NCBI GenBank assembly: GCA_025359565.1
Contig: JANYFY010000023.1
Coordinates: forward strand, 1-64,000
Source: Gammaproteobacteria bacterium
GTDB lineage: Bacteria > Pseudomonadota > Gammaproteobacteria > Steroidobacterales > Steroidobacteraceae
DNA: 64,000 bases
Reading direction: 5' to 3'
Position 1 is the stretch's first letter. The number at the start of each line of letters is the position of its first letter. Shown here in pieces: positions 1-64,000 of the stretch. Below the pieces are notes generated by a model. The model saw only the letters and a program-made list of their open reading frames with translations. It had not been told where the DNA came from and did not search any database. Both the position numbers and the translations under genes were made by a program.

Positions 1-1168
1 TATCGCTCATTGCAGCGGCTTGGTGTTCGAGTCTGGCCGCAGTGATGCCCCCTTTCAGGTGCAGCGCATAGTCTTTGATGGACTGCAGACGCTGGAACGG
101 CGTCATGATCAGTTCATGCGGGTAGGTTTTCTTGATTTTGCCCTTGGCATCGATGGTGTCGCGGGCGAAGTAACACGGTCGATGGAAGTTTAAGTACGGA
201 TTGAGCGTCTCGGTGTAGAACTGATTGATCGCGGTGGCGTGTTTTTGCGGGATGTGACTGTAGCCCATGATTTTACGGATCACGGCACCGTTCTTGGATT
301 CGGCCAAGGCATTGTCGTTGGTATGACGGGGGCGTGATTTGGTGAACTCCACGCGTAATTTCTCGAGTAATCCGGCAATCTCATAATTGATGTACTCCGA
401 GCCCGAGTCGGAGTGAAAGCCGCGCACGGTGAAGGGGAAGCCCTCCAGCAGGAGCGCGATCACCGGCAGCAGGTAGGCCTCACTAATTCGCTCCACCGAG
501 GCCAGCAGCTCCCATTGCGTGACGATATCCACTGCGTTGATGGGGTAGACACCCTTCACGCCGTCTGGGTCGCCCTGGTGCACGGTATCGATGCGGATAT
601 AGCCCGGCAATCCCTGCGGGGCGGGGGCTTTACGGATGCCGATCGGCACGGCTGAGGGTCGAGTGCCGCGCCACATCACACGATGTTTCAGATACGGCGG
701 GCTGGCGCGTAAATGGTAGAGGTGGGAGACGGAGATTTGCGACAAACGCTCATAGCGTAGGTCGCCAAAGGTGCTGAAGGCCCGTCGCAACAGCACTTGG
801 GTGGCGGGACCTGACAGCGTATCGTGCCAACTATCGGTCTGGGCCAGCAATACCACGTCCTCAGGCTGGTATTTACGTGAAAAACGGGTGCGGCTGGTGC
901 GCCTCGCCGGCGCAATGCAGTGGGTATCGCGATATTGCGCGATGAGCCTTGAGAGAGGCTGCCGGGAGTAGCCGCTCAAGCGTTGCATATACTCGAACAA
1001 CAAGCCCCGCTGCCCTTTGGGCCGCGCGAAATAGCGAAATCTCTGCAGCACCTTGGCCACGAAGGCACGCAGCCTGGGTTCTTCGGCCGGGAGGGCGAAG
1101 ACGACGTCGGACGTGCCTGCCAGAAATTCCCGGATTTGCTCGAGCGTCGCGAGCTTCGATTCGTTCAT
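1..1168 (-). CDS. DD35E integrase-type transposase (rve fold), 3' end beyond the left edge
   Basis: This frame runs uninterrupted from an ATG at 1168 to the left edge, giving about 389 residues without a stop, so its C-terminus lies outside the window. A retroviral-integrase-type catalytic core is visible: D194 in RIDTVHQGDP, D254 in HSDSGSEY and E290 in NALAESKNGA. The last two are 35 residues apart, which is the D,D35E signature of transposases. The N-terminal 120 residues are basic and probably bind DNA (SGYSRQPLSRLIAQYR). A Shine-Dalgarno-like GAGAGG lies about 9 bases upstream of the ATG. The gene would cut and join element ends. I cannot assign the IS family from sequence alone. The two direct repeats just upstream (1208-1267) fit an element end. 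Confidence 0.85.
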   Translation of the reverse strand, partial: MNESKLATLEQIREFLAGTSDVVFALPAEEPRLRAFVAKVLQRFRYFARPKGQRGLLFEYMQRLSGYSRQPLSRLIAQYRDTHCIAPARRTSRTRFSRKYQPEDVVLLAQTDSWHDTLSGPATQVLLRRAFSTFGDLRYERLSQISVSHLYHLRASPPYLKHRVMWRGTRPSAVPIGIRKAPAPQGLPGYIRIDTVHQGDPDGVKGVYPINAVDIVTQWELLASVERISEAYLLPVIALLLEGFPFTVRGFHSDSGSEYINYEIAGLLEKLRVEFTKSRPRHTNDNALAESKNGAVIRKIMGYSHIPQKHATAINQFYTETLNPYLNFHRPCYFARDTIDAKGKIKKTYPHELIMTPFQRLQSIKDYALHLKGGITAARLEHQAAAMSD

Positions 1169-1207
1169 GTCGATCACCCTCTCTTGATGATCGATCCAAA
1201 ACCTGAA

Positions 1208-1267
1208 CTTTCAGCCTCCTATCCCGTTGGAAACACGGACCCCCTTTCAGCCTCCTATGCCATTGGA
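1208..1267. repeat. Two 24-bp direct repeats beside the transposase gene (possible element end)
   Basis: CTTTCAGCCTCCTAT followed by cCCgTTGGA or gCCaTTGGA occurs at 1208-1231 and again at 1244-1267. The two copies differ at two positions and their starts are 36 bp apart. They lie between the transposase start and the next gene. Repeated subterminal sites like these commonly bind a transposase, so they may mark the right end of the element. That role is inferred: the other end is outside the window and no target-site duplication can be seen. Confidence 0.5.
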
Positions 1268-1333
1268 AGAGGCTATCTATTGACTGTTGGACGTTTTAGG
1301 GCCATCTTCTTTTGCATAACAGGGAGGGTATTT

Positions 1334-2059
1334 ATGCACGGGAATTCCGTAAGTCACGCGCGGCTTATGCGACAGTCCACGGATCGGGTGGAGCTGGCGC
1401 TGCATAGTGATAATTACGGCGATCAGCTGGTGGCTAAGCGGATTCTTGAGTCCTCACACACCTGGCAACATTGGGAGAGCGAACACTCTGGCCTGATGCA
1501 CACTGTCGCCGCGAATCGCATTGCTCGTGCTCAAGCGCTGGCCCTCAAGCGCGCTGCGCTGCGATTAATTCATAGAAAAGCACTTTTTGAGTACTTGCGG
1601 AATCAAGCTGTGCGCGGAGAAGCGCGCGCGAAAATTATCCGACATTTTCATCCGACTTACAGCTACTCGCATGCCATCGTGGTCGAACATGGTATCTACC
1701 TGCGTAAGGCCTGTAGTTTTCTATGCACAACGCACGTGGGTGGCGGCCTGTTCAACGACGCAGAATTTCTCGATCCTATGAAACGCTATGAGATGTTGTA
1801 CGCAGAATACTTTGACCTCTATGCGCGAACCCATTTTATGCAAAGCTCGGAGGGAGCTTCGCCACAAAGTTTACTCTTGCCTTTATTGAAACTAGAGCTA
1901 CAAGAGTGTCGCGAGGCCATCACGGATCCTAAACGGTATTTGAAGCGCTTTAACCGTGAGGCTGAGCTTAGGCAATCCACAGATACGCAGATAATAAACA
2001 CGCAGGAAATGCTCAAATTGCACGCTAAGCCCGGGATACGACGCCCTGCCGCAGCATAA
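1334..2059 (+). CDS. Unrecognised 241-aa protein next to the mobile element
   Basis: I do not recognise this protein. The ATG at 1334 is chosen because AGGGAGGG sits 7 bases upstream; the same frame is open further upstream, but that part overlaps the transposase gene antisense and the repeats. The product is soluble-looking, with no signal peptide or membrane segment. It is rich in basic and alanine residues (ARAQALALKRAALRLIHRKA) and probably mostly helical. There is a central segment HAIVVEHGIYLRKACSF and a patch VGGGLFND. It lies directly downstream of the putative element end and convergent with the TIG lipoprotein gene. It could be element cargo or a resident gene whose upstream region was hit by insertion. 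Confidence 0.55.
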   Translation: MHGNSVSHARLMRQSTDRVELALHSDNYGDQLVAKRILESSHTWQHWESEHSGLMHTVAANRIARAQALALKRAALRLIHRKALFEYLRNQAVRGEARAKIIRHFHPTYSYSHAIVVEHGIYLRKACSFLCTTHVGGGLFNDAEFLDPMKRYEMLYAEYFDLYARTHFMQSSEGASPQSLLLPLLKLELQECREAITDPKRYLKRFNREAELRQSTDTQIINTQEMLKLHAKPGIRRPAAA

Positions 2060-2083
2060 GCTTGACGTGAGTACCCCTCAGCT

Positions 2084-3820
2084 TTAGTGGAACACCGCTG
2101 CTACCGTTACATAATTATCAGTTCCGGGTGCACTGAAGATACCGGCTAAGTTACCGCCGCTAGTGACGCTCTTCATTTCTAAGGTAGTACTGGGTCCGGT
2201 ACCCGTCGCCCAGTCCCATAGAGTAGTGATTTGAGTAAAACCAATGCCCGGCTTGGGCGCGCTGGGCTGCGCGGAAGTTTGCAGCGTATTAAAACTTAAG
2301 GCCATTAGCAATGCTGGGGTTTGTCCGGAATTCACCGGAATATTGCCCGAACTTATATTATTAGTTCCGCTGAGTAGGTTATCTTGGAATGCGCCGTTGA
2401 ATCCAACCAAAGGGGTGCCCGTTGTGCTACTGATTTCCGTCGCGAGAACACCCTTGTAGTCTTCGGTATTCCAGTGCACGGTAATGGTATCCGGCGCCCC
2501 AGAGTCGCCCGCAATACGAGTAGCGTAGAATTGCTCCACGGATTGCGCACCCCCCGTGACATTCTGGGTAGGATTACTGAGCAATGGCATGAATACTGGG
2601 TCATTGACCTGATCAAGCCTAAAGTAGGTGTTGCCCTGAGTGTCGGTGATTGTGGCCTCGTTATGCACACCCGCATAGTCGCTCATGGTGAGCACCACCC
2701 AAATGGTGTTGCCCGGTTTTGTACCAGCCTTAAATTGCACTACGGAATCGTTTTCCCAGACCAACGGCCCACCGGAGGCGCTCGATCCATACGTTTGATG
2801 GATGTTGTATTGCACGAGGGTGGGTCCAGAACCTGGAACCGGGTTTGTGTTGGAGGCAACGGTGAAGGCGGCGGCATTGGAGTTTCCACCGCCGGGAGCC
2901 GGGTTGGTCACGCTGATGGCTACCGTTCCTGAAGTCGCTAAAAAAACTGCGGATATATAAGCCGTCAGTTGATTCGAATTGACCAGGTGAGTGCTGAGCG
3001 CCATGCCGTTCCAATAAGCTACAGAAGACGGAATAAAGTTAACACCATTTACAGTAAGCGTTAAGGCTCCGCTGCCGACCTTAACACTATTGTTGGGTAA
3101 CGAGATAATCGCTGGAACCGGATTTGCTTGGTTGATAGTAAAGTCGAGAGTGCTTGAATTGCCGCCGCCGGGCGTGGGGTTACTCACTGACACTCCAGCG
3201 GTTCCCGCATTCGCTATTGCGGTTTGAGGAATCGTCGCGCTCAACTGAGTGGCGCTGATGTAATTGGTCGCTAAAACGGTTCCATTCCATTTCACGGTGG
3301 ACGCGGAGACGAAGTTGCTGCCGCGAATGGCGAGGTTGAAGGCGGGCCCGCCGGCGGTTACGTTGCCGGGAGACAGCGAGGTCAGATTGGGCCCAGTCGT
3401 TGCAGGCGGCGTCGGCGTAGCAGTATTCTTTACGACATTAAAGACCACTGTAGCAGAGGCGCCACCGCCGGGCGCCGGATTGCGCACAGCAATCGATACA
3501 GTTCCTTCGTTTGCGGTGCTTGTGCCAGGCACGGTCGCGGTAATAGTGTGCGAATCAATAATTTGCACGGTGAGTGGCGTACCATTCCATATTACTGCTG
3601 ACTCGGTGATAAAATTACTGCCCTGCACCTTAAGGGTAACGTTTGTGTCACCCACTTGCGCACTGCTGGGCGTAATAACGGTAATGACTGGAGCAGGATT
3701 GTCTTGAGCAAGCGGCATCGTGCTGGAAGGTGAGTTAGCATTTGAAGAATTGCAAGCGCTCAGCATCGCGCTCATTATTATGGTTCCAATGAGTGACAGA
3801 GTCCGCACATTTGCTTGCAT
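2084..3820 (-). CDS. Lipoprotein with three IPT/TIG domains and a unique C-terminal module
   Basis: From the ATG at 3820 the product starts with a lipoprotein signal (SLIGTIIMSAMLSAC), so it should be lipidated at that Cys and held on the membrane or cell surface. An upstream TTG at 3898 would bury this signal and is less likely. Three immunoglobulin-like IPT/TIG repeats follow, each of about 85 residues. Each has a PxITxxxPSS-type opening, a WNGTPL-like centre and an NPAPGGG close. The last 240 residues (from GPTLVQYNIHQTYG) form a different module shared with the protein at 35207-36547; both end in VAVFH or VAAVFH. TIG domains usually serve in binding or as spacers in surface proteins. No catalytic motif is seen and the function is unknown. 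Confidence 0.75.
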   Translation of the reverse strand: MQANVRTLSLIGTIIMSAMLSACNSSNANSPSSTMPLAQDNPAPVITVITPSSAQVGDTNVTLKVQGSNFITESAVIWNGTPLTVQIIDSHTITATVPGTSTANEGTVSIAVRNPAPGGGASATVVFNVVKNTATPTPPATTGPNLTSLSPGNVTAGGPAFNLAIRGSNFVSASTVKWNGTVLATNYISATQLSATIPQTAIANAGTAGVSVSNPTPGGGNSSTLDFTINQANPVPAIISLPNNSVKVGSGALTLTVNGVNFIPSSVAYWNGMALSTHLVNSNQLTAYISAVFLATSGTVAISVTNPAPGGGNSNAAAFTVASNTNPVPGSGPTLVQYNIHQTYGSSASGGPLVWENDSVVQFKAGTKPGNTIWVVLTMSDYAGVHNEATITDTQGNTYFRLDQVNDPVFMPLLSNPTQNVTGGAQSVEQFYATRIAGDSGAPDTITVHWNTEDYKGVLATEISSTTGTPLVGFNGAFQDNLLSGTNNISSGNIPVNSGQTPALLMALSFNTLQTSAQPSAPKPGIGFTQITTLWDWATGTGPSTTLEMKSVTSGGNLAGIFSAPGTDNYVTVAAVFH

Positions 3821-4057
3821 ATTATTAAACCACAATAGAAAAAAGAGCTTAAAAACGTGGCGATTGACTGGATTTCCCAGCAATTTCCTACGCGGCAATT
3901 TACTTGCCTAACGCACAATACCTGAGCATCATGCCAGTTTATAATGTCGCCATGACGCGACTATTTACATAAGGCCAGGTTGCGAAATAAGGTAAATAAT
4001 CGTACGGCGTAGAGGGTGGTTGCGTGCGTGCGCTGGCAGCGTGTTGACGCGTTGCAT

Positions 4058-5605
4058 TTACGCTGTAGGTTCGCAAGTAATGCGTTCTATACGCACCGCC
4101 ATAAATAGCGTGGTCTTAGATCGAGCCACCTTGCAATGAGCAACTTGAGATAACACGAAATCGGTGGAACCTATGTCCGGCCCCACCAGCCAGAGGACAC
4201 CCGCTGTTTGCGCTTCGGGCAACGGCGACCACCCTATAAATATAGGGCCTTTAACAAGATCAAGGCGTCTGGTCTTGGGCACCAAATGCAGACGTTCAAG
4301 GTTCACCGTACCTAGGCGTCGGTAGATTCCGGGCCAGACCGCGGAATGATCTTGATTTACAGGATCTCCAATGTCCAAGAGATTTCCCCAACTAGGACCC
4401 ACTAAGTACCGGACCAGTCCCCAGAACGCTAGGTGATCGGGGATGTAAATAACCTCACCCGTTTGAACATGATTCTTAAGGTAAGTCGCGGCTTCCCGGT
4501 ATTCGGTCTTCCACGGCACAACGGCCTGTCGGTACGCCATCCACCCGATTCCAAGTAAAGCCGTTACCCCTAAGACCTTAGAACCTCGATGCACCGTTTT
4601 AGCCTCCTTGCAAAGGAGGCCCAGGCAGATCGCTATAAACGGCGAGCAAAATGCAAACGGTCGAAATAACCAAATCGGCTTCCATAAAATGCAAATGAGC
4701 GCTGTCATGAACAGCGGCCAAAGTATGAAGCATGCGATTGTCTTCCGTATCGACGCTACCCGGTACAGGGTCATCGCCAAGAGCAGTACGACAACCGCTG
4801 CAGTCAATGACTGTAACCATCCTGGAAGCACCCATCCGTATCCGAGAATCCATCCGCTAATTGTGTGCACTAGTTCCGGGTAAGAGAATCCATCAAGATG
4901 CGCTACATGTCGCGTGGCCGCATTGATCATCCACGGCAGCAAGCAAACGCCCACCGGCATTGCCATAGCCAACCATTTCGGCAGCGCCACCCGGAACTCG
5001 CGTCGATGTCCTATCGGGAACGTATAAAGTAGAACCGCCGAAACTGCGATCACGCCATAACTGTGTAAGGTGCCGATAATAATTAATAATGACGCTAGTG
5101 CTATTCCTGACTTTAATTTGTAGTCAAGGCGATATTGATCTGCGACCATCCAACTTAGCACCACCAATGCGCTGAACATGGTGTACATACGAAGTTCGTT
5201 CGCAAAGTAGATCTCGCTGCCTAGCACGGCACACAATGCCAGTGCGATTAAGCCTGCACAAATATCGGCACGACGCTTGACCGAAATAAAGACCAGCACT
5301 AGCGTCACCATTCCCCAAATCACGGAGTTCAACATTAACCAATTATCGCTATGACCAAAGGCGCTCCAAAGATTTAGCTGCAAGTAGTACGTCGGCGGGT
5401 GTACGTCATAGCGCAAGCTTGCAACGACAGTTTCGAATAGCGACAGATTGGTGTATGAGGCACTGAAGATTTCGTCCTTGAACAGACCCTGGCGACCGAT
5501 TGCAACTAGTCGTAGGCATAAGCCGAAAATCATTAGCACCACAAACATCGCACTCAAGCGCGATCGGCTGTGGAACTTAAACAGCATGCGGGTCACTGCG
5601 AGCAT
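4058..5605 (-). CDS. GT39-type polytopic membrane glycosyltransferase, last gene of the opg operon
   Basis: A 515-residue membrane protein with about ten hydrophobic segments. It has the layout of the GT39/PMT/ArnT superfamily: a first transmembrane helix followed by an acidic pair in the first periplasmic loop (LFKDEIFS, about residue 43), then DVHPPTYYLQLNLW. Such enzymes transfer a sugar from a lipid-linked donor on the periplasmic side. The start lies 14 bases after the opgD-like stop on the same strand, so co-transcription is likely. The context suggests it decorates periplasmic glucan or a related envelope glycan. The actual donor and acceptor cannot be read from the sequence. A second GT39-type gene, not closely alike, is at 50250. 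Confidence 0.7.
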   Translation of the reverse strand: MLAVTRMLFKFHSRSRLSAMFVVLMIFGLCLRLVAIGRQGLFKDEIFSASYTNLSLFETVVASLRYDVHPPTYYLQLNLWSAFGHSDNWLMLNSVIWGMVTLVLVFISVKRRADICAGLIALALCAVLGSEIYFANELRMYTMFSALVVLSWMVADQYRLDYKLKSGIALASLLIIIGTLHSYGVIAVSAVLLYTFPIGHRREFRVALPKWLAMAMPVGVCLLPWMINAATRHVAHLDGFSYPELVHTISGWILGYGWVLPGWLQSLTAAVVVLLLAMTLYRVASIRKTIACFILWPLFMTALICILWKPIWLFRPFAFCSPFIAICLGLLCKEAKTVHRGSKVLGVTALLGIGWMAYRQAVVPWKTEYREAATYLKNHVQTGEVIYIPDHLAFWGLVRYLVGPSWGNLLDIGDPVNQDHSAVWPGIYRRLGTVNLERLHLVPKTRRLDLVKGPIFIGWSPLPEAQTAGVLWLVGPDIGSTDFVLSQVAHCKVARSKTTLFMAVRIERITCEPTA

Positions 5606-5619
5606 CGCCTTGGCTTTTT

Positions 5620-7227
5620 TTACTGCAAAAGCAATTTACGCTCTTTGAGCGACGGGGGAGACCATTGATACACCCACGTTTCGCTTAAGGGCCTGCCATC
5701 AATTCTTAAAAAGAGCCGCATATCAATTGGCTCAATGTTATCTTCGGGCCGGATATCGAAGAGCGCGCGATAGCCGCCGAATTCTTCCACTAAGTGCGCG
5801 GTCACATGTTCTGTTTGACCGCGTGACGCAGTAATGACCGCCTCAACGTGCGCGTCCTTGGGAATTCCGGCAAGTTCGCCGCCCGCAAAATCAACAGCGA
5901 AGTGCCAAGAATAGTAGGTGCGCTTGACACCGATGATGCCTCCCAACCCGGTGCGCGTCGCAATAGTTTGTGCAAGTGCTGTTGTAAACGGTAGGTGCGT
6001 GCCCCAATGCAATCGATAATTAAACAGTAGTTCCTGGCCTGGTCGTGGCTTCTCTATCGGATTCCAGAACGCCACGATATTATCGTTAGTCTCATCGCTG
6101 GTCGGAATTTCAACTAATTGCACCGCCCCTTTCCCCCATCCACCATGCGGTCCTGGTTTTGGCTCGACAGTTAGATTTGGACGCTTATCGTAGTAAACGC
6201 CGTCGTCTTGATAGTGATCAAAATTCCGATCTCGTTGCAACAAGCCAAAGGCACGTGGGTTGTCATCAAAATAAGAGTTGAGCCTAAGTTGAGCAGGGTT
6301 CACTAATGGCCGCCAAATCCACTCCCCACCTCCAGTCCATAACGATAGACCGTCCGAGTCGTGAATCTCCGGTCGCCAATCAGTCGCACCGCGACGATCA
6401 TTCTTGCCATAAAAAAACATACTCGTAAGCGGAGCTATCCCTAACCGCTCAATTGGCTTGCGCGGATACAGCGCTTGTTCAACGTCCATCACGAGAGTAC
6501 CGCCCGGCGCAATTTGGATCCGCATAGCCCCGGCTACGCTGGGTGAATCTAGTAGCGCATACAGCGTCAAGGTGCCTGAATCCTTACTCGGCCGCTCAAA
6601 CCAAAATTCCGTAAATCGTGGGAATTCCTCGTTGCGCGGCAATGCAGTATCGACCGCCAAGGCCCGCGCTGAGAGCCCGTACTGACGTGTATCGCTGCCC
6701 ACGGCACGAAAATAGCTCGCACCCAGAAATGCCGCTACATCGGCTTTCCAGTTAGTGACGAACTGTACGCGAAAGCCAGCGAATCCTGCTCGGCCGCGCA
6801 GAGTACCTGGGTCAATGCCGGTATTCTTGAAATCAAACATCGACGGGTCGTAGAGGATTTCTCGCGATTGGCCGTCGATTAATTCATGCAGGCGCACTGA
6901 ATCAGAAAAGCTACGTCCCACGGGAAAAAATTGCAAACGAAATGCAAGACCTTCGTGAGCCCAGAGCGCACGCTCGGCGCGAAAGCGCATTGACTGATAT
7001 TGATCATACGTCAATGCGGCTAGGCTTGCTGGCAGTACAGTTTGCGGTGGCTGATAAGCAGTAATCGCAAGCCTTCGCGCCTGCCCTTTAAGCCATGCAA
7101 AGTCAAAAGACGTCTGGGGCGCAAGGGAATTTGTCGCAGTTGGGGCCGCGAATCCAAATTTCCCACCGATTAGTTCACTAGCAGCAATACCGAGTGCCGT
7201 CTGTAATAGGGTGCGTCGTGTATTCAT
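5620..7227 (-). CDS. opgD: Periplasmic glucan biosynthesis protein, OpgD/OpgG family
   Basis: The 535-residue product belongs to the MdoG/OpgD family, recognised from FDFAWLKGQARRLA near the N-terminus, ASYFRAVG, YGLSARALAVDT, GIAPLTSMFF and EIHDSDGL. The N-terminus MNTRRTLLQTALGIAASELIGG looks like a Tat signal. This is typical of OpgD rather than OpgG, although the usual twin-Arg consensus is imperfect. Family members act in the periplasm on the glucan backbone made by OpgH. OpgD homologues are linked to control of backbone succinylation or structure. It lies 13 bases after opgH in the operon opgG-opgH-opgD-GT39. The paralogue OpgG at the head of the operon shares the same motifs. Confidence 0.85.
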   Translation of the reverse strand: MNTRRTLLQTALGIAASELIGGKFGFAAPTATNSLAPQTSFDFAWLKGQARRLAITAYQPPQTVLPASLAALTYDQYQSMRFRAERALWAHEGLAFRLQFFPVGRSFSDSVRLHELIDGQSREILYDPSMFDFKNTGIDPGTLRGRAGFAGFRVQFVTNWKADVAAFLGASYFRAVGSDTRQYGLSARALAVDTALPRNEEFPRFTEFWFERPSKDSGTLTLYALLDSPSVAGAMRIQIAPGGTLVMDVEQALYPRKPIERLGIAPLTSMFFYGKNDRRGATDWRPEIHDSDGLSLWTGGGEWIWRPLVNPAQLRLNSYFDDNPRAFGLLQRDRNFDHYQDDGVYYDKRPNLTVEPKPGPHGGWGKGAVQLVEIPTSDETNDNIVAFWNPIEKPRPGQELLFNYRLHWGTHLPFTTALAQTIATRTGLGGIIGVKRTYYSWHFAVDFAGGELAGIPKDAHVEAVITASRGQTEHVTAHLVEEFGGYRALFDIRPEDNIEPIDMRLFLRIDGRPLSETWVYQWSPPSLKERKLLLQ

Positions 7228-7240
7228 GTTTTTCGTCCCT

Positions 7241-9373
7241 TTAGATATGTATACGAGAGTGCGCGTCGGATAAACGCGCCAGTCGGTTTAGTAGATTTAT
7301 GTCTGCAGCGACTTCAATCTGTTCGGCGGGCTCTAGCCACTCCAGTGCTTCTTCCAAAGTCTCGGCATCGGCTAATTTCTGTTCGGCCGTTAAGGTATGC
7401 GCATTAGGTTGACCGCGAAGATTCGCAGGTCGTGGCAAATTGCCGCGAGCATGAGCCTCGCGTGCATGGGCTTGCTGCGCGAGAAATTTAAGACCCGAAT
7501 CGGGCAAGCCTATCGATGCCGCGATGAGTTCCTGGCGCCTTCTGACCAAAGCAGGTAAGTTCACTTCGTCCGGTGTACGAAGCAACCCCACGCGCTCTAA
7601 CGCGGTCCCTAAGGATTCGCTACCGCTGGCACGCGATAACGGAACCGCTAAAAATAGTCCGAGCAGAGCGGGCGCGAGCCACACGAGTAGAGGCGGCGAC
7701 AAGAACCAAATGATGGTTGCTGTGACGCAGCTCAGTAACATATGTCGGTAGTGGTAACACCAAGCCTCGTACCAAGTAGTTTGGCCTGAGTCGCGGCGTT
7801 GCGCCTTCCAGCCCGAATCCCGACCGCGAATAATTTCCAGGACATGCCGACTTTGAATCAACATCAAAATAGGCGCAAAAAGCGCGGACAACAGTATTTC
7901 AAGCATGACACTCGCGGTGACGCCTATCACTCCGCCCGTACTTTTGCGGATGCGTTTGGATAGTAGGGCGCGCACAAGGCCAAGTAGCTTCGGGATCAAA
8001 AGCACCACCATGCTGAACCAGAAGAGTGACATCATTAATTCAACATCAAAGCGCGGCCAGGTAGGAAATAACTGAAAATCGTGACTGAAGTATTCGGGTC
8101 TTATCAGGTGGGATTGCACGCTAAGCGCAAAGCCGAGCGTGAGCAGCACTAACCAAAGAGTTGATGATAAGTAGCTCATTATCCCTACACCGAGATGTAA
8201 ACGACTGGAGAAGCGCAGACCCGTCGCACCGATAATTTTGGAATGCTGGAGATTGCCTTGAGCCCACCGTCGATCGCGAATCGCAACATCAATAAGTGAC
8301 GGCGGCGATTCCTCCCAAGTGCCGCCACAGTCGGTGGCCATGCAGACTTTCCAGCCGCCGCGGCGAATGAGCGCCGCTTCCACAAAGTCGTGCGATAAGA
8401 TAAAACCACCAAAGGGTTTGCGGCCGGAAAGCTCTGGTAGACCGCAGCACTCGGCAAAGGCAGCTACCCTAATGATGGCGTTATGGCCCCAATAGTTGCC
8501 TTCGTTGCCCGACCATGCTGCAAGCCCTCGGGTGATGACGGGTCCATAGACGCAGGCGGCAAATTGCTGGAGCCGTCCAAATAAACTTCGCGCACCAATA
8601 AGCTGAGGCGCGGTCTGTAAAATTCCAAGGCTCTCATCTTTGCGCATCTCCGTAACTAGATACTGCAAAGTTTGTGCTTGGATAAGGCTATCAGCGTCAA
8701 GTACTATCATGTAGGCGTAACGACCGCCCCAAGTTTGCACAAAGTCCTCTAAATTTCCCGATTTTCGTGCAATATTTCGCCATCGACGTCGATACCAAAC
8801 CGGCATAATGGGGGCCAGTGTGGCGCGCAGTTGATTGACTGCTAGGGTCTCGCATATCCAGGCATTGGCATCAGTGGAGTCAGACAGCACCACAATTTCA
8901 AAGTCGCTGTGGGCACCAATATCTGATAACGCTTCGGCCATCGCTTGTAACCCTGCGGTGGTTCGTATCGGGTTCTCGTTATAGATTGGCATTACCAATG
9001 CAGTCAAAAGGCGCGCGGCGCCTGCGGCAAGTGTTGCACCGGGAGGGTTGCGCGCATCGTGCCGCTTGGATGCGCCGGCGAGTACTGAGCCTGCGGCGAA
9101 AGCAATCCAGCTGAGCGAGATTACAAAGAAGAAAATCATCAATCCCTGTAGCAACGTCATGCTTGCAAAGCGCACGACTTGTAGCATTTGATAAAATCCG
9201 TAACTTGTAATGCCACAAAATGTTGTGACCAAAATAAACCGTGCAAATCGAACTGCAGCGCCCGCGGGTATGCGCCGCGCGGTTGGTTTCTCGGTCAGAT
9301 TCTGCGCCGACATTTCGCGCGGTGACTCGGGTGGCATGGCACCCGCCGCTGCCGCGTTTAAGGAGCTGTCCAT
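7241..9373 (-). CDS. opgH: Glucans biosynthesis glucosyltransferase H
   Basis: OpgH is the inner-membrane processive glucosyltransferase (GT2) that uses UDP-glucose to build the beta-1,2 backbone of osmoregulated periplasmic glucans. The sequence shows N-terminal membrane helices (about residues 40-100), a cytoplasmic catalytic domain opening with ALVMPIYNENP, an acidic MIVLDADSL motif near residue 225, RDRRWAQGNLQH near residue 368 (the Q/RxxRW signature), and further membrane helices. At 710 residues it is shorter than the roughly 850 of E. coli. The ATG at 9373 is preferred over a TTG at 9385. It overlaps the end of opgG by 16 bases, which implies translational coupling. Confidence 0.93.
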   Translation of the reverse strand: MDSSLNAAAAGAMPPESPREMSAQNLTEKPTARRIPAGAAVRFARFILVTTFCGITSYGFYQMLQVVRFASMTLLQGLMIFFFVISLSWIAFAAGSVLAGASKRHDARNPPGATLAAGAARLLTALVMPIYNENPIRTTAGLQAMAEALSDIGAHSDFEIVVLSDSTDANAWICETLAVNQLRATLAPIMPVWYRRRWRNIARKSGNLEDFVQTWGGRYAYMIVLDADSLIQAQTLQYLVTEMRKDESLGILQTAPQLIGARSLFGRLQQFAACVYGPVITRGLAAWSGNEGNYWGHNAIIRVAAFAECCGLPELSGRKPFGGFILSHDFVEAALIRRGGWKVCMATDCGGTWEESPPSLIDVAIRDRRWAQGNLQHSKIIGATGLRFSSRLHLGVGIMSYLSSTLWLVLLTLGFALSVQSHLIRPEYFSHDFQLFPTWPRFDVELMMSLFWFSMVVLLIPKLLGLVRALLSKRIRKSTGGVIGVTASVMLEILLSALFAPILMLIQSRHVLEIIRGRDSGWKAQRRDSGQTTWYEAWCYHYRHMLLSCVTATIIWFLSPPLLVWLAPALLGLFLAVPLSRASGSESLGTALERVGLLRTPDEVNLPALVRRRQELIAASIGLPDSGLKFLAQQAHAREAHARGNLPRPANLRGQPNAHTLTAEQKLADAETLEEALEWLEPAEQIEVAADINLLNRLARLSDAHSRIHI

Positions 9374-10923
9374 CGATACAGCCAAGTTTCGGTGATGGGT
9401 TGATCGACCTTCATGACTCGCAAACGCAGCTCAATTAATTCGACACCCTTGGGATCTACCTCGAAACTGACGCGTAGGCCGTTGATAGCATGGTTAGGCG
9501 TGAGTGTGGCGTTTGATATTTTCCCTGTCGAAGCGCTAAGGTCAACCCGTAATCCTTCGGTTTTATCGCCGGTACCTGCAAAGTCGACTAAGAACACGCG
9601 TCGCTTACCGTCAATACTTGCTCCCGAACGGGTGGCTACAGTTTTTCCTAGATTTTTAGGCAATAGTGGCTCGTCGAGCCAACTAATACGATAGGCGAAA
9701 CGTGCTGCATGCCCTGGAGTGAGGGGATGTGCCAAGCGCCAAAAAGCCGTAATGTTATCGTTACTCTCTCGGCCTGAAGGGATTTCTACGAGCTCCACGT
9801 CGCCCGCTCCCCAGTCGCTGCGCGGTTCTATCCAGGCACTGGGACGTAGCTCGTAAGCCGCCTCGAAATCTTGAAAATCGGTTTGCTGCCGCGATCGTTG
9901 CACTAGACCGAAGCCTAAAGGGGCATGGGTTGTGAAGGTTGAGACCTGTAGTTTAGTGGGATTAGCGAGCTGTCGCCAAATGTGTTCACCGAGGGAGGTC
10001 GTAATTTGTAAGCCATCAGAATCGTGTACTTCCGGTCGGTAATCGTCAAGCAATCCGCGATTGGTTTCGTCGAACAAGAACATGGATGTCAGTGGTGCAA
10101 TACCCACTAAACGCATTTCGGTACGGGGAAACACAGACATGTCCACGTCCATAGTGGTTATAGTGCCCGGATGTATGCTAAATCGATAGGCGCCGGTAGC
10201 GGATTCGCTTTCAAGCAGAGCATAAATAATTACGGTTGCCGCATTTAAGGTCGGTCGTTCGATCCAAAAATGCGTGAATGCCGGAAATTCTTCGCCAGCG
10301 GGCTCTGCGGTATTGATCGCAAGGCCACGCGCCGAGAGGCCGTATAAGAGATGTTGGGCTACGCTGCGAAAATAGCTGGCCCCTTGGAACACTAAGAATT
10401 CGTCCCAAATTTTTCGCGAATTTATGTGATTGCGAAGGCGGAAGCCCGATAGCGGGATTGAAGTTTTTCCGAGTTGAGTGGGCAAAGAGGTGCCCATTTG
10501 GAACATTTCCGGAGTTGCGATTAGGTCTTGTGCAAGGCCTTTTTCCACCTTTGAGACCGTAATTTTGGTCAGTTGATTCGGTCGCGAACGCAGTAACTCC
10601 AATCGGAAGGGTAGGTTCTCGGCCCGCCAAATAGCGGCATCGGGATTAAAATGCATGCTGCGATATTGTTCGGGACTGGGTTTGTCTAGTGCAGCTGGGA
10701 TACTATTGCGCTGTGGTGTATAGGGCGTGGCCGCGCGTCGCTTGGCATCCAGAGTCAGCGATTCATAGGAAAATGCGTAACTTGCTGGCTCCTTGTCGGA
10801 GGCTTGAATGTTGCTGCTGTAGATCGCTGCCAGCAATACTACGAGAGTCCATCCAAAATGGGTTGCTAAGGTCCCCGCGGCTAGATTACTTAAAGGCATG
10901 GTTCGTATGCTATCTGATGTCAT
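9358..10923 (-). CDS. opgG: Glucans biosynthesis protein G, first gene of the opg operon
   Basis: OpgG is a periplasmic beta-sandwich protein needed for making or branching periplasmic glucans. Family motifs include SYESLTLDAKRRA, PEQYRSMHF, GASYFRSV, YGLSARGLAINT, GIAPLTSMFLF and EVHDSDGLQI. From the ATG at 10923 the N-terminus is MTSDSIRTMPLSNLAAG and then a hydrophobic segment (WTLVVLLAAIYSSNIQA), so Sec export is expected. A second ATG at 10899 is also possible, and neither has a strong ribosome site. A longer reading up to 11076 would run antisense through plsY and is rejected. The start lies only 9 bases from the divergent plsY start. Confidence 0.9.
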   Translation of the reverse strand: MTSDSIRTMPLSNLAAGTLATHFGWTLVVLLAAIYSSNIQASDKEPASYAFSYESLTLDAKRRAATPYTPQRNSIPAALDKPSPEQYRSMHFNPDAAIWRAENLPFRLELLRSRPNQLTKITVSKVEKGLAQDLIATPEMFQMGTSLPTQLGKTSIPLSGFRLRNHINSRKIWDEFLVFQGASYFRSVAQHLLYGLSARGLAINTAEPAGEEFPAFTHFWIERPTLNAATVIIYALLESESATGAYRFSIHPGTITTMDVDMSVFPRTEMRLVGIAPLTSMFLFDETNRGLLDDYRPEVHDSDGLQITTSLGEHIWRQLANPTKLQVSTFTTHAPLGFGLVQRSRQQTDFQDFEAAYELRPSAWIEPRSDWGAGDVELVEIPSGRESNDNITAFWRLAHPLTPGHAARFAYRISWLDEPLLPKNLGKTVATRSGASIDGKRRVFLVDFAGTGDKTEGLRVDLSASTGKISNATLTPNHAINGLRVSFEVDPKGVELIELRLRVMKVDQPITETWLYRWTAP

Positions 10924-10932
10924 AATCGGATT

Positions 10933-11577
10933 ATGCTCGAACTTGGCCTCAAAACGCTGCTCGCTTATTTTTTGGGGACCCTCTTGGGCAGTTTGTTGCT
11001 CGGGACGTTTAAGGGAGTAGATATACGAAATTCCGGTAGCGGAAACGCGGGGGCCACAAATGCATTGCGCACGCAAGGCAAAATTTTCGCTATTGGCGTA
11101 CTAATCATCGATATTGGTAAAGGCCTATTGGCAACAGCTTGGGTGCCGACCCTAACGTTTTCAGGCATTACTCCAGATCCAGAGATAGGTCAGTATGGTT
11201 TAGTTTTAGCCTGTGGTGTCGCTGTAATATTGGGCCACGTTTATCCAGTATGGTTTGCTTTTCGCGGCGGCAAAGGGGTGGCAACCATATTCGGTGTGAT
11301 TGCGGGCATCGATGTGCGCTTAATATTGCCCGTAGGGGTTAGTTGGCTTTGCATGCTGGTGGCGACCGGATATGTCGGTCTTGCGTCCATGTTGGCCGGC
11401 GTTGCGCTGGTGGTCAGCGTATATTGTTTAGACCCAGGCAACACACCGTTATTGCTGTTCAGTGTCCTGGTCACCCTCTTTGTGGTCTACACCCATCGCA
11501 GCAACATTGTGCGCATGTACTCGGGAAATGAGCATCGGGTGCGCCGTCTATGGTTGTTTCGATCTCGGAAAGCATAG
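10933..11577 (+). CDS. plsY: Acyl-phosphate glycerol-3-phosphate acyltransferase
   Basis: PlsY transfers the acyl group from acyl phosphate to sn-glycerol 3-phosphate, the first step of membrane phospholipid synthesis, in the inner membrane. The 214-residue product has about five hydrophobic helices and the family's conserved loops: NSGSGNAGATN near residue 35 and GHVYPVWFAFRGGKGVAT near residue 100. The ATG at 10933 is divergent from opgG. The end overlaps the birA frame by 28 bases, so plsY, birA, the SPOR gene and the small membrane protein probably form one transcript. Confidence 0.93.
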   Translation: MLELGLKTLLAYFLGTLLGSLLLGTFKGVDIRNSGSGNAGATNALRTQGKIFAIGVLIIDIGKGLLATAWVPTLTFSGITPDPEIGQYGLVLACGVAVILGHVYPVWFAFRGGKGVATIFGVIAGIDVRLILPVGVSWLCMLVATGYVGLASMLAGVALVVSVYCLDPGNTPLLLFSVLVTLFVVYTHRSNIVRMYSGNEHRVRRLWLFRSRKA

Positions 11578-12551
11578 GGCACCCCGCTCTGTTAATGCTG
11601 TTGGCCGATGGCCAATGGCGTTCGAGTGGATGGTTGGCTGAGCAATTGAGTGTAGACCGTGTCGACTTACATGAGCAGGTGCAGCGGCTGAGTGCTTATG
11701 GCATTCCGTTAGCGTTAAAAGGTGAGGATTACCAATTGGCGCGGTCGGTTGAGTTACTCAATTCAGCGAGCATCTTAGCTGCGTTTGGTGAGCATGCGAC
11801 GGCTCGAATGCCGCAAATTGAGATTTTATTTGAGGTGGGATCAACCAATAGTTGGTTGCTCTCGAGTGAGCCGCCGCCGCGCGGTAGTATGAAAGTTTGT
11901 TTGGCCGAATTGCAAACTACAGGGCGTGGTCGCCAGGGTCGGCCCTGGCTTGCTCCCTTTGGAGGCAGCATTGCTCTGTCAGTCAGTTGGAATTTTGGTA
12001 ACTTTGTCCGGCCCTTACCCTGCTTGAGTTTAAGTATAGGCGTCGCCGTTGCGCGAGCCTTGAGGCGAGTCGGAGCGCATGGCATTGCGTTGAAGTGGCC
12101 GAATGATATTTGGTTTGCTGACCGTAAGATAGGAGGCGTTCTTATTGAACTTAAGACTGAGCCAGGTGGCGCTGTTTATGTAGTCATTGGCGTGGGAATT
12201 AATCTATGGCTGGATGAAGCCATGCGACAGGCCATTGAAGCTTCCGGTGTGAGCGTGGCTTCAGTAGCGGATGCGTGCCGCACGCCGCCGCTGCGCAATA
12301 ACGTGGTGGGAATATTATTGGACGAAATTTTTGGTGTATTGGAGCAATTTGAGCGAGAGGGTTTCGCATCGTTGCGGCTGGATTGGGAGGCTCTGGATGC
12401 GTTGCGGGGTCGGACTGCACAGGTGCTAGTGGGGGAGCGTATCATCGAAGGCATGGCGATGGGCATCGACGCCGAAGGCGCTTTGCTGTTGGAGATCAAC
12501 GGCTGTTGTCAGAAATTCCTCTCGGGTGAGGTTAGTTTGCGGTTGCCTTAA
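11550..12551 (+). CDS. birA: Biotin--protein ligase and biotin operon repressor
   Basis: BirA makes biotinyl-AMP and transfers biotin to the carboxyl carrier protein of acetyl-CoA carboxylase; the long form also represses biotin genes. The 333-residue product has an N-terminal winged-helix part (LADGQWRSSGWLAEQLSVD, SAYGIPLALKG). It is followed by the ligase domain with TTGRGRQGRPW, LKWPNDIW and KIGGVLIEL, and a small C-terminal domain. The start at 11550 overlaps plsY; an internal ATG about 15 codons later would also retain the winged helix, and neither has a strong ribosome site. In many gammaproteobacteria coaX lies directly after birA. Here it does not, and coaX is at 44759. Confidence 0.93.
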   Translation: MVVSISESIGHPALLMLLADGQWRSSGWLAEQLSVDRVDLHEQVQRLSAYGIPLALKGEDYQLARSVELLNSASILAAFGEHATARMPQIEILFEVGSTNSWLLSSEPPPRGSMKVCLAELQTTGRGRQGRPWLAPFGGSIALSVSWNFGNFVRPLPCLSLSIGVAVARALRRVGAHGIALKWPNDIWFADRKIGGVLIELKTEPGGAVYVVIGVGINLWLDEAMRQAIEASGVSVASVADACRTPPLRNNVVGILLDEIFGVLEQFEREGFASLRLDWEALDALRGRTAQVLVGERIIEGMAMGIDAEGALLLEINGCCQKFLSGEVSLRLP

Positions 12552-12560
12552 GGAGATCCA

Positions 12561-13250
12561 TTGACTCTGTTAAAGACGCTGGTTTTCGGTTTATTACTCG
12601 TTAATGCGGGGTATTTTCTGTGGGTGCAGGGTGTCGGTAAAGCGCCGCAGCCAGTGGTGCAGGTTGCGCCAGGCTTACAGCTGGCCTCTGAGGCTCATGT
12701 TAGTGTGCCCGCGGTGGTAGCCTTAGCCGCGGTTCAGGCTAACGAAGCGAGCGATAACGCGGAACCGGCTCGCTGTGTCAGCATCGGACCCTTTCCAGAT
12801 GTGGCGGAAGCGGCGCATGCCGCTAGTAGCTTGCGAGCGAGTTTGTATGATCCTAGGCAGCGCGTAGCGGAAGGTGAGGTTTGGGCCGGTGTATGGGTGT
12901 ATTTGCCGGTGCCAGCGACGAAGCTTGCGAGTGAACAAATTCTTGCGAAATTGAAAGAAAGCGGTATTGACGATGCACTCACCATGCCGGGACCTGGCGA
13001 TTCCTCTGTGATCTCGCTGGGGTTGTTTAGCGAACCTAAGCGTGCGCAGTCAAGGGTGGCGCAGGCGCAGGGACTTGGCTACAAGCCGACCATAGTGGAT
13101 CGAAAGCGGACAGGTGATGTGTATTGGATTGATCTAAACTTGAAATCCACCGATAGTTTGACAAACTTAGCGCAGTTACAAGGAAAAAAAGGTCGCATCG
13201 TACGCTTGGAAATGAAGGCATGCCCGGTGGTGAACGCGAATTCCCTATGA
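12561..13250 (+). CDS. Membrane-anchored SPOR-domain protein
   Basis: The TTG start at 12561 is supported by AGGAG 6 bases upstream, directly after the birA stop. The 229-residue product has one N-terminal membrane helix (LVFGLLLVNAGYFLWVQ), an alanine- and valine-rich linker, and a C-terminal segment (about residues 150-225, SVISLGLFSEPKRAQSRVAQ) typical of SPOR domains. SPOR domains bind peptidoglycan stripped of stem peptides at division sites. SPOR proteins next to birA or coaX are common in gammaproteobacteria. The stop overlaps the next gene in an ATGA arrangement. The exact role is unknown. Confidence 0.75.
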   Translation: MTLLKTLVFGLLLVNAGYFLWVQGVGKAPQPVVQVAPGLQLASEAHVSVPAVVALAAVQANEASDNAEPARCVSIGPFPDVAEAAHAASSLRASLYDPRQRVAEGEVWAGVWVYLPVPATKLASEQILAKLKESGIDDALTMPGPGDSSVISLGLFSEPKRAQSRVAQAQGLGYKPTIVDRKRTGDVYWIDLNLKSTDSLTNLAQLQGKKGRIVRLEMKACPVVNANSL

Positions 13251-13624
13251 TGGATAGGCGTATGTTAGGTAAGTGGAGTTGGTGGTTTTTGTCTGCGCTC
13301 GGCGCGGTGATCGGCTACGGATTTTTACTGGGATTTTTGTGGTTAGTGGTCGCGCAGATTTCTGATTGGTTGCGGGTGGGGGAATGGATTCATCTGGGAG
13401 TTGCAGAAGGGCTGCATGCGGAACTGGTTCGCTGTTGTGTGCACACAGGGGATAAGGGGCATTGGGCAGTATTGTTGCAATGGCTGGAATCACCGATCAA
13501 CTGGCTAGGTTTGCATAAACTTCTTGAAGTGCTACCCGCATCGTTGGCGATGTTTATGGTGAGCGTCACCGGCAATTGCCTGTTCATCTACTGCAAGGAT
13601 CGTATTGCAGAGCGCAAACTTTAA
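13247..13624 (+). CDS. Small inner-membrane protein, unrecognised
   Basis: A 125-residue protein with two clear hydrophobic segments: WWFLSALGAVIGYGFLLGFL near the N-terminus and LPASLAMFMVSVTGNCLFIY near the C-terminus. Between them lies an amphipathic stretch containing CCVHTGDKGHW. The ATG at 13247 overlaps the stop of the SPOR gene by four bases (ATGA), so translational coupling is likely. A second ATG at 13250 gives nearly the same product. I do not recognise the family. The position suggests an envelope role with the SPOR protein, but nothing in the sequence proves that. Confidence 0.6.
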   Translation: MMDRRMLGKWSWWFLSALGAVIGYGFLLGFLWLVVAQISDWLRVGEWIHLGVAEGLHAELVRCCVHTGDKGHWAVLLQWLESPINWLGLHKLLEVLPASLAMFMVSVTGNCLFIYCKDRIAERKL

Positions 13625-13658
13625 CCTAACCGGCACTCGTTCCCTTAGGCGCAAACAT

Positions 13659-14243
13659 TTAGCGCGTTGCGGGCTGAACTTCGAGTTTGCTAGTGTGGCT
13701 GTGCCTTAAAACGCCATCAAGTGTAGCGTGGAATATATATTCTGCGTCGCGATGCTCGCCAACCATAAAAAAATGATCCGCAAGCTTTGAAAATCCGTAA
13801 CGATGATAGAAGCGCTGGGCGCGTGGATTGACGCTGTATACGCTGAGCAATACGTCCACGTTGCCGCGCGAGCGTAACCAGTTCATACCCCATTCCATCA
13901 ATAAAGGGGCTATTCCCTGGCCATGACATGATTTACGCATATAAAGTTGTTTAAGTTCACCGGTCGCTCGCCCGGGGGCCGCAAATGGCAGGCTATTGGT
14001 TCCCACCTTAATGAAGCCTAGAAAAACACCGTCTTGCACGGCTACTTGGAAAGCGTAGTCAGCATCCTTCAGCTGGGTCGCCTGAACGCCAGGACCAAAG
14101 CTCGTATTTAAGAATTTAGCCAAATTGTCCGATGAGTACAAATGCCCAAAAGATTCAACAAAGGTCTCGCGAGCTAAGGCCGCTAGGGTTTCAGCTTCAT
14201 CGAGTCTGGGCGTGCGCAGTACAAAATTGTCCATGGATCTCAT
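13659..14243 (-). CDS. GNAT-family N-acetyltransferase
   Basis: The 194-residue product has the GNAT layout: RTPRLDEAETLAALARETF at the N-terminus, the acceptor strand ELKQLYMRKSCHGQGIAPLL (an acetyl-CoA pyrophosphate loop of R/KxxxGxG type), and VNPRAQRFYHRYGFSKL near the C-terminus. The last motif is usual for enzymes acetylating small amines or polyamines, but the substrate cannot be read. A second ATG three codons in (14234) is an equally possible start. It is divergent from the M24 peptidase gene, with about 57 bases between starts, so both may share a control region. Confidence 0.8.
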   Translation of the reverse strand: MRSMDNFVLRTPRLDEAETLAALARETFVESFGHLYSSDNLAKFLNTSFGPGVQATQLKDADYAFQVAVQDGVFLGFIKVGTNSLPFAAPGRATGELKQLYMRKSCHGQGIAPLLMEWGMNWLRSRGNVDVLLSVYSVNPRAQRFYHRYGFSKLADHFFMVGEHRDAEYIFHATLDGVLRHSHTSKLEVQPATR

Positions 14244-14300
14244 CCGGACATTAAACTATCGGGTGAATGGTCGGACCTTTGAGTATTGAGGAGATTTGCT

Positions 14301-15563
14301 GTGATATCAAGACGTACTTTTATGGCGGCGGTTGGTGCAGTAAGTGCTGTGCCGCAGTTTTTCAGTGTACTGAAAGCGGAGGTAGCGGCCGCTAAACCCA
14401 TTTCGGTAGGGGAAAGACAAACTCGAATAGCAAAATTACAGCGTCTTATGCTCGACCGTAAGGTGGGTGCACTCTTGGTCGAACCCGGCTCGACGCTCGA
14501 TTATTTCACTGGAATTCGTTGGCATCGATCCGAACGTACGACTGCGGCGATCATTCCGGCGCGGGGTGAAGCGGTGGTGATCACGCCTGCTTTCGAAGAG
14601 CCTTCAGTACGCGAAACGTTGCAAATAGGGGGTGAGGTGCGCGCTTGGAACGAAGCGGACAGTCCGTTTGAACGCCTGGTGCAGGCGTTAAGAGATCGGG
14701 GTGTGCACGAAGGATCGGTTGCGGTCGAATCCACTACGCGGTTCTTTATTGTGGATGGAATCCGCCAGCTCTCGCCCCGCTACCAGTTCATAGCCGCGGA
14801 TTCGTTAGTGGGAGCATGTCGTCTCATAAAATCGCCTACCGAACTAGCGCTGATGCAACTCGCCAATAATGTGACTATGGCTGCGATGACCAAGGTGCAT
14901 GCGCGGGTTTCACTAGGCATGAATTCGGACGAAATTGCGGCTCTGATGAACGAAGAGACTGCAGTCTTGGGCGGTTTGCCAGAATTTTCTCTGGTCCTGT
15001 TAAATGAGGCCTCTGCTTATCCGCACGGTTCTCGTCAGGCGCAAACTGTTCGTGAAGGGTCTATCGTGTTGATGGATTGTGGTTGCTCAGTGCAGGGTTA
15101 CCAATCGGATATATCCCGTACTTGGGTTCACGGCTCTGCTACTCGGCATCAAAGAAAGGTTTGGGAGACCGTCAAGCGTGGACAAGAACTTGCACTGGAA
15201 ACAGCCAAGATCGGCATTCCAACTGGCCATCTGGATGACGTGGTTCGCGCCTATTACGAGCGCGAAGGCTGGGGGCGTCACTATCAACTGCCGGGATTAC
15301 CTCATCGCACCGGACATGGAATCGGTATGGATGGACACGAGAGCGCCTATCTGGTGCATGGTGACACCACAGCACTCCAGGTTGGGATGTGTTTTTCCGA
15401 TGAGCCGGGACTTTATATTCCGGGCGAATTTGGGGTTCGTTTAGAAGACTGCTGGTACATGAGCGCGGCAGGTCCTGTCACTTTTACGGCACTTGCGGAT
15501 TCGATTGATAGGCCAATGGGTGTTAAAATAACAGCTAAATCAAACAAGGAAGCCGTTGCATGA
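14301..15563 (+). CDS. Exported M24-family metallopeptidase (Xaa-Pro aminopeptidase type)
   Basis: The GTG at 14301 follows GAGGAG by 8 bases and gives a product starting MISRRTFMAAVGAVSAV, a Tat signal, so the 420-residue enzyme should act in the periplasm. The C-terminal pita-bread domain carries all five metal ligands of the M24 family: both Asp in MDCGCSVQGYQSDIS, His in TGHGIGMD, Glu in SDEPGLY and Glu in VRLEDCW. The N-terminal domain matches creatinase/prolidase folds. It probably trims peptides with proline at position two. The stop overlaps the next gene by four bases, linking it to the LolA-like and Asp-box genes. Confidence 0.88.
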   Translation: MISRRTFMAAVGAVSAVPQFFSVLKAEVAAAKPISVGERQTRIAKLQRLMLDRKVGALLVEPGSTLDYFTGIRWHRSERTTAAIIPARGEAVVITPAFEEPSVRETLQIGGEVRAWNEADSPFERLVQALRDRGVHEGSVAVESTTRFFIVDGIRQLSPRYQFIAADSLVGACRLIKSPTELALMQLANNVTMAAMTKVHARVSLGMNSDEIAALMNEETAVLGGLPEFSLVLLNEASAYPHGSRQAQTVREGSIVLMDCGCSVQGYQSDISRTWVHGSATRHQRKVWETVKRGQELALETAKIGIPTGHLDDVVRAYYEREGWGRHYQLPGLPHRTGHGIGMDGHESAYLVHGDTTALQVGMCFSDEPGLYIPGEFGVRLEDCWYMSAAGPVTFTALADSIDRPMGVKITAKSNKEAVA

Positions 15564-16336
15564 ATCGAAGCTACTCAATGTTACCAATGGCCGGGTTATG
15601 GTGTTTTTCTCACTTGTTGTTATCGGCACCGATTTTTGCAGCCACCCTAACACTGGATGAATTAGTGAATAAGAATATTGAGGCACGCGGGGGTCTTGCC
15701 GCTGTGCATGCGATGCAATCGCTTAAAATCCAAGGCAAGCTATTGGTTAATGATGGCCAGTTCGAACTTGCATTCGTGCAAATCGTGCGCCGACCCACAT
15801 CGGTGCGCACGGAGGCTACTATCCAAGGATTGACGCAAGTGCAGGCCTACGACGGATCTGCGGGTTGGCAGATTAACCCGTTCCAGGGACGTAAGGATCC
15901 GGAGCGATTATCGGCAGACGATGTCAAGAGTCTGGCGGAGACTGCAGCTGACTTTGATGGTGCGTTGGTTGATGGAGGCCCGAAAGGCAATAAGTTTGAG
16001 TATTTAGGAACGGAAGATATTGAAGGCACGCAGGCGCATAAAATCAAGCTGACGCGGCCGAGCGGGGATACGGAGTATGTGTATCTTGATCCGGACCATT
16101 TTCTGGAAATCCGCGTGTTAAGTCAGCGTACCGAACATGGGGTCCAAGTCGAGACTGAGACCGATTTAAGCGATTATGAAAAAATAGAAGGTGTATTAGT
16201 GCCATTCTCGATTGTGACGGGTGAGAAAGGCTCTTCTGATCGGCAGAAACTGATTGTGAGTCATGCAGAAATCAATGCGAAGGCCGATGCCGGGTTGTTC
16301 GAATTTCCAGCGACGAAGCCCAAAAGCGGCACTTGA
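15560..16336 (+). CDS. Exported LolA-like (outer-membrane lipoprotein-sorting type) protein
   Basis: The 258-residue product begins with a Sec signal (FSHLLLSAPIFAATLT). It continues with TLDELVNKNIEARGGLAAVH, AYDGSAGWQINPF, YVYLDPDHFLEIRV and ETETDLSDYEKIEGVLVPF. These match the LolA/LppX-like half-barrel proteins often annotated as outer-membrane lipoprotein-sorting proteins. Such folds bind lipids or hydrophobic ligands in the periplasm. The start codon overlaps the peptidase stop (ATGA), so the two are translated together. The gap to the Asp-box gene is about 30 bases. It is too divergent and in the wrong context to be the housekeeping lolA. Confidence 0.7.
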   Translation: MNRSYSMLPMAGLWCFSHLLLSAPIFAATLTLDELVNKNIEARGGLAAVHAMQSLKIQGKLLVNDGQFELAFVQIVRRPTSVRTEATIQGLTQVQAYDGSAGWQINPFQGRKDPERLSADDVKSLAETAADFDGALVDGGPKGNKFEYLGTEDIEGTQAHKIKLTRPSGDTEYVYLDPDHFLEIRVLSQRTEHGVQVETETDLSDYEKIEGVLVPFSIVTGEKGSSDRQKLIVSHAEINAKADAGLFEFPATKPKSGT

Positions 16337-16370
16337 ATAAAAACGTCATTTGAATCTTAGGATGCACAAA

Positions 16371-19300
16371 ATGTTTCATACTCGATTTGTAATTGCTGTA
16401 GCCGTTGGAGTATTTGCGGCGTGTCAAGGAATCGCGGGAGATTTAGCGCCTTTTTCGTCGGCTACAATCTCAGGGTTAGGTGCGCGCAATATTGGATCGG
16501 CAACCATGAGCGGGCGCATTTCGGCCATCACAGGTTTTAAAGACCCCTCCGGACGAACAATCCTGTACGTGGGAGCGGCAAGTGGCGGCGTTTGGAAGAG
16601 CTCGGATGGGGGCACTCGCTACAAGCCCTTGTTCGACCAAGAGTCGGTGCAATCTATTGGATCAGTCGCGTTGGATCCCTCAAACCCGCTAAATGTTTGG
16701 GTAGGCACAGGCGAAGCTTGGACCCGTAATAGTGTATCCATTGGCGGCGGCATCTATAAATCCAGTGATGGCGGTGACACCTGGCGTAATGTAGGTCTGC
16801 CCAATTCTGAGCGTATTGCCAAAGTATTGGTGAATCCGAAAGATCCTAATATGGTGTATGCGTGTGTCGCGGGTAAGCTTTGGAGCGATTCCGCAGACCG
16901 TGGCTTGTATAAGACAGTCGATGGCGGCAGTCACTGGAAAATGATTCTCAAGGGGGCCAATCTTTCTACGGGTTGTGCAAGCGTGGCATTGGATGTCAAT
17001 AATTCCGAGGTTATTTTTGCAAGTCTTTGGGATTTTCGCCGTAAAGGGTGGACCTTTCGTTCGGGTGGAGAGTCTGCTGAGACGGTTTCGGGCAGTGGCC
17101 TATTCCGCTCAAGTGATGCGGGGGAGACTTGGGCTGAGATTACCGATTCCAAGAATTCCGGATTTGCACGTAAGCCTTTCGGTCGTATTGCGGTGGCCGT
17201 GGCGCCGAGTCAATCGAATCGTATTTATGCGTATGTTGAGTCGGCCGATAGTGCGATGTATGTATCGGACGATGCAGGTAAGACCTGGCAACAGCGTGAC
17301 AAGAGTCAGTGGATGGTATGGCGTTCGTTCTACTTCGCTAACTTAATCGTCGACCCTAAGAATGCGGACCGAGTCTTCAAAACCGATGGCGCCTTGATCG
17401 TCAGCGATGATGCCGGCAAAAGTTTTAGCGCAGTGGGTGGTTTTGCGGGTATGCATGGCGATGTACATGATTTATGGATTGACCCGTCTAATCCGCAGAG
17501 CATTGTAGCGGGCGATGATGGGGGTATTTGGTATTCCTACAATGGCGGCACTAAGTGGTGGAAGGGCGGAAATCTTCCTCTATCTCAGTTTTATCATGTC
17601 AGTGTCGACAATGCTGATCCTTACCGCGTGTATGGTGGTTTGCAAGATAACGGTTCGTGGATTGGTGCGACGAGTCATCCGGGCGGTATCACCAATGCTC
17701 AATGGCAAACGGTTTATGGCGGAGACGGTTTTTGGGTATTTCAAGATCCTTCCGATCCTAATTACGTCTATGCCGAGGCGCAGGGTGGTTTTATAGGTCG
17801 AGTTAATCGTTGGAATTATGAGACGCGCGATATTCATCCGTTGCTTAATACTGAAGATCTTTCTAGGTACAAGAAACTTCGTTTTAACTGGAATACGCCT
17901 ATCGCCCTTTCGCCGAATGAGAGCGGTACGATTTATTTGGGCAGTCAGTTTTTATTTCGCTCTAAGGACCACGGGCAAAGTTGGGCGCGCATTTCCCCAG
18001 ACTTGACCACCAACGATCCTGCTCATCAAAAGCAGGAACAATCGGGCGGCGTCACGGTAGATAATTCTGCCGCTGAAATGTATGAAACGATATTCTCAAT
18101 TAGTGAATCACCTAAAAATTCTCGCGTAATTTGGGCGGGAACCGATGACGGGCGTTTACAAGTCACGCAAGATGCCGGAGAGCATTGGCAAGATGTCATT
18201 GCGAATGTCCCCGACCTTCCCAAAGGAGCCTGGGTCAATTGGGTGCAAGCGAGTAACTTTGACGCGGGCACTGCTTATGCGGCCTTTGATTTGCACACGT
18301 TTGGAGATATGGGGACGTATGTTTATCGCACGCGAGATTTCGGTAAGACTTGGGTGCCTTTGGTCACGCCCAAAGATTCAAAAACTGTTCGAGGGTACGC
18401 GCATGTCATTAAGCAAGACTTAAAAAGTCCGGGGCTTTTATTTCTAGGGACTGAATTTGGATTGTATGTGTCAATTGACGCAGGCGAACGTTGGGCGCAA
18501 TTCAAAGGCGGGCACATCCCTAATGTGGCGGTTCGTGATATTGCCATCCAGCCGCGCGAAAATGATTTAGTGCTTGCGACGCATGGTCGCGGCATTTGGA
18601 TTATCGACGACATTACCCCACTACGCGCTTTGTCGGCGGAGGTGTTGGCGGCGGAATTTACCATGATTGCCTCAAGGCCAGCCATTCAGCGGTTGCGCCC
18701 GAGCGGCGGCGAGGTAACGGGTGCCGCGGTGTTCATCGGTGATAATTCGCCGGATGGCACCGCGATCGTGTATTACCAGCGGGCGCGGCATCTGTACGGG
18801 AAACTCAAGCTTGAAATACTGGATTCAGCGGGCAAAGTGGTGGCGGATCTTCCCGCGGACAAGCGACCTGGTTTGAATCGCGTTATTTGGAATATGCTTG
18901 AGAAGCCGCCGCGCGTGCCGCCGGCAGCACAGTTGGCGGGGGCGGGTACCCAAGGTGCTCGAGTCTTGCCCGGAAATTATAGGGTTCGCATGACCAATAA
19001 CGGGAAGGTCTATGAGTCACCCTTGGTGGTGGCAATTGATCCGGCGGCGACTTTTACGGGGGCTGATCGAGAGGCGCAACATGCGGCGGCGGCGCGCGTG
19101 AAAAAACTTTTCTCGAGCGAAAGTCAGTTGATGGAGCGGATTGTGGGATTGCGCAGTCAACTGGGGAAGGCTGCGGGTTTGCTCAAGAAATCTGCTGGGG
19201 CAGATAATGTGACGCTACTTGATACGCAGGTCGATGCGGTTCGCAAAGAGATTGTCGCAACCACCGAGGGCGGTGCAATCACCGGTGAAGAACGACTCCG

Positions 19301-19619
19301 TGAACATACCGATCAACTATACGGTGCATTGTTGACCTTCGAGGGCAAACCCACTGACTATCAGCAAGCAAATGTGGTGGCACTAGAAGCTGAGTATTCG
19401 CGCATTCAGGGTAAATTCGAGCTTTTAATGGCCAAAAATTTGCCTGCGCTTAACAAGGCGTTGGTAGGTGCAGGCCACGCGGCATTAGAAGTTCCCAAGA
19501 ACGACCCTCAGGAAGACGAAACGGATATTGCATCGGCCAATCCCCATGCCGGTCAGATGGACGCGGATATCGTGATGCAGAGTCGTTTGCCAGCTGATTT
19601 TCGCCTCTTAAGATTTTAG
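16371..19619 (+). CDS. Secreted Asp-box (BNR) beta-propeller protein, sortilin/VPS10-like, copy 1
   Basis: The ATG at 16371 has TTAGGA 8 bases upstream; in-frame ATG 16362 and TTG 16350 are alternatives. The 1082-residue product has a signal peptide (VIAVAVGVFAACQGIAG). About a dozen Asp-box motifs of SxDxGxTW type follow, for example SSDGGDTW, TVDGGSHW, SSDAGETW, SDDAGKTW, SKDHGQSW, TQDAGEHW and TRDFGKTW. These build a large double propeller like VPS10/sortilin or xyloglucanase folds. A conserved THGRGIWIIDD closes the propeller, followed by a beta domain and a helical C-terminus. Catalytic residues of glycosidases are not evident. It precedes the TonB receptor by 14 bases and has a paralogue at 21804. 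Confidence 0.8.
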   Translation: MFHTRFVIAVAVGVFAACQGIAGDLAPFSSATISGLGARNIGSATMSGRISAITGFKDPSGRTILYVGAASGGVWKSSDGGTRYKPLFDQESVQSIGSVALDPSNPLNVWVGTGEAWTRNSVSIGGGIYKSSDGGDTWRNVGLPNSERIAKVLVNPKDPNMVYACVAGKLWSDSADRGLYKTVDGGSHWKMILKGANLSTGCASVALDVNNSEVIFASLWDFRRKGWTFRSGGESAETVSGSGLFRSSDAGETWAEITDSKNSGFARKPFGRIAVAVAPSQSNRIYAYVESADSAMYVSDDAGKTWQQRDKSQWMVWRSFYFANLIVDPKNADRVFKTDGALIVSDDAGKSFSAVGGFAGMHGDVHDLWIDPSNPQSIVAGDDGGIWYSYNGGTKWWKGGNLPLSQFYHVSVDNADPYRVYGGLQDNGSWIGATSHPGGITNAQWQTVYGGDGFWVFQDPSDPNYVYAEAQGGFIGRVNRWNYETRDIHPLLNTEDLSRYKKLRFNWNTPIALSPNESGTIYLGSQFLFRSKDHGQSWARISPDLTTNDPAHQKQEQSGGVTVDNSAAEMYETIFSISESPKNSRVIWAGTDDGRLQVTQDAGEHWQDVIANVPDLPKGAWVNWVQASNFDAGTAYAAFDLHTFGDMGTYVYRTRDFGKTWVPLVTPKDSKTVRGYAHVIKQDLKSPGLLFLGTEFGLYVSIDAGERWAQFKGGHIPNVAVRDIAIQPRENDLVLATHGRGIWIIDDITPLRALSAEVLAAEFTMIASRPAIQRLRPSGGEVTGAAVFIGDNSPDGTAIVYYQRARHLYGKLKLEILDSAGKVVADLPADKRPGLNRVIWNMLEKPPRVPPAAQLAGAGTQGARVLPGNYRVRMTNNGKVYESPLVVAIDPAATFTGADREAQHAAAARVKKLFSSESQLMERIVGLRSQLGKAAGLLKKSAGADNVTLLDTQVDAVRKEIVATTEGGAITGEERLREHTDQLYGALLTFEGKPTDYQQANVVALEAEYSRIQGKFELLMAKNLPALNKALVGAGHAALEVPKNDPQEDETDIASANPHAGQMDADIVMQSRLPADFRLLRF

Positions 19620-19633
19620 CGGGTTTTGGTGAT

Positions 19634-21715
19634 ATGCGAATTTCAACTTGTACCGGCCTGTTGGCTCTGGTTTTCAAGTCTGCGCTAACGTTTGGTGGCG
19701 CTGAGGTCGCAGTCTCAGAGCCCGGCGACTCCTTGGTCGTGACGGCGACTCGGACTCCCGAGCCGATGTTGCAAATTCCGGCGGACGTCTCGCTGGTGGA
19801 AGGTTGGGAGTTGCGGGCGCGGGATGCCTTGGATCTGGCGTCGGCGTTGAGCCTGGTGTCGGGCGTGGATGCGCCCGCGGGGGGTGATGCGGGACCTTCA
19901 AGTGCAGTGCCCTCGTTCTGGGGATTGCATGAGTTTGATGCATTTCTACTCGTGGTCGATGGCGTGCCTTGGGGAGGTGCTTTCAACCCCGGCATATCGA
20001 CGCTGGATTTTAATCATATAGAGCGTGTCGAGGTACTAAAGGGTTCGGCACCCGTAATGTACGGTGCAACGTCGTTTGTGGGGGTGATCCAGGCGCTTCA
20101 TTACCCGGCGGGTCAGGCAGCCGATGAAGCTGTTTTGGCGTTGGGTAGCTATGGATCTTTGCGGGGGTCGATTTCCGCTGCACTTCCTTCAAGCAATGAC
20201 TATCAGCAGTCGATTGCAATCGATGTACAAAAACGCAGTTATTCAGATTCACGGGAAGTAGCAGGCAATCAAAATCTGCTTTATCGCGGTGAGTTAAATC
20301 TTGGAGTCGGAAAACTACGCATTGATGCGGGCATTCATTTGGTTCGCGACGTGCCTGGCAGTCCTGTAGGACGTGACGGCTCGGTACTCACGAGTCTTGA
20401 GCCGCTGGATGCCAACTTCAATCCGGCAGACGCAAGGATTGACGAGGACAAATATCAGTTAGTGGTGGGGTATTCGCGACGGGGAGCGTGGGGTAGTTGG
20501 GAGACACTCGCCTCGTATACCTATTCTCGCGTCACCGATATTAGGGGATTTTTGCATTCCGACCTTACGGGTAGTGCGGATACGCAAAATCAGCATCGCA
20601 GTATTGACGACGGCTATTTTGATACTCATTTAGTGAGTAATCCCGCGCCCAGTGTGACATGGGTTGTCGGTGATGATTTGCTCTATGGTTTCGGAAGACA
20701 AAAGACACTGAACAGCAATAGCGCGTATACGGTGCCCTTGGACGGTTCGGTGGTTCCACCATCGACCGGTGATTTGGCTGCCAATGAAATAGTTACCTTG
20801 GCTGATCGACGCCTGTTTTCCGGCCAGTATGCGCAGCTGGATTGGAAGCTTCATAGCGACTGGGATGCGATGGCTGGTATTAGATTGAATGAGGTCGTAG
20901 AGAATAAGGATTCTAGTGATCTTAATTTGCCACCCCCACAGCTAAAAGCGGTGAGCGCACACAAGAGTACGATACGTCTTACGGAGTCTCTCGGCGTTAA
21001 TTATCGCTTTTGGAAAGAGCGTGAGAACGAAGCAGTCGTGTACGCGGATGTACGCACTGCTTTTAAGCCTGCAGCCAATGATTTTGGTCCGGATTTTAGG
21101 CCAAACTTGCTGCAAGCAGAGCAATCACGCAGTGTTGAGGTTGGAATCAAAGGCCAGATAGCCAGTCGGTTGACCTACCAGTGGGAAGCCTTTGAGATGA
21201 GTTTGAGTAATTTGGTAGTGGCAACCGATTCAGGTGCGCTCGCCAATGCCGGTGGCGAAAAATTAAAGGGTATGGATGCGGAGGCCCGCTTTCATCTGAC
21301 ACGGGATTTCGCTGTAGCCGCAGGCGGCTCTTATCACGATGCACGCTATACGGAGTATGCGGTTTTCGACGGTATAAGTGTGATCGATGTTGCCGGACGT
21401 CAATTGCCCCTGTCATCGCATGTGCTCGCAACGCTGGGCGTACTTTTCAACCCGGTCCAGGGCTTGAATGCAAATATAGTGGCCAAGTATGTGGGGCCGC
21501 GTTATTTAGACGCACAAAACGTTGCCGCGGTGGGCGGGTATGTCACGCTGGATGCGAGCATTGGGTTTCGTACGGCTCATAGTCAAATTACTCTGGAGGG
21601 CACCAACCTCAGGAATCAACGGCCACCCGTCACTTCGAGCGAATTCGGAAGTTTATCGTTCTACCGCCTTAACACGCGCGATCTTTGGTTACGCGTGGCA
21701 TACCACTGGAGTTGA
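19634..21715 (+). CDS. TonB-dependent outer-membrane receptor
   Basis: A 693-residue receptor: short signal sequence, a TonB-box-like SLVVTATRTPEP near residue 35, a plug domain (DAFLLVVDGVPWGG, HIERVEVLKGSAPVMYGATSFVGVI), and a 22-strand-type barrel with alternating aromatic strands. It ends WLRVAYHWS, whereas most members end in an aromatic residue. Such receptors import siderophores, vitamins, sugars or peptides using TonB energy. The gene is sandwiched between two Asp-box protein genes on the same strand, and a Tat-exported peptidase is three genes upstream. Its ligand may therefore be peptide-related, though that is inference. Its start is 14 bases after the first Asp-box gene. Confidence 0.88.
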   Translation: MRISTCTGLLALVFKSALTFGGAEVAVSEPGDSLVVTATRTPEPMLQIPADVSLVEGWELRARDALDLASALSLVSGVDAPAGGDAGPSSAVPSFWGLHEFDAFLLVVDGVPWGGAFNPGISTLDFNHIERVEVLKGSAPVMYGATSFVGVIQALHYPAGQAADEAVLALGSYGSLRGSISAALPSSNDYQQSIAIDVQKRSYSDSREVAGNQNLLYRGELNLGVGKLRIDAGIHLVRDVPGSPVGRDGSVLTSLEPLDANFNPADARIDEDKYQLVVGYSRRGAWGSWETLASYTYSRVTDIRGFLHSDLTGSADTQNQHRSIDDGYFDTHLVSNPAPSVTWVVGDDLLYGFGRQKTLNSNSAYTVPLDGSVVPPSTGDLAANEIVTLADRRLFSGQYAQLDWKLHSDWDAMAGIRLNEVVENKDSSDLNLPPPQLKAVSAHKSTIRLTESLGVNYRFWKERENEAVVYADVRTAFKPAANDFGPDFRPNLLQAEQSRSVEVGIKGQIASRLTYQWEAFEMSLSNLVVATDSGALANAGGEKLKGMDAEARFHLTRDFAVAAGGSYHDARYTEYAVFDGISVIDVAGRQLPLSSHVLATLGVLFNPVQGLNANIVAKYVGPRYLDAQNVAAVGGYVTLDASIGFRTAHSQITLEGTNLRNQRPPVTSSEFGSLSFYRLNTRDLWLRVAYHWS

Positions 21716-21803
21716 AGGACATTGAGCGTATTGCTGCGTTTGAACAAATATTTAGTTTATCCTTACGCGCTTAGCGCAAGTTACAGCGTGGCTTAGGTGA
21801 AAT

Positions 21804-24800
21804 ATGCTCATTCAATTTCGTCGGATATTGGCTCACACGGTTTTTGCGGCGTTCGTCGGTTCGCTATTCGGGGTCAGCGAGGGGGCGACCGGTGGGGCGG
21901 TGACGAGCAGCGGCGCAGCTGCAGTCACCGCTGACTTAAGTTGGCGCTTGGTGGGACCGTTTCGTGGAGGCCGAACTCGGGCGGTGACGGGTATACCGGG
22001 CCAGCCTGAGAGTTTTTTGATCGGTGCGGTCAATGGTGGCGTTTGGAAGACCGACGATTACGGCCGTACATGGACACCGCTGTTCGATTCGCAACCGACG
22101 CAATCGATTGGCGCAATTGCGGTTGCGCCCTCCAACTCCCGTGTTATTTATGTGGGGTCGGGTGAAGGTTTGCTGCGTCCCGATTTGTCGGTGGGCAACG
22201 GTATTTATCGATCAGCCGATTCAGGCCAGACTTGGACTCATCTTGCACTTGAGGATGCACAGCAAATTCCGGACCTTGCGGTCGATCCGCGCGATGCGAA
22301 TCACGTGTATGCCGCAGTGCTGGGACATCCGTTTGGCCCGAGTACAGAACGCGGTATTTATCGCTCCTTAGATGGGGGCGGTCATTGGACCCGTGTGCTT
22401 TACCTAGATGAGAACACGGGCGGATCAAGCGTCAAGATTGATCCTTACGATCCGAATACTTTATTCGCGTCCCTATGGAACGTGCGCGCGGGTCCCTGGG
22501 AAGATAACAATGTCTATAACGGTACCTCGGGAGGACTTTATAAGTCTACTGACGGCGGTGACCATTGGCGTCCGTTGAAACGCGGATTGCCGGAGAATCT
22601 TTCGCAGATTGAAATTACTGTAGCCCCTAGCCAACGCAATCGATTGTATGCGACCACAGCGACTAGCGCGCCGGGAGACTATAGTTCGGCGGCGGGTCTT
22701 GGCGTGTATCGGTCGGAAGACGCTGGCGAATCTTGGACGAAGATTACCACCGATCCGCGACCTGCACTACGTATCGGGGGCGGTGATCTTCCCATTATCA
22801 GGGTTGATCCGAGTAATGCCGAGATTTTGTATAGCGCTAGTATTGTCACGATGAAATCGGTTGATGGCGGTGTGCATTGGACCGCACTGCGGGGAGCGCC
22901 GGGTGGCGATGACTATCAGAATTTGTGGATAAGTCCCGATAACCCTCGACATATCGCGCTCGTCGGCGATCAGGGTGCGGTCATTACCGTGAATGGGGGA
23001 GTCACCTGGAGTTCTTGGTTCAATCAACCGACCGCTCAGCTCTACCATGTGGGTGTCACTAACTCCTATCCGTATCGGATTTGTTCCGGCCAACAGGAAA
23101 GCGGTTCGGTGTGCATCGCGAGCCGCGGCAATGATGGCGATATTACGGGACGTGAGTGGCATCCAGTCGGGGTGATCGAGTACGGCTATGTCGTTCCCGA
23201 TCCGCAAGATCCTGAGATTATTTATGGGGCCGGGCGCAATGTAGTGACGCGCACTCACCTGTCGACCGGCCAGGTGCAGGACATAACGCCAATACCCATT
23301 AAAGATACCGACACGCGTACCGATCGGACCGAACCGCTGTTTTTCTCACCGCAACATCCTACCCAGATGTACTACGCGGCTAACCGATTGTATAAGACCA
23401 TTAATGCCGGTGATACATGGAAAGCCATTAGCCCTGATCTTACCCGCATTGATGCGGGTACACCGGCAAGTGTCGGCACGATGCTTAACGCAAAGGCTGC
23501 GAAGCAGCGCGGCGTGATATACGCAGCAAGTCCGTCAATCATCGGGGAAGGGCTCATCTGGGTGGGCACGGATGATGGGCTTATTTGGGTCACTCACAAT
23601 GACGGGCAGGACTGGAAAAATGTGACGCCTCCGGACTTGGGGCCTTGGAGCAAGGTCACGCAAATCGAGGCCTCCCATTTTGATGCGCTGAGTGCATTTG
23701 CGTCGGTGAGCCGACTGCGGGTCGATGATCTCAAGCCGTATCTGTACCGCACCCGAGACGGCGGCAAGAGTTGGCAGCTCATTATCAACGGATTAAACCG
23801 AGATGCGCCCGCTAATACCGTGCGCGAAGATCCCGTGCGCCGTGGTTTGTTATACGTGGGAACGGAGAGTGCTGTATCCGTATCCTTCGACGACGGAGAT
23901 CATTGGAGTTCCCTCCAGTTGAATTTGCCGCATACGTCAGTGCGGGATCTTGTGGTGCATGATCAAGACCTGATTGTGGCAACACATGGGCGTTCTTTCT
24001 GGATTTTGGATGACATTAGCCCATTGCGACAATACTCGGAGCGATTTTTAAAAGAAGAGGCAGTCTTGTTAAAGCCGGCGCAAGCGGTACGAGTAAAGCG
24101 GAGCACCGGTTCAGATACTCCCGTACCTCCCGATGAGCCTTATGGACGCAATCCGCCGGACGGTGCTGTGCTGGACTATTTTTTAGGCAAAGACGTTAAG
24201 GGAAGTGTGGCGATTGAAATATTGGATGCTAGTGGCGCGTTAGTGAGGCGTGTGTCTAGCGATGAGCCTATGGTGTTGAGTCCACAAGATTTGGACCGAG
24301 AGCTCATTCCGAAATATTGGATTCGCATGCAGCCGCCGCCCTCGAATCACGCGGGCTGGCATCGTTGGGTGTGGGATCTGCACTTCGCCGCGCCACATGT
24401 GGCGTTGCGCGGATTTCCTATTTCTGCAGTGCCGGGCGATACGCCATTGGATGCAATAGGGCCTGCGGCTGTGCCGGGTGAGTATCGTGTAGTTTTAAAA
24501 ATAGGCGCTCATCATTGGGAACAACCATTGCACGTGATTGCCGACCCGCGCATTAAACTGCAACCGAATGAACTTGATACTCAACTTAAATTGGCGCAGC
24601 GTCTAGCGAGCGCATTGGATGAAAGTACGAGTGCATTGCTGGCGGCGCGCTCGTTGCGCGGGCAATTGAAGAATATTTCTTCGCCGAGTGATGGGATTGC
24701 GCCCCATGAAGTTAAATCACTCGACCAGAAAATCGCTGCATTGTTAGAGGCTCAAGAAGCCAGCGCGGGTGCAGTGGCGTCTGTGGGTGTTGAGCGCATA

Positions 24801-25034
24801 AATACGGATTTGGGTACACTTTATCACCAGATAACTTCTGCGGATGCAGCACCGACTGCGGCGCAGGTTACGGCCTCAGAGCAAGCTATGCAGAGTTGGC
24901 GGACGGCTGCTGCAACGTGGGTGCACGTGCGTGATGAGATGGTGACTCTAAACAAGAGTTTAAGCAGGGTTCATAAGGCGTTACGCTTAGATCTTGCACC
25001 TCCGCGCGATGCGGAGCAAGCAGACCTAGAGTGA
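21804..25034 (+). CDS. Secreted Asp-box (BNR) beta-propeller protein, sortilin/VPS10-like, copy 2
   Basis: A 1076-residue paralogue of the protein at 16371. It has a Sec signal (ILAHTVFAAFVGSLFGVSEG), then Asp-box motifs such as SADSGQTW, SLDGGGHW, STDGGDHW, SEDAGESW, TRDGGKSW and SFDDGDHW. The closing motif is THGRSFWILDDISPL, in the same place as THGRGIWIIDDITPL in copy 1. After the propeller come a beta domain with PGEYRVVLK and a helical tail (LKLAQRLASALDES). Both copies are nearly the same length and flank a TonB receptor. The stop overlaps the GTG of hemH. No enzyme active site is obvious; proteolytic or ligand-binding roles are both possible. Confidence 0.8.
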   Translation: MLIQFRRILAHTVFAAFVGSLFGVSEGATGGAVTSSGAAAVTADLSWRLVGPFRGGRTRAVTGIPGQPESFLIGAVNGGVWKTDDYGRTWTPLFDSQPTQSIGAIAVAPSNSRVIYVGSGEGLLRPDLSVGNGIYRSADSGQTWTHLALEDAQQIPDLAVDPRDANHVYAAVLGHPFGPSTERGIYRSLDGGGHWTRVLYLDENTGGSSVKIDPYDPNTLFASLWNVRAGPWEDNNVYNGTSGGLYKSTDGGDHWRPLKRGLPENLSQIEITVAPSQRNRLYATTATSAPGDYSSAAGLGVYRSEDAGESWTKITTDPRPALRIGGGDLPIIRVDPSNAEILYSASIVTMKSVDGGVHWTALRGAPGGDDYQNLWISPDNPRHIALVGDQGAVITVNGGVTWSSWFNQPTAQLYHVGVTNSYPYRICSGQQESGSVCIASRGNDGDITGREWHPVGVIEYGYVVPDPQDPEIIYGAGRNVVTRTHLSTGQVQDITPIPIKDTDTRTDRTEPLFFSPQHPTQMYYAANRLYKTINAGDTWKAISPDLTRIDAGTPASVGTMLNAKAAKQRGVIYAASPSIIGEGLIWVGTDDGLIWVTHNDGQDWKNVTPPDLGPWSKVTQIEASHFDALSAFASVSRLRVDDLKPYLYRTRDGGKSWQLIINGLNRDAPANTVREDPVRRGLLYVGTESAVSVSFDDGDHWSSLQLNLPHTSVRDLVVHDQDLIVATHGRSFWILDDISPLRQYSERFLKEEAVLLKPAQAVRVKRSTGSDTPVPPDEPYGRNPPDGAVLDYFLGKDVKGSVAIEILDASGALVRRVSSDEPMVLSPQDLDRELIPKYWIRMQPPPSNHAGWHRWVWDLHFAAPHVALRGFPISAVPGDTPLDAIGPAAVPGEYRVVLKIGAHHWEQPLHVIADPRIKLQPNELDTQLKLAQRLASALDESTSALLAARSLRGQLKNISSPSDGIAPHEVKSLDQKIAALLEAQEASAGAVASVGVERINTDLGTLYHQITSADAAPTAAQVTASEQAMQSWRTAAATWVHVRDEMVTLNKSLSRVHKALRLDLAPPRDAEQADLE

Positions 25035-26047
25035 GTCGACCTGCTGAGCATGTGGCAATTGCGCCAGCGAAGATCGGAGTGTTGCTAGTGAATTTGGGGA
25101 CACCGGATGCGCCGACGGCGAATGCGGTGAGGCGTTATTTGGCTGAATTCCTCTCGGATCGACGCGTGGTCGAATTGCCGGCTATTGTGTGGCAACCGAT
25201 ATTGCGCGGTATTGTATTACTTACACGACCGGCCAAATCCGCCAAGCTCTATGCCAAGGTCTGGGATCATGCGCGAGGTGGATCACCCCTGGCTTTGTTT
25301 ACTGCTGATCAGTCATTAGCATTGCAAGGTGCCTGGGGTGCAGGCGTAGTAGTGGACTATGCTATGCGCTATGGCAATCCTGCGATTCCGCTGGTAATTG
25401 ATCGACTGCGTACACTAGGGGTAGAACGTTTGTTAGTGGTTCCGTTGTACCCGCAATATAGTGCGGCGACCACTGCCACGGTGATGGATGCGGTTGCGGC
25501 GCATTTAAGCCGTATGCGTTGGCAACCGGCTTTGCGGACAGTTCCTCCTTACTATGATGATCCTGCTTATATTGATGCGCTGGTGAAGAGTGTGCGGTCC
25601 CATTTGAGTGGTCTAGACTGGCGGCCTGAGATGATTTTGACGTCCTTTCACGGGATGCCGCGGATTACCTTAATTAAAGGCGATCCCTATCATTGTCATT
25701 GCGCGAAAACAGCGCGGTTATTGCGCGAGGCGCTTGGACTTGAATTGGCACACATGACACATAGTTTTCAGTCGCGCTTTGGAGCACAGGAATGGCTTAA
25801 GCCCTATAGCATAGAGAAAGTTGCTGAGCTGGCTAAGAATGGGGTGAAAAAACTAGTACTCATTGCGCCGGGATTTTCCTCTGACTGTCTGGAAACTTTG
25901 GAGGAAATTCAGCTCGGGCTCGCCGAAGCTTTCCATCGTCATGGGGGCACGGAATTCTCGTATATACCTTGTCTAAATGCGAGCGCGCCGGGTGTTGAAC
26001 TTTTAAAGCGCCTCATAGGGCGGGAACTTCAGGGTTGGCTAGCGTAG
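25031..26047 (+). CDS. hemH: Ferrochelatase
   Basis: HemH inserts ferrous iron into protoporphyrin IX, the last step of haem synthesis. The 338-residue product shows IGVLLVNLGTPDAP at the N-terminus, VPLYPQYSAATTATVMDA, the active-site LTSFHGMPRI, the catalytic region around AHMTHSFQSRFG, and GFSSDCLETLEEI. The GTG start overlaps the stop of the Asp-box gene (GTGA), so it is coupled to that cluster. Whether the coupling has meaning for the receptor's ligand, such as haem or iron, cannot be settled here. Confidence 0.95.
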   Translation: MSRPAEHVAIAPAKIGVLLVNLGTPDAPTANAVRRYLAEFLSDRRVVELPAIVWQPILRGIVLLTRPAKSAKLYAKVWDHARGGSPLALFTADQSLALQGAWGAGVVVDYAMRYGNPAIPLVIDRLRTLGVERLLVVPLYPQYSAATTATVMDAVAAHLSRMRWQPALRTVPPYYDDPAYIDALVKSVRSHLSGLDWRPEMILTSFHGMPRITLIKGDPYHCHCAKTARLLREALGLELAHMTHSFQSRFGAQEWLKPYSIEKVAELAKNGVKKLVLIAPGFSSDCLETLEEIQLGLAEAFHRHGGTEFSYIPCLNASAPGVELLKRLIGRELQGWLA

Positions 26048-26064
26048 CGGGCTGGTAGCGCGGG

Positions 26065-28014
26065 TTAGCATCGCGTTTTTGCGAGTGCTTTAGCGATTTT
26101 GTGTTTGCTTACCGTGGTGCGCGGCACTTTGAAATTAAACCAACTACGGATATCTTCCTCTAGCCCCACACCATGCATGTAATTATAGAGCGCTTTTTTG
26201 AGTGCGCCGCCCAGCGCATCGTGATCGACTCCGCTGGGGTCGTAAAAAGAAATATCGTTTTTTGCAAAGCTAATTGCGGGTAACGGCTGTAGCGTGACCG
26301 AATAGGCGGCAGGATTTTTGCCAACGGGGGAGTGCACGGTGCATGTAAAGCGGTGAAAGAATCCGCTTTGTATACAACCATTGTAAAAAAGTTGTCGTAC
26401 GTATTCCAGCGCATCCACGGTGTCTTGGACGGTTTGAGTCGGAAAACCATACATGAGGTAGGCATGCACTAAAATGCCAGAATCGCTGAACGCTTTGGTG
26501 ACTTTGGCGACTTGTTCGACCGATACACCCTTCTTCATGAGATGTAAGAGTCGATCTGATGCTACCTCCAGTCCGCCCGACACGGCGATGCAGCCGCTTT
26601 TTGCAAGGTGCTGGCAGAGCGCGGAGGTAAAAGTTTTCTCGAAGCGGATATTGCCCCACCAGGAAACTGCGCTGCCGCGGCTGATCAATTCGGTTGCGAG
26701 CGCTTTGAGTGCTTTCGGCGGAGCGGCTTCGTCGACAAAGTGAAAGCCTGTCTGCGCGGTTTCGGCGACGATTGTTTCTATGCGATCCACCAGAGTCTTG
26801 GCGTCTGCTGCGTCATAGCGTGAGATATAGTCTAAGCTCACATCGCAAAAGCTACATTTTTTCCAATAGCAACCGTGCGCTATGGTAAGTTTATTCCAGC
26901 GACCGTCGCTCCATAGTCGATTCATGGGATTGAGCATGTCGAGTAGTGAAAGATAACTGTGGAGAGGCAAACCATCCCATGTGGGAGTACCCACTTCGGC
27001 AAAAGGAATTTCGACTGCGGGATGATTAAAATAGCGAACCTCTTGCGTCTTCCCGTCGCGTATAAAACATCGCACCAGTTCGATGTCGGGACCTTGAGCC
27101 TGCAAGTGGGTCAGTAAAGCGAGCAAGGGGCGTTCGCCGGAATCGAGCGTCACAAAGTCAAAATAATCAAATACGCGAGGCTCGGCGAGTTCGCGAAGTT
27201 CCGTGTTGACGTAACCACCCCCGAGTACAGTTGTAATGTGCGGATAAGTTTTTTTTATGGTTTGCGCAATTCGAAATGCTGCATACACGGAGCCCGGGAA
27301 AGGCACCGATAAAAGTACTACTGTGGGTTGGTGGCGTTCGATACTCGCGGTGGTAAGGGCGATCAGTGTGTTGTCCACTAAGTTCGGTGTCGCGGCCAGG
27401 GCCTCTGCCAATGGATCAAAGGTTGGTTGGCTACTCGCAATTTTTTCGGCATAGCGAACAAATTCGAAGCGGCTGTCCACGCTATCTCGCAATACATCAG
27501 CGAGATCATTTAAATACAGAGTGGCTAAATGCCGCGCACGATCTTGAAGCCCTAAAGTGCCGAATGCCCACGCCAGAGGATCGACGTCGGCCGCGGCGCC
27601 TGCGACCTCGTCACTTAAAAATTCTTCTATGTTTGCGAAACGCGATCCTTCAGGAAGATAGCGGCGGGTAATAATACGATGGGCTAGGGTCGCATTGCGG
27701 CCTTGCAAGAAGGCGATCACGGGGTCGATGGTCGCAAGGTAGCGTGCAAACTCCTTGCGGAAAAAATCGACCCTGGTTGAGGCTTGAGTCGCGGCTTGTA
27801 GTTTAATCAGTCCCGAGCTTGAAAACAGCATCAGAACTAGCGCCAATGCTAGGTCTTCCTGTACGGCATAAAAACCGCGTGAGCGTAAAAATCCTGTCAG
27901 GTAAGCAGTCGATGGGTAGGGTGTGTTGAGCTGTGTCATCGGGGGGATGATGCTGAGAATGCGCACTGACCCCGGTGCTTTAGGCACAATTTTACGAATA
28001 TTTCGAACGAGCAT
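26065..28014 (-). CDS. B12-binding-domain radical SAM protein with unusual CX4CX2C cluster motif
   Basis: The 649-residue product has an N-terminal cobalamin-binding Rossmann-like region (VVLLSVPFPGSVYAAFR, VLGGGYVNTEL, DSGERPLLALL) and a radical SAM barrel beginning LTIAHGCYWKKCSFCDVS. The three cysteines are spaced CX4CX2C rather than the usual CX3CX2C; the DNA there reads cleanly in frame. Later motifs fit the family: VSGGLEVASDRLLHLMKKG and AYLMYGFPTQTVQD. B12 radical SAM enzymes perform methylations and rearrangements in natural product, lipid or cofactor synthesis. The substrate is unknown. It is convergent with hemH and upstream genes on its strand are the rhomboid and SUMF1-like genes. 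Confidence 0.8.
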   Translation of the reverse strand: MLVRNIRKIVPKAPGSVRILSIIPPMTQLNTPYPSTAYLTGFLRSRGFYAVQEDLALALVLMLFSSSGLIKLQAATQASTRVDFFRKEFARYLATIDPVIAFLQGRNATLAHRIITRRYLPEGSRFANIEEFLSDEVAGAAADVDPLAWAFGTLGLQDRARHLATLYLNDLADVLRDSVDSRFEFVRYAEKIASSQPTFDPLAEALAATPNLVDNTLIALTTASIERHQPTVVLLSVPFPGSVYAAFRIAQTIKKTYPHITTVLGGGYVNTELRELAEPRVFDYFDFVTLDSGERPLLALLTHLQAQGPDIELVRCFIRDGKTQEVRYFNHPAVEIPFAEVGTPTWDGLPLHSYLSLLDMLNPMNRLWSDGRWNKLTIAHGCYWKKCSFCDVSLDYISRYDAADAKTLVDRIETIVAETAQTGFHFVDEAAPPKALKALATELISRGSAVSWWGNIRFEKTFTSALCQHLAKSGCIAVSGGLEVASDRLLHLMKKGVSVEQVAKVTKAFSDSGILVHAYLMYGFPTQTVQDTVDALEYVRQLFYNGCIQSGFFHRFTCTVHSPVGKNPAAYSVTLQPLPAISFAKNDISFYDPSGVDHDALGGALKKALYNYMHGVGLEEDIRSWFNFKVPRTTVSKHKIAKALAKTRC

Positions 28015-28039
28015 TAGTTATAGACGAGTTTACGCCGAT

Positions 28040-28990
28040 TTAGTGCGGGATGTTTTGGTGCAGGGCGGCGCTCCAGGCGAGTAGTACTGATAGAGTTGCT
28101 AAAGCACCTGCGATGATTTGGGGCTTGCTACTGCGGGTGCGAGGTATAGCTAGCCGAGCATAAATCCATCCCAGCGCGATGCCGCTTGAAAATCCCAGCA
28201 AATGACCTACCACATCGACATGCTCTGTACTGGGGGCACGGTCTGTGCCTGCCCCTGCCCCGGTTCCTAGTAAGGCTAATAAGCTAATTCCTGCAAACAA
28301 GGGTGTCCATCGATACAGCCAACGCTCGCTTAGGGTTAACCGCTGGGCCCAGGCGAATCCCGATAACAGTCCCAGGCCTGCAAACACTGCAGTGGATGCA
28401 CCTACGCATCGATACCCCAGGGGTGCCACGAGCATTTCGACGCAATTTGCGAAGGTGGCTGCGGCTAGAATGCCGCCCCAGGCGATTCCGGGTCCAAAAA
28501 GGGAGCTGGCGAGTGATCCGGCTCCGATTCCGAAAGCGACATTGCTGAGTAGATGCGCTTGATCTAAGTGCAAGGTCAACGCCGTGATTGGCCTCCACCA
28601 TCCGTGCAAGTTACTCCGATAGTCGGTAAGTGCACCCACGGATAACCAATCGACTCCTAGTAAATTCGTGCCGACACAGTAGGCCGTGGTGAGCAAGACG
28701 ATAGTAAAGCCTATTGCGCCAATGGCGATACCGGAAAAAGGTGTAACGGCAGCGATTTTAGTGCGGTATTTCTTAGGTTCAGCGATATAGGAGGATAGTT
28801 CTTGGGTCGCGACCAGGGCGGTTTCAGGCGTTACGCTAATAACCCACGAGTCGCCGATTTCAGCTAGGTCGTGTGTTAGTCCCTTGGCGTCGAGCACAAG
28901 GGCGAGTTCAAAAGCGCGCATCCTCGATCCGTGGAATAGCCAAACGCTATCGTTGCGCGCGGGGTGTGCGAGTGGCGCCGAGTCGTTCAT
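28040..28990 (-). CDS. Rhomboid-family intramembrane serine protease
   Basis: A 316-residue protein with a soluble N-terminal part (about 80 residues) and six to seven membrane helices. The rhomboid catalytic features are present: HLDQAHLLSNVAFG (HxxxN, oxyanion support), CVGASTAVFAGLGLL (GxS with the nucleophilic Ser) and VDVVGHLLGFSSG (catalytic His). Rhomboids cleave single-span membrane proteins within or near the membrane. It lies 14 bases after the SUMF1-like gene and 25 bases before the radical SAM gene on the same strand, so an operon is likely. The substrate is not known. Confidence 0.85.
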   Translation of the reverse strand: MNDSAPLAHPARNDSVWLFHGSRMRAFELALVLDAKGLTHDLAEIGDSWVISVTPETALVATQELSSYIAEPKKYRTKIAAVTPFSGIAIGAIGFTIVLLTTAYCVGTNLLGVDWLSVGALTDYRSNLHGWWRPITALTLHLDQAHLLSNVAFGIGAGSLASSLFGPGIAWGGILAAATFANCVEMLVAPLGYRCVGASTAVFAGLGLLSGFAWAQRLTLSERWLYRWTPLFAGISLLALLGTGAGAGTDRAPSTEHVDVVGHLLGFSSGIALGWIYARLAIPRTRSSKPQIIAGALATLSVLLAWSAALHQNIPH

Positions 28991-29004
28991 GGTTTTACCG
29001 GGTA

Positions 29005-29832
29005 TTAATCGAGTGCCAGTCGAAAACCCATGCCGTTGTGTACTATCCCCTCATCTTCTCGACCGCGTGCGGTCACACGTAGCCAGGGGGAGTCGTTATC
29101 CCAGGATCCGCCGCGGTGTACATGTCCTTGAGCGCAATGCTCGGACCAGGCCGCACCATTCTTTGGCGCGCCGATATAATTGTCATGCCAGCAATCTTGC
29201 GTCCACTGCCAGACATTGCCGATCATGTCGTATAGACCCCAGGCATTGGGTGGGAATTTGCCGACGATGCTGGTCTCTTTAACATTTAATGCGCCGTTGC
29301 GCTGCCGCGGATCATCCGCGTTACCCCAGGGGTAATCAGTCCGGGTTCCTGCGCGAGCTGCATACTCCCATTCGGCTTCGGTGGGGAGTCGAAACCGTAG
29401 CTTCGTGGTTCGATTGAGCCATTCTATGAAATTTTGGGAGTCCGCCCAACTGACATAGATCGCCGGTTTTTGACCGCGACCCCAGCCTTCATCATCAATA
29501 AGTTTTCGCCCGGTCGCCTCAGTGAATGAATCGTACTGTGCAATGGTTACCAGATATTTCGACAGGCGGAATCTCTTCAGCGTGATTTTATGGGCGGGTT
29601 TTTCCCATTCTTGCGCCTGTTTTGCGTTATGGCCCATCAAAAACGATCCCGCTGGGATCGGCACCATGTCTGAAATCACATGGGCGAACGAATCTCCTAA
29701 GGGTGTAAGGTTATCGGGGTTCGTTTTGGCGAAAAGAGCGGTACTTATGCACAAAAACACTATCGCAATGGGTAGAGCGATACTCCGAAATTTTAGCCTC
29801 GAACGAACCCTAAGCTGATTTTCGTTGCTCAT
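29005..29832 (-). CDS. Exported SUMF1/FGE-fold protein
   Basis: The 275-residue product starts with a membrane signal (ALPIAIVFLCISTALFA) and then a complete SUMF1/formylglycine-generating-enzyme fold: VPIPAGSFLMG, LPTEAEWEYAARAG, DMIGNVWQWTQDCW, VHRGGSWDN and GMGFRLALD. True FGEs have a paired-cysteine copper site near the C-terminus; here the terminus is GFRLALD and no such pair is seen. It is therefore more likely a non-sulfatase-maturing relative, a family that also includes ergothioneine-pathway-like and lectin-like proteins. It heads the probable operon with the rhomboid gene. Confidence 0.78.
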   Translation of the reverse strand: MSNENQLRVRSRLKFRSIALPIAIVFLCISTALFAKTNPDNLTPLGDSFAHVISDMVPIPAGSFLMGHNAKQAQEWEKPAHKITLKRFRLSKYLVTIAQYDSFTEATGRKLIDDEGWGRGQKPAIYVSWADSQNFIEWLNRTTKLRFRLPTEAEWEYAARAGTRTDYPWGNADDPRQRNGALNVKETSIVGKFPPNAWGLYDMIGNVWQWTQDCWHDNYIGAPKNGAAWSEHCAQGHVHRGGSWDNDSPWLRVTARGREDEGIVHNGMGFRLALD

Positions 29833-29915
29833 GGGCCTCTTCCCTTTGTTGTAAGTACGTCGGATTAATCGTACCTGCTGGGACAGAATGGCGCTAGGGC
29901 CGCCGCGAAATGCCG

Positions 29916-30167
29916 CTAGGTTCGGGGACGCGCGTGATCCAATTGATGCGCTGCATCTCTAATCCCTAAAACATAGGAGATGCGTAAACCTGCAATAGCC
30001 ACCAGGCTGAGCAAAAGTACCCCGTGACCATTCACCAAAAAATCGCCTCTTGGCAAACCTTCCGGCAAAGCGCCGGCGGCAATCACTAAGGAAATCGGCG
30101 TGATCGTAGCGATGGTTCCGAATAGCCAGAAAAAGAAATCGGGATGATTAATTTTAGCAATGCTCAT
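29916..30167 (-). CDS. Small two-helix membrane protein, unrecognised
   Basis: From the ATG near 30167 the product is 83 residues, starting MSIAKINHPDFFFWLFG, with two hydrophobic segments (FWLFGTIATITPISLVIAAG and GVLLLSLVAIAGLRISYVLG) and a short charged tail. A longer reading from 30269 has no sensible N-terminus and is rejected. I do not recognise a family. It lies about 80 bases upstream of the SUMF1-like gene on the same strand and divergent from the glycine riboswitch unit. Confidence 0.5.
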   Translation of the reverse strand: MSIAKINHPDFFFWLFGTIATITPISLVIAAGALPEGLPRGDFLVNGHGVLLLSLVAIAGLRISYVLGIRDAAHQLDHARPRT

Positions 30168-30366
30168 GTTTGTCCCCTTAAACCCAATAAAAATTAGTGC
30201 TGGTTGCGACTGAAACAAGGATTTTTGATGTGACCATGGTACGGTCGGGGGCCGATTTTGACAATACATAGAATTCCTACCGCGGGTGGAGAAAAATTAG
30301 TATGCAAGCGATTGCTATGAACAAGTCGAGGACTTGATGGTGTATGCTCTGGACATCACGATAAGA

Positions 30367-30552
30367 GCTGTGTGGAGAGAGTCCATAATATTAGGACCGC
30401 CGAAGGCGCAACTGCCCGGAAACGCTCAGGCACATGAACAGCAGTCTCTGGTGATCTCTGGAGAGCGATCGCGCCCTATTTTGCGTTGATCCACCGAAGG
30501 GGCGCCGCGTTTTCTTAGCGCGCGATCTCTCAGGTCGTAAGGACAGAGGGGC
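30367..30552 (+). promoter_or_regulatory. Tandem glycine riboswitch upstream of gcvT
   Basis: Two glycine aptamers lie head to tail. Aptamer 1 spans about 30367-30442; its P1 arms are GCTGT (30367) and ACAGC (30438), and it contains GGAGAGAG, CCGCCGAAGGCGCAA and GCTCAGGCAC. Aptamer 2 spans about 30456-30548; its P1 arms are CTCTG and CAGAG, with CTCTGGAGAGCG, CACCGAAGGGGC, ATCTCTCAGGTC and GGACAGAGGGG. These are the conserved blocks of the gcvT riboswitch class. The position, directly before gcvT, is the classic one, and glycine would be expected to switch the cleavage operon on. Confidence 0.93.
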
Positions 30553-30590
30553 AACTGGCAACAATGCTAGTTGTGTCCCTTATTTCTTTC
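30541..30590 (+). terminator. Possible expression platform of the glycine riboswitch
   Basis: GGACA (30541-30545) can pair with TGTCC (30574-30578), and CAACT (30552-30556) with AGTTG (30569-30573). This forms a hairpin followed by a pyrimidine tract CTTATTTCTTTC. The 5' arm overlaps the aptamer-2 closing arm CAGAG by two bases, so the hairpin and ligand-bound P1 compete. That fits a glycine-ON switch acting by termination. The T-run is interrupted, so termination strength is uncertain. Confidence 0.45.
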
Positions 30591-30604
30591 GCCGTGAGGT
30601 TGCG

Positions 30605-31705
30605 ATGGGCCTTAAGACTCCGTTATACGTTACTCATTTAAAAAGCGGCGCTAAAATCATTGATTTTGGAGGCTGGGACATGCCGCTGCATTACGGTTCC
30701 CAAGTCAATGAACACCATTCGGTACGCCGCGATGCTGGCGTCTTCGACGTGTCGCACATGGCTATCATCGATTTAAAAGGCGCGCGCGTGTTAGACATGT
30801 TGCGATACCTTTTGGCAAATGACGTAGACCGGCTTAAATCACCCGGCAAAGCGTTATACAGTTGCATGTTGTCGGCTGATGGCGGCGTGATCGATGATTT
30901 GATAGTGTTCTATTTAGGCCCCACATGGTTCCGTCTGGTAGTTAACGCCGGCACCCGAGATAAGGATTTGGCGTGGATCGGCAGTTACGCCTCTCGGTTC
31001 GCGGTGCAGGTGATTGAGAGAATCGATTTGGCTATGCTAGCGGTGCAGGGCCCCAATGCAATCGCTAAGACCCTTCCGTTGTTGACTCCTGAATCGCGCC
31101 AGATTGCGCTGCAATTGGCACCTTTCATGGGCTGCTTCGTGGGGTCTTGGTTCATTGCCCGTACTGGATATACCGGCGAAGACGGTTTCGAAATCATGGT
31201 CCCGGCTGAAGAGGCTGCCGCGCTTTGGGCGAGCTTACGCGCGCAAGACATCGCGCCGATAGGCTTGGGTGCCCGCGATACATTGCGCTTGGAAGCGGGC
31301 ATGAATTTATACGGCCAGGACATGGATGAGTCGTATCATCCGTTAGAGTCCGGCTTAGCCTGGACGGTGGCCTTCGATCCGCCGGAGCGCGATTTCTCGG
31401 GTCGAGTGGCGTTGCAAACATTACGTACCTCTTACACTCGAGAAATGGTGGGTTTAGTACTTAATGAGCGCGGTGTCCTGCGTCGCGATCAACGAGTAAT
31501 GAGTTCTTTGGGCGAAGGCTTGGTAACTAGCGGCACTTACTCACCGACGCTCAATGCATCCATTGGTCTGGCACGGGTGCCGCGCGGGTTCGGACCCAAT
31601 GCGCAAGTGGAAATTCGAGGCAAGCTGCATGCTGCACGCGTAATCAAACCCCCGTTTGCAAGATACGGAAAATCATCTATACACAATAGTGGGAGTACAC
31701 CGTGA
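30605..31705 (+). CDS. gcvT: Glycine cleavage system T protein (aminomethyltransferase)
   Basis: GcvT takes the aminomethyl group from lipoyl-GcvH, releases ammonia and gives methylene-tetrahydrofolate. The 366-residue product opens LKTPLYVTHLKSGAKIIDFGGWDMPLHYG and shows VSHMAIIDLKG, VQGPNAIAK, ARTGYTGEDGFEIMVP and LGARDTLRLEAGM, all hallmarks of the family. GTGAGGT lies just before the ATG and the riboswitch is directly upstream. Its stop overlaps the gcvH GTG by four bases. Confidence 0.97.
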   Translation: MGLKTPLYVTHLKSGAKIIDFGGWDMPLHYGSQVNEHHSVRRDAGVFDVSHMAIIDLKGARVLDMLRYLLANDVDRLKSPGKALYSCMLSADGGVIDDLIVFYLGPTWFRLVVNAGTRDKDLAWIGSYASRFAVQVIERIDLAMLAVQGPNAIAKTLPLLTPESRQIALQLAPFMGCFVGSWFIARTGYTGEDGFEIMVPAEEAAALWASLRAQDIAPIGLGARDTLRLEAGMNLYGQDMDESYHPLESGLAWTVAFDPPERDFSGRVALQTLRTSYTREMVGLVLNERGVLRRDQRVMSSLGEGLVTSGTYSPTLNASIGLARVPRGFGPNAQVEIRGKLHAARVIKPPFARYGKSSIHNSGSTP

Positions 31706-32091
31706 ACGATATTCCAGCCGATCTGCACTACACGACGAAGCATGAGTGGTTACGTCGTCTGCCTAATGGTCAAGTCGAAATCGGCATTTCCGATTACGCG
31801 CAGAATGCCTTGGGTGATCTAGTGTTTGTAGAAGTGCCGGAGATTGGCCGGCGATTGCGAGCAGGCGAGGCCTGTGCGGTGGTCGAATCGGTGAAGGCTG
31901 CATCAGATGTGTACAGTCCGATCAGCGGGACGGTTGTGGCCGGCAACGCTGAGCTCGCTAGCCACCCTGAACTCGTAAATCTTGAACCTTATACCGCCGG
32001 CTGGTTGATGCGGATGGAAATTGACGCGCCCGAGCCGACACTGCTTGATGCAGATGCCTACGCCAAGCATTTGGCAATACAGGTGCGTTAG
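31702..32091 (+). CDS. gcvH: Glycine cleavage system H protein
   Basis: GcvH is the lipoyl carrier that shuttles the aminomethyl group between GcvP, GcvT and the L protein. The 129-residue product has the usual layout: [37 protein letters not shown] and the lipoyl-lysine loop [14 protein letters not shown], where K is the attachment site. It starts at a GTG overlapping the gcvT stop (GTGA) and is followed 8 bases later by gcvPA. Confidence 0.97.
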
Positions 32092-32099
32092 TAAACATT

Positions 32100-33479
32100 A
32101 TGGCTTTTATCCCGCACACGTCAGACGACATTACTGCAATGCTGCAAGTCATCGGCGTGCAGTCGATTGCAAACTTGTTTGATGAGATTCCGTCGGAGCT
32201 TTTGGTAGGGCCTTTGGCACTGCCAGCAGCATTGTCGGAAATGGAAGTAGGTCGTTTAATGGCCGATCGAGCCGCCTGCGACGGACGGTATTTAAATTTT
32301 ATAGGAGCCGGTGCTTACGAGCACTACATTCCTGCAGCGGTTTGGGCAATTGCCACGCGCGGCGAGTTTTACTCGGCCTACACACCGTATCAAGCGGAGG
32401 CGAGTCAGGGAACTTTGCAGGTAATATACGAATATCAGTCGATGCTTTGCGCGTTAACCGGAATGGAAGTCTCGAATGCCTCGCTGTACGACGGGGCATC
32501 CGCACTTGCCGAAGCGTGTCTAATGGCGGTACGCGCTAATCGCGCCTCTGAATCGCGGCGAGTGTTAATGCCGCGGACAGTTAATCCCACATACATAAAA
32601 GTGTCGCATGCGATTGCCGGCAATCAAGGTATTACGTTTGAATCGGTCGATTTCGATCGCACTGAAGGGCGTACTTTGTTGCAATCGCTACATCGTTATC
32701 AGGGCGAGGATTTTACCGCCATAGTGCTGCAACAGCCGAATTTTTTCGGCAATCTCGAAGAAGTTGATGAGTTAACCGATTGGGCTCATCAAAATAATAT
32801 ATTAGTTATTGCGGTGGTCAATCCGATTTCACTCGCATTGTTATCGGCACCCAATCTATGGGGCCTTAGCGGCGTCGCCAAACGCGGCGCCGACATTGTT
32901 TGCGGCGAAGGTCAGCCGTTAGGCGTGCCGCTCGCATCCGGTGGACCGTATTTTGGATTTATGGCGACCCGCATGCAGTACGTGCGTCAAATGCCGGGTA
33001 GAGTGGTTGGGCGTACGGTTGATACCGACGGCAGAGCTGGATTCAGTTTGACGTTGCAGGCGCGCGAGCAACATATTCGCCGCAGTAAAGCGACTTCCAA
33101 TATTTGTACCAATCAGGGACTTAATGTGACCGCTGCCACCATTTATATGAGTTTGATGGGCGCGCAAGGTATTGAGCGCGTAGCGGTCGCTAGCATGCGA
33201 AATACGGATAATTTGGTGGCGGCGTTAACGAGTATCAAAGGCGTGCGCCCGGCGTTCGCAGGTCATAAGTTTCATGAGGCGGTGCTGCTGCTTGATCGTC
33301 CCGTGGCACCGGTACTCGCGAAACTGGCAGGCCGCGGAATATTGGGTGGTCTTGATTTGGCGGAGCACTATCCTGAATTGGGTAACGCGTTACTCGCGTG
33401 CGCTACTGAAGTCAAAACAAACAATGATATTGAAACCTATGCGAACGCTCTAGCCGACGTGCTGAGTCAGCGATCATGA
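32100..33479 (+). CDS. gcvPA: Glycine dehydrogenase (decarboxylating) subunit 1
   Basis: This is the N-terminal half of the split P protein; it pairs with GcvPB to decarboxylate glycine and load the methylamine on GcvH. The 459-residue product has [65 protein letters not shown] and [17 protein letters not shown], all typical of subunit 1. It overlaps gcvPB by four bases (ATGA), as expected for a stoichiometric pair. Many gammaproteobacteria, including E. coli, have one fused GcvP, so the split form is a useful lineage marker. Confidence 0.96.
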
Positions 33480-34984
33480 GCGAGTTACCGGTGCACCCGG
33501 GATTAGAACTACGCGAGGCCCTTATTTTTTCATTGAGCCGACCCGGTCGGGCCGCCTCTACTCTCTTTCCGCTGCACGCTGATGCAGTGCAAATAACGGA
33601 GCAAGTATTAGCGCAAATCCCTATGCATCTGCGGCGACGGATAGCGCCTGTGCTGCCTGAGGTTTCGGAATTGCAGACCGTGCGTCATTTTACAAGACTA
33701 TCGCAGATGAATTTCTCCATTGATACGCAGGTTTATCCACTCGGTTCCTGCACTATGAAATACAACCCTAAGGCCTGTAACACGTACGCAATGCTGCCTG
33801 AATTCATGGCGAGACATCCGCTTGGTCCTGAAACGCAGGGTTTTATGTCATGCATGTTCGAACTGCAAGAGATGCTCAAAGAGATTACCGGTATGCGCGG
33901 GGTTAGTTTGACGCCAATGGCGGGAGCGCAGGGTGAATTCGCCGGGGTAGCCATGATTCGCGCCTATCACCGCTCGCGTGGCGATTTGAGTCGTATTGAA
34001 ATCTTGGTGCCGCAGGCTGCGCATGGAACTAATCCTGCTACTGCCAGTATGTGCGGTTGTAGCGTCAAGGAGATTGAGTGTGATGCGAACGGTGATGTGG
34101 ACTTAGGCGCGTTACAGGCCGCAGTGGGTCCGAACACGGCAGGTATTATGCTCACCAATCCTTCGACCCTCGGCGTGTTTGAACGCAAGATAGTTCAAGT
34201 GGCCCGCATCGTCCATGAGGCCGGTGGCCTGCTTTATTACGATGGAGCGAATCTTAATGCCATCCTCGGCAAGGTTCGACCTGGAGATATGGGATTTGAT
34301 GTTGTGCATATGAATTTGCATAAGACATTCGCCACTCCGCATGGCGGCGGCGGGCCGGGTTCGGGTGCCGTGGGGGTTGGGGCGCGGCTACTGCCATTTT
34401 TGCCAATTCCGCTGGTGGGCTGTGAGGGGTCCCGATATCGATGGATGAGCGAGCGCGATTTACCGCACAGCATCGGCCGACTATCGGGATTTATGGGTAA
34501 CGCGGGTGTCAATCTGCGCGCCTATATTTATATGCGGATGTTGGGCCGAGACGGAATGGTTCGTGTGGCCGAATTTGCCACTCTTAATGCCAACTATATG
34601 ATGAAACGCTTAACGGCGGCGGGCTTTGAAGCGGCCTATCCTAACCGTCGAGCGAGTCATGAGTTCATCATCAGCTTGCGACGTGAAAATAGCCTGTTTC
34701 AAATTACGGCCATGGACGTGGCGAAACGTCTGCTCGACTATGGATTTCATGCGCCTACCACTTATTTTCCGCTCTTAGTGCCCGAATGCTTATTGATCGA
34801 GCCGACCGAAACCGAAACCAAACAAGATTTGGATCGGTTTTGTGACGCTATGATTGCAATACGCGAGGAAATGCAACAAGCGCCTGAAAAATTATTGACC
34901 GCTCCGCACACCATGCCGGTCCGACGGCTGGATGATGTCAGGGCTGCTCGCGAGCTTGATTTGGCTTGGAAGCCTGTCGGCTAG
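33476..34984 (+). CDS. gcvPB: Glycine dehydrogenase (decarboxylating) subunit 2
   Basis: The C-terminal half of the split P protein carries pyridoxal phosphate. The 502-residue product shows [54 protein letters not shown] and the cofactor-lysine region [20 protein letters not shown]. It ends the gcvTHPAPB operon. The following 180 bases hold a weak 7-bp inverted repeat (GTCGGCG/CGCCGAC) without a T-run, so no confident terminator is called. Confidence 0.96.
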
Positions 34985-35206
34985 CTGTTCATTGAGGTAG
35001 TCGGCGCCTCTTTGGAAATAGTTGAATCGCCGACGCTCATCTGTCGGTAATTTCCTGTCGCGATATGCAGACGGAAAAATCTAATTTGATTGGAAGTTCG
35101 GCTCATATTACCGTGATCGTCCACTTCAAGAGCAAAGCCGTGATCGTCAAGTTAACATCGCGACAAAATGGCTATGCGATCTTATTTTTTTTATTTAGGT
35201 GAACGA
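34985..35206. other. Intergenic stretch with a short direct repeat, no gene seen
   Basis: No coding frame or RNA gene is evident. CCGTGATCGTC occurs twice about 29 bases apart (near 35111 and 35140), followed by CACTTCAAG in one and AAGTTAAC in the other. This may be a regulator-binding pair before the TIG gene, but could be chance. A T-rich tract and AGGTGA lie just before the TIG gene's ATG. Confidence 0.3.
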
Positions 35207-36547
35207 ATGAACGGTATTCAAGTCATGACCAGTCGCATTAGCGCTCGTCGCGTGGTCAGTAGTTTCGCGTTGGTGTTAGCGTTAGGATGCTCGAATGTTC
35301 TGCTAGCCCAAACCGCACCCCAGTATATTTCTTTTTCACCGACAGCGGGTCCAGTGGGTACCGTAATTACTGTTTCGGGAACGGGGCTTGGCTCGGTAAA
35401 AGCCGCCTGGATGGGTGCCGCTCATGATGTGGGAATTGCCAACGTTAGCGCAACCCAGGTCAGACTTACGGTACCGCGTGACGCCGGCGTTGGTCTTGCA
35501 CAGCTTAAAATTAATACCGCTGCCGGCTGGGGTTACTCAAGTACTTATTTTAAGGTTACTGCCACGAATTCCAATACTCCCAAACCCACCATTGCCGGGC
35601 TTACTCCGGCCAGTATTACAGCGGGTGCCGCGGCGTTCACACTCGTGGTTCACGGCGGTAATTTTGTGCCCTCGTCTGCAGTACACTGGGGCAGCGGCTC
35701 ACTCGTAACGACCTATATCAGCAAGAGTCAAATCCGCGCGGTTGTCCCCGCCACGAATATCGCTAGACCTACTCGCGCGCTGGTCAACGTGATCAATTCG
35801 GCTACTGGAGCGGGTAGCGAAAAAAGCGCTAGCTTTACTATTAACCCAGCAGCGAACTCCGGGCCGCAATTAGCGCAATATAATACTTATCAGACACTTA
35901 ATACCAACGGTGAAAACTTCTCTACCGTGCAATTCAAATCTCCAACCAAGGCCGGCGCGACCATTTGGGTGGCGGTGACGGTTAGCGACTATGCAGACGC
36001 TCACAGTATTTCGGTGACTGACTCGCAAGGCAATCTCTATAAGAAACTCAATCAGGAAAATGATGGTGCCCCGGGAAGTCAATCCATTGCGCATTTTTAC
36101 GCGGCAAATATTCCGGGAGACTCATCTACACCCGACACCGTGACAGTAGTTTGGGGTTGGGATGATTACAAAGGAATTTTGATTACCGAGATTGTAGGTG
36201 CCAGCAGCGCACCGTTGGTGGGATTCAGCGGAAACATTCAGGATGGCCTCGATGCAGGTTCTAACAATGTCACGTCGGCTGGAATCGCGGTGAGCGCAGC
36301 TCAGACTCCAGCCTTGATGCTCGCGCTATCAATGAATACCTTTGGTGGCCTTAGTAACACGGGTGGCAGTGGATTTCCCGGACCGACCGCGGGCACGGGA
36401 TTTGCTCAGCAGGCCTTATTCTGGAACTGGGGTTTGCCCCTTGCCACCTTTGAAACGATGAATATTTCCACTGCTGGAATCGTGGCGCCTCACTTTAACT
36501 CGCTGCATAAAGACTATTACGTTACCGAAGTGGCGGTCTTCCACTAG
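35207..36547 (+). CDS. Exported protein with two IPT/TIG domains and the shared C-terminal module
   Basis: The ATG at 35207 has AGGTGA 5 bases upstream and gives a 446-residue product. A hydrophobic signal follows (VVSSFALVLALGCSNVLLAQ); the Cys there could be a lipidation site, but cleavage after LLAQ is also plausible. Two TIG repeats come next (YISFSPTAGPVGTVITVSG and PTIAGLTPASITAGAAAFTL). The last 230 residues match the C-terminal module of the lipoprotein at 2084-3820: TIWVAVTVSDYAD, VTDSQGNLYKKLNQ, IAHFYAANIPGDSSTPDTV, DDYKGILITEI, PLVGFSGNIQD and the ending YYVTEVAVFH. The function is unknown; a surface-binding role is a guess. Confidence 0.7.
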   Translation: MNGIQVMTSRISARRVVSSFALVLALGCSNVLLAQTAPQYISFSPTAGPVGTVITVSGTGLGSVKAAWMGAAHDVGIANVSATQVRLTVPRDAGVGLAQLKINTAAGWGYSSTYFKVTATNSNTPKPTIAGLTPASITAGAAAFTLVVHGGNFVPSSAVHWGSGSLVTTYISKSQIRAVVPATNIARPTRALVNVINSATGAGSEKSASFTINPAANSGPQLAQYNTYQTLNTNGENFSTVQFKSPTKAGATIWVAVTVSDYADAHSISVTDSQGNLYKKLNQENDGAPGSQSIAHFYAANIPGDSSTPDTVTVVWGWDDYKGILITEIVGASSAPLVGFSGNIQDGLDAGSNNVTSAGIAVSAAQTPALMLALSMNTFGGLSNTGGSGFPGPTAGTGFAQQALFWNWGLPLATFETMNISTAGIVAPHFNSLHKDYYVTEVAVFH

Positions 36548-37005
36548 CAGCTAAGTGACTTCCATCGTAGCGGGTCATTCCCAACAAAAAAATTGACGAG
36601 TCGACCGTGCATCCCGCTTGAAACTCATTAGCTTCCTGCGACTTCCGATTGACGTTAGTGAAACGCCGGTGCGGGAAGCCTTGCGTACCGTTAGCGAAAA
36701 TTTACTCGCTACTTATCTCAAGCGGGTGAAGCGGATACAGCAGCCCGGACGTATAAAGGATACCGAGGTCGTTGAGATGGATTAGCGTGTGTTGACGCGG
36801 GTGTGGCTCAGAAACGTATCGACAGTAAAGACTTCGCTCATGGCATTCACGCGACTAGTTGGCTACTAATTTATTGCACAGTATTAAAATATTGTGTGGT
36901 ATTTAAATAGGTTATAACCTACGCTAGTGCGTTCGCACATTCGTTGTAATTAAGCGCCTAAATAGCAAATAGTCTTTGGGCTTGTAATCTTGTGAGGTAG
37001 GGGAG
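36548..37005. other. Non-coding stretch holding gene debris
   Basis: 458 bases without an intact gene. Bases 36597-36785 stay open in one frame and read like the C-terminal end of a lost gene. After it the sequence becomes AT-rich (36870-36970, with ATTAAAATATT and TTATAACC) and probably holds the promoter of the remnant TonB-receptor gene at 37006. No RNA gene or terminator is recognised. Confidence 0.5.
36597..36785 (+). pseudogene. Probable C-terminal fragment of a lost gene
   Basis: A 62-codon open stretch without a start codon that suits it. It reads LKLISFLRLPIDVSETPVRE, then ALRTVSENLLATYLKRVKR and IQQPGRIKDTEVVEMD before a TAG. The composition (amphipathic helices, charged tail) looks protein-like. 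It sits beside another clear gene remnant, so it is probably debris. The parent family is not recognised, and chance openness over 189 bases cannot be excluded. Confidence 0.3.
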
Positions 37006-37374
37006 ATGGGGTATCGAGTTCGCTGTCGTTTATGGGTCGTGATTAGTGCGATGGCAGTCGCCGGGGCAATGACCGGAGCAGTTGCTCAAACAGGGGATAC
37101 GAAGGGTGTCGCTGCGGGTGGGCTTGAGGAAATCATCGTGACGTCGACGCGGCGTGAGGAGCGACTTCAAGATGTGCCGATCAGCAATAACTTAAGCTTG
37201 CGAGCAGGAGTGCGGTTCAACGGGTTCGATGTGTCAATATACGGCAATAATTTAACAAATTCGCATCCCTTGATGTTCGAATCCCGTGACGTCCCAGCAT
37301 CGAGCGATCCCTTGTATTTTGGCCGAGGCGTGCGACCGCTGACTATTGGGGTGACGGGAACCTACCGGTATTAG
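37006..37374 (+). pseudogene. TonB-dependent receptor with its middle deleted (both ends joined in frame)
   Basis: The 122-residue reading begins with a signal peptide (VVISAMAVAGAMTGAVAQ) and a TonB-box segment typical of large receptors (GLEEIIVTSTRREERLQDVP). It then passes directly, at about residue 55, into a barrel end (NLSLRAGVRFNGFDVSIYGN, NLTNSHPLMFESRDVP, YFGRGVRPLTIGVTGTYRY). The N-terminus belongs at positions 1-60 and the C-terminus at the last 65 positions of an approximately 800-residue receptor, so about 85% is missing with the frame kept. It cannot form a channel. A GTAGGGGAG sequence precedes the ATG. It is listed as a pseudogene, though it may still be expressed. Confidence 0.75.
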
Positions 37375-37388
37375 CCGAGTAATTTACC

Positions 37389-39377
37389 ATGGCTAGACGA
37401 CGCCAAAGCCGGATCAAGAATTTCTCCGCTGAAAATCAGATGTTCGGCGATCGCAGCGTTATCGCAGGAGTCATTGTAGGTGCGTTATTGTTAATGGTGG
37501 CTTCCCGGCTCTTTTACTTGCAGGTTTTAAAATACCACTATTACGCCACGCTCTCACAGGGTAATCGTATTCGGACTGAGCCGATACCGCCGAGTCGAGG
37601 ATTGATACTAGACCGACACGGGGTTGTGCTTGCGGACAATTTACCAGCCTTTCAAATTGAATTGGTGCGTGAACAAGTTGGCGATGGAAAAGCGCTAGAT
37701 GCCACCCTGACGCAGATGGTGAATATTGGGCTACTGCGCACTGAAGAAGTCCCTAATATCAAGCGTACAATTTTATTGCATAAAATGTATGAGAGTGTAC
37801 CGATTAAACTTCAGTTAACTGAAGCGGAGGTGGCATTGTTCGCTGTGCATCGCTACCAGTTCTCGGGAGTTGATATTCACACTCGCTTGGCGCGACACTA
37901 TCCGCTGCACGAAATGGGGGTCCATGCTATTGGGTATGTGAGCGCAATCAATGAAGAAGACTTGAAAAAAATCGATGGTGCAGAATATGCAGGCACCAGC
38001 TTAATCGGCAAACTAGGCGTTGAAGCGGCATACGAACAACAATTGCATGGCAAGCCGGGTTTCAAGGAGATCTTGGTTAATGCGGCGGGTCGGCCGGTTG
38101 ATAAGCAAGGCGAGTACGCGCCTCAACTTCATACTCATCCGCCAGTCGCCGGCCAGGATTTAATTTTGGGGCTAGACATGCGTGTACAAAAAATTGCCGA
38201 AGAGGCCTTGGTAGGCAAGCGTGGTGCAGTGGTCGCGCTTGATCCGCGAACGGGTGATATTATTGCTCTTGTCAGTACGCCTGGGTTTGATCCCAACGAT
38301 TTTGTGCGTGGCCTTTCGGTCGCGCAGTATGACGCACTTCAAAATAATATAGACAAACCGCTCTTAAATAGAGCATTGCGCGGCGCATATCCGCCCGGCT
38401 CTACCGTAAAGCCCTTATATGCTTTGGCCGCCCAGAAATACGATATTATTTCGCCGTCGCAGACGCAATTCTGCAGCGGTATCTTCACTCTGCGCGGTAG
38501 TAGTCATCAATATCGCGATGATAAAAAACATGGGGTCATCGATATGCGGCGCGCAATCGCTGCCTCATGTGATGTGTATTTTTTTAGAGTGGCAGAAAAA
38601 TTAGGTATTGATCGAATGCATGCTTTTATGCAAACCTTTGGCTATGGCTCGTTGACCGGTATCGACATTCCGGGCGAAAAACCCGGACTCATGGCCTCGC
38701 CTGAGTGGAAGCGTCGCGTTTTCAAGCGTGCAGCAGACCAAGTGTGGTTTCCGGGGGAGACGATTAGTATGGGGATCGGTCAGGGGGCGATGACGGTGAC
38801 TCCGTTACAGCAAGCACATTTTGCGGCGGAGATCGCGGAACGAGGCCGAATCATCGCCACTCCGAGACTCGTGTCGGCCGTGCGTGAGGCCGGTTCGAGT
38901 CGAGTGATTCCCCGTAGCCCTGAGTTCATGAAGCCAAATGACATCGCCACCGATGATCAATGGAGCGTTGTCTACGACGGCATGGTGGATGCGGTATCAC
39001 CAAGAGGAACTGCGTATGTTGCGGGGCTTGGTGCACGTTATAAATTTGCGGGTAAAACGGGTACCGCGCAGGTGATTGCGATTAAACAAAACGAGAAATA
39101 CCATTTAAAAGATGTTGCTGAGCGAAACCGTGATCACGCGTGGTTTATTGCCTACGCACCCGCTGATGATCCTAAAATTGCGATATCAGTTCTTGTCGAA
39201 AATGGCGGTTTCGGCGCAGCGGCTGCGGCCCCCATTGCGCGCCGGGTGCTCGACATGTATTTATTAGGTGAGGACACCACTATAAAGCCTAAGAAACCCG
39301 GCGCTGTCGCTTCAGCACTGTCACCTCGTCCCAGCGTACAGCCGGCAAAACCCACGCCAGCGAGCGAACCCCTTTAA
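37389..39377 (+). CDS. mrdA: Penicillin-binding protein 2 (elongasome transpeptidase)
   Basis: PBP2 crosslinks peptidoglycan during cell elongation together with RodA. The 662-residue product has a short cytoplasmic start, one membrane helix (VIAGVIVGALLLMVASRLFYL), the dimerisation/pedestal domain with PIPPSRGLILDRHGVVLADN, and a transpeptidase domain. The active-site motifs are present: PPGSTVKPLYAL (SxxK), AASCDVYFF (SxD/N position) and FAGKTGTAQV (KTG). The tail after residue 630 is proline-rich. The usual neighbours mreBCD and rodA are not in this window. It follows the receptor remnant by 14 bases. Confidence 0.95.
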   Translation: MARRRQSRIKNFSAENQMFGDRSVIAGVIVGALLLMVASRLFYLQVLKYHYYATLSQGNRIRTEPIPPSRGLILDRHGVVLADNLPAFQIELVREQVGDGKALDATLTQMVNIGLLRTEEVPNIKRTILLHKMYESVPIKLQLTEAEVALFAVHRYQFSGVDIHTRLARHYPLHEMGVHAIGYVSAINEEDLKKIDGAEYAGTSLIGKLGVEAAYEQQLHGKPGFKEILVNAAGRPVDKQGEYAPQLHTHPPVAGQDLILGLDMRVQKIAEEALVGKRGAVVALDPRTGDIIALVSTPGFDPNDFVRGLSVAQYDALQNNIDKPLLNRALRGAYPPGSTVKPLYALAAQKYDIISPSQTQFCSGIFTLRGSSHQYRDDKKHGVIDMRRAIAASCDVYFFRVAEKLGIDRMHAFMQTFGYGSLTGIDIPGEKPGLMASPEWKRRVFKRAADQVWFPGETISMGIGQGAMTVTPLQQAHFAAEIAERGRIIATPRLVSAVREAGSSRVIPRSPEFMKPNDIATDDQWSVVYDGMVDAVSPRGTAYVAGLGARYKFAGKTGTAQVIAIKQNEKYHLKDVAERNRDHAWFIAYAPADDPKIAISVLVENGGFGAAAAAPIARRVLDMYLLGEDTTIKPKKPGAVASALSPRPSVQPAKPTPASEPL

Positions 39378-39392
39378 TCACGAGCATCATTT

Positions 39393-40340
39393 ATGACTGA
39401 CTATACCTACGCATATCAAACTTCCACTACTCACCCAGGGTTTATGAAAGCACCGCCGCTTGCGAGTCGGCCAGATGCTAAGTATGTTATCGCTGGCGTT
39501 CCGTACGACGGTGCGACCACCAACCGCGCTGGTGCACGGTTCGGTCCGTACCAGATTAGGCGCGCGAGCCATATGCTCTGTGATGGCACTCATCCGGTAT
39601 TTGGTGTCTCCCCGCTTGAGCATATCGCCGATATTGGCGATCTAACTTTGCCTAATACTGCGTTGGAGGCTATGCGCGCCGCGATGGCGCCGCAGGTCGC
39701 GAGTCTCATTCGTCAGCATCATATGGTGTGGCTCGGAGGCGATCATTCAATTGCTTTTCCGTTGTTGCGTGAATACCGTGCGCATTTCGGCCGCCCCTTG
39801 GCGCTGGTGCACTTTGACGCGCATTGCGACACATGGGAGAGTCACTTCGCGGAGCCGTCCGGTCATGGTACTTGGGTGCACGAGGCTATTCGTGATGGAC
39901 TCATTGATCCAAAACTCACGGTTCAAGTGGGAATTCGTTCTGCGGCGGAGCGTGACACGGGTCGATATGTGTCGGACCGAGGCGGTCTTATATACACCTC
40001 ACGTGACATGCGCGGGCGCGTAAATTCTGAACAACTTGCATCGATCACAAATGAAGTGCGCGCTCGACTAAACCAGGGTGGTTCAATTCCGACCTACCTG
40101 TCGCTAGACATCGATTGCCTTGATCCTGCTTTTGCGCCCGGTACGGGCACGCCGGAACCGGGTGGGCTAAGTACTTCCCAGGTTTTAACGCTGCTGGAAG
40201 ATTGGCATGACTTCAACTGGTGTGGGATGGATCTGTGCGAAGTATCGCCGCCCTATGATCACGCGGAACTGACCAGCAATGCTGCGGCCTCATTTATATG
40301 GACTTACCTGAGCGGGCGGGTGAGCCATTCTGCAGCTTAA
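39393..40340 (+). CDS. speB: Agmatinase
   Basis: SpeB hydrolyses agmatine to putrescine and urea with a dinuclear manganese centre. The 315-residue product has the ureohydrolase ligands in VWLGGDHSIAF, ALVHFDAHCDTW and LSLDIDCLDPAFAPGTGTPE, the last with the agmatinase-type PGGLST continuation. The start at 39393 is 15 bases after mrdA. Its 3' end overlaps the convergent permease gene by 47 bases. The nearby acetylpolyamine-type deacetylase and permease support a polyamine role. Confidence 0.92.
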   Translation: MTDYTYAYQTSTTHPGFMKAPPLASRPDAKYVIAGVPYDGATTNRAGARFGPYQIRRASHMLCDGTHPVFGVSPLEHIADIGDLTLPNTALEAMRAAMAPQVASLIRQHHMVWLGGDHSIAFPLLREYRAHFGRPLALVHFDAHCDTWESHFAEPSGHGTWVHEAIRDGLIDPKLTVQVGIRSAAERDTGRYVSDRGGLIYTSRDMRGRVNSEQLASITNEVRARLNQGGSIPTYLSLDIDCLDPAFAPGTGTPEPGGLSTSQVLTLLEDWHDFNWCGMDLCEVSPPYDHAELTSNAAASFIWTYLSGRVSHSAA

Positions 40341-41619
40341 GCGCTAGCCCGTAGACCATACCGACTGCGAGCCAGGCTATGCCGACTTTGATGGCGAGTC
40401 CGCTCATGCCGCTGAAAACCGCGAGTACCACGGCGATGCCGATTAGCGGTGCTAGCCAATGGGCGAACAGGGCGCTGGATTTTTGTTTGATGCCGAAGTA
40501 GACAATGACGGAGACATGCAGCATTAGAAAACCGCTAAGCGCCCCAAAATTAACGATGGTGGCGAGATCATCTAGCCGATTGCGCATCGCGAGGGCGACG
40601 CTTAAGGAAATGATGGCAGTGACAATCATGCCTACATAGGGGGTGTGATACCGCGGATGGATGCGTGCGAGCACTTGAGGAAGCTGGCGATCGCGCCCCA
40701 TGGCAAATAGCACGCGGGCCACACCCACTTGCATGGGTAGAGCGTTAGAGAGACCGACTACTAGCACGTAAGCCCACGCAATAACGATGGCTGCCCAAGG
40801 ACCAATAGCCCAGCTTGCGAGTTCATAAGTGGCGGCTGAGGCGTCTTTAATTGTAATACCGGGAAGCAGATTACCTAATACCCATGCTACCAGCACGAAA
40901 AAAAGCGTTGAGATCGCGAGTACGCCGATAATTGCACGGCCGACCACGCGACGGTCATTTCCTTCTACTTCCTCAGACAGGGTTGAGATGGCGTCAAATC
41001 CGAGAAACGACATGACACAAATCGAGGTGGCGGTAAAAAGTGCGCTACTGCTGAATTTTTGGGGATCCCAGAATGGCGCGAAGGAAAGCGAGCCTGTGCC
41101 CCTGCCATGATTTAACGCGACCAGGGCGAGTGTGATGAATGCGAACATCACTATCGCCTGTATAATGACTGCGATGAAATTCGCCCGCGTCGTCACCGCA
41201 ACACCAAACCAATTGATCAAAAGGGTGATGGCAACCATTCCGACGATCCACACGGCCCGATCAACGCTGGGGAGTAGCGTTCCGAGCGCAACGGCAATCA
41301 ACACGTACACAAACGAAGGGATGAGCAAGTAGTCGAGCAATATAAGCCAGCCAGCGATGAAACCAGAATATGCCCCGAGCGAGTGACGGGCGAAGCCATA
41401 AACGGATCCCGCGCTGGGAATGGTTGTGGTCATGATGGCATAACTCTTGGCGGTAAAGTACATGCATATCCCACCAAGTACATACGCCAACGCAATTAAA
41501 CCTTTGGACGACTCCCATACAAATCCAAGAGTGGATAGTGGCGTAATCGGCGCAATGTACGCAAGGCCGTAGACAATAAGATCCCAAAACTTGAGCGAAC
41601 GTTTTAACGCCGGCGGCAT
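40294..41619 (-). CDS. APC-family amino acid/polyamine permease
   Basis: A 441-residue transporter with 12 predicted membrane helices and APC-superfamily features: LKFWDLIVYGLAYIAPITPL in helix 1, TTIPSAGSVYGFARHSLG after helix 2 and FLGFDAISTLSEEVEGNDR in helix 6. Related permeases move amino acids, putrescine or other amines. The gene lies between speB and the deacetylase gene on the opposite strand, so a polyamine or precursor substrate is likely from context only. Its start is about 53 bases from the divergent deacetylase start, so they may share a promoter region. Confidence 0.85.
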   Translation of the reverse strand: MPPALKRSLKFWDLIVYGLAYIAPITPLSTLGFVWESSKGLIALAYVLGGICMYFTAKSYAIMTTTIPSAGSVYGFARHSLGAYSGFIAGWLILLDYLLIPSFVYVLIAVALGTLLPSVDRAVWIVGMVAITLLINWFGVAVTTRANFIAVIIQAIVMFAFITLALVALNHGRGTGSLSFAPFWDPQKFSSSALFTATSICVMSFLGFDAISTLSEEVEGNDRRVVGRAIIGVLAISTLFFVLVAWVLGNLLPGITIKDASAATYELASWAIGPWAAIVIAWAYVLVVGLSNALPMQVGVARVLFAMGRDRQLPQVLARIHPRYHTPYVGMIVTAIISLSVALAMRNRLDDLATIVNFGALSGFLMLHVSVIVYFGIKQKSSALFAHWLAPLIGIAVVLAVFSGMSGLAIKVGIAWLAVGMVYGLALKLQNGSPARSGKSI

Positions 41620-41672
41620 TGTATTTCCGTATGCATTTGAGCCAAGATTACGCCGCTATAGGAGAAAATTGC

Positions 41673-42740
41673 ATGATAACGGTTTATTCGGATCGACATC
41701 TGCTTCGTCAGCCTAAGACAGAGCTTTTCGGAGGCGAGTTTATCGCACCGCATGAATGTGCTGATCGTGCACGATTTGTGCTGGAACGGATCATTGCCAC
41801 AAAACTTGGCCAAGTGATTGAGCCTCAGGTTTTTGGGATGGAACCGATCAGTCGGGTGCACGATGCGGGATATCTGCAATTTCTTGAGCATGTTTGGGAA
41901 GAGTGGACTGCAGCGGGGTATCGCGGTGAAGCGGTACCCGTCTGTTGGCCCGCACGGCGTATGGTACAAAAAATTCCCACCCAGATTGATGGCAAGATCG
42001 GCTACTACGCGGCTTCAGCGGAAACTTCAATTGACGCGGGAACCTGGCCTGCCGCGTTAGCGGCGGTGGATGTGGCGCTGACGGCGGCTCAGCACGTGAT
42101 CCGTGGGGCGCACGGTGCTTTCGCGCTGTGTAGGCCACCGGGGCATCACGCGGCCCGCGATCTGTATGGTGGATATTGCTTCTTAAACAATGCGGCGATT
42201 GCGGCGCAGTGGATGCGAACACAAGGGGCAGGCCGAGTCGCTGTACTGGATGTGGATTTTCATCACGGTAACGGCACCCAAGATATATTTTATGACCGTC
42301 GAGATGTGTTGTTTGTATCCTTGCATGGTGATCCGCGCGAGGCATTTCCGTATTTTATGGGCTATTCCGATGAGCTAGGCGTGGGTTCGGGTGAGGGTTA
42401 TAACCTTAATTTCCCCTTGCCGCGCGACGCGTCGTTCGATGTGTGGGCAGCGGCGCTTGCCGCAGGCCTGCGCCGGGTGCAGCAGTTTGCGCCGGAATAT
42501 TTGGTTGTGTCGTTGGGGGTTGATACTTTCGAGCGCGATCCCATTAGTTTTTTTAAATTATCGTCGACGGATTTTTCGTCCTATGGCGCGATGATTGGTC
42601 GGCTTAAAATCCCGACTCTATTTGTCTTGGAAGGGGGCTATGCGGTGGCGGAAATTGGGCTTAACGCAGTGAATGTCTTATCGGCGTTCGAATCTGTTTA
42701 CAATGCTGCCGCGCAATCTAAAGGCGTACCCATAAAATGA
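41673..42740 (+). CDS. aphA: Histone-deacetylase-superfamily amidohydrolase, acetylpolyamine type
   Basis: The ATG at 41673 is supported by TAGGAG 8 bases upstream. The 355-residue product has the class II-like zinc deacetylase motifs: RPPGHHAARDLYGGYCFLNN (His pair and loop), VAVLDVDFHHGNGTQDIFY (zinc Asp and His) and VVSLGVDTFERDP (second zinc Asp region). The HHAARD and GGYCFLNN loop fits acetylpolyamine amidohydrolases, which remove acetyl groups from acetylputrescine or acetylcadaverine. Its stop overlaps the S9 peptidase ATG (ATGA). Confidence 0.88.
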   Translation: MITVYSDRHLLRQPKTELFGGEFIAPHECADRARFVLERIIATKLGQVIEPQVFGMEPISRVHDAGYLQFLEHVWEEWTAAGYRGEAVPVCWPARRMVQKIPTQIDGKIGYYAASAETSIDAGTWPAALAAVDVALTAAQHVIRGAHGAFALCRPPGHHAARDLYGGYCFLNNAAIAAQWMRTQGAGRVAVLDVDFHHGNGTQDIFYDRRDVLFVSLHGDPREAFPYFMGYSDELGVGSGEGYNLNFPLPRDASFDVWAAALAAGLRRVQQFAPEYLVVSLGVDTFERDPISFFKLSSTDFSSYGAMIGRLKIPTLFVLEGGYAVAEIGLNAVNVLSAFESVYNAAAQSKGVPIK

Positions 42741-44755
42741 ATCAGATATTTTCAAGTCTAGCGCTTGTATTGATCATTGCAAACAGCGCACCCGCTGCGC
42801 CTAAACGAGCGCTTGTAGCCGAAGATTTTAATCGATTGCAGACGGTAGAAAGTCCTAATTGTTCTCGCGATGGCGAGTGGATCGCTTACACGGTGACCGC
42901 CACAGATCGTGCAGCCGACGAGTTACGTTCGGCAGTGTGGATGGTGAACTGGCAAGGCACCGAGCATATCGCCTTAACGTCGGGTGCTCTATCGGCGAGC
43001 GCACCGCAATTTAGTCCCGACGGACGCTTTGTCTCCTACTTAGCTGCTCACGGTGAGGATCCTGCACAGCTCTACCTGTTAGATCGCCGCGGCGGCGAAC
43101 CTCGAGTGCTTACTGCTGTGAGCGGAGAGATCAGCGACTATCGCTGGTCTCCTGACGGTCAAAGAATCGTTTTCTCGATGATCGGCTTACTGGAAAAACC
43201 TGGCGTTATTGCTGCCGCGAAACCCATAGTGATCGATGATTTTCATTTTAAAGAAGATATTACGGGTTATCGGACCGCCGCTGATCGGTCAAAACTATAC
43301 CTACTCACTATCAGTAGTCGAAAAATTCAGCCACTCACTAGCGACGTTCGGTATCGTGACGAGCACCCCACTTGGTCGCCTGATGGAAGTTCAATTGCGT
43401 ATATCAGCAATCATGAGGTTGAAGCAGATCGCCTCGGGACTCAGGAACTATATTTGATTGGGCTTGAATCGGGCGCTACTCCGAAGCGACTCGCGCATTT
43501 TTATGCGCCTAATAAGCAATCTCTTGTGTTTACCAGCGACATGCAACAGATTTTTTATTCGGTTGGATTTGAACCTAAGTGGAACGCGTACATTCATGAT
43601 CGACTGGCCGTGGTGAGTGTGGCGAATGGTGAATCAAGGGTGCTGACCGATGCGTTGGATCGGGCGGTGGCAGTCCCGGTGGCGATAAGCCATGGAGTAT
43701 TAGGTGTGCTAGTGGAAGATGATCGGTCGGAATACCCAGCGGTGTTGCAGGTAGGATCGGGTAAGGCGAGCGCTGTGATTCGTAAGGTCGCGGCACCTAT
43801 GGCTGCGGTGGATCAATGCGCCGGCGGCGGCCATGTGGCAATCCTGGCTTCTACCGATACGCGGGCACCCGAAATTTATGCTTTAGAGTACGGCAAATCA
43901 GGGCCAGGTCACCTGCGCCCGCTCACTCATCACAATGAGACCTTACTAGATGAGCTTACACTGGGTTCGGCCGAAGACGTTCATTTCAACAGTGCCGACG
44001 GCACCGAGGTGCACGGCATAATGATTAAGCCGTTTGGATTTCAGAAGGGGCAGCTTTATCCCACATTGCTCTGGATTCATGGCGGACCTAATGGACAAGA
44101 TGCTCACGGATTAGCGTTCGATACTTATCCGCTTGAGCTTGAGCGTCAGTGGTTTGCGGCTCACGGATATGTAGTGCTGGCCATTAATTATCGTGGCAGT
44201 AGTGGTCGCGGTGCTGATTTCCAACGCAGCATTGCGGCCGACTGGGGTCACAAGGAGGTGGAAGATTTGCTCGCCGGAGTTGATTACGCAGTGCGCGAGA
44301 AAATTGCCGATCCTTCACGGCTAGGAATCGGCGGATGGAGTTACGGCGGGATACTCACGGATTACACGATTGCAAGTGACACTCGCTTTAAAGCTGCCAT
44401 CAGTGGTGCCGGTAGCGCCAATCAACTCTCCATGTTTGGTAGTGATCAATATGCGTTGCAATATACCGAGGAGTTGGGTACACCTTGGGCTCATCTTGAT
44501 CGATGGTTGCAGGTATCGTATCCGTATTTTCACGCCGACAAAATCAAAACACCTACTTTGTTTATGGGCGGCGAAAAAGATTTCAATGTACCGATCGGTG
44601 GTTCCGAGCAAATGTATCAGGCTTTGCGGGTACTTAAGGTGCCTACTCAGTTGGTAGTATATCCGGGAGAGTTTCATTTATTCACCCGGCCTAGCCATAT
44701 TTACGATCGCATTGAACGTTATCTTGCTTGGTTTGATCGCTACTTAAAACCGTAA
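42737..44755 (+). CDS. Exported S9-family prolyl oligopeptidase-type peptidase
   Basis: The 672-residue product has a Sec signal (SSLALVLIIANSAPAA) and a beta-propeller with repeats such as SPNCSRDGEWIAYT, FSPDGRFVSYLA, WSPDGQRIVFS and WSPDGSSIAYIS. A C-terminal alpha/beta hydrolase follows. The triad is visible: Ser in GIGGWSYGG, Asp in GEKDFNVP and His in PGEFHLF. S9 enzymes cut short peptides, so a periplasmic peptide-degrading role is likely. The start overlaps the deacetylase stop by four bases, giving translational coupling to that gene. It is convergent with coaX, three bases apart. Confidence 0.9.
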   Translation: MNQIFSSLALVLIIANSAPAAPKRALVAEDFNRLQTVESPNCSRDGEWIAYTVTATDRAADELRSAVWMVNWQGTEHIALTSGALSASAPQFSPDGRFVSYLAAHGEDPAQLYLLDRRGGEPRVLTAVSGEISDYRWSPDGQRIVFSMIGLLEKPGVIAAAKPIVIDDFHFKEDITGYRTAADRSKLYLLTISSRKIQPLTSDVRYRDEHPTWSPDGSSIAYISNHEVEADRLGTQELYLIGLESGATPKRLAHFYAPNKQSLVFTSDMQQIFYSVGFEPKWNAYIHDRLAVVSVANGESRVLTDALDRAVAVPVAISHGVLGVLVEDDRSEYPAVLQVGSGKASAVIRKVAAPMAAVDQCAGGGHVAILASTDTRAPEIYALEYGKSGPGHLRPLTHHNETLLDELTLGSAEDVHFNSADGTEVHGIMIKPFGFQKGQLYPTLLWIHGGPNGQDAHGLAFDTYPLELERQWFAAHGYVVLAINYRGSSGRGADFQRSIAADWGHKEVEDLLAGVDYAVREKIADPSRLGIGGWSYGGILTDYTIASDTRFKAAISGAGSANQLSMFGSDQYALQYTEELGTPWAHLDRWLQVSYPYFHADKIKTPTLFMGGEKDFNVPIGGSEQMYQALRVLKVPTQLVVYPGEFHLFTRPSHIYDRIERYLAWFDRYLKP

Positions 44756-44758
44756 TTT

Positions 44759-45520
44759 TTATGCTGAGTGATTGCTGCTTGCGACTACTGCGAGACCTTG
44801 TAGTACGAGATCCGATACGGCTTCGCCACGCGTGTGCATGTTACTGGCTATTAGGTCGGCATCGCCACCGGTGATGTACAGCTTTGGTTTTTCGCCTATG
44901 CGCCTCTCAACGAGTTCCGCGGCACGATCGGCCATTCCCGCTAGTGCGAACACCGTTCCCAACGAGATGGCATCGAGGGTGTTGTTAGCGAGGATCTCCG
45001 TTAGTGAGGGAGTGCTTTGTTTTGCCGCTAGAGCGATATTGCTAGTTTCGCTCATAAGCGCTGCGCGCATCATGCGAATGCCCGGCACGATGAGTCCGCC
45101 TAAATGTTGGCCGTGCGCATTGACGGCATCGACTTTAACCGCGGTACCCACATCAACAATACATAAGGCTGAACGGGTTCTTGTCCATGCGCCGATAAGT
45201 GCCAACCAGCGATCAACCCCCAACAGCAGCGGATTTAAATAACTATTATGTAAACCCTGAAAATCAGCCGTAGTACTGATAAATTCAATAGGCAGGCCGT
45301 AGGTTCTCTTGGCCATGCGTGCCAGCGTCCTCGCCATCGTCAAACCGGCAACATTGGAGGCTAGTATGCGCGAAGGACTGGCAGTGGATTTAAACACTGC
45401 CGCGCCCCATAACTCCGATTTAACGTTGCGATGGACAACAGCTTGTTGCTCGGCAAGCTCCGACTCGTCCACTTGCGCCCACTTGAGCCGCGTATTCCCG
45501 ACATCAAGCACTAATAGCAT
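44759..45520 (-). CDS. coaX: Type III pantothenate kinase
   Basis: CoaX phosphorylates pantothenate, the first step of coenzyme A synthesis. The 253-residue product shows MLLVLDVGNTRLKWAQV (phosphate loop), LLGVDRWLALIGAWTRTR, CIVDVGTAVKVDAVNAHGQH and LGGLIVPGIRMMRAAL, plus an ITGGDADLI motif near the C-terminus. In many gammaproteobacteria coaX follows birA, but here birA is about 32 kb away. It is the first of two minus-strand genes with independent-looking spacing (27 bases after the methyltransferase stop). Confidence 0.93.
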   Translation of the reverse strand: MLLVLDVGNTRLKWAQVDESELAEQQAVVHRNVKSELWGAAVFKSTASPSRILASNVAGLTMARTLARMAKRTYGLPIEFISTTADFQGLHNSYLNPLLLGVDRWLALIGAWTRTRSALCIVDVGTAVKVDAVNAHGQHLGGLIVPGIRMMRAALMSETSNIALAAKQSTPSLTEILANNTLDAISLGTVFALAGMADRAAELVERRIGEKPKLYITGGDADLIASNMHTRGEAVSDLVLQGLAVVASSNHSA

Positions 45521-45547
45521 AGGCTACAGCACCCATCTGCCGCGCTA

Positions 45548-46390
45548 CTACCGAAGGGCTGTAGGTTTGCGAAACTTTAGTACATAGTTATCGGCTTCAC
45601 CAACCGCTACGTATTTGGCACGATCTTTTTCGCCTTGGGAAAGTGTCGGCGGTAAGGTCCATACCCCATCCACCCAGTTCTTGGTATCACGCGGATTAGC
45701 ATTAATTTCTGAGGAGTCCACTAACTCGAAACCTGCCTTCTTCGCCATGGCAATGGTGTAGTCCTGGCGCACATAACCGTTCTCGCCCTTTGGATCTTGA
45801 GGCTTGTCATTCAGGCCGCGGTGTTCCTCGATCCCGAATATGCCACCGGGTTTGAGGGCTTTAAAAATGCCGGCGAGTACGTCATTCGCGATTCCGGCTC
45901 CCATCCAGTTATGCAAATTCCGGAAGGTTACTACCAAATCGGCTGATCCGACTGGCGCGATCGCGAAGTGGTTTACACCAAGCAACGTCTCGTTAATTGT
46001 ACCGAGGCGTGCTTCTTGCGCCATTCGTCGCGCGCGCCACTTGGCGATCGACTCTTCTTCTTCCTTGTCGCCAGGCACCGGCAATGCGACATAGTAATGG
46101 CCCTGCGGAGCTAGATAGGCACCGAGGATTTCGGTCCAATAACCCCCTCCCGGCCACAATTCCACGACCGTCATTTTAGGCGAAAGGCCGAAGAACATCA
46201 GTTCCTCGAGTGGGTGACGCGCGGAATCTCGAGCGCTATAAGTCGCCGTGCGCGCGGGGCTTGCAATGCTCGCGGCCAGCGCTGGATCGGGTGCCGCCCT
46301 CGCCACCAACGGAGCGCTGAGCGCCACCAGGGTCGAAAGCGCTACAAGGCCTGCCGCGACGAGGGCATTCGAATTTTTAACTAAACGCAT
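45548..46390 (-). CDS. Methyltransferase-fold protein with an export signal
   Basis: From the ATG at 46390 the 280-residue product starts with a Sec-type signal (AAGLVALSTLVALSAPLVARA). It then shows a class I methyltransferase pattern: MTVVELWPGGGYWTEILGAY (motif I), DLVVTFRNLHNW and FKALKPGGIFGIEEHRG. It looks like the exported predicted-methyltransferase family. Export is odd because S-adenosylmethionine is cytoplasmic; the protein may bind another ligand or use the fold differently. A longer reading to 46690 would overlap the heptosyltransferase gene antisense and is rejected. It is divergent from that gene. Confidence 0.78.
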   Translation of the reverse strand: MRLVKNSNALVAAGLVALSTLVALSAPLVARAAPDPALAASIASPARTATYSARDSARHPLEELMFFGLSPKMTVVELWPGGGYWTEILGAYLAPQGHYYVALPVPGDKEEEESIAKWRARRMAQEARLGTINETLLGVNHFAIAPVGSADLVVTFRNLHNWMGAGIANDVLAGIFKALKPGGIFGIEEHRGLNDKPQDPKGENGYVRQDYTIAMAKKAGFELVDSSEINANPRDTKNWVDGVWTLPPTLSQGEKDRAKYVAVGEADNYVLKFRKPTALR

Positions 46391-46415
46391 GATTGCTAGC
46401 CTCAATAGTAATTGT

Positions 46416-46427
46416 GATACTAGTATC
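46416..46427. promoter_or_regulatory. 12-bp perfect palindrome in a divergent control region
   Basis: GATACTAGTATC is a perfect palindrome located between the methyltransferase start (46390) and the GT9 start (46464). A TATATA-rich segment follows at 46445. A dimeric regulator could bind here and control both genes. The spacing is suitable, but no known operator consensus is matched. Confidence 0.3.
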
Positions 46428-46463
46428 CCATTAAAATGCTCGACTATATATACGGGAGTGGCC

Positions 46464-47534
46464 GTGCAAAATAGTTCTTTGTTGAACCTTAAGGAGATAA
46501 GTCCTTGTGGTCGTCCCTTAGTCGTTCGTTGTGGTGCGTTCGGCGATATGGTGCTGTTGACCCCGTTGATACGAGAGTTGCAGCAGAAGTTCCAACAACC
46601 AGTGGATATTTTAACTTCCGGAGCTTGGAGCATACCGTTGCTGCAGGACCAGCCAGGGGTGGGGGAGATTATTAGCGTGCGCAGCCGCAAGACCCCTTAC
46701 TGGCTTGCCCCTGATCAACGTCATGCGGTCGCGCGACTACGCCTGCGAGGTGCGGGACCTACTTGGTATTGCGATGGCAATGATGCGGCTAAGTCAATGC
46801 TGATGAGGGCTGGTTTTATTGCGTCGCAAATTGTAGATGTCGCGGATTATCCGTTGCTGCCGTGCGAGCATGTGATCGAGCAGTGGCATCGCTTGATCCA
46901 CAGCAAATCACCGATAATGGGTTGTGAATTGCAGGTCAGCAACATTCAGCAAAACGATCTCGATCATTGGCTGGCGGCGCGTGCAATGGGCGTAGCACCT
47001 CTAATACTCGTGCAAGTGGGTAACAAGCGCACCATGCGTCGTGGTCTACGGCGCTTAGCCATAAATACCAAGTACTGGCCTATTGAGCGATGGGCTGCCG
47101 TTTTACGGCACGTGAGTAAGGCATGCCCTTCGCATGCGATTGCGTTGCTCGGTACTGGACCTGAGTATGCGCTTAATCAGGAAGTTGCCAGCGCGGCCGA
47201 CGTTACTCGTTTGTATAATGTCGCGGACGATTTGCCTATTGGGCGGCTGATAGCGTTGTTGGCACGCGCTGCCGCACTCATTACGGTGGACTCGGGACCC
47301 GCGCACGCCGCTGCCGCTGTGGGTTGCCCGCAGGTCGTACTATTTGGCAAGGCATCACCCGCGTTATATCGACCCTGGGGCTATACGAATGCAGATGTGG
47401 CAGTGCTGACCGGTCAAGTCGATGGCCAGCCTAATATGCTCGGTATTAGTACGCAAGACGTTATCAAAGCGTGGGAGGGGATCCGATTACGCGCAGCATA
47501 TCCGGCGTCACTAGCACAACGCCTTGATGCGTGA
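46464..47534 (+). CDS. GT9-family glycosyltransferase (lipopolysaccharide heptosyltransferase type)
   Basis: The GTG at 46464 has GGGAG about 5 bases upstream; other in-frame starts further up would overlap the divergent gene. The 356-residue product has the GT9 opening PLVVRCGAFGDMVLLTPLIREL and the donor-site motif LITVDSGPAHAAAAVGCPQVVLFG near residue 290. GT9 enzymes add heptose to the inner core of lipopolysaccharide from ADP-heptose. No other core-LPS gene is next to it. Its 3' end overlaps the convergent glgC by 71 bases. Confidence 0.85.
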   Translation: MQNSSLLNLKEISPCGRPLVVRCGAFGDMVLLTPLIRELQQKFQQPVDILTSGAWSIPLLQDQPGVGEIISVRSRKTPYWLAPDQRHAVARLRLRGAGPTWYCDGNDAAKSMLMRAGFIASQIVDVADYPLLPCEHVIEQWHRLIHSKSPIMGCELQVSNIQQNDLDHWLAARAMGVAPLILVQVGNKRTMRRGLRRLAINTKYWPIERWAAVLRHVSKACPSHAIALLGTGPEYALNQEVASAADVTRLYNVADDLPIGRLIALLARAAALITVDSGPAHAAAAVGCPQVVLFGKASPALYRPWGYTNADVAVLTGQVDGQPNMLGISTQDVIKAWEGIRLRAAYPASLAQRLDA

Positions 47535-48744
47535 CAAAGAATCGCTGCTTATCGAGCACGGCGTCCTCGCCAATCTGCATATCATCCGGAATTACGCAGT
47601 TCTCATCTAAAATGCAGCGCCTAATTTTGCAGCGGCGACCAACGGTTACGCCGGGTAGCAATACCGAGCCTAAGATAATGCTACCGTCATCAATACGCAC
47701 GTCGTTAGACAGCAAGGATTGTGCTACGTAAGCGCCCGAGATAATGCAGCCGCCCGTGACCATTGAATTGACTGCCATCCCGCGGCGATTTTCTTCATCC
47801 AACACAAATTTAGCAGGTGGTAGTTGAGCCTGGTAGGTCCAGATCGGCCATTGTTGGTCATAAATATTTAGTTCGGGGTTAACGGCAACAAGCTCCATAT
47901 TGGCTTCGTAAAAAGCGTCCACGTTACCGACATCGCGCCAATAATTTTGAGCACGGGTTTCGACATCATGAAAAGGGTAGGCAAACACCCGAGAATGTTC
48001 TATAGCAGGGGGAAGGATATTTTTACCGAAGTCGTGGCTGGTATCCGGATTGTTCGCATTGGCTACTAGTAATTTCTCGAGTCGATCCATAGCAATAACA
48101 TAGATGCCCATAGAGGCGCGCGCCATATTCGCGTGGCCTGGAATACAGTCCGGAGCGAGCGGTTTTTCGGCGAATTTTGTAACTCGATTTAGGGAGTCGG
48201 TGGTTAGGATGCCAAATTCGTGCGCGCGTTCGAGAGGGACGTCGACCACTCCTACGGTAATATCCGCGTCATTTTGTACATGCTCGGCAATCATCAGTCC
48301 ATAGTCCATTTTATAGATATGATCGCCAGCCAGTATCAAGACATGGGTCGGGTTATGTGAACGAATAAATTCGAGATTCTGATACACCGAGTCGGCTGTG
48401 CCTCGATACCAGTGGTTGCCGAGTTGCTGTTGAGCGGGAATGATCTCGACGAATTCGCCCATCTCACCGCGTAAATAACTCCAACCGCGTTGAAGATGCT
48501 GAATGAGGGACTGAGACTTATATTGCGTCAGTACAGCAATTTGGCGAATTCCCGAATTAATGCAATTCGAGAGTGCGAAATCGATAATTCTAAACTTCCC
48601 GCCGAAAGGGGTCGCCGGCTTACACCGACGTTCCGTGAGAGCTTTGAGGCGTTCGCCCCGACCGCCAGCCATGATTACCGCCAGAGTACCGCTAGTTAGG
48701 CGGCTGACGTAGCGTCCAGTGTTACTGCGGGCGGCGTGGCGCAT
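47464..48744 (-). CDS. glgC: Glucose-1-phosphate adenylyltransferase
   Basis: GlgC makes ADP-glucose from ATP and glucose 1-phosphate, the regulated step of bacterial glycogen synthesis. The 426-residue product has TLAVIMAGGRGERLKALTERRCKPATPFGG (nucleotide-binding loop and activator region), PAQQQLGNHWYRGTADSVYQN, LILAGDHIYKMDYG and FAEKPLAP. It ends in a left-handed beta-helix (VRIDDGSIILGSVLLPGVTV). The start is 66 bases from the divergent glgA start. Its 3' end overlaps the GT9 gene. Confidence 0.95.
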   Translation of the reverse strand: MRHAARSNTGRYVSRLTSGTLAVIMAGGRGERLKALTERRCKPATPFGGKFRIIDFALSNCINSGIRQIAVLTQYKSQSLIQHLQRGWSYLRGEMGEFVEIIPAQQQLGNHWYRGTADSVYQNLEFIRSHNPTHVLILAGDHIYKMDYGLMIAEHVQNDADITVGVVDVPLERAHEFGILTTDSLNRVTKFAEKPLAPDCIPGHANMARASMGIYVIAMDRLEKLLVANANNPDTSHDFGKNILPPAIEHSRVFAYPFHDVETRAQNYWRDVGNVDAFYEANMELVAVNPELNIYDQQWPIWTYQAQLPPAKFVLDEENRRGMAVNSMVTGGCIISGAYVAQSLLSNDVRIDDGSIILGSVLLPGVTVGRRCKIRRCILDENCVIPDDMQIGEDAVLDKQRFFVTHQGVVLVTPDMLRVIGSPPTL

Positions 48745-48810
48745 TCACGTAATCGTGCCACAATTGAAAGCATCGCGCACCTAATTATTACTTTGCTAGA
48801 CTCTGAGTCT

Positions 48811-50283
48811 ATGACGCCTCTAAAAATATGTTTCGTTAGCTCCGAAATCATGCCCTACGCTAAAACCGGCGGCTTGGCTGATGTGGCGGGTGCGTTAATC
48901 CGCGAGCTTGCAAGCTTGCATCATGAGGTGCGCGCCTTTATGCCCCTGTATGGCACGATTCGGGCCGCGGTAAATGGGAAGCTCGTTCCTGAGGTTGGGC
49001 GAGCAATCGTGACACTAGGGTCCACCGACTATGAATATTCTCTGCAAGTAGTGGATAGCCGTGATAGCCCCAGTCTCGCTCGGATTTATTTCGTTGATTG
49101 CCCGGCTTTATTTGATCGCGCACAGTTTTACACCACTGACCCGGACGAACATCGAAGGTTCTTGTTGTTCACGCGCGCAGTCCTTAAGAGTTGCCAACTG
49201 TTGGAATTTGCGCCCGATGTGTTTCACTGTAATGACTGGCATAGCGCATTTTTGCCGCTGTATCTGCGTACGGTTTATGCCCATGAGCCGATGTTTAAGC
49301 GTTCTCGTTCGATATTGACCATTCATAATATTGGTTATCAGGGCATTATGCCCGTGGCGGCGGCGGGTGATATTGGTCTAGGTGCTGCAGAGTCGCAGCT
49401 CGATCAAACCGATTTTAAACAAGGCGTGGTTAATGCACTGAAGCACGGCATTAGGTTTGCCGATGTCGTGACCACGGTGAGTCCGACTTACGCCCGCGAA
49501 ATATGTGATGAGCCACTTGGCATGGGATTGCAACGCGAATTGCAATCGCGCCCCGACGGAGTGCTCGGCATATTAAATGGCGTGGACTACCGTGACTGGG
49601 ATCCGCGAGTCGATCCCTATTTAACCTCGCATTTTAGCCCGCAAGATACCCGGGGTAAACGTCTTAATAAGGAACAACTACTGGAACAAAGCGGCCTTAA
49701 TTTACCGGTGACTCGACCGATTATTGGTATGGTGACACGTTTAACGGAGCAAAAAGGCATCGACTTGTTATTTGATTCCTTGCCGGAAATTCTGGAGTTG
49801 CGCGATTGTGGGCTTACTGTGCTGGGAAGCGGAGAGCCTCGTTACCAGCGTTTCTTTGAAGATTTAAGTAAGCGATATCCTACGCGGGTGGCATTTCGAT
49901 CCGGATATGACGAAGCCTTGGCACACCTGATTGAAGCAGGGAGCGATATGTTTCTGATGCCGTCGCGCTATGAGCCTTGCGGTTTGAATCAAATGTACAG
50001 CCTGCGTTACGGGACAATTCCGATCGTGCGAAATACCGGTGGATTAGCGGACTCGGTTCAGCACTTTGATGCGCGCGCGGGTACCGGCACTGGGTGTGTG
50101 TTTAATGACTATGATCCGCCCGCGGTGCGCTGGGCGCTAGGGACGGCAATAGATTGGTTTGAGGATCAGACTCGTTGGCAAACACTGGTGCAAAATGCGA
50201 TGGCACAGAATTTTTCATGGGATCGTCAGGTTAGCCAGTATGTAATGCTTTATGAGCGAGTGCGCAATTCCAGCAAAGCATAA
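48811..50283 (+). CDS. glgA: Glycogen synthase (ADP-glucose type)
   Basis: GlgA extends alpha-1,4-glucan from ADP-glucose. From the ATG at 48811 the 490-residue GT5 product begins MTPLKICFVSSEIMPYAKTGGLADV, where KTGGLADV binds the donor. It also shows DVFHCNDWHSAFLPLYLR, TIHNIGYQGI and the C-terminal MPSRYEPCGLNQMYSLRYGT. An upstream in-frame ATG at 48736 would overlap glgC and add a non-homologous tail, so it is rejected. The 3' end overlaps the convergent GT39 gene by 34 bases. No glgB or glgP is in the window. Confidence 0.94.
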   Translation: MTPLKICFVSSEIMPYAKTGGLADVAGALIRELASLHHEVRAFMPLYGTIRAAVNGKLVPEVGRAIVTLGSTDYEYSLQVVDSRDSPSLARIYFVDCPALFDRAQFYTTDPDEHRRFLLFTRAVLKSCQLLEFAPDVFHCNDWHSAFLPLYLRTVYAHEPMFKRSRSILTIHNIGYQGIMPVAAAGDIGLGAAESQLDQTDFKQGVVNALKHGIRFADVVTTVSPTYAREICDEPLGMGLQRELQSRPDGVLGILNGVDYRDWDPRVDPYLTSHFSPQDTRGKRLNKEQLLEQSGLNLPVTRPIIGMVTRLTEQKGIDLLFDSLPEILELRDCGLTVLGSGEPRYQRFFEDLSKRYPTRVAFRSGYDEALAHLIEAGSDMFLMPSRYEPCGLNQMYSLRYGTIPIVRNTGGLADSVQHFDARAGTGTGCVFNDYDPPAVRWALGTAIDWFEDQTRWQTLVQNAMAQNFSWDRQVSQYVMLYERVRNSSKA

Positions 50284-51926
50284 CGACGACCATTGGGCAG
50301 AGTGTAACGCTGTACAATCCGCCATTTTGTAGCATCCAACCCAACAAGATCGGCGTTCTCTGCCTTGGTTGTAAATTGGCTGGATAATTGTCCCAGGGCC
50401 TGCCTGAGATGGGCAAGGCCCCTTCCCGGAAGTTGCAACAAAAAGAGACTGTGCGAGCCGTGAAGTGTAACGTTGGTGCGCACGTAAAGATCCACCCAGG
50501 CGCGGGTGGTTTCGTCTGGGTTTAGGAGGATAAGCGGCCGATTTTCGGTGTCGTGTGCGACGGCATAACCTAATGCGCTCAAATCTTGCCAGGTGTCGAT
50601 GACGTGATAGGCCTGCGATGCGGGACCTACGAGCAAGATGCAATAGGCGAACCACAATCCGATTTGCGCCGATAATATTCGCGCGTTGCGCGCGGCTTTC
50701 CAGGCGCGCATCGCTAGGGTTGCGGCGCCAACCAAGCCGGCCGTTGATATTATTACAAAACCGGTTCTATCATTGAGAGTGGCCCAACCGTCTATACCGA
50801 GTAGGAGTATTGCAAGTGCTCCTAATGAAACGGCAATGAGCAAAATAACCGCGGTGCCTGATATGGCACGAATATCCCAATGCTCGGTTTTAATTTGAAT
50901 TTCGCGTGTCCACCAGCCGAGTAGTAGTGCAGCGCCAGGAAGCGCCGGCGCCAAATATATGTTTCGGGCGGTGGCTGCCAGCGACAGCACCACAAACGCA
51001 GGGATCGAGGTTGCCACGACAAATCGCAATATGCGCGCGTCTTCGCCTGATTTTAATCGCTGCTGCCATGCGCGACGGATGGCAGCCATTACTAGAAGTG
51101 TCCAGGGCCATAAATACAGCGGCAATTCGATTAAATATTTACCGGGCGAGTTACGATGGGCCAAAGCATATTGCAGATTGACTGGCGCTTCCAGTCGCAC
51201 GAAGCGTCCCGCCAAATTATTCCAAAAGAATATTTTTAAATGCGTAGGACCGTCATCGCCAATATATACAAACCATACCCAGGTGAGAATTAATAAGCCC
51301 TGAAGAATAAGGCCCGCGTATAGTTCCCAGCGCAGAAATTCGCGCCAGCGCCTTTCCCAAATAATTAACGTGAGCAGTGTTAATGCGGGCACCATCAGCG
51401 CAACAGCGCTTTTGCTTAAAAACCCTAACCCTAAGGCGACATGCATCAAAGAATAACCGCGTACTCGTTCGCTGCGGGTGCACGCATAGAAGCCGATGTG
51501 TAAACCGAGTAACGCAACGCAATTGGCTGCTAACAGTGGCGCGTCGGTTGCTAACCATATGGCCACTTGGTAGGAAAGTAAAAAAGTGCCAATGGCTGCC
51601 GCTGCAACCGCACCGGCTAGGACACCTGCGCTGCGCCTCGCGAGTAAGCCGACACTCAAAGCAGTGATCATTGCGTATAGCAAATTGGGGAGTCGTGCGG
51701 ACCAGCTGTGGAGGCCAAACCATTTAATGGGAACTGCGGCTAGCCAATAGGTAAGCGGGGGCTTTTCGCAAAAGGCATCGCCCGCAAGTACGGGCACCGC
51801 TTTGTCGGTTTGCCCGCTCATGCGCCACGCGATATCAGCCTCGCGAGGCTCGTCCGGAGTCCAAAATCCGCGTCCTAGAATGCCGACGCACCAGATCAAC
51901 AGCAGCGCGGCGACGAGGCCTTTCAA
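50250..51926 (-). CDS. GT39/ArnT-type membrane glycosyltransferase
   Basis: A 558-residue polytopic protein with about 12 hydrophobic segments and the ArnT/PMT signature in the first periplasmic loop (WTPDEPREADIAWRM near residue 22), then EKPPLTYWLAAVPIKWFGLHSW. ArnT-like enzymes transfer sugars such as aminoarabinose from undecaprenyl phosphate to lipid A or other envelope glycans. The start is a TTG overlapping the TIM-barrel gene's stop, so it is the third gene of a tight operon. The substrate is not defined; aminoarabinose synthesis genes are not in the window. Confidence 0.8.
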   Translation of the reverse strand: MKGLVAALLLIWCVGILGRGFWTPDEPREADIAWRMSGQTDKAVPVLAGDAFCEKPPLTYWLAAVPIKWFGLHSWSARLPNLLYAMITALSVGLLARRSAGVLAGAVAAAAIGTFLLSYQVAIWLATDAPLLAANCVALLGLHIGFYACTRSERVRGYSLMHVALGLGFLSKSAVALMVPALTLLTLIIWERRWREFLRWELYAGLILQGLLILTWVWFVYIGDDGPTHLKIFFWNNLAGRFVRLEAPVNLQYALAHRNSPGKYLIELPLYLWPWTLLVMAAIRRAWQQRLKSGEDARILRFVVATSIPAFVVLSLAATARNIYLAPALPGAALLLGWWTREIQIKTEHWDIRAISGTAVILLIAVSLGALAILLLGIDGWATLNDRTGFVIISTAGLVGAATLAMRAWKAARNARILSAQIGLWFAYCILLVGPASQAYHVIDTWQDLSALGYAVAHDTENRPLILLNPDETTRAWVDLYVRTNVTLHGSHSLFLLQLPGRGLAHLRQALGQLSSQFTTKAENADLVGLDATKWRIVQRYTLPNGRRYALLELRTRS

Positions 51927-52879
51927 GGAGTGTCTTTCGCGGGGCCATTCGCGGGGTCATTCGCGAGGTCATTCGCGAGGTCACGTAGTATGAGTGTGGC
52001 CCAAGTTTCGCGCGCCCAAGTCGCGAGGGTCAGTGCTTCGCTCCAACGGTCAGATAGCTCGCGTCCATCCGCCCCCGTGATAGCATAATCAGGAGGACCC
52101 AGTTCACATAGAAAGACCAGTGGTGCATCGAGATCGCCGGTGTGGGCGTGCCGCGTTCGCCACGCCGCAAATCCTTGCCGCCACCAAGTGTGAAAAAGCG
52201 CGATCCATTTTTGATTCTGTGGGAAATCGAGGGCGATCTGGATTTGTCCGCGGGCGGCTACACGTCCCTGAAAAGAGTCGGAGCGTTCGATGATGCGAGT
52301 GATTAAGTTTTGTAGTTGCGCGGTGGGTGGGCAAGGCATTTCGCGATCCACCACGTAATGGGAGAGGTCGGCCGCGAGGCGCATGGTAGGCACGGCGTCC
52401 AGCAATTGAATAGTGGTGAAGAGATCGTTAGTGATGCAATTGCGATGAGTTTCAAATTGAATCGGCATGTGCGCGCTTTCAGCGATCCGTAGCCAGCCTT
52501 CGATGCGCGGAATCATATCCTGTACGTGAATAGGCATATCTTGGCCAATGACCACCACAAAAGGTGCGGCAATTCGGTGAGCGAGTTCAAGTGCGGGTTT
52601 AAGCGCTTCTACTGACTGAGGAAAGGCGGTGAGACCTCCTCCAAGTCCGGTGCGTGCGAAGTGGGGTATGGTCGCCTGCGCTTCCTCCATTGACAGCGCG
52701 CCTAAATCGATGGCCATGCCGTCGAAACCCGCCGCGCTGACGCGATCAAATTTTTCAGCAACGGAGGCTTCAGAGCTAGAGTTGGGGAGTTGTAAACGCT
52801 CCATGGCCCATAGCGCTTGGTAGACGAGTAGCTTGTGGGTCGCCGACGATTGGTTATTCGCGGTCGATACGCTAATCAT
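51923..52879 (-). CDS. Sugar phosphate isomerase/epimerase-like TIM-barrel protein
   Basis: From the ATG at 52879, which overlaps the desaturase stop by eight bases, the product is 318 residues. It has the xylose isomerase-like TIM-barrel pattern: VAEKFDRVSAAGFDGMAIDL, IAAPFVVVIGQDMPIHVQD, MPIQFETHRNCITND and RLAADLSHYVVDREM, with the metal-binding type E and D/H positions. The C-terminal tail is a degenerate four-residue repeat (LAND, LAND, PANG, PAKD) encoded by 12-bp tandem repeats. The substrate is unknown. Co-translation with a desaturase and GT39 enzyme suggests an envelope sugar or lipid role. Confidence 0.7.
   Translation of the reverse strand: MISVSTANNQSSATHKLLVYQALWAMERLQLPNSSSEASVAEKFDRVSAAGFDGMAIDLGALSMEEAQATIPHFARTGLGGGLTAFPQSVEALKPALELAHRIAAPFVVVIGQDMPIHVQDMIPRIEGWLRIAESAHMPIQFETHRNCITNDLFTTIQLLDAVPTMRLAADLSHYVVDREMPCPPTAQLQNLITRIIERSDSFQGRVAARGQIQIALDFPQNQKWIALFHTWWRQGFAAWRTRHAHTGDLDAPLVFLCELGPPDYAITGADGRELSDRWSEALTLATWARETWATLILRDLANDLANDPANGPAKDTP
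51943..51984. repeat. 12-bp tandem repeat encoding the end of the TIM-barrel protein
   Basis: Units of GGTCATTCGCGA (first copy GGCCATTCGCGG) follow each other three and a half times, with a decayed unit before them at 51931. Being a multiple of three, copy-number changes keep the frame and would lengthen or shorten the four-residue repeat at the protein's C-terminus. This could be a slippage-prone site, but the copies are few. Confidence 0.75.
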
Positions 52880-53828
52880 GGACGATCCACGCGCGGTCAT
52901 CGCGATAGTCTTTTTCGGTTTTACCGTGTGCGAAAGCGCGCAGTACTTGGATCTGAAATCCAAGATATGTCATGGTGGGTGGTGATGTGCCGCGTCGGGT
53001 GAAAATGTGCTCGTGCAGTTCGCGTAAATGATGGAAGGGCACGCCAGGGAAGGCGTGGTGGGCAGTGTGATATTGCATCTGCCAAGCAGCCCAGCGGGTT
53101 ATGGCATTGGTGCGGGTACTGCGCGTATTAATTAACACATTAGGATCATGCGAAAGACCTAAGTGTTCAATAGTGTTTTGCAGTTGATGCACGAATTTCA
53201 TAGCAAGCATGGGGGCCAGCCAAAGAAGCAGCGCATCCCAGCTGTGTAGGAATGTCGAGACGCCGAGAACAATGAGGTAGCCTGCGACGTGTAGGCGCGC
53301 TTCCCGGATAAATTCGGCGTGTCGTTTGATGGGTAAATACGGCTCGGTAATTCGACCGTACGAGAATCGTAGAATGCGGCGCCAGCGTGTGTACCAGTAA
53401 GTGATGCCACTCATCCACACTAGGTAGGAAAGCAGGGTATAACGATCTCGGGCTAGTTCCCCGTCGCGCTGCCAGTCTTGTGTAAAACGGTGATGTGCGA
53501 CATGTTGCACCAAGTCGAACGTTCTTGGGTAAAACAACGCAAATCCAAAGGCTCGTCCCAGCCATTCGTTGAGGGCGCGGGTGCGAAAGACGGTGAAATG
53601 ACTGAGTTCGTGTTGGCCAGCGTAGAGGAAATTAATCAAAATACCGTGCAGCATAAACAGTGGGATGGCCCACAGAGTGGCGCGTGTGAGCCACAATAGT
53701 GTCCCGGTGGTGGCGATGGCGCTGAGATGGGACAGCGCTTGCAGTGCGCCTTGGATGTTCGACGGCAGACACAGACGCTTAAGTGTTGCGTTGTCGATGA
53801 CGTCCCGTCGCGCGAATACCTCGTCCAC
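52872..53828 (-). CDS. Fatty acid desaturase-family membrane di-iron enzyme
   Basis: The GTG at 53828 follows AGGGG and gives a 318-residue protein with about four membrane helices. The three histidine boxes of the desaturase/hydroxylase superfamily are present: GQHELSHF (HxxxH), VQHVAHHRFT (HxxHH) and QYHTAHHAFPGVPFHHL (HxxHH). It could desaturate acyl chains or hydroxylate lipids or carotenoid-like substrates. The last box resembles sphingolipid- or alkane-type enzymes only loosely. It is the first gene of the overlapping operon desaturase, TIM barrel, GT39, and is divergent from maiA. Confidence 0.85.
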   Translation of the reverse strand: MDEVFARRDVIDNATLKRLCLPSNIQGALQALSHLSAIATTGTLLWLTRATLWAIPLFMLHGILINFLYAGQHELSHFTVFRTRALNEWLGRAFGFALFYPRTFDLVQHVAHHRFTQDWQRDGELARDRYTLLSYLVWMSGITYWYTRWRRILRFSYGRITEPYLPIKRHAEFIREARLHVAGYLIVLGVSTFLHSWDALLLWLAPMLAMKFVHQLQNTIEHLGLSHDPNVLINTRSTRTNAITRWAAWQMQYHTAHHAFPGVPFHHLRELHEHIFTRRGTSPPTMTYLGFQIQVLRAFAHGKTEKDYRDDRAWIVHD

Positions 53829-53914
53829 TGATCGCCCCTTTGTTTGCCTTAGCGCAGTATAATCAGGGCAGTATACTCGGCATTGATGCGAATTAAGGGG
53901 CGTATGAGGTGGGC

Positions 53915-54550
53915 ATGATTCTTTACGGATTGGCAGTGAGTTCGGCCTCATACCGGGTACGAATTGCATTGGCCTTGAAGGGCTTGACGGTGACCACCGT
54001 ATGCAAGCAACTAAGTGCGAATGAGCACCGTTTGCAGGATTATCTACGCATTAATCCGCAAGGTTTTGTGCCGGCGCTGGTGCTCGATGACGGCATGGTG
54101 TTGACGCAGTCTATGGCTATCATGGAGTATTTAAATGAGGCCTATCCTACTCCGCCATTGTTACCGAAAGACCTGGTGGCGCGCGCGCGAGTGCGGGCGA
54201 TGGCTCAGGTAATTGCCTGTGATATTCATCCGTTGAATAACTTGCGAGTGTTGCGCTATCTTGAAGGTGAGTTGCTGCACGATAAAACCGCTCGTGATGC
54301 TTGGTATAGCCATTGGGTACAAGCCGGGTTCGCGGCACTGGAGGGGTTGCTGAGTCGCGAGTCGGGTGAGAGTCTGTGTTGTTTTGGTGACGCACCCACC
54401 TTGGCGGATGTTTGTCTGGTGCCGCAGATGTTTAATGCCAGACGTTTTTCGGTCAATCTTATTGCCTACCCTCGACTGGCACGTATCGATGCCCATTGTC
54501 GCGAGCTGGCTGCATTTGTGGGTGCTGCGCCCGAACGTCAAGAATCATGA
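53915..54550 (+). CDS. maiA: Maleylacetoacetate isomerase (glutathione transferase fold)
   Basis: MaiA isomerises maleylacetoacetate to fumarylacetoacetate in tyrosine degradation using glutathione. The 211-residue product opens ILYGLAVSSASYRVRIALALKGL, where SSASYRVRIAL is the catalytic Ser motif, and continues with INPQGFVPALVLDDG and the C-terminal ADVCLVPQMFNARRF. The ATG at 53915 has GAGGTGG just upstream. The partner genes hmgA and fahA are not in the window, so a general GST role cannot be excluded. The stop overlaps the DsbA-like ATG. Confidence 0.85.
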   Translation: MILYGLAVSSASYRVRIALALKGLTVTTVCKQLSANEHRLQDYLRINPQGFVPALVLDDGMVLTQSMAIMEYLNEAYPTPPLLPKDLVARARVRAMAQVIACDIHPLNNLRVLRYLEGELLHDKTARDAWYSHWVQAGFAALEGLLSRESGESLCCFGDAPTLADVCLVPQMFNARRFSVNLIAYPRLARIDAHCRELAAFVGAAPERQES

Positions 54551-55170
54551 TAAGGCTCACGCACGGCTCGATTGCGTTCTTTATGGGTATGCTCGTTGTA
54601 TGGCCGCTTGTGGCTGCGTCGCAGGACATAGTTGAGGTGAGTACGGAAGGCGTGAAAGCCATTCTTGATCAACCGGCGGTGGCAATGGCTGGGGCGCGCC
54701 ATCCCGATGTCACGATGGTGGAATACTTCGACTATAACTGCGGCTATTGCAAGAAACTCATTCCGATATTACGAGCTTTGCTGGCTGAAGATTCTAAGGT
54801 TGCCATTGTCTACAAGGATTGGCCTATTTTTGGCGGCACGTCGGTGTATGCGGCGCGGTGTGCAGTGGCCGCTCAATGGCAGGGGAAGTATCTGATTGCG
54901 CATGATGCGTTGATGAAGGCAAGTCGCGTTTCCGAAGATGCGCAGGTTGACGTGATTTTACGTGGCGTGGGAATCGACGTCATTCGCTTGCAGCATGATT
55001 TAAAAACCTATAGCGCGAAAATCGCCGCGATATTGTTGCGTAATGATGCGGAAGCGAAGGCGCTGGAACTCCAAGGCACGCCAGGAATAGTGATTGGCCG
55101 CCAACTGATGCCGGGCGGCGCGGAGTTACCGGTTTTTCGCCAGTTAATTGCGGCGGCGCGCGCCCATTAA
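54547..55170 (+). CDS. DsbA-family thiol-disulfide oxidoreductase, exported
   Basis: From the ATG at 54547 (ATGA overlap with maiA) the 207-residue product has a Sec signal (GSIAFFMGMLVVWPLVAAS) and a thioredoxin fold with the redox pair CGYC in VEYFDYNCGYCKKLIPIL. The cis-proline loop is ELQGTPGIVIGRQ. The CGYC dipeptide and YFDYNCGYC are typical of the ScsC/BdbD-like DsbA subgroup that oxidise or isomerise periplasmic disulfides. Its specific client is unknown. Confidence 0.88.
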   Translation: MIRLTHGSIAFFMGMLVVWPLVAASQDIVEVSTEGVKAILDQPAVAMAGARHPDVTMVEYFDYNCGYCKKLIPILRALLAEDSKVAIVYKDWPIFGGTSVYAARCAVAAQWQGKYLIAHDALMKASRVSEDAQVDVILRGVGIDVIRLQHDLKTYSAKIAAILLRNDAEAKALELQGTPGIVIGRQLMPGGAELPVFRQLIAAARAH

Positions 55171-55196
55171 GGGGTTCTGCCGCGCGTTCTAGCGGC

Positions 55197-55573
55197 CTAC
55201 TCAGCCCATAACCCTTGGGTTTTCATTTGTTTGTCAAATCCGGTTTGGGACAAAACATCTTCAATTTCTTTGCGGGACTGACGCAACCCTAATGGTTGGG
55301 CAAGATTAGCGATTGCATAGGCAGTTACCGCTGTAATGGCGAGATTGAGACGCAACTGGCGCATATCGACTTTATCGTTGCCCAGGTACCCATCAAGTGT
55401 GGGGTGGTCGACGTCGAAGCCGCTAAAACTGAGGGTGCGAGTGCCTTCGCGATGATCGTGGTCGCATCGGGAGGGGCGGGCTCTTGCTTGCCGCTTAACC
55501 TCGCCGTTGCGCTGGTGCCAAGTCCCAAGAACACTACAGCAGCGAAAATTCGTGAATACATACCTTGTCGCAT
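55197..55573 (-). pseudogene. Small secreted-protein gene, apparently frameshifted
   Basis: Starting at 55573 (or the ATG at 55561) the reading MYSRIFAAVVFLGLGTSATA is a signal peptide, followed by LSGKQEPAPPDATTIIAKAL. In that frame the sequence soon degrades and stops. In the adjacent frame a well-formed protein continues: SGFDVDHPTLDGYLGNDKVD, MRQLRLNLAITAVTAYAIAN and LAQPLGLRQSRKEIEDVLSQ, ending TQGLWAE and a TAG at 55197. Together they would make about 125 residues. The join needs one frame change near 55440. It starts 8 bases after the TonB receptor stop, so it belonged to that operon. The family is not recognised. Confidence 0.6.
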
Positions 55574-55581
55574 ATTTGCAA

Positions 55582-57189
55582 TTAGAAAGTGTAGGTCACT
55601 CCTAAAGAAATGAAGGGTCCAATGGCACCTTGGGAATGCAACGATGGGTTCCACGGAGCAACTCCCAAAGCTCCGCCGTAAGTGGCCCAGTCAAGCGGTG
55701 CTTTCGCATTGAATAGATTTAAGACTGATCCATGAAAATTAAGATTCTTATTGACGTCAACGCGGCCATAGAGATCAAAAGTTAAGAAGTGCGCCACACT
55801 GCAACTGGTAGCCTGCGGAACAATGCCTGCGGCCAGGGCATTATTATAGTCGGACGATGCCGCACCACCGGAATTCGTTAGCGCACTTAGGCACGTGTCC
55901 TGTGGTTGTCCTGTGAAAGCAATCGCAGACGAATCTGTAATACTAAATGAGCTAATGTAGTTCGCGGTACCGGTAATCTGCCAAATTCCATGTCCGAAAC
56001 TGTTTGACCATTGTAATCGACTTTTAGGATTGCCTGTATCGCCAGAATAAAAGAACGGTCCATGAGCGCCGGCGAGATGATAGGTCGTAGTTCCTATCGT
56101 AAGATCATACTTGTTGGTATAAGACCATGTTGCTTGGGATCTAAACTCAAAATCATCGAATTTATGATCGTATTGAACCCCTACATCGAATCCACTAGTT
56201 TTGGTGGTATTAGCGTTAACGTACGAGATAGTCGTGTAACCAATCGGAGCAAACGGTGGCACTACCAGTTTAGTGGTTCCGTCCGCTTGATATTGTGGTA
56301 TCGGCGTGAAGTTGGTCCCACGCACTTGGTTTTGCGTTCCACCGCTTACTATTTGCTTATTTATTTCTATTGAATAAAAATCAAATGTTGCACTCACGTC
56401 GCGAAAAGGTTGGATGACTAGTCCGAGCGTGAACGCTTTGGAGGTTTCGGGTTTTAAATTTGCGTTGGTGCTTTGAAGACCTGGAACATTGACACTGCAT
56501 TGACCGACAAAATTTCCCGGTGCGGTGGGTACAGCACTTTTAGGACATAGTTTGTCGTCTACTGCGGACCCCGCAAAAAATGTTTGACCTGCTTGACCAT
56601 TCTCAGCGGGTCCTGGTGCCCTAAACCCTTTTGATGCAGTACCGCGAATGGCGAATTCTGGTATCGGTGTATATTTGAAACCAATCTTCGGACTGGCTGA
56701 GCCACCAGACAAATTGTAGTGATCGTAACGTACCGCGGCGTCAAGCTCTAATTGCTTGGTGATAGGTGCGAGCAATTCGCCAAAAGCGGATGCCACACGT
56801 TGTTTTCCCACCGTAAAGTTGTTACTGAAATTGTTGGTAAGTCCATTGGCAATATCGGCAGGAGCGACCGCGTATTGATCGCGCGTGAAATAGTCAACTC
56901 CGAGAGCAACAGCCATTTGCCCACCAGAGAGTTCCAGGACGTCCCGACCGATGCCCGCGTGGCCAAAAATTAATTTTGACGTGTCAGAGGTGGTCAATCG
57001 TGGCGCTACAAAGTTATTAAGGGCAGCGCTATTTTGCTGGCCGACCAAGAAAGGCGTAGTGGTGCTATTCAGCGCAATCTGCAAATTTGTCGGATTCACA
57101 TAGTTAAGCCCAGTCAATTGGAGTGCCACTTGCGTAAAGCCAAGGGAAAACTCGGTATTCCATCCTGCGGTCTTAACCGTCCAGGTCAA
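55582..57189 (-). pseudogene. TonB-dependent receptor, C-terminal barrel part (split by a frameshift)
   Basis: This frame encodes the larger barrel part of a TonB-dependent receptor (about 535 residues): LELDAAVRYDHYNLSGGSAS, IRGTASKGFRAPGPAENGQ, NLKPETSKAFTLGLVI, GQPQDTCLSAL and the proper outer-membrane ending SLGVTYTF. It lacks a signal and plug; those are in the overlapping frame at 57173-58453. The join is at about 57175-57185, where SYRAVIDLDG in one frame should continue as TVKTAGWNTEFSLGF in this one. A one-base change restores a single receptor of about 955 residues. It may be a true pseudogene or a sequencing error. Confidence 0.8.
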
Positions 57190-58453
57190 TTACTGCACGG
57201 TAGGACTTGGCGTCTGTCTGAGTGATAGTTCCCTGGCCGAGATTCAAAAAAGTGTAGGTTAAGTTGCCGACGGACAGACCCGTACCGGTCGGATAGGACG
57301 GGTTAGTACTCGGAATAGTAGTGGGTGGTACTGGATCTAGAAATGTCGGTGCTACGCCTGGGCCGACGGGCACACCTTGAAACCCTCCCACAAAGGCGCG
57401 AGACGGTCCGCTAACCTGTTGGGATTTGCCTTCGAAGTAACCGCCCTCAATAGTCATGCGCCAGTCGGCTGCAAGATTTTGCGTGAAACGACCCACTAAA
57501 TTGGTGTTTTGTGTGGGAGGTTGAATTTCGTCCCAATTATCCTGGTAAGTGCACTGATTTGCAGCAAATTTTGTCGCGTTGCAGCCCGGCATGAAACCGG
57601 TGATATTCCCGTTGGTATCAGTCACATACCCAGTTCCCGAGCGAGGCAACCCACCGACTATAATATTTTGGACACCGGCAGTGACGTCAACACCGCCCGA
57701 TGAGGTGAAATCGGTTTGGGTAAATATTCCACCACGATCGTTAAATTTAATTTCTTTTTGCTTACGGAACTCAGCCGATAAATAAAAATTGTGGCCGTCG
57801 CTGGGTAGATCACCCATACCCCAGATAGCTGAGGTATGCAGTTGCGCTCCATCGCGATGACTAGAAAGCCCGCCGTCAGCTGTAATGCTTGCGCCTTGAT
57901 AACTTTTCTTCAACATAATATTAACAACCCCCGCAATCGCGTCTGAGCCGTAGATTGCGGATGCACCGTCTTTCAATATCTCAACTTTCTCGATTGCATC
58001 GAAGGGTAGATTCGACACGTCGACAAAAGAACGTTGCCCGTCATCACCGATGGGGTAGGGCGCGGTGCGATGACCATCGATCAACACCAACGTAGCGCCT
58101 ACATTTAAGCCGCGCAGGGCAATGCCGGCAGCGCCGCTCGCGAATGCGCCCGAGAAACCTTGTGACAGAGTTCCTTGGCCGTTAGCAGTCAAATTATGGA
58201 GAACATCTTGAATGCTGGTGTACCCAGATTCGTGAAGCTGTTCGGCTGTTAAAACCTCCAGAGGGCTCGCCGTCTCGGTATCGGTGCGACGAATATGGGA
58301 TCCAGTAACCACTACTTCTTCCAGTGTTTGGCTCGATTTCTCAGGGCGATCCGCCGCAATACTGCTACTTCCCGATAGCAAGAGTGCGGCGCACCCACTG
58401 GTCATGATAAGTGCAAGGATCGTGCGGCCAATATTTAAATTACAACTAATCAT
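57173..58453 (-). pseudogene. TonB-dependent receptor, signal and plug part (split by a frameshift)
   Basis: The N-terminal 426 residues of the receptor whose barrel lies at 55582-57189. It has a signal (TILALIMTSGCAALLLSGSS), a TonB box (QTLEEVVVTGSHIRRTDTET), a plug domain (NVGATLVLIDGHRTAPYP, LPFDAIEKVEILKDGASAIY, GSDAIAGVVNIMLKKSYQG) and the first barrel strands. The plug style (GSHIRR, DGASAIYGSDAIAGVVN) is that of the large Caulobacter/Xanthomonas-type receptors for oligomers or peptides. It ends early at a TAA (57173-57175) just after SYRAVIDLDG. An amidase gene lies upstream on the same strand. Confidence 0.82.
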
Positions 58454-58569
58454 CGGCGGTTTTCCCCTTAAAGCTATTCTTCGAGCGTTATCCCTGAGCG
58501 TCGAGTTTTACAGTAGCACAGATACTGTTCGGAGAGAAAATTCTGGATGGACATAAAACCATGCAACGG

Positions 58570-58597
58570 TTGCTCAATAATTTTTTTCATTGAGCAA
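58570..58597. promoter_or_regulatory. Perfect 9-bp inverted repeat between amidase and TonB receptor genes
   Basis: TTGCTCAAT (58570-58578) and ATTGAGCAA (58589-58597) are perfect inverted copies around a 10-base A/T-rich loop. It lies 12 bases past the amidase stop and about 117 bases before the receptor start. As RNA it forms a stable small hairpin, but no T-run follows on the minus strand. It may be an operator or an RNA processing/attenuation hairpin rather than a classic terminator. Confidence 0.55.
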
Positions 58598-58608
58598 ATG
58601 GGAAAGGG

Positions 58609-60219
58609 TTAAACGCTCGCTAGAAACCGTGGGACGCGCCGTCCTTTTGCGACATGCTCAAAACCCGACGCCAGTTTAAATAGTGTAGGTTCGCTAAAAG
58701 CGGTGCTGAAGAACGATAAGCCTACTGGTAAACCTTGATACATTCCGCAGGGTACGGTGACGTGCGGGTAGCCGGCAATTGCAGCCGGTGATGAACAGCC
58801 GCCAGTGTCGTAGTCACCGTTCACGGGGTCTATCAGCCAAGCAGGACCGGACGTCAACGAAACAATAGCGTCTAATTTATGTTGGTTGAGAACCGCGTCA
58901 ATACCCTTAGTGCGAGTGGTTTTGAGGCACTCAGCACGCGCCTCTTGGTAGGCCGCTTCATCAAGTGAGCCCTTTGCTTGCGCTTGGCGTAAGAGTTCTT
59001 GATCAAATAGCCGCAGTTCCGTGGCGGAGTGGGCCTCATTAAAGCGAATCAAATCGGCGAGTGTGTGTATTGCAAATGTGCTGGGTAGTCGGGCAAGATA
59101 ATCGTTCAAATTGGCTTTAAATTCGTAGAGTAAAACGGTCGATTCGGGCGCCGACCAGGTGCCATGCGTTTCCATATCGGCTGGGTCTACGATAATGGCG
59201 CCGGCTTGTTTAAGGGTAGCAACCGCATGATCAAGATGATGATCGAGGGATGCGTTATCGGCAAAGAATTTGCGCGCAATCCCGAGTCGCGCGCCGCGTA
59301 ATCCGTCGTTATTCAGGAATCGGGTGTAATCGCTTTCAAACCGCTCGCCCACCGCGCTACTGGCTGAATCACTGCCATCTTTTCCACTCATCACACTTAG
59401 CATTATCGCGGCATCATGCACACTGCGCGCGAGCGGGCCCGCCGTATCTTGGCTGTGAGAGATGGGCACCATACCGGTACGGCTTACAAGGCCTACGGTA
59501 GGTTTAAAACCCACAATGCCGTTGATGGACGCGGGACTTACAATAGACCCGTCAGTCTCAGATCCCACTGCAACGGCACAGAGATTGGCAGCCACTGCGA
59601 TCGCGGAGCCTGAGCTTGATCCGGAAGGGGTGCGATTTAGCGCATAGGGATTGCGTGCTTGACCCCCGCGCGCGCTCCAGCCGCTCGAAGAATGAGTAGA
59701 GCGGAAATTGGCCCACTCGCTAAGATTGGTCTTACCGAGAATGATGGCACCCGCTGCACGCAGCTTGGCGATCAATGGTGCGTCTTGGGCGGCATACCAG
59801 CCTTCAAGTGCCAATGATCCTGCGGTTGTCATCAGATGATCCGCTGTTTCGATATTGTCCTTAATCAATATCGGTATGCCATGCAACGGTCCGCGCGGGC
59901 CTCGTTGTTGACGTTCTTCATCAAGAGCGGCAGCTATTTTTAGGGCCCTCACGTTGATCTCCAGAACTGCCCTTAAGTTGGGGCCTTGTCGGTTTAAGGC
60001 CTCAATGCGATTGAGGTACAGCTGTGTCAGCTGCAGTGATGTTAACCTGCCGTTCGTGTACGCTTCAGCAATCGCGCTGATGGACAGTTCTTCGGCGGTC
60101 ACAGCGGTGATGGGAGTGCGTTTGATACTTGTGCGCTTCGCTGTGGCTAGTCTTGGAGCGCTGAGCGCGGTTTCAGCAGTCGCTAGCGCCGAAGTAATTA
60201 TAAAATATCGCCGGTTCAT
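58609..60219 (-). CDS. Amidase-signature-family amidase, probably exported
   Basis: The 536-residue product carries the Ser-Ser-Lys triad of the amidase signature family: Lys in IPILIKDNIETADH, the cis-Ser region in NRTPSGSSSGSAIAVAANL and the nucleophile region in VGSETDGSIVSPASINGIVG. The N-terminus MNRRYFIITSALATAETALS suggests export with a twin-Arg-like start. Such enzymes hydrolyse amides, including peptide amides and aryl or fatty amides. It lies upstream of the TonB receptor on the same strand, suggesting that imported or periplasmic amides are the substrate. It is divergent from the HExxH protein with 17 bases between starts. Confidence 0.87.
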   Translation of the reverse strand: MNRRYFIITSALATAETALSAPRLATAKRTSIKRTPITAVTAEELSISAIAEAYTNGRLTSLQLTQLYLNRIEALNRQGPNLRAVLEINVRALKIAAALDEERQQRGPRGPLHGIPILIKDNIETADHLMTTAGSLALEGWYAAQDAPLIAKLRAAGAIILGKTNLSEWANFRSTHSSSGWSARGGQARNPYALNRTPSGSSSGSAIAVAANLCAVAVGSETDGSIVSPASINGIVGFKPTVGLVSRTGMVPISHSQDTAGPLARSVHDAAIMLSVMSGKDGSDSASSAVGERFESDYTRFLNNDGLRGARLGIARKFFADNASLDHHLDHAVATLKQAGAIIVDPADMETHGTWSAPESTVLLYEFKANLNDYLARLPSTFAIHTLADLIRFNEAHSATELRLFDQELLRQAQAKGSLDEAAYQEARAECLKTTRTKGIDAVLNQHKLDAIVSLTSGPAWLIDPVNGDYDTGGCSSPAAIAGYPHVTVPCGMYQGLPVGLSFFSTAFSEPTLFKLASGFEHVAKGRRVPRFLASV

Positions 60220-60236
60220 TCGATGAGGATAGTCAT

Positions 60237-61037
60237 TTGCAGGCCGTAACTCAATCAGAAACGCCTCGAGGCGGCTTTAAACAGCTACGCGTCATGATAT
60301 TGCTATTAATTTTATTAGTCGTAAGCGTTACGACTTGCCAGACTCGTTTTCGCACGACTCGGTGGCGTCAACCCGTGTATGTGGCTATTTACCCTATTGC
60401 GGCTGACAACAGCCCAGTGACGGGACGCTACGTCGCGGCCCTTGATGCGGAGTATTTTAAATCGATTGATCGTTTCTTTACGCGTGAGGCAGTGCGGTAT
60501 CATCTTGAGACCGATGAGCCGGTTAGGACTCGACTGCGCGGGGCGCTACGCGAACTTCCCCCGCCACTTCCTGATACAGGTTTGTTGTCGACGGCCTTTT
60601 GGAGTTTACGACTGCGCTATTGGGCTTGGCGGATGAGTAGGACGGCATCGGAACCTGCGGATATTCGGATGTTTGTACTCTTTCATGATCCAGCGCTCAC
60701 GCCAACAGTGCCGCATTCTCTCGGTCTCGCTAAAGGACTCATCGGCGTGGTGTATGCGTTTGCGGCACCGACCATGGGTGGCGAGAACTGCGTGGTGATC
60801 GCGCACGAAATGCTACATACCGTGGGTGCGACCGATAAATATCGCGTGGGCGATAATGCGCCGCGTTTCCCGGACGGTTTCGGTGATCCCGCGCAAAATC
60901 CCTTGTATCCGCAGCAGGTGGCGGAGCTAATGGCCGGACGAATAATGCTGGCGGCCGATCGATGGCAACAGGTCGCGAGTCTCGACGAGGTTGTAGTGGG
61001 ACGCGCTACTGCGTTGGAAATACGCTGGGTACATTGA
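60237..61037 (+). CDS. Membrane-anchored zinc-metalloprotease-like protein
   Basis: The TTG at 60237 is preceded by GAGGA at a good distance, and no better start is present. The 266-residue product has one N-terminal membrane segment (LRVMILLLILLVVSVTTC), so most of it should be periplasmic. The metal-binding motif HEMLH is at residues 190-194, extended as HTVGATDKY, which resembles zincin HExxHxxG patterns with Asp200 as a possible third ligand. The preceding YAFAAPTMGGENCVVI is a strand typical before such helices. I cannot name the family. It converges with uvrA, two bases apart. Confidence 0.65.
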   Translation: MQAVTQSETPRGGFKQLRVMILLLILLVVSVTTCQTRFRTTRWRQPVYVAIYPIAADNSPVTGRYVAALDAEYFKSIDRFFTREAVRYHLETDEPVRTRLRGALRELPPPLPDTGLLSTAFWSLRLRYWAWRMSRTASEPADIRMFVLFHDPALTPTVPHSLGLAKGLIGVVYAFAAPTMGGENCVVIAHEMLHTVGATDKYRVGDNAPRFPDGFGDPAQNPLYPQQVAELMAGRIMLAADRWQQVASLDEVVVGRATALEIRWVH

Positions 61038-61038
61038 A

Positions 61039-64000
61039 CTAGTCCGCGCCTCGTTCAGCTAAAAATTCGCCGAGTATCTTAGCGGTATGACTTTGCTTGG
61101 ATTTTCGCACGACGGCCTCTGGGTTACCTTCGGCAACGATGCGTCCGCCGCCGCTACCGCCTTCGGGTCCTAGGTCGATGATCCAGTCGGCAGCCGCCAT
61201 GACATCGAGATTATGCTCGATGACGACCACCGTATTACCCGAAGAGACTAAGCGCTGCATCACGAGGATCAGTTTTTCGACATCCGCCATGTGTAAACCG
61301 ACAGTTGGCTCATCTAGCACGTATAGGGTGTGTTGCGCTTCGCGGCGCGCGATGTCTTGGCCCAGCGCATCCGTGCGAACTTTGGCGAGTTCGGTGACTA
61401 GTTTGATACGCTGACTTTCCCCGCCTGAAAGAGTAGGGCTGGCTTGACCTAGGCTTAAATAGCCTAACCCCACGTCTGCCAACAAATTAACGGCGTGATT
61501 AACGCCCCGCTGTGCAGCAAAGAATTTGACGGCTTCGTCGACACTCATTTTGAGTACCTCGCCGATGCTCTTATCCTTAAATAAAATAGCCAGCGTTTCG
61601 GGGTTGAAGCGCTGACCCCCGCACACATCACAAAGAATTTGTACGTCGGGAAGGAAATTCATTTCAATGCGCTGCATTCCCTGACCTTCGCAGGCTGCGC
61701 AGCGGCCGCTCGCCGTATTAAACGAAAATCGGCTGGTAGTGAAACCTCGCATGCGAGCTTCGGTAGTCTCGGCATAAATTTTGCGGATGGCATCCCAAAA
61801 CCCAATGTAGGTCGCTGGGCATGAACGCGGCGTCTTGCCGATCGGTGTTTGATCAACTTCGAGTACGCGACTTACATTCTGCCAACCATTGATCGCTTCA
61901 CAGCCAGATAAGGGAATCTCAGTTCCCATACGAACGCTGGATCGCACGCGGGGGCGATGGCCGCTGGCCGATAAGAGGCGCTTAACATTTCCGAGTAATA
62001 CGTCGCGAGCTAACGATGATTTGCCGGAGCCTGATACGCCGGTTATTACACTGAGTCGTGCGAGTGGAATACGGGCATTGACCTTGCGTAAGTTATTAAG
62101 CGTGGCACCGCGGATTTGCAAGGACGGCGTATCCTTAGCAACGACGCGACGTGCCGCGCGCGAATGCGTTAGCGGTTTGGCTAGACACTGTCCTGTGACC
62201 GACTGCGGCAACAGCATGAGCTGCGCCGCCGTGCCTTCAGCCACGACGCGTCCGCCACGGGCGCCGGCGCCCGGGCCTAAATCGATGACATGATCAGCGC
62301 GGCGGATGGTGTCTTCGTCGTGTTCCACCACGATTAACGTATTGCCCTTGATGCGTAGCTTATCCAAGGTATTTAGCAAGGCAAAATTGTCACGCGGATG
62401 GAGCCCAATAGTGGGTTCGTCCAACACGTAACAGACACCTTGCAAATTAGAACCTAGTTGAGCGGCGAGTCGAATGCGTTGCGCTTCTCCTCCAGAGAGA
62501 GTCGGCGCTGCGCGGCTTAACTGTAAGTAGCCGAGGCCGACATCGCATAGGAATTCGGTACGTGCTATCAGTTCGGCGAGCAAATCGCGAGCGATCTGTT
62601 GTTCGCGGCCTTCAAGGTTGAGTTTTGCAAGATTGGCGGCAAAATCTTGCAGCGAAAGGTCAGTCAGAGTTGCAAGTGATTTTTCCCGAAAAAGAACACG
62701 CCGTGCTACTGGATTTAGACGTTGGCCCTCACAGGCTTCGCACTTTTTGGCCGGCTCTAGGTTATCCCAAATTGACTCTTCACCACTATTTTCGGCATCG
62801 AATTCTGCAAGCTCAAGCCCAGTGCCAAAGCAAGTCTTACACCAACCATGTTTTGAGTTGAACGAAAATAATCGTGGGTCGAGTTCTGGAAACCCGGCGC
62901 CGCAAGAAGGACAGGCGCGCTTAGTTGAGTGCACGCTAACGTTTAAGGGTTTCGCGATATTAAACACTTGCACTACGTCGCGGCCGTGTTGTAGCGCTTG
63001 CTTAAGAGCGTTGCGCAGCTCCGGCTCGCGGTTCCTAAGTACGGTGAGTGTGGCGATGGGAAGCTCGATGCTGTGCTCGACAAATCTGTCCAAGCGTGGC
63101 CATTTTGCCGTCGGCAGCAGTTTTCCATCGACGCGTAGATGTTCAAAGCCCTTGCCGCGAGCCCATTTTGCAAGTGCCGTATAAAGCCCTTTGCGCGCCA
63201 CAATCAGAGGCGCTAGTAGAGTCACGGTTTGCCCGCGGTAATCTTTTAAAAGCCATGCCGCGATAGCATCTTCTGATTGCGGTTCAATCGGCACATCGCA
63301 GGTCGGGCAATACTGAACCCCGAGCTTGACGTATAACAGTCGTAGGAAATGATAGATCTCGGTGAGTGTCGCTACTGTGCTCTTAATTCCGCCGCGACTG
63401 GTACGTTGTTCAATGGCAACAGTGGGTGGGATACCAAAAATCGCGTCTACATCGGGTCGGGAAGCGGGTTGCACAAACTGTCGCGCATAAGCATTGAGGG
63501 ACTCTAAGTAACGTCGCTGTCCCTCGGCAAATAAAATATCGAAAGCCAGAGTACTCTTGCCACTGCCCGACACGCCAGTGATAACCGTAAACTGATCGCG
63601 AGCTAGATCCACATCAATGTCTTGTAAGTTGTGTTCGCGCGCACCGCGAATTTGGATGGACGTGGCGGCAGCGTTGCGGTACTCGCCTGGAGCCGCACTG
63701 TCACGTACGGCGTCAGCGGGCGTAAACACAGTCTCAGCAGCTCGTAACGCCTGGCCGGTGTACGAGCCCGGAATGTTGATGATCTGGTTCGGCGTGCCAA
63801 TGCCAATGACAGCACCACCCGTCTCGCCGCCCTCGGGGCCTAAGTCTATGATCCAGTCGGATGCGCGTATTACATCCAAATTGTGTTCGATCACCACGAG
63901 TGAGTGACCCGCGGCTATTAATTGACGGAACGCACGCAGTAGTTTGGCAACATCGTCGAAGTGCAGGCCGGTGGTTGGTTCGTCAAAGAGAAAAAGAGTG
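61039..64000 (-). CDS. uvrA: Double-length UvrA-type excision nuclease ATPase, 5' part beyond the right edge
   Basis: The frame stays open to the right edge, giving at least 986 residues. The part nearest the edge is the end of one UvrA unit (TLFLFDEPTTGLHFDDV, SLVVIEHNLDVIRASDWIID). A linker and then a complete second UvrA unit follow. The second unit has a first ATP site (ITGVSGSGKSTLAFDILFAE), the zinc Cys sets (CPTCDVPIEP, CPSCGAGFPELDP, CEACEGQRLNP), AAPTLSGGEAQRIRLA, YVLDEPTIGLHPRD, a second Walker A (VITGVSGSGKSSLARDVL), CAACEGQGMQ, CDVCGGQRFN, ASPTLSGGESQRIKLV and YVLDEPTVGLHMAD. The whole protein should be about twice the normal 940 residues. UvrA finds bulky DNA damage for repair. 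Confidence 0.9.
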   Translation of the reverse strand, partial: TLFLFDEPTTGLHFDDVAKLLRAFRQLIAAGHSLVVIEHNLDVIRASDWIIDLGPEGGETGGAVIGIGTPNQIINIPGSYTGQALRAAETVFTPADAVRDSAAPGEYRNAAATSIQIRGAREHNLQDIDVDLARDQFTVITGVSGSGKSTLAFDILFAEGQRRYLESLNAYARQFVQPASRPDVDAIFGIPPTVAIEQRTSRGGIKSTVATLTEIYHFLRLLYVKLGVQYCPTCDVPIEPQSEDAIAAWLLKDYRGQTVTLLAPLIVARKGLYTALAKWARGKGFEHLRVDGKLLPTAKWPRLDRFVEHSIELPIATLTVLRNREPELRNALKQALQHGRDVVQVFNIAKPLNVSVHSTKRACPSCGAGFPELDPRLFSFNSKHGWCKTCFGTGLELAEFDAENSGEESIWDNLEPAKKCEACEGQRLNPVARRVLFREKSLATLTDLSLQDFAANLAKLNLEGREQQIARDLLAELIARTEFLCDVGLGYLQLSRAAPTLSGGEAQRIRLAAQLGSNLQGVCYVLDEPTIGLHPRDNFALLNTLDKLRIKGNTLIVVEHDEDTIRRADHVIDLGPGAGARGGRVVAEGTAAQLMLLPQSVTGQCLAKPLTHSRAARRVVAKDTPSLQIRGATLNNLRKVNARIPLARLSVITGVSGSGKSSLARDVLLGNVKRLLSASGHRPRVRSSVRMGTEIPLSGCEAINGWQNVSRVLEVDQTPIGKTPRSCPATYIGFWDAIRKIYAETTEARMRGFTTSRFSFNTASGRCAACEGQGMQRIEMNFLPDVQILCDVCGGQRFNPETLAILFKDKSIGEVLKMSVDEAVKFFAAQRGVNHAVNLLADVGLGYLSLGQASPTLSGGESQRIKLVTELAKVRTDALGQDIARREAQHTLYVLDEPTVGLHMADVEKLILVMQRLVSSGNTVVVIEHNLDVMAAADWIIDLGPEGGSGGGRIVAEGNPEAVVRKSKQSHTAKILGEFLAERGAD

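Follow-up and report, generated by a model that had tools for sequence, protein, structure and literature searches.

A strictly conserved pair of a LolA-fold protein and an Asp-box propeller protein within a six-gene bacterial locus

Introduction

Six genes that follow one another on the same strand of a 64,000-nucleotide stretch of bacterial DNA, the window analyzed here, raise the question of whether they make up one system or have been brought together as separately inherited pieces. They encode, in order, an M24 peptidase, a LolA-fold protein, a large Asp-box protein (ASP1), a TonB-dependent receptor, a second large Asp-box protein (ASP2) and a ferrochelatase (hemH), and in a preliminary description they were read as an undescribed system for the capture, import and degradation of a substrate, in which two propeller proteins flank the receptor and look like its partners or like surface proteins that capture a ligand. 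Proteins with the LolA fold, such as LolA, LprG, and RseB, are carriers or sensors with a hydrophobic cavity. Many proteins with Asp-box repeats remain uncharacterized, according to a review of this group (PMC2716378), the text of which mentions neither LolA nor TonB.

Results

The window comprises bases 1-64000 of one contig of a draft genome of 3.14 Mb that is 98% complete. All six open reading frames are present on the + strand, from 14286 to 26047, at spacings of −4 to 88 bp: the M24 and LolA genes overlap by 4 bp (15560-15563), as do the ASP2 and hemH genes (25031-25034), and the remaining gaps are 13, 14, and 88 bp. Because of these overlaps and short gaps a single transcript is plausible as a prediction; scans of the locus for promoters and terminators gave sites no more numerous than those in shuffled sequences. 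In G+C content the six genes resemble their surroundings. The gene families initially assigned were recovered, those of the M24 peptidase, both Asp-box proteins, the TonB receptor and the ferrochelatase by profile and that of the LolA-like protein by predicted fold.

The gene order is not kept in relatives. Among 150 genomes of the window's GTDB family (with hemH followed within the genus only), the six-gene unit is absent and the orthologues of M24, hemH, the receptor and ASP2 lie apart, which counts against the capture, import and degradation system as a unit; what the neighborhood comparison did uphold is the adjacency of LolA and ASP1, which extends across phyla. In another member of the genus (G014), the LolA and ASP1 genes are alone on contig 352 (L164), their products 73% and 77% identical to those of the window, and a receptor-Asp-ASP2 cluster lies apart from them on contig 101. 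Since they occupy different contigs in this genome, LolA-ASP1 and receptor-ASP2 are separable modules.

The gene for the LolA-fold secreted protein (15560..16336, + strand, 258 aa) and that for ASP1 (16350..19619, + strand, 1089 aa), the first and second genes of the conserved pair, are an obligate pair across phyla. In the GTDB family, a LolA orthologue (35-53% identity) is directly followed by an ASP1 orthologue (55-63%) in 16/16 genomes, more distant LolA-like paralogues (~30%) being left out of this count, and when the search was anchored on ASP1, LolA was found upstream in 16/16 family genomes and in the sole two further orthologues at the class level (G544 and G438). A scan of ~85,000 named genomes with an alignment of LolA yielded 80 loci, in 79 of which ASP1 is directly downstream on the same strand; at the 80th (L162) the contig stops 276 bp past LolA. 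In the family and named-genome sets combined, which have some genomes in common, the two genes are same-strand neighbors in all 95 loci where both are present, with an exact 4-bp overlap in 32 of the 95 and a spacing of <45 bp in most of the others. The trees of the two proteins mirror each other (mirror-tree r = 0.90, a value that 0/1000 permutations reach), and in an all-against-all comparison of the open reading frames around the 80 LolA loci only LolA-ASP1 recurs outside single lineages. The pair is rare in the class, where it occurs in 3/369 sampled genomes, the window's included, and among 23 genomes analyzed from the window's genus it is found only in the window genome and G014.

The pair is present in Pseudomonadota, Verrucomicrobiota and Acidobacteriota and, by the titles of metagenome-assembled genomes, in two further phyla, a spread that leans partly on metagenome bins, which may be contaminated, the Verrucomicrobiota group being drawn from many bins. 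Isolates that carry it include Dokdonella fugitiva, D. immobilis, Tahibacter harae, T. caeni, Mizugakiibacter sediminis and Rhodanobacter sp. B05, and carriers among the metagenome bins include those of Verrucomicrobiota, Acidobacteriota, Caulobacteraceae, a ‘Deltaproteobacteria’ bin and Eremiobacterota. When the ASP1 proteins are arranged in a tree, 17 Verrucomicrobiota form the sister group (SH-aLRT 97) of the window copy and one from a Burkholderiaceae bin, and the window copy is placed away from two separate groups of its own GTDB family. The LolA-ASP1 pair has been transferred horizontally as one unit.

The first gene of the locus (14286..15563, + strand, 425 aa) matches the Pfam M24 (161.6 bits) and Creatinase_N families and, in the PDB, a proline dipeptidase (4r60, E = 1.7e-81). 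In alignment with 4r60 the metal-ligand positions D, D, H, E, and E are all present (in DCG, SDISRTW, GHGIG, DEPGLY, and VRLED), and the product carries a Tat motif (SRRTFM) whose RR pair is retained in four orthologues; it is predicted to be a Tat-exported, M24B Xaa-Pro dipeptidase-like protein. It was considered as a third member of the pair and rejected, as it is absent from the other LolA-ASP1 loci of the family and genus, and its orthologues (51-70% identity) sit elsewhere, with a glycosyltransferase directly after them in three of the four loci read. Close orthologues of M24 occur together with ASP1 in three family genomes, where 2.9 are expected, and M24 is a probable bystander. The last gene, hemH (25031..26047, + strand; TIGR00109, 259 bits), was likewise rejected as a pair member, its contexts differing across seven genus members. 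The genus copies, which lie in other contexts, are 42-47% identical to that of the window, as against 55% for the hemH of Sinorhizobium, which hints that the window copy may be foreign. It is probably co-transcribed with its neighbors yet unrelated to them.

The TonB-dependent receptor (19634..21715, + strand, 693 aa) consists of a plug (PF07715, 59.7 bits) and a beta-barrel (PF00593, 90.5 bits), and its closest PDB relatives are FhuA/PqqU/BtuB-like, at low similarity. Its orthologues are found in 21 of the 150 family genomes. In the window it is followed by ASP2 (21804..25034, + strand, 1076 aa), and the proposal that a propeller is its partner fits some receptor loci and not others: an Asp-box gene lies directly 3′ of the receptor in three further genomes (L017, L018, and L019), but 20 of the 23 loci outside the window are without one. 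At L017 and L018 the Asp-box genes beside the receptor include an ASP2 orthologue, and at L019 the gene is of another Asp-box clade. The remaining ASP2 orthologues are mostly beside unrelated genes; at L099 one directly precedes LolA-ASP1. Nor are ASP1 and ASP2 the twin flankers that their near-equal lengths (1089 and 1076 aa) suggested, because they are only 30% identical and fall into separate clades of the Asp-box tree.

In the 150 family genomes, scoring being limited to the few best candidates in each, the receptor occurs together with ASP1 in 13/17 cases (expected 2.4) and with ASP2 in 13/16 (expected 2.2), and ASP1 with ASP2 in 10 (expected 1.8). Independent contrasts on a 90-genome RimO tree point in the same direction and are not significant (median p 0.125-0.5; 0.125-0.25 for the receptor pairs). 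A loose functional link of the receptor with ASP1 and ASP2 is possible, and since the three co-occur above chance, to call the receptor half of the locus merely joined may be too strong. The same data bear on the view that the locus is one system, in which both propellers capture a ligand, peptides or iron/haem, for the receptor and the dipeptidase degrades what is imported. The tight same-strand arrangement, the Asp-box genes 3′ of the receptor at L017, L018, and L019, and the co-occurrence of the receptor with both propellers all speak for such a system, but it is unlikely in view of the 20 receptor loci with no adjacent Asp-box gene, the location of ASP2, M24, and hemH orthologues elsewhere, the co-occurrence of M24 with ASP1 at expectation and the contrasts for the receptor pairs. 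SusC/SusD, after which it would be modeled, is alike in that a TonB receptor adjoins a large exported protein, whereas in the window system there is no SusD domain and the adjacency is occasional.

Both Asp-box proteins match the Sortilin-Vps10 profile (PF15902) at 120 bits and 97.8 bits, above the cut-off of 33, so that their initial labeling as VPS10/BNR proteins holds by profile, but the predicted fold of ASP1 is nearest to that of the GH74 enzymes and not to sortilin. In an AlphaFold2 model of ASP1 of moderate confidence (pLDDT 72), GH74-like tandem propellers (residues ~40-760) are followed by an Ig-like region (~770-896) and a helical bundle (~904-1040). Foldseek ranks 1-22 are all GH74 tandem-propeller enzymes (E 7e-25 to 2e-20), with a TM of ~0.4 for GH74 vs. 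~0.15 for sortilin, SorCS2 also being far weaker, and the ASP1 sequence profile likewise picks up GH74 proteins. The model resembles the two-propeller GH74 proteins, and a single ten-bladed propeller with 10CC domains, as in sortilin, was not seen in it. Hence the fold of ASP1 is modeled as GH74-like rather than sortilin-like, and the ‘VPS10’ label mirrors the name of the Pfam family: with the Vps10p/sortilin receptors the two proteins share a profile above cut-off, and the fold match is weak.

This resemblance is also what favors the reading that ASP1 and ASP2 are GH74-like glycoside hydrolases that act on a polysaccharide, the products of which are imported by the receptor, as the top structural matches of ASP1 are GH74 xyloglucanases. 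It is also unlikely, because the first GH74 catalytic Asp (in R-[AT]-D-[VI]-G-G) is replaced by Ala77 in ASP1 (GAASGG) and by Val in ASP2 (GAVNGG), and no further glycan enzyme is conserved nearby. The catalytic base of GH74 we take to be D70 of CtXGH74A, and with Ala or Val at its position GH74 activity is not expected of either protein; the residue aligned there reads Asp in NkGH74 (6p2l) and Ala in 2cn3. An invariant GGLQDN motif (ASP1 residues 429-434) is a candidate for the second GH74 catalytic Asp, and the local alignments stop short of it. Thus ASP1 has the tandem seven-bladed Asp-box propellers of the GH74 xyloglucanases (2cn2/2cn3, 6mgj, and 7kn8) and differs from them in the replaced first catalytic Asp, in the added Ig-like and helical C-terminal regions and in its obligate LolA-fold partner.

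The helical bundle of ASP1 contains a signature motif of its clade, VAT[KT]EGGAITGEERLREH (19254..19307, + strand; residues 969-986), which 72 ASP1 sequences share with a conservation of 96% or more at most positions and which sits in a low-confidence loop of the model. Its conservation does not extend to 33 Asp-box paralogues, ASP2 among them, which are without a LolA partner, and the partner-bearing clade is therefore the motif-bearing clade. Likewise, a 45% identical ASP1 paralogue (G042; L265/L266) has no LolA upstream and is missing the motif. If six unrelated housekeeping or envelope genes had become adjacent by chance, through ordinary operon assembly and with no functional link, a gene order not kept in relatives and a G+C content matching the surroundings would be accounted for, but the invariant LolA-ASP1 pair, its joint transfer and its private motif would be left unexplained. 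For the locus as a whole this is improbable; it is refuted for LolA-ASP1 and is the likely explanation for M24 and hemH.

The product of 15560-16336 has no Pfam family above cut-off, LolA_like (PF17131) reaching 14.4 bits where 30 are needed. Its AlphaFold2 model (pLDDT 89) is best matched in Foldseek by LolA3 of Porphyromonas gingivalis (E 8e-11), the LolA-superfamily members NE2245 and 3bk5, LolA, and LolB, with a probability of 1.0 to LolA/LolB structures, and on this model the protein is assigned the LolA fold. With LolA3, NE2245, LprG, and RseB it has in common its fold and the character of a small exported protein, and it differs from the LolA-like carriers in its sub-cut-off profile, in its non-lipoprotein partner and in that a propeller replaces LolB or LolCDE. 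The lipobox Cys is missing in 66 of 71 ASP1 orthologues, the signal peptides look like type I, and ASP1 is, as predicted from these features, rarely a lipoprotein. ASP1 was thereby ruled out as a lipoprotein client of LolA, and lipoprotein transfer, the simplest role for a LolA protein, fails. There is a precedent for a LolA-fold protein placed with one neighboring pathway in the flexirubin biosynthesis operon of Flavobacterium johnsoniae, which contains a LolA2-LolB2 pair (PMC11885536), although there the partner is LolB and in the window it is an Asp-box propeller protein. Despite this precedent, the LolA fold and the strict pairing, the least probable reading is that of a private Lol pathway, with the LolA-fold protein as a dedicated lipoprotein chaperone taking ASP1 to the outer membrane, given the orthologues without a lipobox and their type I-like signal peptides.

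Discussion

The question raised by the locus is best answered, with a probability of roughly 0.55, by a scenario in which pieces of separate descent were joined in this lineage around an obligate LolA-ASP1 unit, with M24 and hemH as bystanders. In that unit known folds, LolA-type and GH74-like, are combined in a previously undescribed, strictly kept partnership. No published description of the pair was found in the open-access literature, and the claim of an undescribed system can be retained for LolA-ASP1 and is given up for the six genes together. As a sign that the two proteins interact, the adjacency of their genes is ambiguous, since a need for equal dosage could also explain it.

On the reading of the locus as a join around this unit, the LolA-fold protein and ASP1 would be translated together as a two-gene unit. 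The LolA-fold protein may be a periplasmic carrier of a hydrophobic ligand, or a chaperone, that is dedicated to ASP1, and it could dock onto the C-terminal helical region of ASP1 via the conserved EGGAITGEERLRE segment, the signature motif being proposed as a docking or functional site. ASP1 itself may be an exported, non-GH74 scaffold, clamp or binding protein with a ligand from the envelope or the environment, and the receptor with ASP2 as an accessory propeller would be a second, looser association that has been joined to the pair here. A more speculative extension, which we regard as doubtful, is that the pair is a mobile, self-sufficient envelope device, in which a soluble carrier passes a hydrophobic molecule to a two-propeller acceptor via the docking motif; such a pairing of carrier and acceptor would stand apart from the Lol, Mla, and Lpt systems, with the TonB receptor and further Asp-box proteins as optional additions.

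Large Asp-box (‘VPS10/BNR’) proteins abound in many environmental bacteria, and their annotation goes no further than sortilin-like or glycosyl hydrolase. A constant partner gene and a private 18-residue motif now provide a handle on the function of the ASP1 clade and a diagnostic signature for its annotation, and the pair would bring the LolA fold into a new kind of partnership.

Other features of the window

Three further groups of genes lie on the reverse strand of the window. At 5620-11076, a glycosyltransferase gene stands between two MdoG-family periplasmic glucan genes, and these constitute an osmoregulated periplasmic glucan cluster. Consecutive genes at 26065-29832 encode a B12-binding radical SAM protein, which matches RiPP maturation C-methyltransferases below the cut-off, a rhomboid protease with a weak match to rhombosortase, and an FGE-sulfatase-domain protein. 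At 55582-58453, a single TonB-dependent receptor is divided between two ORFs that overlap but are read in different frames, the first encoding the plug part (57173-58453) and the second the barrel part (55582-57189). This split reflects either an assembly error or a frameshift in the gene; next to the receptor is an amidase gene (58609-60219).

Related loci in other contexts

LolA-like paralogues, about 30% identical, occur at four loci (L043, L044, L045, and L046), in three of which they are in tandem. They are followed by SCO1-like and cytochrome c-like genes in L044 and L046, while the gene upstream of them in L043, L044, and L046 encodes a very large repetitive protein of at least 2500 aa. 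These four loci possibly represent another conserved, undescribed cluster.

The genome encodes a third giant Asp-box protein (L026, 11241-14432; contig 20 of the draft genome, G000:C20, about 126240-129431), which in the Asp-box protein tree clusters with the receptor-adjoining Asp-box protein of a relative (L017). Its gene is convergent with one encoding a product of 1112 aa, the N-terminus of which looks like that of a propeller-type hybrid sensor. Giant Asp-box genes of different clades are often close together (L062, L065, L063, L138, L113, and L147), in tandem, convergent, or divergent arrangement, so dissimilar propellers may generally be found in pairs.
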